This document shows positions 1-64,000 of a stretch of DNA of 64,000 nt, one piece after another; the first letter of the stretch is position 1, and each line of letters begins with the position of its first letter. Both the position numbers and the translations under genes were made by a program. The DNA lies in the NCBI RefSeq assembly GCF_041296385.1, contig NC_091023.1:10912924-10976923 (forward strand), given 5' to 3'. Source of the stretch: Aphelocoma coerulescens. Taxonomy: Eukaryota > Chordata > Aves > Passeriformes > Corvidae. The notes under the pieces were generated by a model. The model ran no database searches. It worked only from the letters and a program-made list of their open reading frames with translations, and was not told the DNA's origin.

Positions 1-722
1 GGGAATGGGGATTGCAGTTACTTCACAAGATTTCATCTCTGTCACTACTTCTTTCCTGTTCCCCTGCTCCATTGTAGGGTCCCTCCCCTGCAGTGGGATA
101 TGGTCCTTCTCAAACTTCTTGGAACATGAACCCTCTCTATGGGTGTCAGTTCTTCGAGAACTGCTCCAGCAGGGGTCTTTTCCATGGGGTGCTGTCCTTC
201 AGGCAGGGTCACAGCTCCTGCCAGAAAACCTGCTCCAGTGTGGGCTCCTCTTCATTAGCCAGAGCTCCTGCCAGGACCCTGTTCCAGCCGCGGCTTTCCA
301 TGAGCTCCAGCCTCCTCATGCCCTCCCTACCTGCTCTGCCGTGGCTCCTCCACAGACTGCAGTGTGAATGTGTTACACTGTGGTCCTTCATGGGCTGCAG
401 TGGGGCAGCCTTCCTCACCATGGTCTTCTCCGTAGGCCTGGAGCATGTCCTTTCCTCCCTCTTAGCTGACCTTGGTGTCTGCAGTGTTTTCTCTTGCGTT
501 TTCCTCTCTCCTCTCTCTGCCACAGCTGCTGCACACTGGTTTTTAACCTTTTTTAAACACAGTGCCTCAGAGGTGCCCCCAGCTCTGCTGGTGGGCTCAG
601 CTTTGTGCAGTGGCGGGGGCAGTTTTGGAGCTGCAGCAGCTGTGCAGAAATGGGGGCAGCTTCTGTTCTCTCCTCATAGGGACCACCCTGACTGCTCCCT
701 GCTACCAAAACCGTGCCCTGTA
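1..722 (-). mobile_element. ERV LTR fragment (antisense in an AGFG1 intron)
   Basis: The block has the C/T-rich, repetitive 'CATGGGCTGCAG'-like composition of a passerine ERV LTR. It ends in CTACCAAAACCGTGCCCTG, which matches the right end of the LTR at 43462-44362. Both therefore belong to one family and lie on the - strand, with the LTR 5' end at the right. The left end is cut by the window, and I see no retroviral coding region beside it. Open frames in this block (for example 93-752) are by-products of its composition. Confidence 0.7.
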
Positions 723-1993
723 AACCTAATGCTCATGCACACAGTTTATTAAACGTGGTATCGAGTCCAGCCAGACATCACCCTCTCTTCCAGTCTACCC
801 TGGGAAGGAAAATGCATGTACTTCCATTTATATTAGCAGCATTGTGGAATACAGTAGTTTGTATTAAAATGTCCTTTTAGGTTTTAAATCTGTAGTACAG
901 ATGCTTTTGAATAGAAATTAAGTGAAATAATACAACTTTTAACTAGTACTATCAGACTATTAAGTTACAGTACTTAAGCAATCAGCATAATTTATTCTCT
1001 TTGTATATACTTAACCTGCAAAATCGCTCCAGAATAAACAAATTCTAACCTAAAAATATAATGTATTGCCATCTGTTATTCCAGAAGGTTGTTTCATGAG
1101 CTTTCTTTAGATAGTAACTCAAGTTATCTATATAAAAAGGTTTGGTTTGCATTTGATTAAAAACATTTTTTCCTTTCTTGCTTATAATAGAGTTTAAGGG
1201 CTTCTGTGGAGTTTATCAGCTAGGCGTGCCAATTCCTGTTAAATCTATAGATGCTTGAATGTCCAGCTGTTCAAAATTAGATTAGTGTTAACTTCTATTT
1301 TCTCCTATAGTATGGCACAAAAGGAAGGTGAAAACTGAAATTCTGTTTGAAATTTCCTTGGATTTTATTTTGTGGATACACTCTATGAATGCTATCTTCT
1401 TGACATTGGTATTGATTTTCCATATTTCTGTACTCTGATTTAGTTTTTTTAAAGACTGAATTTTCCAGTTAAATGAATTTATAAACCTAGCCAAAACTAT
1501 TCAAGTGGTGCCAACCAAAGTTCACCTGAGGAAGAAGCACTTTGTGTATGAGGAATTTGAATTGCCAATATGTTACAAGAATACCTTCTAATTTTTATTC
1601 CAAAAGAAATGTTCGGTTAGCCCACAAGTTCTAGATTTGGAAACTATCTGGTATTCTGTTCTTTATGGCTGTTTTTTCCTGAGCAGCCAGCACTGCAAAC
1701 ACTTAGGGTAAGCTGAAGTAGACTCCATCAGGTCATGCAGTTGTGAGTAGCAGCTTGTGTAAGAAGGACAGAAGTAGCATTAACAGGTACAGCTCTGTGA
1801 AGGTGGTTTGTAAAAGCTTGTTCAAAGACAACTTCCAATCATACAATAACATACAATTTTCTTCATGTAAAAAGAAGTACGTGGTAGGACATAACTCTTG
1901 GAGGCTGTCATGACCATGAATTCAGTTAATACATCTGTTTTTGTGTTTATTTCCCATATCCATTAACATGTTTTGTTCCTTTGCGATTTACAG
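723..1993 (+). other. AGFG1: AGFG1 intron, no recognisable features
   Basis: AT-rich intronic sequence between the LTR and the exon at 1994. I found no exon for the segment that precedes AQNSAN in human AGFG1. Confidence 0.6.
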
Positions 1994-4900
1994 CGCAGAA
2001 CTCTGCCAATGCAGGTTTTGCAAACTTTGATGCATTTGGACAGTCTAGTGGCTCGAGTAATTTTGGAGGTTTCCCCACAGCAAGTCAGTCTCCTTTTCAG
2101 CCCCAAAATACAGGTAGAACTCCTAGCACTTTTGATTAATACTTAATTGAAATAATCCTTACCTTTATGTTGGAAGGTATTGAAGTTGAGTTTTTCTTGC
2201 GTCTGCCTGCTTTAATGAGATCAAGCCATCTGAAGCTCTGGGGAAACTCAAAATGAATTCCTTGTGTTTGGTGTTGATTTTTTTTTCCCCTAATGCTGCT
2301 CAGAAGTCTGATTTATGGCACTGTGTTTGTTAGCTCTACACCTGAAATAATTATGAAAAGAATGAACGCTACTGCTTTTAATAAGTATTGAATTGATTCT
2401 GTCTTCTAAGAGAAGCACTTTGGTAGATCCAAAAGGATGTCACAGTACCAAAAAAGTGTGTGCCTATGCATATGTATAGCATATGCACACACTTCAGTAT
2501 GTTTGACTTCATGTGTAGAGCCTATTGCTGAGATTTATTTTGCTTTCCTTTAATTTGATCATGCTTTAGAACTTCTGCTTGAGTTTACACTTGCTGTTTG
2601 TCTAGATCTTTGGCTGACTGACTTTCTTTTCCTTTTTTTTTTTCTTTTGAGTGTGTGTTGTTTTAAACTTTTTTTTCAAATTTTCTTTTTCCCTTCTTAT
2701 GTTAACTTTAACCCACACACAATTTCTGGCTGTCCAGCGTTCAGAACGCTTTCATCTAGCTGCAGTTTTGGTGAATTTACTTCAGCTTTTCCTCTCCAGG
2801 CTGTACACAGTAAGTTCCACGCAGTGGAAAACTCAGCTTGCTTCATTTTATGCCATTGTAGTATAGCGCTTCCATTCCTACTGTTGCATATGTTTCAACT
2901 TGTTGATTATGCTTTTAGAAAGTTGTGTTTCTGTTTTAGAAAGTACTGTAGTGTGAGTGGAATCATCAACCAACTGTTATAAAATATGATACACTTAATG
3001 AAGCAACTCATTTAAATTTAAGTACATGACCTGCCTAGATTAAATTGTCTGGACAATGAAGAGATGGAACCTCATGGTATCATGTTTGATCTGAAGTTCA
3101 GTTGTGTGGACCCATATCAGATTTCTAAAATTGATTTATGTATCTCTGATGTCAGTGGAGACTTGTTATAAAAGAGCTGTGTTGTGTCTTCCCCCTCACC
3201 TCTTTCCTGATTGGATGCAGTCTAAAACTCTCTCTAAACCTGGGCATGAAGTCATACAACTTTTGGACTTCCAGGCACTGTTTCTTACTTAGGATGATGG
3301 CTGACATCTGAAATGACTAAACATTGAACCACTAAGTAAATGGAAATAGTAGCTATTTAATAGCCACATATGGTAGGGAAATGAAGCTTCTGTGTTTTGA
3401 ATATTAAAGATTAAGACAAATACATCTTTTTCTAGTAAGATTTTAGTATTGAAATTACTTAGAAATAGCATATAGTTTTCAAGATCAAATTATGACTGTG
3501 ATTTAAAGTGTTGAAGTTTGGGGTGTTTATCCCTGATGTGCAGTCCAAAAAATATATTACAATTTTTTTCTGATGACCCACTGAACTTTGAAGGAAATGG
3601 GAAGGAGTCTTAATTGTGTTGGATGGGGCAGGCAAACACATTGCCTCATGTAACCGCAAAGGGAGGGTTATTGTGTCATCAGTTACAGTTGGAGAGACTT
3701 TCTAACTTTGGAGCATTGATCATGTTTAACTTAATTTGTTACAGGTGGAAGTGCTGGATCAGTGAATGCTAATTTTGCCCACTTTGATAACTTCCCCAAA
3801 TCCTCCAGTGCTGATTTTGGAGCCTTCAATGCTTCTCAGAGCAACGCCACAGCAACTGCAGCCAGTAAAGCTGCAGTGAATAAACTGAATCTTCAGTCAG
3901 CTGACAAATATGCTGCTCTTGCTAATTTAGATAATATCTTCAGTGCAGGGCAAGGTATTAAACTTTATTATTTGCCATGATTATTCTCTATGTGTATAGT
4001 TACCACAAGGATGGCTGTGCTTGTCAAAGTACTTGTAACTGTATTTCAAAATTTCCCTTGTCTAAGTCATCAGTAGAGTTTTGTGTCAATGTACCCTTAA
4101 TGTGCAAGATGTAAGTTTTAAGACATCAGTCCAAAAGGATGTCATTACAAGACTGCTTTTTGGGAACCTATTTCCCATCAAGATGAAGAACTCTGAATTA
4201 AAATATCTAAATAATCATTACTGCAGTAATGAAAATGTATAAAAATACAAATATATATTTTATATTTGTACTAAAACCTATAGTGGATGCTCTGGAATGG
4301 AGAGCTGCAGTTGTTGCAAAGAGCTGCCAGAGCAACTTTCTTACCTCTCTGCCACAAAATGATTTGGCTTTAGTTTTTCATAAAATAGTAGCAGTGATAC
4401 TTGGATTTAGTTGATAGTAAATTAAAGAGAAAAAGCTAGTTATTCTATTACTCAAATGTATTTCTTCTCAAATGGTGTGTAAAAACTTATTTTCGTTTGT
4501 ACTGTAAGGCTTTGTTCTGAAATGGATTATTTGATGTTAGGTGTTCCATTAATTTTCTAGGTGAAGCTGAATGGATTATTTTTCTAGGAAAACAAAAGCT
4601 CTCTGGGGCTGCAGAGTACCTACAGAAGCAGGACATTTTGCTAATAACTAATGTTAAGCTTGTTAAACACTTTTTCTTCTATGCCCTAGTGCATATTTAA
4701 TTTTTAAGTCTACAACCATCTGTGAACTTTCATTTAGTTCTCTATATTGGCAGGGCAGAAACTGAAACAATCTTCAGTACTTTGAATCTTCTTTCTTTCT
4801 TTCTAGGTGGGAGTGAGCAGGGAAGTGGCTTCAGCACAGCAGTGTCATCAGCAGGCCCTGCGTTGTCAGCCCCCAATCAGTCAAGTGCATCTTCAGACAA

Positions 4901-7900
4901 GTATGCGGCTCTGGCAGAGCTGGACAGCGTGTTCAGCTCCACGGCCACCTCCAGTAACGCGTACACTGCCACCAGTAACGTCAGCAGGTATGCTGCCAGG
5001 GGCTGCTGAGTCCCCACACTGACTGCAGCAACAGCACAGAAGTAGCTTGAAGTCATTTCTCAGATCTGTTATCTAAATGAGAAAGCATTGAATGAGTTTA
5101 GAGGTACTACTGAAACTGCATCTCTTGTTTTAAATAATGGCAGTACTGAGGGATATTCTAGAAGTACTGTCGGCAGAATGTTCTCTGCACCTTTTTAGTT
5201 GTGATATGCTAAACCTGTTAGATGGTAGCACTTTGCTATGCAGAGTACTTGCATGCATACTCAAAATCATAGGATCATGCATGAAAAAATTTCAGATACT
5301 TTTAGTGCGAATGGTGCCACCCATTTATTTTCTAGATCACTGAAGTAACAAATACCAAATGCCTGTTAGTGACTTGGTATTGCAAGTGCCCCTAAGGCTT
5401 CTGCTTTGCAACCTTTATACTGTTGGCACTAGCTCAGTATTCCTTCTCCTGCTGTTGGTGGAGATGCTCAGCACTAGTGAGAGTGTCTGACCCTGGTATC
5501 AGGGAGGTACATTGCATTCTGCAAACTGCACATAAGTGTTCATCCCCTTTCTTTTACATGCCAGCAGTAACTGTAAATTGTATTTAATTATTAAACAAGC
5601 AATTCTGACTTCACTGAATGAATTGTATAAATTATTTCCAGCAATGCTTTTGGAACAGTACCTGTGGCTGCTACTGCACAGACACAGCCTGCATCTTCAA
5701 GCGTGCCTGCTCCATTTGGAGGTATGTGAGTGTTACTAACACTCCTTGGGGACTGAAAGCAAGCAATCTACTGATTTTTAGTTGATAATGCTGTACTTTG
5801 ATACCACTAATACTGAAGTTAAGAAAAGTACTATTAACAAAAAAATACTGCTATCCAAATAACTGTTTTTAATGTATTTTCTTACAAATTCCGGATCTTT
5901 CATGTGATTTTAGGTATTTATGTATCTTTGTATAAAAGCTGTGTAGACTTCGTGTGAGTCAGATTGGCTGTTAGAGAAACACTTAACGTAATAAAATGTC
6001 TTTAATCTTTCAGCAACACCTTCCACAAATCCATTTGTAGCTGCCCCTGTTGCCCCAGTGGCACCTTCAACAAATCCATTCCAGACCAATAGCCGAGGAG
6101 CAACAGGTTAGGAAAAAAAACATTGAGTGTTTGAGAAATTTGCTTTAAAGAATTGCATTGATTCTTTTTTCCTGTATCTGTATAATTTGTTTCTTAAAGA
6201 TTTTCTGTATTATGTGTCCCTTGTCTATTTGACATGTTGCGTGGTTGCTCAGTGTTGAGGTGCAATTCTAGGATTTCAAATGGTGGCCATGAAAAATGTC
6301 AAAATGATCTGTTAGTGCTCTACCTATTTGTAGTCTGTGTATCATCAGCTGAGTTCCTTCCAAGACTATAACCTTGGCTTTAGAGCATGCTTTATAGCAG
6401 GTAGCGCTGAAATCAGGGATCTTGAAAGCCCTTCTTTTTAATTTTTTTCTTTATTTCAAAGTGCTGAAAGCTCTCAAAACCAAAGAGCTGGAGCCAGAAC
6501 CAGTAAAGACAAGGCTCTTGGGATGTTAGCTCCTCACCAGTACACTTACTCAGTACATTGGTGTCTCTTTTTTAAAGCATACGTTTAATCTTTACACTCA
6601 TTTTTTATATTAATTTTCTGTGGGAGGATTCTGTAGAATCATAATTCCATGGGCAAAACTTAATTACTTTTCAAAAAGGCAAACTTGCACTTTAAAACTA
6701 TGAACTTGGATTTAGATGGCTGCTAGGTTATACTGATTTTCCTCTCCAGAGCTAAATTTTGACACTTCTATCTGTTAGCTGGACTTCAACAGATAAAAAT
6801 CTGCTGATTATGTGCATTTTGACATTGAGCTGTGGTTTGCTCAATGATCTAGGTAGGCTGAGTTAAAAACCGAATTGATAAATTTGTGTCTTCTGCTGAA
6901 ATTCATTCTGTTTGTAGTCCCTTTTGAGATACTATGCAGCTAAACTTGTTCAGATATTTAATGCCCGAATTATTTTAATCTCATTCCTAAGAGGGCTATT
7001 TGGATCATCATTAAGAATTTGTAGCATCTTTAGATAAATTTCTTTGAATATGGCAACTCTATCCTTCCACCTTCTGTACAGTTGTCCCTGGCTTGCTGAG
7101 GTTCCAAGCCTTTGGCAGCCATCCTGATTCTATACTAGGTGACAGAGATAATGTCTATAAGTAAAATAAGGTTCAGCCCCTTTCATTGTAAGGCATAAAC
7201 TTACGGCTTATCCTTTTATGTTTTCCTCCTGCATGAACTTTGCTATTTAGTACATGGGAGATCTGTTTTGTAGCGCTTATTTCTGATGGTTTTCTTACAC
7301 TAAACTATTGCTGGTTATGCTATTGATTAACTGTTTGGTACATATATGTGTATCTATTTCTCTCTCTCTCTCTATATATATAACTAAGAAATGTCTGTTC
7401 AAGAGTGTATAAATGATTTGACATTATCTGGTCTCTTTGTGGCTTCCATAAGGCCTCTCGGGAGCAATGCACTCTCACATATTTCCTCAGGCTCATTTTG
7501 GTAGGTGGCCACATTTGGTATCAAGTTTCTTGTGGCTAATTGTTCTTGCTTGTAAAAGCTTATTGACAGCTATCTGGTTCTCTGCACGAAGAATTGTGGA
7601 AGACTTGACTTCCACAGTGTTGTGGGTGTGGGTATTTGGCAACTGGGCTGAGGGAGAGAAGAGCATACATAGACTTCCTGTTGAGCAACCGAAACAAAAC
7701 CATTATTGATATCCTCCATGGTCACCATATAGTGCTAATGAGTGACTGTTGAAGTTTCTGCCAACAATAGTTTGATGCCTTTTGGGATATCCAAAGTCCC
7801 CTGGTGATTTTGTTGTGTTTCTGTTTGCTGTTTTAGCCAAGTTTGCTGTCGAGTAGCTTCTCTGCTCACTGTAGCTTGAGAACAGTGTTAGTAATTAGTT

Positions 7901-10166
7901 TTGTGTGCACCTTGTCAACAGTTTGTCTGTATAATGTCTTGCCCTTGAATACTTTTGGGGTAAATTTTTCAACTGATAGTTAAGCTATATTCAATAAATT
8001 AATTTTATTAGCTTTTTTAAACAGTTGAGCTTGCATAAAATGTAGCTTGTAATATTTCAAAAGAGAAGTCCTGTTTAACTAGCATAGAATACCTGCTGTC
8101 TGTATTTGTACCAAAAATCCTCCAATGTACTTCTCTTTTAAAGAATAACTCCCAAAAGACTGAATAATGGTTTTGTTGCTGTACTTTTGCACCTAGTGTG
8201 CTTCTATTTATTTGCTGAAGGCATGGGGAAATGCCTATGAGCTGTGTGTTCTTTACTTGAAATGTTCAGCAGAGAATCAGATGAAAAGTTTTGGGTTCTT
8301 TTTGTTTTAAGTTCTACCTCAACAGTAAGAGGGTTTGCAACAGGAGCTTTGTGTGCCAATAGTGTGCATGGTGAGAATTTCCTTAAAGACATTAAAGATG
8401 GGATGAAAAAAGGGGATGCATGTATCCCTTTGATTTTTTTTTTTTTATATGACCTCCTGTAGTGCAGCTTGAAGTAGGAAAATCCTTTCATGCTTTTCTC
8501 AGAAGGAGAAAAACAGAGGGGGGCTTAGGCTGCCTGAACCTGCTTGCTTCTTACATGTACAGACTTCTACCAGAAAAACTGTGGGGAAAATATATGATAA
8601 CATTGAGAACAAAAAATATTTCCTCTTCCGAAAGAATATCTGATTGTGCTGGATCTACTAAATTTTAAATAACTTCATTCATTTTTAAAGTGGAAAAGTA
8701 AATTATGCACCCAGTTGGTGGTGATCTGAGTGAACAAATCAGTTCAGGGGCTGTAGAAGTTGAACGAAACTTTTGTCTGGTAACAGAGGGCATTAGAAGA
8801 CTTTTAACATGACCTTATAGTAATTTGTTCCATGGAAAAAGTGATTTCTTACAAATAATTGAATGTTATTTTTTGCCTATCAGCAGCAACATTTGGTACT
8901 GCATCCATGAGCATGCCGGCAGGATTTGGAACTCCTGCCTCCTACAGTCTTCCTACTAGTTATAGTGGCAACTTCCAGCAGCCCACGTTCCCAACCCAGG
9001 CAGCTTTCCCTCAACAGACTGCTTTTGCTCAGCAGCCAAATGGTAGGTCTGCATGTTTTAGATAATCTTGTCTAAATCAGAAACATGGAGAAAATGGTCT
9101 GTCTATAAGTTGGCAATAATGGGTGGATATTTATTTCTACATGACCTTGATAGTAATGTTGATGAAGGGTTCCCACACTCTTTTGGCTCTGTAGTTGAGC
9201 CTCTTGACTTGGCTGTGTGCCATTGTGTGATGACAAAACTGAAATTTGACCAAAATCTCATACTAAAATGGTAGGTGTTCCCAGGCTTAAAGGGGTTTTA
9301 AGCAAGAAGGGCTGTTTTGGAATGTGTGCAACTCATTATTACACTTTCTTGAACTTCATAGAATGCAGGGAAGAGAAAATTGAAAGTATTTTCTTCCTGA
9401 ATTTATATGATATCATAACATTGAAGAAAGTGCATATGTAGAAATTGGAGATTGATGAGTTACGAACAGTTGAAAAGCTCAACCATGGTGTTTTACGCTT
9501 ACATTCTTGATAATGTTTAAGTAGGATCAGTCCTGCTGATTCTGCAGTTCAAAATTCCGCTTAATTTTGGCTGGGAGCCGCAGCAAAGAACTCTTTGAAC
9601 ATTGTTTACTAGTATTAATATTTTTTACTTTTCTTTCCAAGGAGCAGGTTTTGCTGCATTTGGGCAAGCAAAGCCTGTAGTAACTCCTTTTGGACAAGTT
9701 GCAGCTGTTGGAGTATCTAGTAACCCTTTTATGGTGAGTTGTTGTATGTCAATGACTTCTGTATGTCCAAAGAATAGTCTGTAACACTTAATTTAGAGAT
9801 ACACAAAGATTTGGGGGTTTTCTTGCTTTTAGTAAGGGAAGGCAGCATGTAACTCTCCTAACTGCAGCTCACTATTGTGATGATATGCCATTTGTAAGGA
9901 TGTTCAGATCAAAGCAGAGGGACTTTTATACATGTTCTCACAGTAGTGTAATTCTAGAGAAGCAGCAAAAAACAGACTGTAATATAAAGCAGAAGTATTC
10001 CCCAGCAGGTTGTTTTCTTTTTTATATATTCTGCATTTATGATTTACAATATGGGAAAAAAAATCTTAAATACTTGCCTTATTTTTCTTCGTTGCTTTTC
10101 CCCCAGGCTGGTGCACCAACAGGACAATTTCCAACAGGAAGCTCATCAACCAATCCTTTCTTATAG
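1994..10166 (+). CDS. AGFG1: ArfGAP with FG repeats 1, C-terminal part (8 constitutive exons)
   Basis: AGFG1 is an endocytic and nuclear-export-linked adaptor whose C-terminal FG/NPF region binds EH-domain proteins such as EPS15 (family knowledge). Exons seen: 1994-2113, 3745-3954, 4807-4987, 5642-5721, 6014-6106, 8884-9042, 9642-9733 and 10107-10166 (stop TAG). Every junction is AG/GT and the phases join without a break, giving about 330 residues. The product runs co-linear with the human protein as I remember it, from AQNSANAGFANF to SSSTNPFL. It carries repeated NFxxFD/FG motifs, two DKYAAL segments and four NPF motifs, one at the extreme C-terminus. The N-terminal ArfGAP zinc-finger exons lie upstream of the window, so the gene is partial here only because of the window edge. 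An optional 72-nt exon and a tandem acceptor are listed separately. The gene converges tail to tail with transporter copy 1. Confidence 0.96.
2453..2495. repeat. Inverted repeat / hairpin in AGFG1 intron
   Basis: The left arm AAGTGTGTGCCTATGC pairs with the right arm GCATATGCACACACTT with one bulged base; the centre is TATG-rich. It lies about 245 bp upstream of the cassette exon. Confidence 0.6.
2738..2809 (+). CDS. AGFG1: AGFG1 cassette exon (72 nt, 24 codons)
   Basis: This segment follows a pyrimidine-rich tract and a CAG acceptor and ends at a consensus A|GTAAGT donor. It enters and leaves in phase 1, exactly like the junction between the exons ending at 2113 and starting at 3745, so including or skipping it keeps the frame. 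It would encode AFRTLSSSCSFGEFTSAF followed by PLQAVHS. FGEF and the Ser-rich context resemble the rest of the FG region. I recall that longer mammalian AGFG1 isoforms insert about 24 residues here; that is memory, not a search result. Confidence 0.82.
6107..8883 (+). other. AGFG1: AGFG1 long intron
   Basis: A 2.8-kb intron between NSRGAT and AATFGT. It holds a short TC/TA microsatellite near 7358-7382. I found no convincing extra exon: candidate acceptor/donor pairs near 7498 enclose only about 10 nt. Confidence 0.7.
7358..7382. repeat. (TC)n(TA)n microsatellite
   Basis: Short TCTCTC run passing directly into TATATA. Confidence 0.8.
8881..8886 (+). promoter_or_regulatory. AGFG1: Tandem NAGNAG splice acceptor of AGFG1
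   Basis: The acceptor reads CAGCAG directly before CAACATTTGG. Using the first CAG gives ...TAATFG as in human AGFG1. Using the second removes one alanine and keeps the frame. Confidence 0.7.
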
Positions 10167-10860
10167 CCTTATAGACACTTTACCCAAAAGAACTCTTATG
10201 TGGTCACATAACATCTCTGCGCCTCTTGCACTGTTGTCTTGTTTCACTGATACTAGCTTTAAACACAAAAGAAATCTTTAAGAAGTAAAAATAAAAGCCT
10301 GCATTGTGTACCTTTGAAAAGTTTTAAAAACAAAAAAACACCCAACACAAAAAAAACCAAGAAAACCAACCCCCCACCAGGTAATAATGTGCAAAACAGA
10401 GGGCTGTGGTAACATCCTTGAACCTGTGAAGTGACAGGTAAAAAGTAGCGGTATCATGTATATTAAAATTGGCTAATAAGTTATTGCAGATACCACACTC
10501 ATTATGCTGCAGTACTGTACATATTTTTCTTAGAAAATAGCTATTTGTGCATATCAGTATTTGTAACTTTAACACATTGTTATGTGAAAAATGTTACTGG
10601 GGAATAGATCAGCCACTTTAAGGTGCTGTTGTATCTCTTGGAATGAATGAGCTGCATCATTTTAACCATTGGTATTGGAAGTCACAAAGTTAAATTGAAG
10701 GTTTGTTCATTTCTCAAAATGTTTTCCTTTCCTAAGAGCTCTTCTATTTATACATGCCTAAATCTCTAATGTTAGAGGGATACCTGTCTGCATAATAAAG
10801 CTGATCATGTTTTGCTACAGTTTGCAGGTGAAAAAATAAATATTAGAAAAAACAACTGTG
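10167..10860 (+). other. AGFG1: AGFG1 proximal 3'UTR with polyadenylation signals
   Basis: AATAAA hexamers lie at 10290-10295, 10794-10799 and 10835-10840. The last is followed by a GT-rich stretch, making cleavage near 10860 plausible. Longer 3'UTR forms cannot be excluded. Confidence 0.55.
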
Positions 10861-11632
10861 TAGCATTATTTCTGTGCAGTAACATTTATTGGATGAAAAT
10901 GTACACACTGTGTCTTGTACACAAATGAGGTGTCCAAAGCAATGTGTTTGAAGGTGAGTTAAGCTTACAATTTTCACATGCCTCACTTGGATATGTTTCT
11001 TTGTGTCACTGTGATGAAGCTTGCTGTTCTAGCTCAGGTGAAGGGACCTGTCACACAGAATGTTAGGCAAGGTTTGGATTATTTGGATAGAGTATCTGTC
11101 ATGAAGGGCACTGGAAGCACTGTGGAGGGTAGTTATTGGAGAGAACGTTTGCAGCAAAAGACACCTTATTATGGGTAACTAATGACAGGCTCTGAACAAG
11201 CCTTAGTTATGGTCTGAACAGAATGTGTAAGAGCAGGCCAAGGTATCACAGATGTAATAGCACTCTCTTTATTAAAAACTGATACATATCAGTAAGAGTT
11301 CTTGTGGAATATTAGATTTGTCTTTTCTTTTTTTTAATTTACAGAAATATTTCCTGCCATACTAGAGTGAAATTTGTAGAGGGAAAAATGTCTGGCTTGT
11401 CTTCTCTGTAACAGTACTAAGGTTCAAGAAAAATATAACTGGATCAAAGTAATTGGTTATGGTGTTTTAAATAGAGATAATTTGGGTAAAGTTCAAGTGT
11501 AATACTGGAATTAAGCAAATAATGTAAGTATATTGTGAATACATAAACTGCAAGCTTAAAGGTTTCTGACCAGCTGGAGAATAAAATTCTAACAGTTTTC
11601 AGGATAACAGGAATAAATAAGGTGAGATTGAT

Positions 11633-11678
<46 letters not shown>

Positions 11679-13580
11679 AAAAAGGATGTGCAAGTCCATT
11701 TGAGATAGACACGAAAATTCTTCAAGGTAAGACGTTTCACTTGTAATTGGCTGCCTGAATGTTAGATAGGTTTTTCTAGGGCATCTAAAAGGCTTGACCT
11801 CTGCTTGTAAAAACATTTATGCTAATACTTTTGACTTCTGTTGACTGCCTATGGGGGTTGTAATTTCTTTTTGTTTGTTTGTTTGTTTTTGTTTTTTAAA
11901 CTTTGGAGATCCCAAGCAGGATACAGGTAGCTCATAAAACAAGCTGCCTGTAGCAGCTTTCCATACTTAAATGTCTGGTTTTGTCCTGTTGGCATATTTA
12001 AAATAGACTTGAAGTCTCTCTTTTGTGTCTGATGGAGACTGCTGGACAGAGTGTGGTGTACAGTTTAGTTCCCAACATTCTCTGGGGAATTCAATAAACA
12101 AATCCCCAGCAACTGGAGGTTTGCAGGGTATTAGTGGCACAATTACTCTCACCACTGTATTTTAGCACAGTGTAAATATTGGTAATTTTTCCCTGTTTAC
12201 CAACCTTGGCTGTTCCAGATGGTAACAGGTAAGTGCAGTAGAGAGTGGGGAGCTGCAAGGGTTCAGCAGGGCTTGTGGACCACTTAAAAATGCTTAGTGC
12301 AGAGAACTGGACCAAATCAAAGAGATGTCTTGTCAATGAGATGAACAGTGCACAAGAGCAACAATTCTGTGCCCTCTTCACTTATACTGGTGGAAATTAG
12401 GCTTTGGGCAAGGGCTAATGAGATCAGCATCTATAGAAATTGTTCTAGTCCAAATATTACTGCTGAGATACTGAAATTGATTGATTGAAGTATGCAAGGC
12501 ATGTAGTTTAGAATATGCCGTAGAAGTAGTGGAATACCATTTTTCATAACGGAGTTAAATGCGGATAAAATGCAACTTTTACTATGCACAAGCACACCTC
12601 TTTAGTCTATGTTCACTAATTTTATGCTTGTCAAGTTCCAGATAAGTAGCTGAAGGAGATCTTGTATTGTTTTGAGTCTTCTGTATATTGACCATGAACT
12701 GACACCATAGGTGTTTTGTTGATTAGGTTTTAAAAATAGCTTTATTTACAACATGAATTATTGACCCCTGATATTTAAATGTTTTTATCTTGGAAATCTC
12801 TGTAGTTGTTCCCACAATTGTCTGTGCAAATATCGTAGTTGCTTAAAAGCTGTATTTTTAGGCTTTAGCATCAAAGCACTTCACTTGATAACTTTAGGCC
12901 TCTTATACAGAAATTAATATGGAGACCTCCTAGATTAGATTTTAATACTAAAACATCAGCTGTTACAAGTGTAAGAAGATGCTACACTTGCAGGAACATC
13001 CTGAGTTCTGTAAGGCATATGTGATGTCCAGGTACTGCAGTTCAAAATTTAATGCAAACATCCAAGCACCAAAACAATTGAAACAAATTGCTGAAGCAAA
13101 AAATAATTTAAAACCCCCCAAATTTAGTTGGAATTCCCAGAAGAAAAGTATTAAGTACAATGCAAGTACTCTGCTGTCTTGAAGGGAAAACTTACTGGGA
13201 CATAAAGGCAAGCTCAAGTAGCTTTTGGAAGTATGTTCTGAAAGAATTGATGATTTACCCTGTGAGATTAATTGGGTGAGTTAATTCTGAGTCTTGACAA
13301 ATCTCTTAAGTTGTGATAAAGGAATAGTGGGATTTAACTGCTGTCTGATGCACTTGGGTATAAAGTGGACCTTATTGAACAGCTGGAAGAACATTCCCTA
13401 ATTAACTTTAGTCGTATTTAAACTTTAAGTCATGTTATTAAAGACTACCCTGTACAGCATTTAAAGTGTCTCCCCACAAAGAAGTTAGTTTAGGTGGTTC
13501 TTTGCTTCCCAAGGTAAGTGTGTGTGGGTCATGGCAGTTGTCAGACATGTAATGCATACGCTTATCAAGACAAACACTCA
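10861..13580. other. AGFG1 / transporter copy 1 intergenic region
   Basis: No gene seen. It contains a 43-base T run and a (TTTG)n stretch near 11868-11896. It separates two convergent transcription units and may include longer AGFG1 3'UTR forms. Confidence 0.55.
11635..11677. repeat. T43 homopolymer
   Basis: Uninterrupted run of 43 T on the + strand. No AATAAA-bearing retroposed transcript is evident beside it. Confidence 0.95.
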
Positions 13581-13598
13581 AAGAGAAGGTCAGTGTGT

Positions 13599-14383
13599 TT
13601 TATTCATATGTCTTCAACAAACTCACAGAAAAGCTGTCACTGCATCAGTAGCAGTTAATCTGTATGTAATGACATGTTTTCCTTACAGTCCTGTGACTTC
13701 ACATTTCTGAGCAGTGCATTGTCTGTGTGGAATCAAAATGCCTGCATTTGGCCATTGATAAATTAAACTGACAGTATTGCTGTACTATATTACATGGTAG
13801 TAATCCATCACTGATCATACAGAAGTAGCATTTTTTGGAAAAAAAATGTGGTTTAGGTATTTGTTAACTTGCTTTAAAAGTGTATGTCACAACTTCCAGT
13901 TGGAAAAGTGTTAAGTTTTCCAAAGGCCTCTCTGACAAACTTTCCAACAGGTCATTGCCTGGTACAACTGCTGCTTCAGATTCCCTGGGCATGTCTGAAG
14001 GTCTTAGGTCAGTAACTAAATTGCCTTAAATTGAAATACTCAATAGAAGGGAAGGTCCCAAGGTTGTTCTCTAAGTTTCTCTGGTGTGAGGTTCAGGCAT
14101 CTGTATGTACTTGTGCTTGCTGAGCATTAATAGAAGTTTGTGTCAGATCACTAAACTTGAATTAGAAGACTGTTTGAGGAGTGTTTGTATTAAACTGCTG
14201 AAGAACAAAATGGACCAAGTGGATCATCCTGCTGACAGAGCTCTGTGTGCAGTAGGCTCATAAACAGCTTGCTTCAACCTGGACCAGTTTTGGTTGATTG
14301 AACATTACATTTCTCCTAATTTGTTGTCCAGATGATGGAGCCTTCTACCCCGCTGCTTGTAACCATTGTTTTTGTCTCGGTTG
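13599..14383 (-). other. SLC19A3-like: Copy 1 3'UTR with polyadenylation signal
   Basis: On the - strand an AATAAA lies at 13604-13599 and is followed by a GT-rich stretch. This implies a 3'UTR of about 0.8 kb, similar to copy 2. Another AATAAA further on (12746-12741) is possible. Confidence 0.5.
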
Positions 14384-17300
14384 TTAATGGGTAGTGCTTT
14401 CAGCAGCCACACTTGTATTTCCGCATTTGATGGAGATAATGGTGTACATGCTTCTGAGCAGGAAAATTCCAGCAATGACTGTGAAGTAGCTGCCATAAAT
14501 GAGAAACTGGGAAAAGGAGGTGGGGAAGGAAGAGAAAAGTTATTACCTAGTAGCAAAAGCGGTTTTTGACTCTAAGGGGTGTCTCTCCATTGCTGTATTC
14601 CCTTCTGTCACCTGTGCCTAGAATGACCGCATCTTGAAAGGACTCAAGAAGTCTGGACTGGTTGACTTGACACTATAGGAATTCTGTGGTTGTAAAAGGG
14701 GGAGATAATGTTCTGTTATGTATTTCCCTTCCCCACCTCAGTAAGGGAGGAAAGCTGTCCTGCACTTACTTTGTCTCTTCTCTCAAAACATGACAGCTAG
14801 AGACATAGACTCATTTACTGTCTGTGTTTAAACTAATTTTAGAAATTCAGCTGGGAATTTTGATGAGGTAATTTTCAGAATTACAGTAACTTTAAGGTGC
14901 ATCCGCTGGAGCTATGTAACTTAGAATTACCCTAGTAATAGACCCATAGATTGCCTTTTAGCTTGCTTCCTTCTTTGGGTTAGGGTATTTTGACTATAAA
15001 CTTGTGAACAGTAAGCCTTTCATTTAAAGAATGCCCATAGTAGTAGGGTGGTCACCTTTCCCACCTGTTCTGTGAACATATTCATAGAGTATTTTCTAGT
15101 CATCCCAGTATTGGGAGGTCTAGGGGACAAGCAAGCTGTAGTAGTTCACAGCAGTTCACTTTAAATGAACCTTTTTCCGAGAGAATAACTGTCCTGAGCC
15201 TTCCACCTGAGCTTGCACATTACCAAAGGCTAATCTTGGACTAGAACTTGCTTTCAAAGGAGAGCAGGGCAACGAAGCAGTGGGACTCAGTGGCTTACCT
15301 GAGTGGTGATATCCAGTCCCAGACCTCTTGAGTCTACTACAACAATAGTTAAAATGGTCTGAATCACCAGTGCAACAAAGTTGTTGAAGCCAAACATCAA
15401 GGCATAACGCTCCATGCTGAGGTTGACAGCAATCTGAAACCTGACAATGAATGCACAGGTTTACAAAACTGCAGAGAGCAAGGATGGATGGATGCACTTT
15501 ACTTACGGGAACACTTAAATGTGCAAAGTGCACTCTTCAAAGGACAAGGTCACTTCAGTCTTGGCTATTAAGCTTTGACAACTTCTGGCAGAAATTCCTT
15601 GGTTTTTTCTGGCTTTGTGACATTTGTGCATCCTATTTACCCTTGACTTGAACGAGTATTTTTGCTAAATACCTGTGTATGTTCAGTAGATCCCTTAGAG
15701 AATACTCATACATTGATCATTGAACAGCCAAGTGCAGAAGCTACCTTGTTCTGACTCGGAGTGTACTATGATAATGGTTAGGTTATATAATTTTAACCAG
15801 TTTTATACAGGCTAGAAACAATATATGCTGCTGTCATAACCTATTTAAATTTGTATCTAGGGCAATGTCCAGTAAAATTTTGGTTTAAAAAATTGATTTA
15901 AATCAGTTTAGTTAGAACAGTTGTGTGTTGTACTTACGTTGCTATTGTTATAAGGAGCATATAACAAGCTTTAAATGCAAGGTAACCAGCATAACATGCC
16001 CAGATGTTGTCAGTGAAGTGCATGAGAAGCAGAGAACCAGCATCCAGTACAGAGAAAATTGCCAGAGCCAGTTCTCCAGTGAGATCCCAGTTTACTTTGA
16101 CATATCCAACTGCCATGGATGTTGCTGAACCTAAAAATTGAAAAGTAGTAATTAAAACTCAGAAACATTATCTTTGAGAGCATAACTGTCATTGGGTCAT
16201 GCCAGGAGCTCTTCAGTCTTGGTCATAGTGGGCTTTGGTGATGGTGTGGATTGTATTTCCTGCTAGTGGTGTGGGAGTCTTCCATTAGTTTGGGTGTTTT
16301 CCTCCTTGCTTAGACCTTTCACTGACTGAAGTGCTCTGGGAAAGTTCCTCATGCCTGGGGCTGGAGGCCGCAGTGCACAATGTATTGTTGTTGCTCCATT
16401 TTTGGACATCTATGAGCAAAGAGAAGAACAATCCCACCAAGCATTTTCTGCCAAAATATGCATAATGAGTTTAGTTACTTCATGTAAAGTTCTTAATGGA
16501 ATGAAAATCTGTAGCGCCTCATGCTTGCTTTTTTATTGAAGTGTCTTTCCTGTTTCTGGTGCAAAGCCTCATGAACTGCATTTGTCAATGCCTTACTGAC
16601 CATCACATGTAGCAAAACCCTTACTCGAGTCTATTACAGTGTAACAAACCCTATGTTCTCAGGCAGGCTAGCACAAAAACTGGACTTTGTTTGCTGGTTG
16701 TATGTGCTCTTCATCAGAATTCTAAAAGTTGGAGCAAACCAACCCCTTTTGTCCATCCCTGCTATGAGCAGTGGTTCCCAGCGCTGTGAGTGCCTTCTCT
16801 ATTCTGAAATTGTGTCAAGCACCAGAGGGTGTAAATGCAAGAAAGCCTCTGGGAACACTACTCAAAGCAGTAGTCAGAAGACGTTCTGGAGTAGCTTCAG
16901 TAAAATTGATTTTTGTGCTGATTGCAGGGAGGAAAAATAAACTGACAACTCCCTGTGGAAGTGTGGGATACAACTCCTGGAATGAAGGGGGAGACAGCTG
17001 TGTAAGTGGGAGCTCAAAAAGGAGGTTGTATTTTGCTGCACAGCTATGTAAATGAAGTTTCACTTTACCCATATCCATCTCTCTGTGGCTAAAGAGAAAT
17101 GGAATTTGGGTGGACCAGATAACTCGCGAGAGACAGAATGGCTCAGGTTGGAAGAGAGATGGAGATCACCTGGCCCTGCTAAAAGCTGAGTCTTAGCTTT
17201 TACAGCTAAAGGAAGCTGCTCAGAATGGTGTCTAGGTTTTGACTAGGATGGAGAGTCCACACCTCTGGCCAACCTGTTCCTGTTTTAAATCATGCTTGAA

Positions 17301-20300
17301 TAAAAATGTTCTATGTTTAAGTGGAACTTGCTTGATTTTGTGCCCCTTGGCTCTTGTCCTGTCACTGGGCACCACTGGTAAGAGCCTGGTTCCATCCTCT
17401 TTGCTCCTCCCCTTCAGGTCTCTATGCACATTAATAAGATTCCTTCTTTTTCAAGGCTAAACAATTACAGTGCTCTCAGCCTTGTCATATTGCAGAAATG
17501 GTTTCATAGAATATTCTGAGTTGGAAGTGACCCACAAGGGTCACTTCACAAGGATCATCAAGTTGAACTCTCAAGTGAATGGGCCATAAAGAGATTGAAC
17601 CCACAACCTTGGTTGTGGTAAACTTGCCAATTAGGATATAGATGTAGTCACAGAACATTTGTTGAGGGGTACTTAGACTAGAGTGATTTTTAATCCACTG
17701 TCTAAATAGGCCATTTCACTGTATGCTCTGAGTCAGATTTAGAGCAGTGTATCTGCTAATATGTTCTTTTATTTCTTAAACCAGCCAGATTGAGGTGTAT
17801 TTAAATGAGGAACATGTAAGATGTCATTGCACAGGGGTTTGACGTGCTTACTTGGGGTTAAATTCATAGTCTAAACAGAGCTGTGAACTTAAAACTCTTA
17901 AAACATTTTGGCAGAATGAGGCTCCTCTAAGAAGGAAAAGCTTAGTTATAGATGTTTTTTAAGATTTTTTGAAGAGCCCACTGATAAAGTTTACTATAAA
18001 ATCATGCTTTGAACACTGTTTGGGTTTATCTCTCACCGTCTGTTTCCTTTGGTCCTCATAGGAGATGGAAAGGCACGAAAGACGTTGCTGAGGAATCCCT
18101 CAGCACAGGATGGGTTACAAGTACCTGCTAATGATTGCTTACCCAAAAAGGTTGCTATTGCTTCGACAGCTCCGTTGTACACTGCGGAGCTGTGGGACGG
18201 GGCTCGGAAGTCCCACAGCACCTGGACATAATTCACGACCTGGTTAAAGCCGGCCGTGGCCAGAGCCCACCACAGGGACCAGTAGAGGAGTTTGCGGGAG
18301 CTGTAGCAATCCCTCAGGTCCTTGGCCAGCTGCAGCAGCACGCTGAGCATGTGACTGTGAGGCCTGGCATTCCCAGCCTGGGGCTGGGGGGTCGGGCCCC
18401 TGGCAGCAGGGTCGGGGCTCTTTTGGCAGCTCAAGGGCCTGTGGGAACTGCCTGCAGCCACCCCTTTATCAGCCCCTGGGAGAGGCTCAGAGGTGTCTTT
18501 CCTGTGGAAGAACATGCTCCTCTGGGGCATGGGCAGGAAGAATGAGCACAGGAATGCCAGGGACACAGAAGCCAAGGTGATGGCGTTGAGGTAGAAGTAG
18601 GAGACGTGTGCTAAGGACACCAGCAGCTGTCCCAGCACGGCGGCCACGGTGGCTGCCACCAGAGTGACACTCCTGCAGTAGCTGGTGACCTTCTGGTAGT
18701 GCTGGGTGCTGACCACGCTGTAGATGTAGGCGTAATAGGCCACCTCGGTGGCTGTCACCATGCCATAGAAGAATTCCACCACCTGCATGGCCATGACTCC
18801 ATGTGCAAAGAGCAGCAGGAGCCATGTGATGATGAGGCTGAGGCCCTGCAGGAGGAGGACGGGCTTGTAGCGCACATAGTCTGTGAGCAGGAACACTGGG
18901 AAAAGGAGAGCAAGGTAGGAGTATGTCCAAACTGGGAAAATCTGGTTGGTAACCTAGAACAGAATAAAAGAGGAAATATTAAACAAACAAAACACAATCC
19001 CAATCCCCTAAACATTTAAAATATCCTTTCTGATGGGTTTTGATGGTGTTATTGCTGGAACGACATAGTTGTGATGAAAGGAAACATTGAATTGTGTGAA
19101 CAGTACACGTTTAAACTGCCTTAAGTTACAAGACTGTGACTTTGCTATGTAAGGGGCAAAGACAGCGATGCTATGCTCCACTAAAGAAACAGGTAGATTG
19201 GCTTAAAAATTAATTCTAGTAAAGGCCTATGAAGAAGGCAGGTTTTGATGTGCAGCTGTTTAAAGCAATTGTAACTTTGTGTCAGAGGTAAATCTCTCTA
19301 GTTTCAAATCCTATTCCCTACAGCAGCTGAAAATGAAGGCTGGTTTTGTTTTAACTTTTTATGTGAGTCATTGTATACCTTTGGTCACCTCTTTCCCTTA
19401 TTAGGTTTAGGAAAAAGAAAAAAAAGCATGCGTCCCTTACAATGGGGGAACTGGAACGGCACATAGTGTGTAGCTGCCACTGTGTTACTGCACCTTCTAT
19501 GTTTTTTTCCAATTTAAGAAATATGGAAGTCTTTCAATATGTTTACATTGGACTTTAATACATAGATGCCCTGTAAAGAAATTCTTTCTCTTTTTCTAAA
19601 ACTGTTTTGCATTTGGTTTGGAAGGTGCTGTTTGTGGTCACCACTAAAGCTCAGTGCTTGCCTGGGCAGTTTGGGCATGTATCCGTCTTTTAGATGCACA
19701 TCACAAAGGGACCTTTTTCTGTGACTCTGAGTTGCCTGTTTTGGGGGATGTCTTGCCCAGTAATTGTGGGGCCTGCTGGGATTTCTATTCCTGATCTCTC
19801 GTTCTCTGCTTAAGTAATTAGACTAGAAAGGAACTGTGTCAAATGCTGGAGGAATGCTTTTTCCTTCAGAGTACTGGAGGGAGTTGCATGGTGAGCAGCA
19901 GGTTTACTGTATCTTTCTGTGTGACTTCTTTTGTTTCTCTGAATTTAGAATTGCCTCATGGAATTAACTCACTGGAGGTGAATTTGGCTGAAAGAGACAG
20001 TATCTGTACTATGCTTGGTTTTGAGTTAAGGATTCTTGCTGAAATCAGAATTAAGGCATTCTATGATGTTATCGGTATGCTTTATATAAGAAAAAATGCT
20101 TGCCTTTGTGGTTAAAAAAATAATAATAAAAAAAGGGGAGAAAAAAACTCCCTGACAACCTAAACCACAAATACCTTTTTTCAGCAGAAACCTTGGGTTC
20201 ACAGTGTGCTGGTAGATTCTGTCTTAACATTTGCTACTGCACATCAGGAATGACTGTTCTTCATATTAGCTGTATGTGGGTGTAGCAAGCTTGTGTTTTC

Positions 20301-21043
20301 TAATTTTACTGTTAGCTCCATGACTCAGCCACGTGTTAACCACGTCCCCTTTCGTTGGAAGGTGTACTCCTGAAGCAGCCAGTGCTGAACGCAGGAGCAC
20401 AGCAAGGAAACTTGCAGTGCATGCTTTTTTTAAAAAAACCCAATTTTTCTGAATGTGAACCTGACCTCTGCAGGTTAATGAATGTGTAAAATGTAGGAAA
20501 TGTAGGAAATAAGCTTTACAGCTCATCAGGGGAAGGCTGCTTAGCTTTCTTATGATTTGAAATCAATGTGTTGCTGTCAGTGTAATCAATTCCATGGTAA
20601 GTATAAATAAATGTCAGTGTTACCCCTCCTCTGGGGTGGAGAGAGGAACTAGCTGACCTGATTTTGCCAAAAATATCAACCAGCAAAGGGCTTTCAAAAT
20701 CCTAAGACTATAGGGACTTTAAAGTTCGGACCTCCTGCCAAAGAGGTGACTCCTTACTCTTTTCCAGACGCATCTTAAATACGAGTCTCTAGATAAAATA
20801 TTCACACTTCGTCTTCCCTTCAGTTACTGCTGTAAGGCCTAATGCTTTAAGCATTTTAGTTAATGCTTAAGAGAATAGTTCCATACCTCTTCAATCGTTA
20901 GGTTTTTGTCTGGTCCTGTTAGATAGGGGGTGAGAAAAGATTCTGATGGCCTCATTGTGGTGAAAAATCCATTTGCACAGATGATCACTGTGGGATAAAT
21001 CCAGCTGCGGCTTACAGCTCCCTTCCAGCAATCCATAGTCTAC
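14384..21043 (-). CDS. SLC19A3-like: SLC19-family thiamine transporter, copy 1 (complete, 472 aa)
   Basis: A twelve-helix major-facilitator transporter of the reduced folate carrier family. By homology to human SLC19A3 it should move thiamine across the plasma membrane. Coding exons on the - strand: 20887-21036 (ATG at 21036-21034), 18143-18953, 15938-16130, 15299-15440 and 14384-14506 (stop TAA). All have AG/GT borders, and phases add up to 50+382+40 residues against about 496 in human SLC19A3. The first coding exon has 7 nt of 5'UTR after a T-run plus CAG acceptor (21044-21046), so a 5' non-coding exon must lie upstream. Residues that are substrate-related in human SLC19A3 are kept: Glu32, Trp59, Glu110, Tyr113. 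The KNLT glycosylation site at Asn45 is also present. Differences from copy 2 include Pro33 to Ser and a short tail ending ESTTH. The gene sits where human C2orf83 lies, between AGFG1 and SLC19A3. Function as a thiamine carrier is inferred. Confidence 0.93.
17125..17500 (-). mobile_element. CR1 LINE 3' fragment
   Basis: Reverse-oriented CR1 3' region: GAATGGCTCAGGTTGGAAG at the left, then the typical 'CTTGTCCTGTCACTGGGCACCACTG' and 'CTCTCAGCCTTGTCAT' landmarks. Lies in intron 2 of copy 1. Confidence 0.8.
17504..17625 (-). mobile_element. CR1 LINE 3' end, second subtype
   Basis: TCATAGAATATTCTGAGTTG followed by a GGATCATCAAGTTGAACTC-like stretch and 'GATTGAACCCACAACC'. A short internal duplication of the CACAAGG segment is visible. 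Directly abuts the CR1 at 17125-17500. Confidence 0.75.
18151..18959 (-). repeat. Copy 1 side of a near-identical 809-bp tract
   Basis: Matches 31300-32108 base for base except C at 18198 against T at 31347 (silent, Pro CCG/CCA). The tract covers exon 2 apart from its last 8 nt and runs 6 nt past the acceptor side. Flanking introns do not align by eye. Confidence 0.97.
18960..20886 (-). other. SLC19A3-like: Copy 1 first coding intron
   Basis: AT-rich intron with no repeat or gene recognised; sequence unrelated by eye to the matching intron of copy 2. Confidence 0.6.
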
Positions 21044-21140
21044 CTGAAAAAAAAAAAAAAAAGCTGTCAAAGGAATGAATAGACACTCTTCATAGTTGGT
21101 AAAAATTCATTTTCAAGTTTACTTTTTAACTAAACCTACA

Positions 21141-21161
21141 CCCCCCACCCCCCCTCCCCCC
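21141..21161 (-). repeat. G-quadruplex-prone C/G tract upstream of copy 1 start codon
   Basis: C6-A-C7-T-C6 on the + strand, so G6-T-G7... tracts on the coding (-) strand, about 105 bp upstream of the copy 1 ATG and just 5' of its acceptor. Runs this long can supply four G3 tracts. Confidence 0.75.
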
Positions 21162-24100
21162 AAAGCCATAATCACCACTGAGAGCTGTGGTGGTGGCATC
21201 CAGTGTAACTGGACTTCAGGGGATAGGTGGCAGTGTGACAGCCAAGGGCTGCCTGCAGAGGTGACTCATATATCTGGCTGGTGTGCAGATGTAACCAAAC
21301 CACTTATCTCAAGCTCTCCTGCATTGTGTTGCACACCTGGATCTCTTCTTAGGGAGATCTCACAGTTACTCCTGAGGCTGAGATTCTATGCTGCAGCACA
21401 TTCTTGGTTAAATGAGTGTGCTCAGCCTTGAAATCTTGGCTAAGTCATAGAAAGAATTTATTGCACATATTGCATAATCCTTTAGACAGAAGCAGTTGAC
21501 CAAATCTGAGACTAGGAGTGGCTCTAAGGTGCACCTAGGCTCCTCTCTGAGAGGAGTTTAGAACTCACTGACTTCATGGGAGGGTCTCTCTCACAGTTTT
21601 ACCTGATCTGTCCTCTCTGCATTAAGTCAAGCACACCTTCCTGTTGAGTCTTGTTAAACTACTGTCACATTTACCACTGAACTTTGTTACATCAATAAAG
21701 GCCATTCTTGCTTCTATCTTGTGAGTGAAGTCTATGGGTTCAGCTGTGCCACGTGCCTAAACCAATATTCTTCTCACTGAACCTGCCTGGGATCACAGCT
21801 TCAGCCTGTAAATGAGCAACTGGGATCAAGGTGCATCAGCCCTGGTAAACTCTGTATTGTCTGTCAAAGGTTGTTCTTAGTGATGTGCTTAGGTCTGAGT
21901 GGCTGTGCTGTAGCAGGAGAATAAAGTTCTATTACAATCTCATTTCTGAATAAATGAGTGGGTGAACTGTGAGATTAAAGCTCATTCCGTGTGCTCAAGG
22001 AAGTTTTTCTGTTGATCTGCAGCCTGAGTACTCAGTGACACGATGACAGTGCAAACGTTCTTGATGGCAATAAAAGCCATCAGGCAGCTCAACCCATTGT
22101 GAGCTCAATTTCTTCAAAATGCTTTAATACTCATCATGTTTCTTGCACTCCAGTCATTGGAGAGGGTAAAGAAAGATGCAGAAACTATCTGCTCATGATA
22201 CCTTCTCAGACTTAGAAATACTGACTTCACTACTGGAAGTGATGACCAAAAGGAAAAGGAGACTTGCTTCTTCACTGTAGTTGACAGCAAAAAGAAGTCT
22301 AAAGAGAATTGGTTTTTTAAGTTTATTTTACTTGTTTTGTATTAAAAAGTCAATTTCCCTGATCCTGAAAACAAGTGAAACAATGTTTTCATTTATAAGC
22401 GATTGAAAACAAAGCACCAGCTGATGTTTAATCATACTATTACAAGCTGTTTATTTTAAGTTGTTGAATTCCATTCTATAGCAGGCACTTTTTCAAAAGT
22501 GCTTCTACTTGTACTGTGAGATTGTATTCATTAAAACTTAGCATAAATTTTATGTTATAAAGACAATATTTCTGTGACCTCAGAGGAATGTTAGAAAAAG
22601 CAGCCCTAACCTTGAAACAGGATTTTAAAAATTACCTCTGCCATCTTTCTCTTACAAATAATTGTAAATAAAATATAGCCTCTAGTATCTTTAACTCAAG
22701 ACCTGATTTGAAATGTTTTGATAAAAACATAAAAATTAAACCTTGGGCTGATCAGTAACATCTGCATAAAATCTTGCATTACCTCCAAATGCACTGAGCA
22801 AGTGAGTAGCCAGCATACTCCCAAATAACTCCAAAGGTGATGAATTACCTGTCAAAGCTGTGGCTGTGGTGCATTTCCTGTGGATTCAGGTGCAGTTCTT
22901 CCTAGGATGACTTTGTCTTGCAGAGAAGTCAGAAACCACCCTTTAGAGTTGGTGGTAATCAGAAATTTCTGTAACTGTTTTTCCAGAAAGTTCTTTCTAA
23001 ACTTTATAAAATGTTACCAGAATTTAAATAATAATAATAACTTGTCATAACTGTTCTTCTTGCAGAACTTGTCCATGAAGTTTGCAGGGAAAACATTCTT
23101 TACAGGTTTTGTCAGCAAACTGAGTTCTGTTTTTAGGATAAAACTATAAGACTCCCGGAAGCTAATGATTAATAAAACTTGTGACCAGAAAGCAATCAAT
23201 GATTGCATTCTTTGTTAATAAATACCTTTAAAAGCTCTGGTCTCTGATTCATGGGAAGACAAGAGCACCAGTTTTACAGTTTGAGCTAACACTGTCCCTG
23301 TCCTGTGCATAGTACAGAGGCCTCTGGGCTTGTGGGGTCTCCTCTGACTGTCCTGGTTTTGCTGGGGCTTTGGGAGGTAGGACATCAAATGCCTCATATT
23401 ATTAGTTGTCCATTAATTACTTCTATATAGGGATGGATCTGCCATTTAAGGACAAATGGACAAGACAGTAAGCTGCTAAATCTATATTCTAAGCTAAAAA
23501 ATCAACAGGCTTGCTTCAGAGAAATGCTGCTGCTTTGCTTTCCTTTACCCATTTTTTTTAGACTGGACTGCCTGCATCTTCCAAGGGTCATCAGAGGCTG
23601 GAGTTCATGCTGAAGCCTGTTGGTAGGACGTGTGTTTGACCCTGGGAGCAGATGCTGAGGCCCTGGCAGGAGGGGCCCCTTTGTGAGCTCGACAGAGCCT
23701 GGTCTGGTCCTGCAGGTATGGAAGGTTTCCTCAGTACTCAAGTGTGTGGTGCAACCAGGCAGGCAAGTGCTCAGGGGAGCCAGGCTTGCTTCTGCCCTTC
23801 ATTCTCTTCCCTGGCCAAGAGCTTCTGAGTCATGGAAAGAATCTTGGGAAGGGAAGGTGCTGCTGGGCAGGGGCTGAAAGGGGCTGCTGGCTCGTATTTC
23901 CCTGGTAGCCCACACAGTGCTTGGGCAATACCTGCATGCTTTGATTACAAACACGCTATTTGTTCCTTCCTTGTTTGCTCAAACCGGTCTTATCAGCTTG
24001 CTGGACTGTATCTTCACGGAAGCTTTGTGCCCAAACCCACAAATGTTTCAAAGATAATTAGTGTTTTATTTAGAGGGGCTTGCAGCTATTGGGAGGAATG

Positions 24101-25810
24101 TGCCCAGCTCTAGAGTTCCATGTTTGCATGGAAACCTTTAACATACTGGAAGAAAGACAACACTAAAAACTGCTAGGAGAGGTGGATGTGTTGAGACTTT
24201 CCTTTTCCTGCAGATCTAGACAGCCTGTGATTCCAGCCTTGCTCGTAACCTGCCAAGTCTCAACTATCTCCTCTCCAGAGTGTGTGTGTGCAGGTACATG
24301 AACACACAGGTAGATGTGTACATCTTACACTTTTAGATGAAACCTCTGATTGCTGGATGAGTTCTGATTTGCACCTGAAAACCCAGGATAACATAAAGCC
24401 TTGCCTTTTTCCTCCTAACACTCCTAAGAGCTGCCCTCTTCCTACCCTATTTCCCCTATAATGCTGCCTACCAGCTTCCAACTTCAGAATTATTATTTTG
24501 AGATTAGAGAGAATAGGAATGGATTATTTTTTCTTTAAAGTCTTATCTGTTTTCTGAAGATGGTATTCTCTAAAGCTGCAAGCCAAATACATTTTGTCTG
24601 CTTGGTTCCTTTGCTCCTCAGTGGCATCCCACAGATACAGAGAGCAGTGAGCTCTAGCCAGAACGTAAGAATTTTTATGGTTGGTTGTATGTGGTTTTTT
24701 AGCTCTAGTCTACTGAACTAAATGGCATTATGTTTTTTAACAACAGCAAAAAGTTTCACATGTTGTTGATTCCTTTCCATTTGTCAGATATTGCATGGAA
24801 ATATTTGTTAACTTTCTGTACCAAAGGCAGTTTGAGACCAAGGAGTTGAAAATACAAAGTTCCTCTTTTTAATTTAAATACAAACTCTAGTTAACTTCTA
24901 GTCCAGGACTGACACCTAGTTCTAAATGGAATGTCTCAAAAGGAGTTCCTGCTGACAAGGAAGGATAGAAAAAACAGTCCTTGCACTCCTGGAGTCTGTC
25001 CCTGAATCTTCAGGCAGGAGCATCATGCCCTCGGTTCTGCAGTAATAAAAGATACTCCCTGCTCAGTGGAGACTAAGTACATCTCCCACTTTTATGACTG
25101 CATTGGTTAAACTGTTCTGCTTAGAGCCAGTTTACAACAGAGAATGTCCCCACAGTGCACAATAGTAAACAAAAAGCCTAAAAAAGTAGCCAGGATCTTC
25201 ATTTTGTCAGATCCTACTGATTGTTCTTGTGACTTGAAACAAATTGCTTCTGTCCTGCCTGCCCTCACATCTGGGCACTTTGTCTAGTTGCAGTGTGTGA
25301 CAGTAGTATGAAAAGCAGGTACATCTGTACAAATGATAGCTTGTGTCCCTACAGAAAAAATAGTATTCTGTAAATGCTAAGCATTTTTTATTAGTTAGAT
25401 GTAGATATTGGAAGCTAGAAACAAACAGCAGTACAGAAATAACTTTAGCATATGGATATAGTTCATATTAAATTAGACATTCGCTATGCAAACTAATTTC
25501 TAGTCTCTTTTTTCTTCTCCTGGACTGTCTTTTGGACTAAATTAGCTGTAGGATTTGAAGCTTCTTGACAAACTCTGAGATGCTGATCCTGCCAAATTCT
25601 TGGGCAAGATCAGTGGACCTCCCTCACTTGGCACTCAAAAGCACATGATGCTAGCTGTTTATTTCAGTTATAAATCTTCTTGGCTATTCCTATTAATCTG
25701 GAATTTTCCTGTATGGAATCAGCTATATTTCTTCACAGTGTACTTCTCTGGTTTTAGTCTGTGCTACTTAAGGCCCTTGATATTTTTTCTTTTCCTGCTG
25801 AAAGAGGAAG
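21162..25810. other. Non-coding DNA between the transporter copies
   Basis: Should contain the promoter and 5' non-coding exon of copy 1, but I cannot place them. No further transporter exon and no other gene was recognised. Confidence 0.5.
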
Positions 25811-25831
25811 ACAGTCAGTCCTGAATTTAAA

Positions 25832-26550
25832 TTTATTGGAAGCACAAGCAAAGGAATGGTGCTCTTTCTTTTTTTTTGGACCCTGAAGTTATTCCCTCCT
25901 CGGCAGAGGTTGCTGTGAAGCCAGTACAGTGTTTGCAGCTCTCAAATGTGGGCCAAGCAACAACCACAGTGTAACAGTGTTGCAGTGAAGCTCCCGGGAT
26001 GGGTTGTGCAAGCCCTGCTTTCTGCAGCCTGTATGCACAGAGACGTGGGATGAGACAGGAGGAGCCTGTGCCCCATCTGCCTGTACTGGGTATGAAAGAA
26101 TATAATGATGCAAACACTTCCTTGGTTCAGAACGAGGGCTGTGCAGAGGGGGGTCAGACCCTTCAGCCACTGAATCAGCAAATATGATGGAAGCAGCTTT
26201 GCTAGTGCCACATTCAGAGCTACAATGAGCAGGGCAGGGTGAACTCTGCACTCTGCCATCGTGCACAAGGGGATGCAAACGTGGTTGCTCTGATTCTGTG
26301 TATAAATTACTGCCCTTAAGCTATTTATAAGCATGTAAATAAGAATCTAAAGGAACTTATCTTTTGTTCTTGGCAGAGTGCCATTCTGGTGAGCTCTCTG
26401 CTGGCATATGTTGTGCTGAAGAGCTGGAATGATTCAGTGTAGCTTTTCAGGGCTGAGTCGAATGTTCTTGCACTGCTGTTCCCTGCATGCTGCTCTTCTT
26501 CTCTGCTGGGAGCCCTTCTCCCAGGAGGGCCTGGCCAAGGAGCCTGCCTC
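25832..26550 (-). other. SLC19A3: SLC19A3 copy 2 3'UTR and polyadenylation signal
   Basis: On the - strand CCAATAAATTT is found at 25839-25829 (AATAAA 25837-25832), about 715 nt after the stop codon. Long open frames here on both strands lack any domain or splice support and are read as UTR. Confidence 0.55.
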
Positions 26551-29500
26551 CTACAGCTGTGTTATGGAGCTTGTGACAATCTGCTCTCTTGACTCGTGCT
26601 CAGCCTGGTTCAGCTGCTCTGTGCAAGATCTCGCTATTTTCCTTTGGCATTTGCATGAGACCAGCACACAAATGCTTCTGATCATGAAAATCCCGTGTAT
26701 GACTGCGAAGTAGCTGCCATAAATTAAAAACTGGGAGGAGAAAAAGGCAGAACAATTAATGAAAAACATGTTAGAGATATGCTGCTTCTTTGGAGATGAC
26801 AGTCACTCTTTTTTTCTTTACTTGTGTTCTGACAGTTTCTCTACGTTTGAGAATTTGCGTTGTGATAAAGCAAAATCTCAGCTTTGTGAACAGCATTGTG
26901 AAATGAAGAACTGCCCCTTTCTTCCATTCCTTATGCCTCTTAATAAATGTCAGATGGGGAGAGGGATAAGAACAGGATTTTTTTTTCTATTAGTGCAAAA
27001 TGTAGTAGCAGCTTCATTACCCATGTAGTCATGAATCTATGTGAAGGGTCTGAGTTCATCCTTGTTTTGCTTTTGTACATTTCAGTGCTGTCACCACAAT
27101 GGCTTCAATAAGTACACTGTGATTTTATATCAGTATTTCCAACAACAGTGGCAAGGCTGTTTACGAAGTCCTACATATTCCTGTCCTTAATTTTAAAGAT
27201 TTAATGTTTGTGTCAATCTTTACTCTTTCAAAGTCACTTTTGCTTTCTCTGTGCAGAGTATGAATAGTTTTAGTCTTCTTCAGATCCATTAGAGTAGACA
27301 GCTGCCCCAGCTGAGAGCCCGTCTGAGAAAATGCAGAAGTCAGTAGGTTTCAGTTGACTTCAGCCTGAGTGACATTGGGTTGACTGAAGATAGGGACACT
27401 CTTGTAAGACAGAATATCCCATCCGAAATGGAGTGCCCAAGCTATGGGCAGAAGACTCTATCGTACATGTTGAGATACAGACCAGGTTTGCTCTCGAGCT
27501 AGAAGTAGAAATTTCTTGAGCTGAAATAACTCATATAATCCAGACTGTGTCTCATAATTTTGAACCCCCATTCTGCATCTGACAAAACCAGTCTGAGCTT
27601 TTGGGAAGAGATGTTGTTCAGCATCCTATTAGTTACCAAAACTGGTCAGATAGCATAGCCTGGTTAATTATGTTCTGGTGTATCTCCCTTTAAAAGTCAA
27701 AGACCAGCATCTTTAATCCTAAATGCATTAAAAAGCAAAAAGGAGGAATGATGACAAATGATGATGAACAATGACAAGGGAAGAACAAGATGTCCGGATT
27801 TCTATGGAAGAAAGAGGAATTAAGTTGTACTTTGGCACAGGAATTTCTTTCTTGGTAAACTTTTGAAGATGACTTGGCTGAGCAGTAAATAGGAAGCAAG
27901 GTAACAGCGCTTACCTGAGTCACTATGTCCAGTCCCAAACCTCTTGAATCTACAACAACAATTGTGAGAATGGTCTGAATCAGCAGGGCAATGAAGTTGT
28001 TCAATCCAAACATCAGGGCATAGCGTTCCATACTCATATTGACAGCGATCTGGAACCTAATGGGAGACTGGCAGGTCAGTCACTTCCCACTGGGAAAGCT
28101 ATTGCTGTCTATCAGTCAATGAAGAGAAAATGATCAATGGAGATGGTGCATCAAGGATAGAGGAAATGGTGCTTCATTTGGTTGTTTGGTTCCTTGCTCT
28201 CTAAAAAAAAAAGTCTGGGGTACCATAGTGTATTTTAATGTTTTTTTTGAACTGGCATGGGCTGCTTTTCCAACCCACGCTATCAGGTGATCAGGTAGAA
28301 TGTCAGTTCTCTGTACCCTCCCCTTTTGTTCCTTTGCCTTCACAGACTGCCTCTGACAGGCTGTGAAGTGTCCATGGCTGGAAGCTTTCAGAGACCTGGC
28401 CAGGCAAGGTTGTGACCTGCTCTGGCACTGGCAGCAGTTCTGCCCTGGCTGGGAGGTTGGGCTTGAAGGTCACTGTGGGTATCTTCTAACCAAACTTTCT
28501 GCGGTGGTGAGTCACATTTTGCTTTGTGACTTGACAGTGGAGGTAACATGCTGCTTATTTCTGTCAAGAGTCTGTAGATTTTACTTGCAGTATCTTTTTT
28601 GATAATAATCAGAACGTCTTTCCTTGCAATATAGACCTCCAAAGTTTCTATACAAACAAAAGGGTGTTATTCCTTCGAGACTCATTTTCAGTTATTTTAG
28701 CTTGGGGTTTTTTTTGCAAGATTTTACTTTGTTGGGGTTTTTTTCCAGAATATATTGAAATAGTCCAGGTGTAATTCACTATAATGTACTAACAATCTAC
28801 CAAAATGAAAATAAAGGGCTCACTTGGCTTTCTTCAAGATAGGCATAACCTTGCCATGCATTATAATTTTGGCAGCTTTTAAAAATGGTATCTGAATAAT
28901 TTTGGGGTTTGACAAAAAATGCATCTAGTATTTTTGTTAATGAAATAGTGTGGTATGTCTAAAGACATTCTAAGCAATAAAATGACTGGAGCAATAACGT
29001 TTTATATTTATTACACAGGATAAAATATTTGTTATTAATATTATTTATATATTTCTGTTTCTGACAACAGAATAGCTTGGTCTCCTATGAGATCTTGTCT
29101 GAGTTTATACATCCAATGTTCCCTTTCATTCCTTCTCTACATCTTAATATCAGTAATGATTATATATAAGAAAGTATGTTGGGGAACACTCTATGTTGAA
29201 TCTTTTCCTGCATTCATGCAGTTCATGGCATGCTAAAAGGTTTATCAGAAGGGGGTCTAGACATATGGTGATCTTAAAGGATGGCTTGTCCCCTATTGTT
29301 CACTCTGCATCTTTCTTGCCAGGAAGGAGCGAAATGGCTTCTACATTTTGCTGTTAGTAATTGCCTTTAGTAATAAAGTTATCTTGTACCTTGTTTAATT
29401 TCTGCTTAGGTAAATGTTTGATGTCCTTTTGACAATTTTTCTTTCCTGGTTGTTTGGAAGAATGAAAACAACATAACCAGACATTTAAATGTCCTTGTCC

Positions 29501-32500
29501 TTACCTAAACAGTTATGTCTAGCATTAGGTCAGCTACCTTGGAGGAAAAGGATGCCCAAAGCAAACTCGAAGTAAGGTCAGTATTCTGTGCATGATGGCA
29601 GCACTGTGATATTTTGTACTTACGTTGCTATTGTCAGGAGGAACATATAGCATGCCTTGAAAATGAGATAGCTAGCATAACATGCCCAGATGTTGGTAGA
29701 GAAGTGCATGAGAAACAGACAACCAGCATCTATTGCAGAGAAGATCCCTAAAGCCAGTTCACCAAATTGGTCCCAGTTAATCTTCATATATTGTACTAGG
29801 AAAGATGTTACTGAGCCTAGAAAAAGAGAAAAAACATGTGTAAAAGTTGTATCTGTTCCACAGCTTGTATGACCAAGTCTTGCCAGTCTCACATGCTGAA
29901 AGGTGATGCTGAATAATGAAGCAGAGTAGTCTGAAGTTTGAAAGCATTTCTAATGACTTCTGCAGCTGTGCAGATGACTGGTCATTTTAAGACAACTGCA
30001 TAAATCAAGTCTCTGCCATTCCGTCCTTGGTGTTTTATTCCACTTTACAGGATAAACTGTAATGTAGAAGGATTCATTATTCAGGTGTCTGTTCACAGCA
30101 TGTGTCTCTGGGGAGAGAATCAGGAACATGGTTTGGAGTTCAAGAAGGAATTTCTTCCAGCTTCTCCTAGTTGGAAGGAGAACACAACTAGGCTAGTAAA
30201 CCTTCGATTGTAACAGTTTAGCTCTGGGCACCTCATAGAGGGGGTAAACTGTCAAAAAAGTGAGTTTTGAGGTGTCAAGGATGGATATCCAAGGAAATGG
30301 GAAAGGATTGGTTTGCTTTTGGTGGGGCTCCTAGAAGATGCATCTGTTGCAAAGTTAAGCCATTTGACTGCCCATCTTAGGGGTCCCAGACAATTTTAAA
30401 ACTTCTATACTTATACACTGAGAAAAAGGCAAGTCCACGAGAGAGAGAAATTCATCAAGGAGTAGATACTCCAGGAGGGCTTCTAGTTCATTATTTACTT
30501 GGTCTATTTAGTTTCCCACTGCAAGAGTAGTATCTGTTTCTCCTTAATGTTTGTAAGGGTAACCCGAATGACCAGGTGTGGTGTAGAGGTGTTTATTTCT
30601 CCTGGTAGAATACACCCCAATGTCTTGTGCAAGTTCTTTACAGCAGCACAGTGTGAGACAAGGCAGGGTGCTATCCTCTGATGTTACCTTTTGATAACCT
30701 CACTTTGCTTGTGCGGTGTGAGCATCTGCTCCTGATGCAAAAGAGGAATGGTTCACGTCAGTATCATAAGGATTCAACAGGGTCTTTTTTTTCCCCCTGC
30801 AAATCTTTGTATCCTGCAATGACTAGAATTTTTCTTTTTGTCTGGTTGTACAAGGGTATTTCACTAGAAAAACATCTTAACCAGAGGATGATGTACTTTC
30901 TGTGTAAAATTTTTATGAAAAACTTCTCTCATCTGTGTAAGCTGATATCATTGTTATGGGAACAGTGCAATACTTGTTTTGGGGAAAAAAAACACCAAAT
31001 AGCCTCATCCAAAGAAACATGGGTGCTTCTGAATGGATTTACCAGCTATATGCAATGTCTTTGGGACTTGCACATTTTCTGCATGCTGGTAAGATACAGT
31101 TATTTGTCCGGTCCTAAAGAAAAACCAACATAACTCACATTTGAACTGTTGTACAGCAAAGACCTAGGTCTGGAATGCACAGGATGTGCACTGGCTCCCT
31201 GGAGCGCCTGCAATGGAATGGCACTTTGAAAGTTTACTAAAGTGAAACTTCAGAGGCTGTCATTGTGATCAATGTTTAAACATCAACTTACTCAGAAACG
31301 TTGCTATTGCTTCGACAGCTCCGTTGTACACTGCGGAGCTGTGGGATGGGGCTCGGAAGTCCCACAGCACCTGGACATAATTCACGACCTGGTTAAAGCC
31401 GGCCGTGGCCAGAGCCCACCACAGGGACCAGTAGAGGAGTTTGCGGGAGCTGTAGCAATCCCTCAGGTCCTTGGCCAGCTGCAGCAGCACGCTGAGCATG
31501 TGACTGTGAGGCCTGGCATTCCCAGCCTGGGGCTGGGGGGTCGGGCCCCTGGCAGCAGGGTCGGGGCTCTTTTGGCAGCTCAAGGGCCTGTGGGAACTGC
31601 CTGCAGCCACCCCTTTATCAGCCCCTGGGAGAGGCTCAGAGGTGTCTTTCCTGTGGAAGAACATGCTCCTCTGGGGCATGGGCAGGAAGAATGAGCACAG
31701 GAATGCCAGGGACACAGAAGCCAAGGTGATGGCGTTGAGGTAGAAGTAGGAGACGTGTGCTAAGGACACCAGCAGCTGTCCCAGCACGGCGGCCACGGTG
31801 GCTGCCACCAGAGTGACACTCCTGCAGTAGCTGGTGACCTTCTGGTAGTGCTGGGTGCTGACCACGCTGTAGATGTAGGCGTAATAGGCCACCTCGGTGG
31901 CTGTCACCATGCCATAGAAGAATTCCACCACCTGCATGGCCATGACTCCATGTGCAAAGAGCAGCAGGAGCCATGTGATGATGAGGCTGAGGCCCTGCAG
32001 GAGGAGGACGGGCTTGTAGCGCACATAGTCTGTGAGCAGGAACACTGGGAAAAGGAGAGCAAGGTAGGAGTATGTCCAAACTGGGAAAATCTGGTTGGTA
32101 ACCTAGAAGAGGAGAGGAAATACCAGTGTTTTTATTGTTGAGGAAAGGAAGTTCATGTATTTTAAATGGTGTTGTAGAGGGAAGTTTTTTCTCTGAAGGA
32201 ATTCATAAAATATATAACCACATTGAATCAGCATGGGACTGTTGGGCAGACAAATGGATCCTGTATCCATTAAATGGATCTATTATTTATGCAGTCTGCT
32301 GCAAACTGTAACCTGCCAGAGCTGGTTAAAATTGTGCGCTTTATTTTTTTCCTTTTTATCTTTGTTTAAAAATTTTAAAGAATGTTTTCCCTTTCTATTT
32401 TCACTACTTCAATTAAAACAAATCGTAGAGTAAAATCATACCTCATCTGTGGTCAGGTTTTTATCTGGTCCTGTTAGATAGGGTGTTAGGAAAGGTTCTG

Positions 32501-32607
32501 ATGGTTTCATCATGTAGAAGAATCCATAGAGGCAAAGGATCAGGGTGGGAAAAGCCCAGGTGTTGGTTTTTCCTTGCTTCCAGCAACCCATGGCCTCTGC
32601 AGCAAAG
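26551..32607 (-). CDS. SLC19A3: Thiamine transporter SLC19A3, copy 2 (complete, 491 aa)
   Basis: Membrane carrier of the SLC19 (reduced folate carrier) family; human SLC19A3 is thiamine transporter 2. Coding exons on the - strand: 32442-32591 (ATG at 32591-32589), 31292-32102, 29624-29816, 27915-28056 and 26551-26730 (stop). The first four have exactly the lengths of copy 1 (150, 811, 193, 142 nt), the borders are AG/GT, and the total is 50+382+59 residues. The N-terminus reads MGCWKQGK. Glu32, Pro33, Trp59, Glu110 and Tyr113 of the human numbering are present, as are the NLT sequon at Asn45 and the TDYVRYKP loop. The tail is longer and more polar than in copy 1, ending SSITQL. Acceptors at 32608 or 32597 leave a short 5'UTR, so a further 5' exon is expected. 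Position next to CCL20 matches human SLC19A3. Exon 2 is virtually identical to that of copy 1. Confidence 0.94.
29817..31291 (-). other. SLC19A3: Copy 2 intron 2
   Basis: Non-coding. An open frame of 150 codons at 30681-31133 on the opposite strand shows no family resemblance or splice context and is not called as a gene. Confidence 0.6.
31300..32108 (-). repeat. Copy 2 side of the near-identical 809-bp tract
   Basis: Partner of 18151-18959 at a constant offset of 13149 bp. One base differs in 809. Exons 1, 3, 4 and 5 and all introns of the two genes are clearly diverged. Confidence 0.97.
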
Positions 32608-33890
32608 CTGAGGAGAAAGTTTGTTAGAATGATGATACTGCCCATGCAAGTGCAAAGAGATCTTGTAATTCATTTTTATTTTGTGGTTTCTGATGCCAAG
32701 GAGTGCTCTTTAGAGGTTGACAGTTCAAAAAAATTTTTATTTGTAATGTTAAAGTGAACAGCTATCCTTTACATTTGTCTGCTGCTCTTTTTGTAGAAAG
32801 TGCATAAAAAATGAACTTGAAGATCCTTAACTGGGAGACAAACTATCCTGTCATTCCATCTGCACTGACCAAGATAAACACAGGAAAAGCCTGTCTAGAT
32901 AGAAGTGGCTGAAGACAGCTGAGCACTGAAATTTCCCTCAACACCACGACTGATCACAGCCAAGCACCTTGCTGAATGACAAGTAACTAGTTCACAATTG
33001 CTGTTTTTTCTCCTTTGCCTCCTAGATGTGCATGGCTTTCCCATTATGGAGAGCCAGTAGCTCTGGAGCCTAGCAGATGAGAGTTGCTAATAAATACAGA
33101 AAGGATGTCAAGTCAGACTCTCATCTGGAATTGTCAGCATCAGAAGTCCATTTTGGATACAGACATTGTCTTTTCCATGTATAAAAGTGGTCACAGAAGG
33201 TTAACCGTCCATGCTAAAATGAAGTGAAGCAGATATTTTTGTTCTTGTCACTAGGTGAGATGATGGAATAAATTAAAATTTGCAACTCTGCTGGACAGAG
33301 CCCAAACAGAAGTCAAAATGGGTGTAATGGGGACATGCAAAGTAAATACACAGTAAGTTAATATCCATATTCATGTTAGTATAGGCAATGTCAAGAATCT
33401 TAATGTGTGCAGTTTATCATTTGGAGTCCTTTGGAGTTTGCTTATTAGCAGATGGGATTTCTATCACTTTGCTTCGAACTTTTATCAACTTCCCTCCCGA
33501 GAACCCTTTATTTTTTTTTTAAGGCAAAAAATGAATTAAAAAAAATTCTTTAAAAGGAAGTAGTGTTTTTTCATAAAATTATTTGTAACAGCTGAAGAAA
33601 AGTCTATTCACCCAAAACCAGTCATGTCCTGATGAGTACATCACTCCAGGTTGGATGGGCAGAGGATCTTTTTTTATAGGATGTGATATGTATAAGGCAG
33701 TAGGCATTATGCATCTTCTTTTCTAACTTCATGCTATGGTAGCACATTTTACTGACAGCCTGATCCACTAAGAAATGTGTGCAGATCAAAGGGAATTTGA
33801 ATTCCTTTGCTGTGTAACAGCCGAAAGCATGGACATTACAGGAATTCCAGCAGAAACGAACCAGGCTCTGTGTCAGCTCTGCAGTGTGAA

Positions 33891-33902
33891 CCACTAGATG
33901 GC
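33891..33902 (+). promoter_or_regulatory. CTCF-like motif
   Basis: CCACTAGATGGC fits the CTCF core CCASYAGRKGGC at every position. A TGCAGTG element lies about 10 bp upstream, reminiscent of the upstream CTCF module. It lies between the transporter pair and CCL20. Binding is inferred. Confidence 0.55.
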
Positions 33903-34836
33903 AAGGTGACCCCAGCAAGGCGAAACGAGTTCGGGAGGACTGTAATACTGAGCGCTCCAGGAAGGAAACATTTCTGCCCCTCCTTCCTCCCCGGCTGTTG
34001 TAACATGAGGCTGCTGCAAACGCGGCTTTGGTAGGACCAGTCTGAGCCCTGCCCAGGATCGTGCTCGCTTAGTCACCATAACACCCCCAGGCTCTCCTCT
34101 CACGTGGTAATCATTAAAGCCATACGGCACCCCAGTGCTGTGGGAATGCTTCATGTGATTCTGAGAAAGGCATCGAGAAGACTGGGGTGGGGAGCATCTC
34201 TAGCACTGTAATGAGAAACACTTGTACAAGTCAGCTTTGGGAAGTAGCCAGAGCATATTTTCCCCTTTCCAGCCTAGATTCTCTGCTCTGGTCTCTTTCA
34301 GGTCCTGCCCTGTTTGTTCACCTCCCAGCAGGCCGTGTGACACAGGGGCAGCAAGTCTCATGTCGCTTGTCAAAATATCCCACATCCTGGGAGGTGAGTG
34401 GGGCAAGCTGCTGCCTCTGCAGGGCTCGCAGCGCGCTTGTGCTCCCCCTCAGATGCTGCCCATCAGCGGCAGGGCTTTGCCATCCTGTGCAAGAATTCAC
34501 GGTTTCAGCTGTACACAGAACTTCAGGTGTGCCCTGGTCACTGCATCCCTACAGTGCCAGCATGTGCACTGTTTAGGGTTTTTGGCTAGACCTCTCACCT
34601 GCAGTTTTGCTCTCTGAGGTGTCACCGTTAGGCTGGTAGGTACGTCAGGTGAGAAGTTTCCCACTTGATTTAAGCAGCTGTGCAGAAAAAAAACCCCTGT
34701 CACTGGTGCTGAGCTGGGAAGCATAGTGGGCTGAGGGCTCTCAGGGGCAGCCCACTCTGCCATTGGAGAGTGGGAGATGGTGTCACCCAACCTGCAGTGG
34801 GGTTTGTGTTCCCCTCACACCTCAGCCAGCAGTAAG

Positions 34837-34847
34837 CCCCCCCCCCC
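34837..34847. repeat. C11 homopolymer
   Basis: Run of 11 C inside the GC-rich 34-35 kb block. Confidence 0.85.
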
Positions 34848-36389
34848 ACCAGCTCTGCAGCTGCTGTACAACCCCTCCTTTCTGGATTCATGACCACAAA
34901 CCTCTGACAACCAGAGCTCTGCCTTGGTGCTTGAGGGGGAGGAATCCAATTTGTTCCCGGTTCAGTCATCCCATGTGGTCAATTAGTCTTTTGTAAATCT
35001 AGGGTTTTGTTCACTTTTGAAGAGATTTTAGGATGCCTTGGTGTTCTGCAACAAAACAATACTCTATTTCTTTTTTCCTTCAGCAATTCTTGGTGACATA
35101 GCTGTCAGCTCTTCTACACACAGCCTAACACAGCCTCCCAGGTCCCCACCAGATTGCTCTCTTCTTTCCTCCCACTTTTCCTTGTCATTGCAGGATTTCT
35201 GATTTCTAAAGTTCATATATAATCATACCTTCTGTGCTGGAGCTCTTCCTTTCTTACTTCCAAGGGAAAAGCCTCCTTTTAGTATTTCCAATCTTACTTC
35301 TGGTTGTCCTGTGTGTATTGCAGTTACTGGACTCTGTTTGGGTTTTGTGCTTTTCCTGTTCTTCTGGTATTACAGCTTGCCCTGACACCTCCTTTGAAAC
35401 GGCCTCCAGCTGGCTTTCTTTCAGCATCCATGTTCAGCACTCTTAAAGGAACAGCCAGATAATGCTGGCCTGTCTTTGCCCCAAGGCAGCAGGAATTCAA
35501 GACCCAAACTACGGTTTGGTGCCTGACTAGCACAAAATCAATAGAGGTAGTCCTGTTCCCAAATAATTTTGGATCTATTTGACAAGGATATGTGGCTTGG
35601 GAGCCATCTGTGCTTCAAACTGGCCTATATTAAAGAGGGAGCAGTAGCTGTGTGTGGGTAGTGACAGAGGTGAGGGCGAGCAAATACCACTGTTGTAAGA
35701 TTGGAATGTATCCACACTACTTACATGGGGTTTCAAACTATTCTGACAAATTTAAAAAGTAAAAAGTACAACACCCTGCTCTGCTTCCTCTTGACTTATT
35801 TGCTGGCAAATCTGTTCGTTCTTTTGCTTAGGCAGGTTCTCACATTGCTGCTGAAGATGGGGATACTGCCCTAGAGTCAGCTTCAGAAGATTCTGCGGGA
35901 CTCATGTCAGCAGAGTATACTCTGTGAAATGTACAGATTTTCACAAAAAGTATGTACAGAAATCTAGATCTACTCCCACCCTGGTCCCAAAACATGTAGG
36001 TATGGAATGAGGGATGTAAAAATTATTTAGGAATATGACCAATACAGTAGGAAAATTTGTAAATATTTGTAAATAACAGTGAATTATCCAATCAGAGGAA
36101 GGCAGGATCTTGGTTCACACACAGTAAAATGGAACAGTAACTTTATGGACATATACATGAATATGAAAAATATATGACATTCCTTGCTGGTCTGATGAGT
36201 TTCCCAGCTCAGCCAGTCCTTTGTCTTCACTCTTGGCCAGATTTTGCAGCCTTTTTTCCTTCTACCCCTCAACAGTCAATATTACAGGATTAGTGATGTT
36301 AGAGGGGCCATCCCTGCCTCTTGCCTTTATAGTTTGTTGGCCTTTGTCCCTGAAACCATCTCCTCCTACCTATGACAGTGCTGTGTACT

Positions 36390-36560
36390 TACAGAGTCAT
36401 AGCTGGGAGGGAGCCATAATGATCATCATGTCCTAGTCCCTGCTCCTCCCAGGACTATCTCAAATGATACCTTGTGACTCAGTGTGTTATCCAGACGCTC
36501 CGTGAATGCTGGCAGCTTCTGTAATATGTGTGAAACTGATGCATGAATGGAATGTAATAA
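36390..36560 (-). mobile_element. Old CR1-like 3' fragment
   Basis: AGAGTCATAGCTGGGAGGGA, then a 'GATCATCATGTCCTAGTCCC' stretch and 'GTTATCCAGACGCTCC', in the order of a reverse-oriented, diverged CR1 3' end. Confidence 0.5.
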
Positions 36561-36947
36561 CTCCTTTGGGCACTTTCTGAGCCATCAGTCTCTGTCTGAC
36601 ACTGATCCCAGAGCTATCTTAGTTCTGTTGACCCTGCAGCTATGGGACATGACAGCCCCTCTGAGAGAACCCTGTGTATACCTGTATTTGGTTTTATTCT
36701 CATGAACTCTTGTTAAAATGCAGAGAACCCTTGAAGGAAAGAGTGTTCCTTGGGGTTTGCATTGACTTACTAAGAATCCAACTCAAATATCTTGACACTG
36801 AGAAAAACTGCAAAATTCTGCTTTTCCTGTAACACAATAATGAGGAAGAATGATTTAAGTAACTTCCAGGCATTGAAATTTTGTTTCTTTTCTTTCAGAT
36901 CCTCTCTTCTCATAGTCTTCAGTCCATCTTGTTTGTAATTCAAATTT

Positions 36948-36997
36948 CATGCTTTTTCACTGATTCACATCTGAACATGAATCAGTGAAAAAACATG
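36948..36997. repeat. 20-bp-arm inverted repeat (hairpin)
   Basis: Left arm CATGCTTTTTCACTGATTCA (36948-36967) pairs with right arm TGAATCAGTGAAAAAACATG (36978-36997) with one mismatch across a 10-nt loop. Outside it AGTCTTC (from 36914) can pair imperfectly with GAAGACT (37001-37007), so the stem may be longer. Confidence 0.85.
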
Positions 36998-39164
36998 ATG
37001 GAAGACTGTAAAACTGCGATGAGCTTATGCAAGTTTTTAGTCAACTTGAGCCCTGTGCCATAAGCTGCCTGCAGCAGAGTATGGCTGCTGGGTTTGAAGG
37101 GGACCACTCTTTTCACGAACTGTAGTCAGAAGCAGAAGTGTTGTTCTGCTTGGTGGGTGGGCTGGGGGATCTGTTTCTAGTTGACATCCCAATTCTGTTC
37201 AGTTGGGAAAGGGAAGATTCTGTAAGAGAGGAGGAAAGGTGAGTTTTATGGTAGTAGTATATCCTAAAGAGTTAATCTAGTATGTCTCTAATGAATTAAG
37301 GAGATAGGACAATTCTGAGAGGGGAAGGAAAGGCAGTAAAGGAAGGAGACTGCAAACCTCTGTCATCTGGATACTTTCTCCTGCCTCTGCTGCCTCTTGG
37401 ACTCAATCCTGATATTATCTCTGTTGCTTCACAGGATGGCACCAAGGCTGAGAGGCTCACATTGGCTGTGTGAGGTGTCTCTCTATCTGTAAGTTTGGTC
37501 ACTGGCTTTCAGCTCACAAATCACATCTGTTTCTTGACACCTGCCCAACTCAGACAAAGAGATTTCTTCAAATCAAACTGAAGGCTTGTTCTTTTTGAAG
37601 AATGTGTACTATGCTCTTTAAAGCAAGCAATAGCAAAGAAATTTTTCTGTGGCAAATACTGAAGATTTTTCTCCATTCGTGGCCAAATACAGCCTACGCA
37701 CAGAAAGGTTCCAATGGCAGTTATAAAGATTAAAGTATATTTTTGTCAGATTTCTCAGACCCAGGAGTATTCACAGGACATGTTAACTTTCTGACTTATG
37801 AATGAGCTGATCTTTATCTTTTCTCACGTACTGCATGCTCACTTTGGGAATGAGCTGCTCTCTGCAGTCTGGCCCTGAATCCCATGGTGTGTGGGTGAGG
37901 GTTTCCATAACTTGCTTCTCAGCTGAGTCTTGCCCCAGGTTCCCAAGGTGGAAGGACATTCATATGCCTCAGGTGCTTTTCATCTGAGACACAAAAATGA
38001 ATATGCAAATTTCAAATTTGGGATGTTTAGCTAGAAGGTACTAAGGGCATTACTCCAAGGGGTAGGTTAGGAAATACATTCAACCAAACGAATGTCTCAG
38101 GCACTTGGTTTAAATGTAGACTTACAGCTGCTTCCTTATTAAAAAGTAATGCCATAAGGCTATTTTTCACTATGCTGCACCTTACCTAAGCATAATGCCC
38201 ACCCTTTTTATCCCTTCACTCTTCTTACTCTTGTCACTGGAGTGCCCATTGCCACTTGCACCATGAAAGGCAGTGGCTCCTAGTAGAAGTGCAGGATCTG
38301 GAACAAACAGCTGTGCCATTAATCATCACCCTGAGACATTTTGGGAGGGGAGGTTAATTATTTTTTCTTACAGGCAGCATTTTTGTGGTGGCACACTTGG
38401 GCATAAACAAGGCCTGGAGTTCTTGTTATAACATGCTACCAACATGGTATGGAGCACATAAAAGTCCTGTAGTGGGTTTATAAAGACTGGTTGAACCTAC
38501 CTTGGGCTGCAGAGCTGTGCTTGATGCCCCTTTTGTACACAATGAAGTCTGGGCCAGTGTGTTGAAAGGAGTCATTTACCGTCTTAATCTGTTATTGGCC
38601 AGGGAAAGTTAAGTTGCATTAGCTTTCTGCAATATAAGTCACTGGCTGGTTTGTCTCTGCTTTTGGTTACAGTTTCATTGCTGAATTCACTGTAGGTGAC
38701 AGGTTACTGATGTAGCTGTGAGAGGCTGGGCAAGGAGCATTCCGTTACAGTGGGTGTCCCCTTGGAAGCATTACCAAGACTTTACAGGCATCCTTACTAG
38801 CATGTCAGTGACCTGTATTGCAGCTCTCTGATTTGCTCTGTGCAAAAACCTCTCAAGACCGTGGGAGGTTTCCAAATAAAGGTGTTTCCCATTGTCTGAG
38901 GACTGGGTTTGTTGGCTGAGCAACCTTTTACTTTCTCACTCTTACTGGCACAAGGCACACTTGGCTCTCCCAACTGAGGGGTGCAAAGCAGTGAGGTCCC
39001 GGGGAGCTGAGCCAAAAAATAGTTCAGCATGTGGAAGTACCTGCTGATCTGCTGCAAAATTCATTGTTCAAAATGAAGCTGTGAGCTTTGTGGTATCTTC
39101 CTATTTTCTTCATAGGTCTGAGAATGCCGGACAATTCAATTTCATCTCTTCTTTTTGTCTGGGT

Positions 39165-39205
39165 GGTTTTTTTTTGTTTTTTTCTTTGTTTGTTTTTTTA
39201 ATGTT
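39165..39205. repeat. T-rich / (TTTG)n low-complexity tract
   Basis: Runs of T interrupted by G and C near 39165-39205; a similar TTTG run occurs near 40195-40212. Confidence 0.7.
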
Positions 39206-42200
39206 TCAAAACTACTGAACAGCAACAACAAACGAGTTGAATAGATGGTAAAATTTCCAAGATTGAGCAGACAGATGATATCTCATGTATGGTCTCCCTC
39301 TTGGCATCAGGGTGTATTTTGGTCCTAACTGCCAAAGTTATTTCTGTTGTAATTGTATCAATAGCAAATTACTGTCTTGAGACTTCTAAAATTGAGAACT
39401 GAAATTCCAAAAAGATCTGAAGTTTACTGGAAGGTGGAGAAAATCCTTCTGTTGCATTCAATGAATGCTACAGCAGGACAGAAAGGCTGAGAGAAGAATA
39501 GGTTATACCTTAAGTAGGTCCTTTAGTTTTCCTTATATTTTTCTTCCAGATCATCAGTGGAGGACAGGAACTACTCCTTTGTCAGTGGAATTCTCTGAGG
39601 ATTTTCATTTCTAATAAAATGTTACGAGGTCACTGCTATAGGTTTGCAGCTGACTTTTGTGCAAGAGCTGACTGTAGCTGGGAGCACCAGGCTCTGGTAT
39701 CCCTCTGTCCCCTACACTGTCTGTCAGCTCTTAGAAGCCATCAGTGTTTAAAGGAAGAACAGCAGTTTTTTGTTTATCAGTGAAGTGGAGAAAGATGATT
39801 CTGGTGAGAAAAAAGTGGCTGAATTTTGCTATGGCTGCAAAGTAGTCTTTCACCACTACTTTGATGTCAAGATTGTCTGTGTGCTTCACAAGCTGGTTTT
39901 GAGCTCTTCTATTCTGCAAACTGTGATTGAGGGAAACACATCTATTGACTGTAGCTAATAAGAATATTTTGCTTAATACTTTCCTGATACGACCTACATG
40001 CTACATGTAAGAATGAGAAAATTGCTTTCAGAAAATATCAAATGCTATAAAAGTTAAGGCCTGTTTTGTCATCAGTGCCAACCGCAGACCAACCCCTTGA
40101 TGAGTTCCTTGTGATGAATGAGCCAGCCAAGGTCCATGAAACCACTCTTGCAATTTTTTTTTTTAATTATGGGGGAGGGGGCTTGGTTCTCATTGTGTTT
40201 GTTTGTTTGTTGTTTTCTGTGGTTCTTTTTAGAAATGAAAAAACCTCATCTTTTTTACTCAGTGCAGTCATTGTTACACATGGTAACAGTGAGCAAAAAA
40301 TGAGCAAAAAAGAATTGCTTTTAGGAGATGAGGAAGAATATAAGCTTCTATTAAGCTTCACCTTTAGAATTTCTAACTACAGTTAGAAATAGATGTATGT
40401 AGGATGCTTATCCCAGCAACCAAAAAAACCTCCCCTATCTCCAAGTTTGATGATTGGGCCTGGTGACTTTAACACCTTATTTGTAGTTTTTGTAACAATG
40501 CCATACGATCCAATTCAATGCACACTCTTTGCCTGTGCTTTAGTCTTTCTTGGATTGCACACTTTTAAAATCTCCAGTTAATTAACAAAAGGGAAGTGAT
40601 ATATAGGTCAAAGAAATCTCACTTGAATTGGTTAATACTTGTAATGACTAATGCTCACTTACTGTGGATTGCCAAAGAGAAACAAGAGGAAAAACCTGAA
40701 GGGATTTCTAAGGAACTTTCCATATTGAAAGATCACTTTCCAGGGTGTGTTCCCCTGTAGACTTATTCCACAAAACTCCCACTGGTGGCAGATATTGTCC
40801 TGTCATCACCGATGGAGGTATCATTTCAGAGATGCAAATTTACATTTGCACAATCTGTGTGTGCAGGAAGTTTCAGTCCAGCACCTCCTCTACCATTTTT
40901 TTACCCTCAAGGTGCATCTCATTACAGACACCATGGGAGACTCTGAATCATTGCAACATCCCAAGTAGTGTAAAGTCCTGCTGGAAGAGCATTTGTCACA
41001 TTTTGACAAGTGCTTATATCAAATGGGCTGCTTCATTTAATGCTAAACCCCTAATGACAGATAGAACAGGCTTATAATAAGCCATTATGCTGCTAGTGTT
41101 TGCTTAAAAGTAAGAATTCTTCCACTTAAAGTGTCTGGAGTTCTTCTAATACCTTGATTTCTTGCCAGCTCAGAAGACTTTTGATGATAGAGTCACCAAA
41201 GTCCTTAGGGCTTTTTTTGTTTGGTCGGTTGTTTTTTTATTTCATCAACAGTGTGTTAGGTTTTATCCATTTCATGAAGAAACAATTTTTTAATGTGGTC
41301 CAAGTTTTTCTCCAAGTGCCTTCACCTTCCTGTCCTTTCAAAGGCAGAGCAGTAACAGTGTATGTGTTGTACCCTGGAGCTCTGGCCCTGGTTCCCATGT
41401 CCCTCGATGTCCTAGGTTAGGTACAAACATGCATAAAAGAGGACCAGTCTTTGATCTGAGGAAGGCTGAGCCTACTTACTCGAGGAGATGTTCTTGTGAA
41501 ACACAGGTCACTTTGGAATGGCAGATTTCTGTCAAGCCCAGATTGTTTGACTTAGAACGTCTTTTGTGTCTTAAAACAGTTTATTTGTCTCTGGTTCTTG
41601 CCTTGTTGTTTACAGGAGCACCTGATGGTTGTGAGCAGGCTTGAGTGGTTGGACACAGCATCCTCTGCGAAGCCCCAGCCAAGGGCCCAACCAACAAGGC
41701 ACTTTTGGGGCTGGCTGGAGTTGTCTGGGCTAGCAATAAGAAAGAAAGACTTTGAAAATGGGGACAAGCAAGAGAATGCTTGAAGCAGCCAAGGGAACCC
41801 TGGAGAAAGAGAGGAAAAATTACCCTGGCAGAGGTTTCCTTAACAGGAGCTAGGGCAAGGCTGCCCCTTTTAGGGCCTCCAAATGCCTCACAGAAATCAA
41901 GAGGTGAAGACCAAGGTCCAGGTAAGGAGGGTAAGAAAGTCAGTGATCTCGGTTGTGTTATGCAAAAGAACCTGTAAGAGTCAGGATGGAAGGGATGTGG
42001 TGGTGTGGTTTCCTTGGGAAAAGAGCAGGCCTCTTGGAAAGAGGGAAGTCCAAGCTAGCTGGTTTGGGCAACCATGGTTTAAAGCTCCTGATAGGAAAGT
42101 CCCTATAATGTAACAATGGAGTGCTGAAAAGCTGCAGTGATTGCAGCACTTGCCTTGAGAGGGCCTGTGTCCACAGCTGCTTTGCCAGGCTGCATGACAC

Positions 42201-43038
42201 AGCCACTCCACAGGGTTAACTAACAGCTATTTAAAATTATCTTGATTGGTTTTTGTGTGGCAATCCAAAATAAGCAGGTATTACTGGGTATTTTTAAGCC
42301 GGTCTTCCAGTAACACATGACAAAACCCTGGCTGTGTTAATAATGTACTAAGTGGTCCAAGTAATCACATGTTCTATATGTCAAGAATGACTTAGTAAAA
42401 CCTTCATGAGTTGTCTTGGTCAACTTAAAACTTTACCACTTCATCTTATTTAGTTCTTCTTTTGTCTCTTTTCTTTATAAGGTTTGTTTTATTTGTTTTA
42501 GGTCTTCCTGAGGAGGCAAAGAGAACACAAGAAAAAAAGCAGCTTCACATTTTTTAAATTATTCTCTTCTAATTTGATAAAAAACCATGTTTCAATTGAA
42601 TTAATGAATAGTTTCAGCCCACCTAAAACTGCATTTTAATGAAAATTTTAAGTAGCAGATTTTTTTCCCCCTACCTCTATTCTTGTCTATTGCTTTTCAA
42701 AATTCAGAAAATGTCATATATATCTCCTTCATAATTGCCAAGGCACAGTATCTTTTTCTTCTCTTTTTGAATTGAATATTTTTAAAGTGCAAGCCCTCAT
42801 TTTTTAGTTTTGGAAGGCATTTTCATGTTCAGGCTGTGGATTTTGGTTCCAGCAATTTTCCTTTTCCAAATCTTCTTTGGGATCTATGCATCTTGGGGAA
42901 ACTCTCAGCCAAACCAGAGTAGTTGAGAAGCACTGACTTGTGTGGAAGTGGTGAGGCTCAGGCTAAATTTCAGTGTGGCTGTATGATCACTCTAGTGCTG
43001 AAAAGTTGCTGACAGCTTTTCTTGGTGAAGATTTGGGG

Positions 43039-43082
43039 ATGTTAAACACATCTGTTTCTATCATGTGTTTAACATGATAGAA
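43039..43082. repeat. Two overlapping inverted repeats
   Basis: ATGTTAAACACAT (43039-43051) is the exact reverse complement of ATGTGTTTAACAT (43063-43075). TTCTATCATGT (43056-43066) is the exact reverse complement of ACATGATAGAA (43072-43082). The two stems share bases and are mutually exclusive. Confidence 0.9.
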
Positions 43083-43461
43083 TCCTTGAATTGCACTCAT
43101 TAATTACATTAACTACTTAATTAATCACATTCCTACTTTTTGTAATCAGGTTTCTTTTTGTCTGCAATTGATGCTTGGTGGTCTCAGTCCTTTGCAGGAG
43201 ATAGTGTATCCTCTCAAGTGATTCCTTCCTTTCTTCTCTTCCTCACCTTTGTAAGTTATTCAGAAAAATCTGCACTTCTGGACTACTTTAAGGATCAGAA
43301 ATGTATTAGTCAAAATGTTTCTGCTGTTGTGTTTACTTTGCCTGAAGGCAAATACAAATTTAAATTGGAAGAGAAATAGGGCTGTAACAAGGCAAATATA
43401 ATATAACTTAGAGCCCAGCTTGGCAGGCAGCTTTTAACTGTTTCCTCTTTTGACTATATGG

Positions 43462-44362
43462 TGTCTTGACCCTGGCTGGATGCCAGGTGCCCACCCAAGC
43501 TGCTCTATCACTCCACTCCTCAGCTGGGCAGAGGAGAGGTAAATAAGGAAAGGCTCTGAGATCAAAATAAGGGCATGGAGAGATTACTCACCAATTGCCA
43601 ACACAGGCAAAACAGATTCAACTTGAGGAAATTAATTTATTAGCAATCAAATCAGGGTAGGACAATGACAGGTAAGATCAAACCTTAAAACATCTTCCCC
43701 CCACAACTCCCTTCTCCCTGGGCTTAACTGTACTCTCAATCTTCTCTACCCCCTTCCCCCAGCTGTTCAGGGGTATGAAAATGGGGGGTTTGGTCAGTTC
43801 ATCACGTTACCTCTGCTGCTCCTTCCTCCTCAGGGGGAGGAATCCTCACACTATCTCCCTGCTCCCACATGGGCTCCTCTCTCCATGGGGCCACAGGTCC
43901 TGCCGGGATCCTGCTGCAGTGTGAGCTTCCCAAGAGGTCACAGCCTCCCTTGGGCATCCACCTGCTCTGATGTGGAGTCCTCCAAGGGCTGCAGGTGGAT
44001 CTCTGCTCCCTCATGGGCTGCAGGGGCACAGCTGCCTCACCATGGGCTACAGGGGAATCTCTGCTCTGGCACCAGGAGCAGCTCCTGCCCCTCCTCCTGC
44101 ACTGGCCTTGGGGTGTGCAGAGTGGTTTCATATATCCATCCTCCATATATTCACTCTTCTCTCTGGCTGCAGTTGCACAGGGCTTTTTTCCCCTTCATAA
44201 AGACATTATCCCAGAGATGCTACCATTGTTGGTGATGGGCTCAGCCTTGTCCACTGAGTCCTTCCTTGGAGCCAGCTAGCATTGGCTCTGCCAGACATGG
44301 GAGAAGATTCTAGCAGAGAATCCACCCCTGGTGCCTACCCACTACCAAAACCCTGCCACACA
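43462..44362 (-). mobile_element. Solo ERV LTR (about 900 bp)
   Basis: Begins TGTCTTGACCCTGGCTGG and ends CCCTGCCACACA, giving TG...CA ends. The interior has repeated 'CATGGGCTGCAGG'-type units and a T-rich stretch near 44186. Read on the - strand it starts with TGTGTGGCAGGGTTTTGGTA, matching the LTR at the window's left edge. I saw no target-site duplication and no retroviral genes alongside, so it is called a solo LTR of an avian ERV family, probably ERVL-like. Open frames inside it are not genes. Confidence 0.72.
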
Positions 44363-47300
44363 AATCTAATGAAGACTATTTTTTCATCCTTCTTTCCAAT
44401 TATAGGCCTTGCCATCACCTTTGAGAGGTCTAATTCTGTGAAAAGGCGGTTGGCTACCCCAAGGGACTGCAGACAGAGTAGAGTCTTTGCAGAGAGAAGA
44501 TAAACTGGATATTTAGAAGAAGAACACTGGATATTTAGCTTCTATATGTAGGTAGCAGAAAGCAATCAGCAGTGCCAGGATGGCTGCCAGGATGTTCATG
44601 GCAGGTGTACCAGGTCTCCTCATAACCTGCACTTTCGATAGATGGGAAGTTAATTTCCCCCAACAGGCACATGTCTTGTCCATAATTGCATCAAAGCAAT
44701 GTCATTCAATAGTATTTCTAGATCTGTAACTTATGAAGTGCAACCTATAATTAGTGCAAATTGGCTTCTTCCTCAGATAACAATTTTTGTCAGTCATGCA
44801 AGTACTAAATTGCATGAAATCACTGGATTGCATCACAGCCTCTGAAGCTCCAGCGATATTGAGCAAGTTACTTCTGGAACTTTTGTGCTTGGGATTTATT
44901 ACGCATTTACTCATCAGAGATTATGCAATGATTAAATCTCCATATTTGGCCATGTTCCTTTCAGCTACTGCCTTCTCATGCCCTTTGCTTTGTCAAAGGA
45001 GTCCTAAACCATTGGAAATTACAGAAGGGAATTTCCCATTTGGTTCTGTGTTTCCTGGTTGATCAGCTATATTGCTGTAAGGCTTTATTTTCATCATTTC
45101 AGAAAAGGTACTAATATGCAATAAAACAACATCTCTTTGTGAGGAGGAAAAACATGGAAACTATTGTTAACTGCCAGTTGATTAACAACTGTCATGTTTC
45201 TCATCTTATTGTAGGGCACAGGAAAAGATATTGACAGTGTCTGACATTCAAGTTGATAAGAGATGGTTTGGGCTTTTTTATTTTAATCTTTCACGTTTAA
45301 TATTAGACCTAAACCCATAAAGTGACAATAATCAAATGGTTAATGATTATAAAATTCCTCCTCTTCAAAAGTCCATGAAGTGTTTTAACTCTTGTGTGGA
45401 AACCAGGTGGACTGCTCCTGTGCTTCTCTGTGATGGGGAGAGTGATGTGGTAAGCTCTTTCCCCCCAAAGAATCCCTTTTTTCCCCCCTGTATGGGGATG
45501 TTTATCAACGTTGAACTATTAAGTTCTCTTCAGCTCTTCAGACTTCCAGCAGGTATGTCTGTGAGTAAGAGTCCTTTGGGATATAAGAGAGGAAGCATAT
45601 TATCAGGATGCAGCAGCTTGGTGACCAGGGAAATTTGCCTCTGGCTGTAGCTTTGCAGATGGTGTCTCAGAGCAGTTTGACTCTGCAGCTCTCCTCTTTA
45701 ACATCCCCAAACTGCTCAGAACTGTCAGTTTCCCAGTATTACTTGGGAAGAGGCCCAGTTTTTCCTGATGCATTTCCTCTCCTTCCACAGGTCTGACTGA
45801 ATGGCTCTGCAGCACTGGCACTTAGGCTGTCTTTGCCTCATCTTTTGTTACACACACAGGAAGGGTTTGAGCCTGTTCTCTGGAACAATGGGAGAAGAAG
45901 CTTAGGAGAGGATGAACACTTTGTCAGTCTGTGTTTTGCTGCTCTGCCTTACTGTGAATGCAGTTGTTGTGAGGGGATCTGAGGAGGGACAACAGAAGGG
46001 AGGGAAGCTGAGAAGCTGACAGCAAAGTCAAGTCAGGAAGACAAATAAGTCAGGAAACTAAAATAAGAAACAAACAGCTAAATGGGAAAACCTCACAAAA
46101 AATAATGTGGGCTTGATTGTGGCTTGGGAAGGACCCCAAGTTTAAGATAATGCTCAGGGAAGGGCCACATCCAGCTTGAGTATCTGCAAGGGTATTCAAA
46201 CTATGCTTTCACATCCTGACCTGGGCAACCTGTCCCAGTGCCTCACTCCCTTGCTATGGAAAGCAGATTTCCCCATGTCTGATGGGAATTTTCCTTTTCA
46301 CAATTTGTGGCTGGTACCTCTCATGCTTTGGCTGTACCCTCTAAGGAGACTCTGGGCACAGCCCCCCCCATGCAGGCACCAGGGTAGGGAAATGATGGCC
46401 TCCCTTGGCCTGGTGGCCCCCTCCATGTCCAGCCTTTGAACTGCAGCAGTGTTAAGACACTAAACACATTTATATGGCACCTGCAACTGACCCAGGAACA
46501 GGCTCAGAAGTGCCACTGGCCACCCGGGGCCTGGCAGCCCCATCTCTTGCCTGTGTGGCAGTCCCCAGCCAGCCCATACGGCTCCACTTGGTCACACAGG
46601 TGCCAAAGGAAACCAGGTTAAAAGTTTGGTTGGGTCACGGTGAACAACAGTCACTATCCCCTCATGCCCAGGGAATAATGAATAACACTTCCCTGGAACA
46701 CATAAGCACCTCCCTGTTTTTATATATTTTTTTGCTTTCTGATTGCATTATGGGTTTGTGAAGATAAAAGACTGATAAGATACAGTTATGTGTCATATCA
46801 GAACCAGCAGAGCTTTCTTGAGCTGTTTGCATTAAACATTTTTGGATTGTTTTAACTACTTTGTGCAAATAAACTGAAGGTGCTTTGTAGACACCAAGTA
46901 CAAACAAAATGACAGTGTTCCTAAAGTTTGGGCCATCCTTGTGGCTGTTGTAAATCTAAATCTTAACCTAATTTCCTAAATCAAACAAAACATGAGATAA
47001 AAGGAGCACCATGAGCATGAGTCCAGCCGTGATGAGGCACGTTGCCAGCCATGGTCAGTTGTGGGAACCACTGGTGTGATGAAAACTGCCTGAGGGCAGG
47101 AGTACGGGGTGAGCACTGCCTGAGTAGTGTCATCACTCTGGTATCCAAACTGCTAGTGTTTAGGTAGAAGTGTCAAAGCTCAGATGAGAAGATTCTGTCC
47201 AAGAAGCGCTGAATGGAGAAGAAATAGACATGTAGAGTCACAAGGAAGACTTGAGGTGCAAGGCCACCTCCATGTGGATAACAGTATGGACTAGGAAATG

Positions 47301-48720
47301 GCATAAGAAATGCCAAAGTTGGGTACAGGTGTAATAGATTTGGGATCCATTAAATCTGTACATAAAGGAAAAAACTGCCATTCTAGTCAGCTAGTTTGAG
47401 GCATTGCCTAATGCTGACAGATAGTCTTTTAAGCAGTGCAGAGATAGCTGCATACTGAGAGCATTGATCTTTTTATATTTTTGTGGCATTTCGCTGTGAT
47501 CCATAAAGCAGTTACAAAAAACCGCATACATCAGGGCATGGGTTCTTTGTTGCCTCCTCCCCATCCTTTGGCCAGTTGCTGTGACTCTGCAGAGAAGCAT
47601 GTCCAGTTTTTTTGATGCCATGCACACTGCAAGGTTGCTCATGTATACCTCAACCATATGAAATTCCCTAAATTCTCGCCATTACATAGAGAAATTAATT
47701 TCTCTGAATAACAATCTGTTCTAGAGTTCGAGCTGTTTACATTTCTACAAAGAAATAATAAGAACTCACCCTTTGATAGAGGTACTGAAACTCTGTGAAG
47801 GATAGAAGGCATGTAATTACAAACTGACTACAACTGTCCATGAGCTCTACCTTAAGAGAAGCCACTTAAAGCTCAGGTTACTCTATAAGCACCTGGAGCT
47901 GGCAGCAGCTCCTGTGTACACTGGCTGGCCAGGACATGGCCTACAGCCATAACAGTAGTTTCACACAAATCCTTGAACAGTATGGGAAAGTACCATCCTT
48001 CAGTAGCAGCTCAAACAATGTACTTGGAGTGGTGACAGAGCCTCTCCCTGGTGGTTTCTCTAGAGCTGTGCAAGGCAATTTCAAGATTGTGTGTATTTTT
48101 GTTGAATGTTCAGGAGTCACAATACTCTAGTATGGTTCGGGAAGCAACAAACTACAGCTATTGTTCATTAAGCAGCATTAATGCATCCTAGACAGCGCAG
48201 ATTCAGAGGAGAATATAGGCCCCATTTCAAGTCTCTTTTAAGTTCATTCTGTTTCAGATGAAATTGTTCAGATGTTTTACAAACTGGCAGGAATTCATGG
48301 CAGGGAATGGTTAAGGAAATGGATAAGGAAACTGAATAAACCCATTTGCAGTAATCTGGAAAGCCTGATGTTACTGCGTTGGCCAACCAGTAAATATTAA
48401 TGTAGTACTTTGGTGTCAGTGCAGCTTGTGACCCAGCTCCTGTGAGCTTAGCATACTGAAACAAATCTGGCTGGCTCAGCCCACCTCCCTCTATCCCCAG
48501 GCTGAGTTTATTAAACCAGGGCACAGCACACACACTTTCTGTAGGTAACATTTAAAGTTACCTCCATTTGACTTTCCTCATTTCACAACCCACACTCCTA
48601 CCCCTAAAATTACACATGCTTCACCCACAGAACCATTACCTCACAGCCTTTTGCTTCCTTTTCTTTTAGACTGAATCTTTAAGCTACTTAAAAAAAAAAA
48701 AAAAAAACAAAACATTCCCC
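44363..48720. other. Intergenic region, LTR to CCL20
   Basis: No gene recognised. Contains a diverged CR1-like piece and an A-rich run just before the CCL20 promoter (about 48690-48707). Confidence 0.5.
46150..46345 (-). mobile_element. Diverged CR1-like fragment
   Basis: CTGGGCAACCTGTCCCAGTG and 'CCTCACTCCCTTGCTATGG' resemble the reverse complement of the CR1 3'UTR region. Heavily diverged, moderate confidence. Confidence 0.45.
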
Positions 48721-48746
48721 AGCACACTGTTATCTCTGGTTGTAGC

Positions 48747-48890
48747 ACCCGGAAGGAGTGCTGGGGCCAAATTGGGCACGATGGAATTTGCTGTGGGGAA
48801 ACCCGCTGATGACAGTGGAACCCGCCCGTGTGAATTCCCGTGGCTCCTGCCACCCCTTTATAAGCAGGTGGAGGTGCGGCAGGGCTGGCA
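48747..48890 (+). promoter_or_regulatory. CCL20: CCL20 promoter: ETS-like, kappaB-like and TATA elements
   Basis: CCCGGAAGG (ETS-like) at 48748-48756, GGGGAAACCC (kappaB-like) at 48795-48804 and TTTATAAG (TATA box) around 48857-48864. A start site about 30 bp after the TATA box (near 48890) would put the kappaB-like site at about -90. As I recall, the human CCL20 promoter has ETS and NF-kappaB sites in that order and at similar distances. Binding is inferred. Confidence 0.65.
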
Positions 48891-48941
48891 GGACAAGCAG
48901 CCAGGCACTCGCTGAAGCACAGCTGCGTGTGTGGAGAGGGA

Positions 48942-50487
48942 ATGATTGGCTGCAGCAGCAAGAGCATGGTCCTGGTTTCCCTGCTGGGGCTCCTGGTGCT
49001 GCTCCTGTGCGGCACCTCCGAAGGTGAGTGAACTCGGGCGTTCTGCCCTGGCGAGGGCTCCCGGTGCTGCTCGCAGCTGGCAGCACGATGAGGCTCCGCT
49101 GTAAGGGAACGGTTTCAGCAAAGTGTGCTGCCTCATCCTCCTCTTCTGCCACGAGGGAGCTGGATGGCTGGGGTTGACCAGTGAGTGCCCTAGACAGCTG
49201 GGCAGCGTGGGCCAAATGGGGTCAATTGACTTTGTTGTTTTCTTTCACTCCAGCACAAAGCAACCAGGATTGTTGCCTGTCTTACACCAAAGTGCGTCTG
49301 CCTCGGTGGGCCCTGAAGGGTTACACTGAACAGCTCTCCAGTGAGGTCTGTGACATCCCTGCCATCATGTAAGTTACTTTCTGAACTTCCTCTGTTTTTT
49401 CTGACATATATTAACCTTAGGATGTCTATTTGGGCTAAAACTATGATTTGAATGTTAAAAGCATGATTTTTCCTGCCTTTTCGAACAGTTAAATTAACTA
49501 AATAAATTGTATATCACACCTGTAAACAAAACACACAACCTCTAGTTGATAGGGACTACTAACTCATTGGACAGTCATACAATGTAAATAATAATTCTGA
49601 CTCTTTAGGAATCAGCTGTGAAACAAAGACATGCTTTGTCTCCAGCTAAGGATGACTCTGGCCAACATAGAGTGCTCCCTTGCCAAAACCTGTGAACAGA
49701 CACATAAGTGACAAGACTTCTTCTAATTCACAGGGATCGGATTTTTTTTTTACAAGGTTCTGGGCTAGGTGTTGATCTGTCACCTTAGCTTGATAGCAGC
49801 TATTCTCCTTAATCTTATAAATTGTTTCTGGCATCAGCTAAGGTCTTTGCCTCAATAGATCAAAGAAAATGAACACCAGTTTTTGGTGCAAAAAAATGAT
49901 CCCTGAGACTGAAGTAGCTATTACATTTGAATTTCTTTTTGTTCATATAATATTGAGGTGTTTGGAGCATCCCATGTCTAGTGTTTATAAAAGCAGTTGC
50001 TATTGATCATTATACAGAGTAACTGTACTCTCCACAGCAATTACTGGCAGGGATTTCTAATGATTTACTGATTTCTTTATCATTATTTCTTTTCCAGTTT
50101 CCACACCTCCAGTGGGCTGAAGGCCTGTGTAAATCCTAAGGAAGGCTGGGTCAAGAAACATCTTCTTTTTCTGAGGTAGGAGTCAAATTCTAAATAACAC
50201 CAGGCTGATGAAAAACAGGGCATGTATGAAAGCCTGTCTCTTGTGTCTCCTGAATGCCACTTTTGAGAGCATTGGCAAACACATTTGTCCTTCCATGTCC
50301 TGTCAGACTTAGCTGCTCCTCTCTAGAGTCTTCTCAGGGACAGTCATGTCACATGTCCCTTTCTTCCACCTGACCTACTCTCTCAGGAAAGAAGAGAAAA
50401 CTATAACTGACTTGTGGCTGAGGTCATTATTTATGTGTGTTCTCTCTCCCTTTTAACAGCCACAAGCTCAGGAAGATGTCAGCCTGA
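48942..50487 (+). CDS. CCL20: CC chemokine ligand 20 (MIP-3 alpha), complete, 100 aa
   Basis: CCL20 is a secreted chemokine that attracts CCR6-bearing lymphocytes and dendritic cells. Coding exons are 48942-49023, 49254-49368, 50098-50175 and 50460-50487 (stop TGA), all with AG/GT borders and continuous phase (303 nt). The first exon encodes a Leu-rich signal peptide ending ...CGTSEA. The mature protein starts near SNQDCC and shows the adjacent cysteines of CC chemokines plus the two later cysteines (EVCDI, KACVNP). CDIPAIIFHT, NPKEGWVKK and the basic C-terminus (HKLRKMSA) mark it as CCL20 rather than another CC chemokine. Four exons are also the human layout. An inducible promoter and AU-rich 3'UTR fit acute regulation. 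It lies between SLC19A3 and DAW1 as in mammals. Confidence 0.95.
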
Positions 50488-50965
50488 CATCGTTTCCAGC
50501 AAGGAGCTAAACACAGACGTGGCTGAAGAAGCACTGGGTTCAGGCTCTTGGCTGAGATAGTTTGTACACTGTTGTGTGCTCACTCACCTCCAACTCTGGC
50601 TTCTTTGGAACCGTTGACCTTCTCAAGTTGATTCATATTGCATCACTGTTTTGCTTGAGTTAAGCATGTTAAAGTTTCTATTTTTACTAATATGTGTATG
50701 TTACTGATATGACATGAGTACTATTTAGTAAGGACTACCTTAAGCTGTTGTACAGAGCGTGAATTTTATTAAGTTTATTGCAGGTTATTTTTGTTTTCTT
50801 CAGCATGTGTAAAGCAGGTTATTTATTCTGTTTATTTTGTTATTGTCTTGTGCCAAAATGTTTTCTTTAAGCTGTAGTTAGGATTATAATACCTCTTGAA
50901 CTATTGTTAAACAAAGTCTGTTTGTAGAAAAAAAATGGAAATTGGAATTAAAAAAAAAAAGTTAA
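50488..50965 (+). other. CCL20: CCL20 3'UTR with AU-rich elements and ATTAAA signal
   Basis: A TTATTTATT nonamer lies at 50819-50827 within a T/A-rich stretch containing several TTATT/TTTATT units (50766-50845), a typical class of mRNA-destabilising element. ATTAAA at 50947-50952 is the likely polyadenylation signal. Confidence 0.65.
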
Positions 50966-51432
50966 AATTGGCACTCTCTGGGATATGTTTATTTGTTTTT
51001 GATTGAAAATGTGACTTGTTGAAATTCAGTCCTTAGTTATGAGCCTCCAGCTAAAATAATTACACAGGTGTGTTGACACCTGTTAAAGCCACTTTCCACC
51101 TTGCTCACTCTGCTTGCCCTAGGGGTACCTATGACCTCCGTAAGATATAATCCCTTCCTCACCCACAGACAGCTGCTATACATCAAGTTTTTGTTTAGCA
51201 TGAAGACTTAGCTTCATCTTAATCAGACTTGAGGGAACTCCTTTTGCCAGTTTATTTATCCAGGAGGAACCTTACACAGTGTTAGTGGGCAAGCTTCTAG
51301 CTTATTCACCAAGGAAGATTCATATGGTAACACAAATCCGCTCTCAAGGCGCTTTTTGTAGAGGAGAAACTTTCCTACTCTTTTTGTGTTTGCCTATGGT
51401 ACCCTATGGCTTCCAGCATAATGAGTTTATCC

Positions 51433-52036
51433 TGATGCAGGGGTGTGGAGGGCTGTGAGCCCTTGGCACAAGAGCCCTCTGTACTCCCCTGGAGGAGAGA
51501 GATTAGAAGCCAACAAGACTTTGCCCAGAGATCAGCAACCTTCCTCTAGCTTATGGCGACAAAGTGAACCATCCCCAGCATGCCTTGTTTCTATATGGTA
51601 GTAGCCTGTATCCAGTTGGCTAATTGGTTTCTACTCCACCCCCTGCCTTTCCCATAAAAGGCCCCTGTTTCTGTCCCTGATTAGGGAGTTTTCTCCGTGG
51701 CTTTTTCTTCACAGGGGCTGCTGGACAAGAAAAGCTACCTCTGTGGACTAGCCAAATGAGGCTCCTGTCTCTCTGTCTCCCTGTTCGCCTTGGGTGGTTT
51801 CACAAAGAGCTGAATCACAAGAGCTGATATCACTTGTAGCAGAGAAGTTGCTACACTTGCTGAAATCCCCTGCTGCCCAGGGAGGCCTGCCACCGCCCCT
51901 GGAAGAGTTGTTCTTTGCAGGATGCTCTCTCTAGGAAGGTTGCAACACACTGGGTTGTCCACCCCTGGCCTCCTGAAAGCAATACAGGAGCTCTTGATGG
52001 AGGTCAGTGATGCCTGATAGGAGTAATAAGACTTCA
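51433..52036 (+). mobile_element. Probable solo LTR with promoter-like elements
   Basis: The block starts around TGATGCAGGGGTGTGGAGGG. It contains an inverted CCAAT box (ATTGG near 51623-51627) and, about 30 bp on, CCCATAAAAG (51651-51660), the order expected of an LTR U3 promoter. It appears to end near CTTCA at 52036. Composition differs sharply from its AT-rich surroundings. Exact ends and target duplication were not resolved, and no retroviral genes adjoin. Family (ERVK-like) is a guess. Confidence 0.5.
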
Positions 52037-55000
52037 TGGAAGAGATGGTTCTAGGTGGACTGGGGACGACTGCTCAGCTTTTTATGTACTGTTGCATGGC
52101 CCACGTGGACTTCAGGAATGTGACTGTGTAGGATGTACAGGTGTAGTCCTCTCACTGTCAGCACCAGAGTCTTATGGATAAATTTACGCCTTACCTTTTA
52201 GTCATAGAAATACAAGCATTAATTTTAATTTAATTTAAACTTAAATGCAAAGTATTTTTGGTGCTCTTGAGAGAGGAGCTGAGAGATATTGGGTTTTTTA
52301 AAATGGTGTTTGAGTGCAAGGCTGTTATTTTCTGGTTTCAAAACCTGCTAAAACTTAAAACAATCTGCTTGTGGCTCTACAAATCTGGGAACTGTCAGTT
52401 CCCTATGAGTGAAGCTCTGAAGGAGGAAGTATCTAAAGGAGCAAAATTAATTAGCTTTAATTTCCTTAAGATAGATTCCTGTTATTGAGAACATAATGTA
52501 CTCTCCACGGAGAAGCAATTATCTGCTTTTTCCCTGGGCATTTCCCTAACTTCTGGGCAGAACTGCAGAGCTCTGTCTCATACCTGCTAGCACTGGTGTG
52601 GGCTGTTTGGGCTCAAAGAGTTCGTAGGCTAAATCAGGTACCAACAAAATGGTACAGACATGATGAATGGGTCTGTGTTAAAAGTGTTGGAAGGTGACGT
52701 TCCCCACGCCTACCTTGGGAATTTTTGTTAGGAACCAGAGCTGTAAAGAACTTGGTGCAGAAAAACCTGGAGTCCTAGGGTTGAATTCAAAGCAGGGGAG
52801 CAAAATAAGGAAGTGAAGACCAATGTGTGGAATTCTGTGGGTGGTTCTTTACTCCCAGTTCAGGCCCCTTTAAAGTTTTGTATTTCTTCTGTAACTTGCC
52901 CTTCTTCTGGTCATCCATAGTTCTATTGCTACAAAACCCCACATGGTTCATCCACAGAGCTATGACTTGTGGGATTTCTTTTTAGTTCTTATTCTGGTCA
53001 AATTTTTTTTCATAACCAACTCCCTGGGAAGAAAAAAGATATTGAAAATATTGGTTTCTATGCTGAATATCAGAAATTGCTAAGGTTTTTATGTTACTGG
53101 TAGGAAAGTCTGTGTAGAAATAGCATGTCCCTCCATGCCTTCCTGGGGATACAAATAGGCATTGTAAGTGAGTGCTGCAACTCTAAAATCATCAGATCAG
53201 AGGCACATTTTTATAAGTAATCTCAAGTGCTCAGTTAAAAGTTCAGATAGCTCTGTAAATCATGACCCTTTATAGGAAAACCTGAATCCTGATTACTTTG
53301 GTGGGACTGTTCTGCATTTGAGTAGGTGAGTTTCTGTCTTCTCTCTCTCTTTGGCCTTCAGCTCCTAATTCAGCCTGTGCAATGAATAATTTGGAGACTT
53401 TTTCTCTTCCATTTATATAATTTAAAAAAATAATATTTTTTTTTTTTCTTGCAAAATGCTTTTTATTATAGCTTGGATATTTGGGAAATAGATATGAGAG
53501 CTTTCCCATCAAACTCTGAGCATAACTTTATACTTCAATTTCAAAGTGTCCTGCTTTCCCTGCATTGAGACCAGTCCTCAGTGATTCTTCTGCCAGCTGG
53601 AGTATTGCTATTGAATTCTATTTCTGTGTATTCTTTCTGTGTTCTTTTTATTTGTTTGTCTGGTTGGTTGTTTTTTTTTTGTTTGGCTTGGTTTTTTAAA
53701 AATAGGGGGGTTTTTGCTTCTTTTTTAATTCCTTTTTTTTTTACCATAAAGCAATCTCACACCTTTCCAAGTCAGGAATTGCAGTATTTTGTTGTGTTAG
53801 GATTTTTGGCAGAAAAATTTCTGTCCACATATGGAATCATAATTAGATTCAATAATTTCTAATTTTTTTAATCACACTCCAGCACAAAGCAACAAAATAA
53901 CAGCATTGCACGGTCAGTGATTTTTGTAGGGAATAGCAAACCTTCTGATGACTTAATTTTGCTGTTAAAATACAAAACCTGATTCATTTCATCTGCCGGG
54001 GAAGTACTAGCAAGTTATTTATTGCATTTCTCCTTAGGTGATGGCAGCTTCCCTTAGTTGAAGACTGTTTTATTCCTTCCTTGTCTCCCAATTTTTCATC
54101 AAAAGGGGAAAAACACAAAGGGGGGTTGTAAAGCCCCTGCAAATCCAAGAGACAAATGGCTGAATGGCCTTGTCCTGCAGTGTGCAGCTTTCAAGTATAT
54201 CTGAAACCCAAACTCTACTGGGTGTGCTTAGTGACAGTGACACTTTCAGCTCCTCCATAGGGATGTTGATAATTGGTCAGTTATTTCCAATGACCAATAC
54301 CAACAAGCCCCCACACAAACTAACTTCACCCCTGCTGAACTGGAATACACCATTCAGCTGCAATTTTGTTGAGAATTGAATCAGTGAACTCAAAAACCAC
54401 AAAGGGCTTTAAGCTTATGACACTGTCACTTGATTCTAATGGCATCCACCCAGCTGGATGAACATCAAAACAACAGAAATGGATCAATTGTAACACACCT
54501 TCCGTATGCTGAGTTCAGCCGTGTTACACCCTGGAAGTCTTGCTCCAAATACCAGGCTCCAGGCAACATCCTTTGCCAAAAAATGAATCATAAAAGAAGC
54601 TTTTAGGCTTCAGAACAAATCCACTGCATTGTGCATGCTAAGTGTACTAAGCAATTATAGCTGTATGACTTGTACATAAATGAAAACTATGATTTATGTT
54701 CCCATGATCTTGTGGTTGGTGTATTCTGAGAGGTGTCAGCCTTAACTGTACAGTGTTGCAGTCCTAAGTCTGTAAAGGCTTTTGAATTGCTGTGTTTATT
54801 CTTTCTGTGCTGTCAGGTGCAGATAGCTTCCAGCCAAAGCCCTCCTAGAGCTGCTGCTGTTAGAACATTTAAATGTGATATAAAATAGCTGCAGTCCTGT
54901 GGCTGCTATTGTACATTAGCCATAGAATATTTCTCATACAGCTACTACTGCAAATAAGCCCGGGCACTTGTTGAATAGCATTTTAGCTTTCTGGAATTTC

Positions 55001-57757
55001 TAGCATTATTCAAAGATTATGCAATACAAAATACATATTACATGTAAAAGCAGCAGATGAAATTTAGAATACTGTATGGATAAAAAGCAAATATGCCACA
55101 GGAAAAGTAGAGACTAAAATACTATTGTTAATTTTTGTTTTTAAATTTACAAAAGAATTTCTACAGTTTTGCTTCCATGACTTCATTTATACCCCCAAAA
55201 TAAAGTAATAATTTTACTTGTAAGCATCTGCATTTACATTTCCATGTTACTGAAATTTTGCTGCTCCCTAACTTTAAACTGAAAACTCCATTATTTTTTT
55301 TTACACTCTCTTTGTATCAAGGAGAAAATTTATAATCTGGGTTGAAACTCCCTGAAAAAATAGATATTCCCCAAATAGTGTCCATATATGGAATGTGCTG
55401 GAAATATGTACAAGGCATGTCCTATGTGAGAGGGATTTTATCTACCATTGTGGCCACACAGCTGATGTACAAAAGTGAGGAGAGAGAGATTGCATATGGC
55501 ACATTCTCCTAGACTGATAGCACCAGCAAAGGGATATGAACATCCAAGGAGAAAGAGCTACCCCTACTCTCAGAAGAGGTGACTGATGCATGTGGGAGTT
55601 GACTTTGTATAGGAATCTGTTCTACAGATAAAAAATCATATCTCAGGTTCTGTTGCATTTGGATCTTTCCCAATTCTTAATATTCCTGAGATGCAATCAA
55701 GCAAGGTTCATTAAATATATAATTAACTACCACACATATAAATTTAAAAACCCAACCCCTTGATTAAACTTGTTTGTATTGTCTCTGTATCCAATGCATT
55801 TCAGCGTACTAGGTGTTCATGATACTCCTTCTCTTGAAGTATCTTGATTTACCTAAAAATCTAAGCTTCACAATGATTATTTTTTCTAGCTCTCAAAATT
55901 AACCCAGACAAATACTGGAAAACAAATGATGAAGAACATCTCAACAGCCTTCACACCTAAGCTACTTGCATTGATGTTTCGACAACCAACTCATGTTTTT
56001 GCGTACCAGCTGTAGCAATGAAATTTAACAGGAAGGTTGTTGCCATGTTTCTTTCAGTGAACCCTACTTCCAGTTACCAGAAATTATGATCTTGAGCCCC
56101 TTTTTCAGTGAAAACAATGGCTATTCTAGCTGGGTCTGAAGATGTGCATGTTCTTTCTATCTGTTTGGTTTATAGGGTTTTATTCTCCTTGGCATCTTTA
56201 ATGCTGGAGATGGATGGAATGGCTCACGGCCTTTAGAGATGATTCAGCGTGCCTAGGCTAGCATTGGCTGTCTCTGTGTCACAGGACATGAGAGGACACA
56301 TGCAGGTAGTTGTAATAAGATATCAGATTTTCTGTTAGATAACACTTGGTTAAGAGATGTGCTCATGATAAGAAGGAGGGAGAGAGAAACAAACAAGCAA
56401 GCCAGCTTCTGGAAATGGGAGCAGGGCGGCCCATCACTTGGGTTTCCTGGTGAGAAAGCCTGAGTGACAAGGATCCACTTAATAGATAGCTACAAGATAA
56501 GGCAACTCAGGAAACATGAAACATTGAAATAGTGCAGCTGGGGATCCATGGTTAGTACACTAGGCATGTACCAAAGTGTTTAAAAGAAAGAACAAAATAT
56601 TTTTAATTTCTTAGTCAAATGTTAGGTACAGTGATTCAAACTGTAACTGTCTTCTCTCCTGGCCACATGCCCACAAGCCAAGGCAAAACATTTATGTGTA
56701 GGCAGAGATGTTATGTGTAGGATGGTCTAGTACAACAAGTACTTGACTATTCCTATATCTTTTGGATAATAACATGTAATCAAAACATATATTGTTTTTG
56801 AAGGAACATGACTTGCAAGGGTATAAACTCTGTACCATGAATTCATTTACACAAATACAGAGGTGCCAGCAGATAGCATCATTAGGTGCCAAGGGCAGAA
56901 AAATATTACAAATCTGGAAGGAGCTACAGACTCAGACCTGTGGGGGAGCAGACAGCTATGCACTAACTGATCAAGGCATTTGATTAGAGTTTGCCAGTGG
57001 AAATGGGTTTGAGCAAATGGTCCAATTTGCAGTGAAATTGTCAATTAAACAGTGTCAAGATTAAACTAGTAGTTTAATATCCTTGCAGCATCATTGGTCA
57101 GGCACAAAGCCAGTGATAACTCTATAAACATACAAAGTAGGCAAATGGAAAATTGAGAATGATAGATTTAATATGGCAGATAAATCAGAGCTGTAGAGTG
57201 ATCAGTATATAGAGTGACTTCAGTTGTTCACTCATGTATAAATTGTATCTCATGTATGAATAAGCATTGTTATACAGCTGTATTTAGGGAAACCTAATCA
57301 AAGTGCTCATGTAAAAGTTTGTTGTGCGTATCTGAAAAATAATGTTTTAGCTATATGTCCTACTACAGTGATATCTTTTTTTCAAATGTACATTTAATAG
57401 AGCTGGTTCAAAAAGATGATTGATTGTTCCTGTGATCATCTGAATGTTTCATGTTGTTTTGACTAGGAATAAATGGTCAAAATGTGTTTCAGAGATGATG
57501 CAAATCTCAGATACATGAGATATCTGCAAATCTCACAGACTTGCTCACTCTATAGCATTCCCAAATCAGTATCAGAGTAGGCAAAAATGTTTAATGAATT
57601 TCAAAGTGGGTAATGCTGTATTATTGCTAATTACAATTAATGGTTGATATACATACATCTTGTTTTGCACATTCATATGAAGTACATCAAAATGATGGTA
57701 AAGAAACCTAGAAGACAATGTAATAGGACTACTACACTTAATGAAGGCATATAGAAT

Positions 57758-57893
57758 CATAGAATGGTTTGGGTTGGAAGGGCTGTTAAAGATCATCCAG
57801 CTTCAACCCTCCCGATATGGGCAGGGACACCTTCCACTAGACCAGGTTGCTCAAAGACCCATCCAACCCCAACAAACCTGGCCTTGAAACAGA
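57758..57893 (-). mobile_element. CR1 LINE 3' end
   Basis: AATCATAGAATGGTTTGGGT followed by 'GGAAGGGCTGTTAAAGATCATCCAGC' and 'GACACCTTCCACTAGACCAGGTTGCTC': the reverse-oriented extreme 3' end of avian CR1. Confidence 0.88.
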
Positions 57894-60800
57894 TATGGAA
57901 AAAAGAACTACTTAAGTGAAATGCTTAATAAATTTCTGAATTTTAGATATTAAATATAAAACCACAAACTAGTTATTTTGGCTTTTCTTTTTTCATTAAA
58001 AACAATGGTGAGATGAACACACTTCTACTTCAGTCAAGCTGTTTTCTAAAACAAAGTGGCTTTCGCTACTTACATTTTCCAGTTCTATTGTAGACTTACT
58101 AGAAATCCTCTTATTTGTCAGGAGTTTTTGCTGCCTCTTGACTCGTGGTTTGACCTAATTTTGCATTATGTATATGTAGAAGAGCTCCTCTTTTTTCCTC
58201 TCTGGGTGCATCTGGAAAACTCACTGACCGCAGAACACTTGCGTTATTACCCGATACCGTCAGCTTCACCGTCTCAATGGGAGGATGCAGAGCTCACCCT
58301 GAAGGTCTTCAGCTCCATATGGGCCATGGAAAGAAAGATTAAAGGCATTTCTGAGTTCTTCTCAGTAGCAGTAAGATAAATATATCTCATTGGGGTTTCT
58401 GCACTGAGGATTTTTTTGTCAGACCAACTCATAAACTTGGCAAGGTTAAGAGGAAAGACTCTCATAAGAAGTGGACAGCAAGGAAAAATTTGTTTCAGCT
58501 AAGTGAAAATTTGACTGAAGCAAGTAAGAACATATGGAATTTCCTGACTGTATGGGATATGCAAGCAGTTTGTCAGAGATGGAAAATGGAAGAGAAGAGC
58601 AAGGAAGAGAACTACTGTTCCTTTCTGCTACTTGTTATTATCTCACTGTAGATGAACAGCACACACAAGTATTAGTGTGAACAGAAATTTGTGGGTGACA
58701 CACTTTCTTGGCAAATTCCAACTAGTAATTTTTTTTTAATTTTAGATTTTTAAATTAATGCAAACAGTCATGCAAAGAGGAAAAACAATCTTTGGGAAAG
58801 AGAACATTTTGTTCTACAATGCACTGTCACTTCTTTCTCCTAGAATAGCTCTTACCTAGCAAAGGGCAAACTCCCAGGAGATCATGTCCCTTAAAAAAGT
58901 AATAGTGTTAACATTTTTCATGGCTGTGGTGTCATGATTAGCATTGGAAATAACAGAGCAGAAGTGAGAAAGAGCTCTAGCAATGCACTCAGAAGTGTAT
59001 GTATACACTGAGTCTGGGCAAGAGGAAGCAGAATATGCCAGAATTATACAACCTTGCAGAAAAAAATCATGAAAACCCATTTAATTCACCAAGCAGAAAC
59101 AAGGAACTATCAGAGAACTGTTCTTCTGCATTCTACAGACCTGACAATTATGAGAAAGGACAGGACACAAAAACTCCCCTTAGTAAAAATTCGCTGCACC
59201 CACTACTGGCATAACAGAAATAGGAAGTGGCTTTCTACATCTTTCCCTCAACTCAGACTGCTCTTGGGCTGGCCTTTCTGATTGAGTTCAGCATACCACA
59301 GGCTGACCTACTTCAGAACAAGTGGGTCATGATACAACTTTAAACCAGGAAGCTTAAACCCCACTCTTCTCTGCAAGCGTGTTTGAGTCAGAAACAGTTG
59401 CTTGTTCTTATCCTTTGGATGGTACCTTGGTTCAAGAGAGGATTTTTCAGAACCTGCGTTGGCTGGAAGAACCCCAGGTTCTCCAAAGGAACTTCTTCAT
59501 TGTAACTGGACTGATTTTGCTTCACATTGTCTGACAAGAGTTCCCTTCAGCACTGTAGATAAATGTACATTGCAGCCTTTCAAAGCCTTCTGAATATAGA
59601 CAGATGAGTTTTATAGTATCTTCACTTTCTGCCACTCCTGGAAGCTGCTGACATAAGCAAAAATGCACAGGGAGCAACTGATATATAAATTATCTTTCCA
59701 GGCTGATATCATCAATACTTTTGATCTCTGTACATAAAAGCTGATTATCTCATCCTGGATGTCTCAGCATTTAATTTTTGTTTCCAGTGTAGATATTTTT
59801 GAACTCCCTACAGTGTGCGTTCTTTGAAGCTGGCCTTTCATGACTCACAGGCTGTGTGCACTCTTTAGACACTAAAAAAATATCAGGGCAACAATTTTGC
59901 CCAAGTAGTCTGAAAATTTTCCTTCTAAAAGTATACATTAGTTGCTCCTTTTCATGAACTTGAAGAAAAGCTGCATTTCTTCTTAACAGTTAAGGTTTAA
60001 TGGCATGGACAGGAGCTCAGTCTGCTGTATCGTCAGAATCCCTCTTAACCAGTCTTCAAGTGGCAACGGAATAGCAAGTCCTTCCATTCACTCTCTCACC
60101 ACAGTTTTCCCCTTTTCTGCCTAAAGCCTTCTCAGGTAATCCTACCTGTGCTGCAGCTCTGGTTCTGTTTCATCAGAAGGACATACCGTTTGTCACTGTA
60201 TATGTTTTTTGCACCCAGGCCTGTCCTGGGTAGCACTGTGGGAAAAGCTTTGTCTCAACACAGCGTTAACTCCTTGTCCCCACTCAGGGTCAGAAATTTT
60301 TTCTAGTGACTGTATAGGAATGGAGCAAACAAGGCCATCACACCAGTGCCTCTCTGGGTTGGCCTGGAGAGCAGGCACAGGGTTTAGAGGGATTGACTTC
60401 TGCCATGACTCCATTGCTCCCTAATCTTATGCTTACAGAAGCAAGGAAAGGTGAGAGCTGAGGCCCATTTGATTTATCATCTTCCACTGTCATTACTACA
60501 TGTTAATCCCAGGTAATGACAAATTGTGAGGTGTCCGTGTTCAGATGAAGATTTGAAGCAAAAAGTGAGGGGAAAATGTGCTGAACAACAGGTACTGGCA
60601 TCATGGAGCTTTGCAGTCTTTCCACTTCCCTTGCCCCTGTTTTGATTGTTTTGTTTAAATGTGACTAAAACAGTTAAATGCAGTACTTCCAGTTGGTGTT
60701 AAGTAATACTGAAGGTACCAAAAAGGCTGCATGATTCTGTGTTTATGACGAACAAATTAAGTTTCGAGGTAGGAAGCAGTATCCGTGCCATGGTTCTTTG

Positions 60801-61456
60801 TTCATGTCATTTAAGTTAAAAGAACAGAAAAATATTTATATTCTGAATTTATCATCTGGGTGGATACATATTATGATAAACAAATACAAAAAGTTGTTAA
60901 GAAACTGGAGACTACCAAGATTTGGGGTTGTTCAAAAAGTTATTTTTGAATAGGGTTGGTCCAAGTAAGTCAATTCAGTTGGAAAGCTGTTCGGATTGTT
61001 TTCAATAAAAATATTTCTTATCTGCCTCAAGACTTTCCACATACAAACAAGACAAAAGACTTAAAACAAACACATGGGAATGAAAAACTCAGAGACCACT
61101 TTGTCCCTCAGCCGTGTCTTCAAGTAAGTCTGGAACTGGCCATTGTATTTTATTTCCTGGCTTTCAAAAAACCAAAGGACTGTCTTCAAAGTGAAGCTGT
61201 AGGGAGCTATATGGGTGTTTTTGGAAAAGTCACATATTGTTAAACATTGAGTGGGAATGTCTTATATTGATCCATTGTCAACAATGTGGGCTATGAGATC
61301 GGCCAAATGAAAATGTGTTTACAGCTTCCCCCTCTTGATGCTCTACAGCCATTTCAGCATAAACTTCACTGAAATTTTTAGCGCTATTAATGCATTCTCT
61401 TTTAGCGATCCCATGTTGGTTATCTCTTTTCAATTACTTTTTTTTTCTCTTTTTGA

Positions 61457-61860
61457 TGAAATGCACATCCAAAGAAAGGCAGTGAAACTGGTGCAGGATC
61501 TGGAGGACAAGTCTGTGAGGAGGAGTTGAGGGAGGTGGGGGTGTTTAGTTTGGGGAAAAGGAGAAGGGGGGAACCTTATCACTTCCACAGCTCCCTGAAA
61601 GGAGGGTGTAGCAAGGCGGGGGTCGGTCTCTTCTCCCGGGTAATAAGTGACAGGATAAGAGGAAATGGTCTCAAGCTGTGCCAGGGGAGGTTTCGATTGG
61701 ATGTTAAGAACTGCTCAGGGAATTGGTAGAATCACCATTCCTGGTACTGTTCTAAAGGCGTGTGGACCCTGGGGACATGGTTTAGTGGTGAACAGGGTGG
61801 TGCTGGGTTAATGGTTGGTCTCCATCATAAGGCCTTTTCCAGCCTAGATTCTGTGATTCT
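61457..61860 (+). mobile_element. CR1 LINE 3' end
   Basis: Forward CR1 3' region with 'CTCAAGCTGTGCCAGGGGAGG', 'CCAGCCTAGATTCTG' and the terminal ATTCTGTGATTCT. An internal deletion after GGATGTTAAGAACT is visible. It lies upstream of the DAW1 CpG island. Confidence 0.88.
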
Positions 61861-62094
61861 AAACCATATTTTCATACATGTTTCAGGCCTGAGTATCTCT
61901 TTAAAAAAATTAAACTGATTTTTTTTTCCTTTAAATTTAATTATCTTTGCCCTCTTTCCTTAACCATCCACTTTCCATATAGCTTTCACACATTTTCTAT
62001 GCCGTGTGGCTCTTCAGCACTCCAAATTTTATAAACTTTTTTAGTGCACTCCTTTCTAGATCCGCTTCTTTTCTTTCTGTGGCGCAATCCAGAA

Positions 62095-62620
62095 GTCCTC
62101 GCAGCTTTGTACGGACGATGTAGTGCCAGCACAGGGGCGGTAACACTGACCCCGGGGATAGCTCGGCTGCACAGCCACGGGGACGCTCCCAGCTCACCGC
62201 CAGGGCGGGCCCGACGCCCTCAGCCCCGCGGCCGGAACTGAGCATGCGCGGCCGGGCCGTTGCCGTGGCCGCGGGCGGACGCGCGGGGCCGAGCGGCGGC
62301 GATGGGGCTGAGGCGGCTCCTGCTGCGCTACTTCCCGCCGGGTGCGGAGCGGGGCGGCCGGGGGGCTCCCGGCGCTGGGGCCGGCTGTGCCGGGGCTGGG
62401 GCCGCGGCCGCGCGCGGGGGGCCTGCGGGTGTGGGGCGTGCGGCGGGGGCCCTGCGGGACGGCGCGGGGAGTGCGAGAACCGCCCGTCATGGCGGGTGCC
62501 CTCACACCGGCAGGGGCTGGGCACGGCCGGGCGGGTCTAGCGCGCTCCTGCAGCCGGCTGGAGCGGAGGTGCCGCTGTTTTGTCCCGGTGCCTGGGTAAG
62601 AGGCTGCAGCTGGAAGCAGC
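62095..62620 (+). promoter_or_regulatory. DAW1: CpG-island promoter of DAW1
   Basis: Dense CpG and GC content in an otherwise AT-rich area, centred on the start codon at 62302. AGCATGCGCG at 62241-62250 resembles an NRF1 site. GTTGCC at 62259-62264 followed by GGCCGC resembles a partial RFX X-box, the usual switch of ciliary genes. Open frames on both strands here are products of the GC content. Confidence 0.7.
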
Positions 62621-63880
62621 TCAACGCCCACCGGGGCTTTAATTTGGGACTTACTGCAAAGTCAAGGCAGTCTTACATCACAGTAAGGAGTTTAAAAGTC
62701 AACAATAACCGTAGCTGACACTAAAATAATGTATTTGTGTTTTTAAATGGCTGTTTAGCAAAAAAAGTTGCCACTCTCTACAGCTACCTGAAAGGAGGTT
62801 GGAGCCAGGTGACGGTCGGTCTCCCATGCAACCAGTGAGTGGATAAGAGTACATAGTCTTTAGCTGTGCCAGGGGAGGTTTAGATTGGATTTTAGGAAGA
62901 AATTCTTCACAGAAGCGGTGATCAGACATTGGAAAGGGCTGCCCAGGGAGGTGGTGGAACCACCGTCCCTGCCGGTGTTTAAGGAAGGACTGGGTGTGGC
63001 ACTCTGTGCCAGGGTCTGGTTGACAAGGTGGCGTTGGGGCAGAGCCATGCTTTGAAAAGCAGTGCTGCCAGACTGTCATGGTTTGTTCTGTACTCAGGTG
63101 ACTCAATGAAATTTCAGAAGTGAAACAAGCTGGAGATGTGCAGCTCAGGAAGTGTATTGGAAAAACAGATCTTCCTTTCAAAATAAATACTTTTCCTATG
63201 AACTTCGTAAAATGCAGAATGACACAGAAGTTAATCTAAATTATCTTTTCCCACAGAAAATCAAGGAGCAGCTGAGCCCTTTATCAGTTGTTTCAAAACA
63301 GGAAGCCATGTCGTTAAACATTTTAATACTCCAGCTCAGTGAAAGTTGCAGAGGTTCTGGAGCAAACCTGGAAGTGTAAAGTGCATTAGGATTTTTGAGG
63401 CATTACTGCACTCAAGCTTTTGCAAACAATGTATCAGGTTTTGTAAAATGTATTTTCCAGGCTTCTTGGAACACCAAACTACAGGAAGTATCTTCAACAG
63501 CTTCTTTGAAATTAATGGTGATGAAATGATGCAAAAAGTTGTTGGAAAAAAGTGTTTGTTTATTTCCAGAATAGCAATCAGCTCAGAAATAATGTTGTTT
63601 AATATCTTTTTTCATATAAGTACATCAGAGTTGTTCATCACCATGCTTACTTACAGCAAGAACAGCCAACCTCCTTGCAGCTTCAAGAACTGGAAATAGA
63701 TCTCCTGAAGTCAGTGGAGCTATAAAAATGGAAGTGGTGCTGTCTACAGTGCATGTTATAAAATTGCAGGGGTCTAATTATGACCTGTTTATTGTTTGTT
63801 TTTAAAGGAATTATTTTGGAATATGTAGAAGGTGGTGAATCAAAGACCAGATCAATAGATCTACTTGATCTTAGACCTGA
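62302..63880 (+). CDS. DAW1: Dynein assembly factor with WD repeats 1, first two coding exons (partial)
   Basis: DAW1 (WDR69, ODA16 homologue) helps deliver outer-arm dynein to motile cilia (family knowledge). Exon 62302-62341 encodes [14 protein letters not shown] and exon 63808-63880 encodes [20 protein letters not shown] followed by DLRP. Both align with the start of human DAW1 as I remember it (LLLRYYPPG, then SIDLLDL). The junction G|GA is in phase with a GTGCGG donor and a TTTAAAG acceptor, and the second exon ends at GTAAGT. The WD40 propeller lies beyond the window. The gene follows CCL20 on the same strand as in mammals. The exon 1 call rests on a short match but on exact phase, start context and CpG island. 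Confidence 0.88.
62769..63050 (+). mobile_element. CR1 LINE fragment in DAW1 intron 1
   Basis: Contains 'GCCACTCTCTACAGCTACCTG', 'GCTGTGCCAGGGGAGGTTTAG', 'GAAATTCTTCACAGAAG' and 'GTTGACAAGGTGGCGTTGG' in CR1 order. The extreme 3' tail is missing. Confidence 0.85.
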
Positions 63881-64000
63881 GTAAGTATGATATTATTTCA
63901 GATAACAGCACTCTCTACCTTTTTATAGCATGTTCATGTACGACTCTATTTGAGTGTTTTAGATATAATTGAGGTCAATTGTTATGTAGAGCCTACCTGC

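Follow-up and report, generated by a model that had tools for sequence, protein, structure and literature searches.

RESULTS

Two tandem SLC19A3-type genes with one near-identical exon

What keeps a single exon of two neighbouring genes almost letter-for-letter the same, while their introns and remaining exons have diverged? The question is raised by the 64,000-nucleotide stretch of Aphelocoma coerulescens DNA analysed here (‘the window’, which contains no N), whose minus strand carries two intact tandem SLC19A3-type genes: gene A (14384–21036) and gene B (26551–32591). Coding exon 1 of gene A (20887–21036; start codon, GT donor) encodes residues 1–50 and exon 2 (18143–18953; 811 bp) residues 51–320 plus the first base of the next codon, with exons 3 (15938–16130), 4 (15299–15440) and 5 (14384–14506, including the stop) completing a protein of 472 amino acids. 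The equivalent coding exons of gene B, on the same strand, lie at 32442–32591, 31292–32102, 29624–29816, 27915–28056 and 26551–26730 (including the stop); the whole protein is 491 amino acids long.

Both products match PF01770 (SLC19A / reduced folate carrier family) over residues 11–435, scoring 590 and 589 bits against a cut-off of 27; three short reading frames nearby gave no match in the Pfam scan. Compared with solved structures, gene A scores 678 bits for thiamine transporter 2, 540 for transporter 1 and 362 for the folate transporter, and can be aligned to human SLC19A3 (PDB chains 8s4u, 8z7r and others) over residues 1–460 of 472. Judged by sequence, in a structure search with gene A as the sole query, its closest solved relative is SLC19A3, not SLC19A2 or SLC19A1. 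The human neighbour gene C2orf83 is presumably related; a literature search on C2orf83 found no paper.

Outside exon 2 the two proteins agree at 31 of 50 residues in exon 1, 45 of 65 in exon 3, 42 of 47 in exon 4 and 15 of 24 in the compared part of exon 5, with dS values of 0.67, 0.78, 1.00 and 0.59 in these exons; exon 2 is identical at 270 of 270 residues. Self-blastn between the genes (E 1e-8) recovers the five exon pairs and nothing else, with no intron homology found at that threshold, and the homologous blocks that remain besides exon 2 are about 65–212 bp long at 74–85% identity. These figures agree with an initial annotation made from the sequence of the window, in which exon 1 (31/50), exon 3 (about 45/65) and exon 5 had been described as diverged and the introns as unalignable.

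Direct comparison delimits the shared tract to 809 bp on the minus strand, at 18151–18959 in gene A and 31300–32108 in gene B, the two copies differing at a single base (C at 18198 versus T at 31347, read on the plus strand), which is silent and falls in a Pro codon. The tract begins 6 nt outside the acceptor end of exon 2 and stops 8 nt inside its donor end; both these limits and the lone silent difference are as originally annotated. Its borders are sharp: the adjoining base differs on both sides, and beyond, out to 600 bp, ungapped 50-bp blocks match at only 9–21 of 50 positions. The last 8 nt of exon 2 in gene A (18143–18150, minus strand) lie outside the tract and differ at three positions from 31292–31299 of gene B, such that exon 2 as a whole has a dS of 0.015, from three silent differences in 196 silent sites (one within the tract and two in these last 8 nt). 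Were the 138 A–B differences in 1368 aligned coding bases placed at random, the chance of finding at most one in a given 803-nt coding block would be ~10^-55; the block was chosen post hoc, and ~570 possible placements still leave this chance near 10^-52. Assuming 2e-9 substitutions per site per year, one silent change in ~193 sites would date the last conversion in the window to ~1.3 million years ago (0.03–7), an order-of-magnitude figure.

The exon also stands apart in base composition. Within the window, GC3 is 0.77 in exon 2 versus 0.34–0.58 in the other exons (gene A: 208/270 versus 90/202, p 5e-13; gene B: 207/270 versus 114/221, p 8e-9). Compared to those of reptiles, bird exon-2 sequences have more GARP and fewer FYMINK residues, with little or no shift in exons 1, 3 and 4, rows being treated here as independent of kinship.

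Exon 2 groups by species, the other exons by gene

The initial annotation had proposed comparing both exons in other birds, and we have done so with proteins from deposited gene models, DNA being compared for the window only. Three protein searches (best 120 rows each, clustered at 90%) provided the rows, the species set thus being a sample; both A and B kinds are present as protein rows in 13 species, ranging from ostrich to sparrows, and the window has two genes; a copy number constant at two would speak against unequal crossing-over. Three rows were available for each of Corvus brachyrhynchos, emu and budgerigar, of which a single A and a single B were taken. The emu B row (P0089) is B by exon 1, about equally near both window genes by exon 3, and lands in the B clade; the Limosa A row is without a proper exon 1. 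Seven of the 111 database bird rows fell outside the A and B sets, being truncated, chimeric or ambiguous by exons 1 and 3. A fish row of 829 amino acids (P0121) was excluded from the protein alignment, as were P0037 and P0044 from the counts of loop variability and residue composition.

Exons 1, 3 and 4 give a tree on which the 13 pairs require a single change of A/B label, with an A clade (100/99) and a B clade (99/97) within which the ostrich and emu copies fall; the exon-2 tree requires 13 changes, all forced by well-supported branches. Twelve of the 13 pairs are joined on the latter (four as identical sequences, seven with good support, Corvus at 84/65), the emu pair being unresolved at the base, and forcing the A copies into one exon-2 clade is rejected (p-AU 6e-7, without constraining identical rows). 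Among 106 bird proteins, exon 2 gives 31 label changes, of which 20 are forced, versus a mean of 35.4 for shuffled labels; exons 1 and 3 give one, on a tree with few columns and in a result that is partly built in, because the A/B sorting of the rows itself used how closely their exons 1 and 3 match the window genes. Relative to turtles and crocodiles, the duplication may be older or younger. In free trees the bird A and B rows do not all group together, turtles joining A at 89/78 (exons 1, 3 and 4); trees in which they are made to do so are not rejected (p-AU 0.138 and 0.132). The single crocodile row used (P0140) takes no firm place.

The same partition is seen site by site. Departures from the consensus are common to both copies in 410 of 448 cases for exon 2, compared to 4 of 231 for exon 1, 2 of 218 for exon 3 and 7 of 76 for exon 4, and the pooled A–B mismatch goes from 0.24 down to 0.01 on entering exon 2 and from 0.04 up to 0.49 on leaving it. 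The exon-2 differences that remain between the copies are skewed towards the 3' edge, where five of 24 fall within the final 12 residues (p 0.004, a post hoc test). This count is without 14 of the 16 differences of the emu pair, which cluster at residues 201–219, look like a frame-shifted patch and were set aside after inspection; with so many differences, the emu pair fits the pattern less well than the others. Across species, the comparison bears out the initial suggestion of an old duplication followed by conversion of exon 2. The conversion had been called ‘very recent or ongoing’; conversion stands, but with all 13 sampled species showing homogenisation it is recurrent, rather than merely recent. 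Taken together, these sequence comparisons make it highly probable that the duplication predates the split of living birds, and that exon 2 has since been kept alike by recurrent interlocus gene conversion.

Alternatives to conversion between the neighbouring genes

Could the match have been introduced in silico, with one exon 2 written into both loci by assembly or polishing, or one exon reused by gene models? The case does rest on assembled sequence, and deposited bird models that are chimeras of exon 1 of B and later exons of A (P0002, P0029, P0046) indicate that the pair can confuse pipelines. The exon-2 proteins are identical in Agelaius, Limosa and Melopsittacus, three of the 12 other pairs, and here a gene model may have used one genomic exon twice. 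Against this, the window copies differ at one tract base and at three of eight edge bases, and sit within introns that do not match; a recent error would not raise GC3; and the exon-2 proteins of A and B differ in the remaining nine of the 12 pairs, which must therefore derive from separate exons. In this comparison the exon-2 alignments contain 15 gap columns for the Corvus pair, 47 for Egretta, 34 for Opisthocomus and two for emu. The assembly or polishing error that the initial annotation had allowed for becomes unlikely with the same pattern in 12 other birds, and we afford an artefact of any of these kinds only a slim chance.

A similarly small likelihood attaches to conversion templated not by the neighbouring gene but by reverse-transcribed mRNA (cDNA) of one of the two. 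A near-exact match to the exon would be expected here too, and the tract edges alone cannot separate a cDNA from a DNA donor. Against a cDNA, identity reaches 6 nt into intron 1, although these bases resemble an acceptor site and their match may be fortuitous. The other exons were not carried along either, and genomic DNA only 13 kb off is a more economical donor.

Purifying selection alone might be thought to keep exon 2 alike, as most pocket residues lie within it; silent sites are nearly identical as well, though, and exon 2 follows species. Leaving out its loop, exon 2 varies between species to about the same extent as exons 1 and 3, and the loop varies far more; the identity of the two copies is hence not explained by constraint. 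The loop is on average only ~54–56% identical between species, yet paralogues within a species average 98% (minimum 78%, in one pair). The silent sites, together with a fast-changing loop that matches within species, rule out purifying selection alone for this window. Independent recent duplications in each bird lineage, as exon 2 on its own would read, are likewise ruled out by the tree of exons 1, 3 and 4, with its one A and one B clade and ostrich and emu in each.

DISCUSSION

A possible self-sustaining island of homology

In the favoured reading—recurrent conversion between the two genes—exon 2 of one gene would serve as the template for the other during recombination or repair. We infer that, at 811 bp, it is the only remaining homologous block both long and similar enough to do so, the others being about 212 bp or less; such a length threshold would account for the tract stopping near the exon edges, and other exons, falling below it, would be left to diverge. 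Each conversion would restore the identity that enables the next, making the state self-sustaining, and the high GC3 would follow if mismatch repair in the course of these exchanges were GC-biased. With exon 2 converted, nearly the whole thiamine pocket would evolve as one sequence in both proteins, the N-terminal and C-terminal parts retaining gene-specific residues.

More tentatively, and with the odds somewhat against it, the exon may have persisted as a self-sustaining island of homology through the history of living birds, providing a shared pocket module set in two different frames, with selection for a common pocket and different frames helping to maintain it. Were this so, changes to the pocket (Phe56 to Leu or Tyr, for instance) would arise in both proteins simultaneously.

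Relation to known systems

Concerted evolution by gene conversion is a known process; the avian SLC19A3 case seems to be unreported, a literature search on its conversion or duplication having returned no match (most subscription journals and bioRxiv lay outside its scope). Carson and Scherer (2009; PMC2720389) report that mammalian BMP8A/B, DDX19A/B and TUBG1/2 evolve in concert. Like the two genes of the window, these form two-copy pairs, homogenised in part of the gene and over a long time (>100 million years in mammals), and two of the three show raised GC3 where they are converted, as does exon 2 in the window. By contrast, the mammalian tracts described there include introns, whereas the bird tract is confined to a single exon, a case that the mammalian screen would miss because at least one highly similar intron was demanded.

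Avian TLR1A/B and TLR2A/B, for which gene conversion is reported from four birds in PMC3125219, are also duplicated bird genes with converted and diverged parts in one protein and with independent events in several lineages. The TLR tracts were assigned to receptor domains, in genes of innate immunity; the SLC19A3 tract of the window belongs to a vitamin transporter and has borders at most 8 nt from splice sites, and 13 species pairs entered the comparison.

With one exon shared and introns and small exons diverged in many lineages, the pair offers a natural test of the limits of gene conversion: its length threshold, GC bias and persistence become testable in birds. Why conversion persists for so long is a question left by Carson and Scherer (PMC2720389). 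On the practical side, whole-protein orthology calls, gene trees and RNA-seq counts for avian SLC19A3 may mislead, and pocket variants can pass between both genes.

The thiamine pocket

Where human SLC19A3 is concerned, birds appear to differ in carrying two tandem copies, whose products are predicted to transport thiamine. Both window genes share with human SLC19A3 the residues Glu32, Trp59, Glu110, Tyr113, Asn297, Glu320 and Lys380; Trp59, Glu110 and Tyr113 had already been assigned to exon 2, which in fact holds nearly the whole substrate pocket. The shared bird pocket may carry practical weight given amprolium, which is used against coccidia in poultry. According to PMC11447181, this compound has been solved bound within the pocket of human SLC19A3. 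Two positions set the bird proteins apart from the human one: residue 151, which is Ala in the window and in nearly all bird rows but Tyr in human, and residue 36, Thr in the window and Ile in human.

Two tandem thiamine transporter genes sharing one exon

Both SLC19A3-type genes, here A and B, lie in tandem on the minus strand with open reading frames and GT-AG introns between their coding exons. Gene A (472 aa) has coding exons 1–5 at 20887–21036, 18143–18953, 15938–16130, 15299–15440 and 14384–14506; gene B (491 aa) at 32442–32591, 31292–32102, 29624–29816, 27915–28056 and 26551–26730. Each matches the Pfam family Folate_carrier (~590 bits) and, with gene A as sole query, the closest solved structure is human thiamine transporter 2, SLC19A3 (678 bits; 540 for transporter 1). 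A Corvus brachyrhynchos protein is identical to gene A across exons 1, 3 and 4.

Direct comparison confirms the initial annotation in finding that 809 bp of the two genes (18151–18959 in A, 31300–32108 in B) are a single silent base apart, a tract that overruns the acceptor end of exon 2 by 6 nt and falls 8 nt short of its donor end. Three of the four exon 2 differences sit in the last 8 nt, beyond the tract. At an E-value of 1e-8, blastn reports five A–B blocks in all, restricted to exons: the largest, ~841 bp at 98.7% identity, is exon 2 with its edges, the other four (212, 150, 155 and 65 bp; 74–85%) are the remaining exons, and no match is found between the introns. Synonymous divergence (dS) is 0.015 for exon 2 versus 0.67, 0.78 and 1.00 for exons 1, 3 and 4, and 0.59 for the first 24 codons of exon 5. 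Were differences placed at random, the probability of this given block being so nearly identical would be ~10^-55.

Exon 2 clusters by species, the other exons by gene

Two protein searches (best 120 rows of each) list many bird relatives; 12 species have proteins of both the A and the B type among the matches listed and all were used, giving 13 pairs with the window. The cross-species evidence consists of deposited protein models, some incomplete or chimeric. Within species, A and B are 97–100% identical over the exon 2 protein, apart from emu (94%), which has 14 of its 16 differences in a single patch; in the same pairs identity is 58–70% for exon 1 (without Limosa, whose exon 1 is not usable) and 66–83% for exon 3. 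The emu patch (P0032 / P0089, residues 201–219, in the fast-changing loop of exon 2) resembles a local frame shift of one copy, or an error. Pooled A–B mismatch drops from 0.24 (residues 41–50) to 0.01 (51–60) at the start of exon 2, and climbs from 0.04 (311–320) to 0.49 (321–330) at its end. At variable exon 2 sites, departures from consensus are common to both copies in 410/448 cells; elsewhere the figures are 4/231 (exon 1), 2/218 (exon 3) and 7/76 (exon 4).

Trees of the 13 pairs, the paralogue-clustering check proposed initially and here run on proteins, gave the pattern anticipated for conversion. On exon 2 we count 13 A/B label changes (switches between gene A and gene B), the maximum for 13 rows; 12 pairs fall together (4 identical, 7 on well-supported branches, Corvus at 84/65), with the emu pair at the base, its branching unresolved, and the AU test rejects a single A clade (p-AU 6e-7). 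For exons 1+3+4, 1 change suffices. Over 106 bird proteins, exon 2 requires 31 changes, 20 of them forced, and exons 1+3 require 1, a value partly built in, as rows were sorted by those exons. Ostrich and emu copies nest inside both the A and the B clade, which makes the duplication older than living birds.

Three bird gene models (P0002, P0029 and P0046) join B exon 1 to A exons 3–4; P0029 and P0046 carry A exon 5 as well, its origin in P0002 being ambiguous. Such fusions would be the expected product of unequal crossing-over between exon 2 copies, the same exon order being equally given by read-through splicing or gene-prediction error; for budgerigar, from which P0046 comes, there are individual A and B models too.

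A proposed self-feeding exchange

Exon 2 is thus alike within species in 13/13 pairs, at silent sites too in the window, with other parts diverged: the earlier reading of an old duplication followed by exon 2 conversion holds, and the finding is real. We infer that exchange has recurred, each gene drawing on its neighbour as template. Vertebrate recombination probably requires a few hundred bp of near-identity; exon 2 would be the sole A–B block exceeding this, so that borders would fall near the splice sites with no need for a local signal, and each conversion would restore the identity that the next one needs, a self-feeding state. The kind of process is already known; what is unusual here is its confinement to one exon, its duration, and the shared evolution of nearly the whole substrate pocket. 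Selection may favour the state as well, a case that Carson and Scherer argued for their mammalian pairs from long persistence in many lineages (PMC2720389).

GC3, taken from the window only, is 0.77 in exon 2 versus 0.34–0.58 in other exons, with intron GC at 32–42%. Up to 113 bird rows (the window's two included) were compared with 24 reptile rows, the statistics ignoring kinship. In exon 2 outside the loop, Gly/Ala/Arg/Pro make up 0.204 in birds versus 0.175 in reptiles and Phe/Tyr/Met/Ile/Asn/Lys 0.231 versus 0.284; within the loop the values are 0.377 versus 0.166 and 0.139 versus 0.279. Exons 1 and 4 show almost no shift in either class, and exon 3 a slight rise in both (0.202 versus 0.180; 0.333 versus 0.304). 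This composition shift fits GC-biased repair limited to exon 2, direct GC3 coming from the window only. Residual exon 2 differences are skewed to the 3′ edge (5/24 in 12/270 residues; p = 0.004, post hoc), as would be expected if tracts seldom reach the end.

One pocket, different ends

Thiamine contacts described for human SLC19A3 are Glu32, Phe56, Trp59, Glu110, Tyr113, Leu296, Asn297 and Glu320, plus the backbone of residue 36 (PMC11447181). All except Glu32 and residue 36 are encoded by exon 2 in birds, and pocket changes are therefore common to both copies: at position 56, A and B alike have Leu in Myiozetetes, Opisthocomus and Prinia, and Tyr in Limosa, and at position 290 (human 296) they carry one and the same residue, Val or Leu, in 13/13 pairs. 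Glu32 is kept in A and B. At position 151 the Egretta copies differ from each other; this residue is Ala in 49/53 A and 50/51 B bird rows, and Ser or Thr in 22/24 reptile rows. Human SLC19A3 has Tyr at this position, which the structure paper discusses as part of the binding site (PMC11447181).

Outside exon 2, nine sites carry an A letter different from the B letter, with conservation of ≥90% among the A rows and among the B rows (e.g. Tyr/Phe14, Asn/Tyr22, Arg/Lys29); at sites 326 and 329 ostrich and emu B copies are still unlike other B rows. Judged from sequence, the likely outcome is a pair of predicted transporters that share their pocket and differ towards the N and C termini.

Other features of the window

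On the plus strand, at ~1930–10160, are reading frames with much Phe-Gly, Ser and Ala, which we tentatively take to be AGFG1 exons; three of them gave no Pfam match. Two repeat pairs, 61580–61710 / 62772–62898 (78% alike) and 229–612 / 43858–44256 (67% alike), are probably interspersed repeats.
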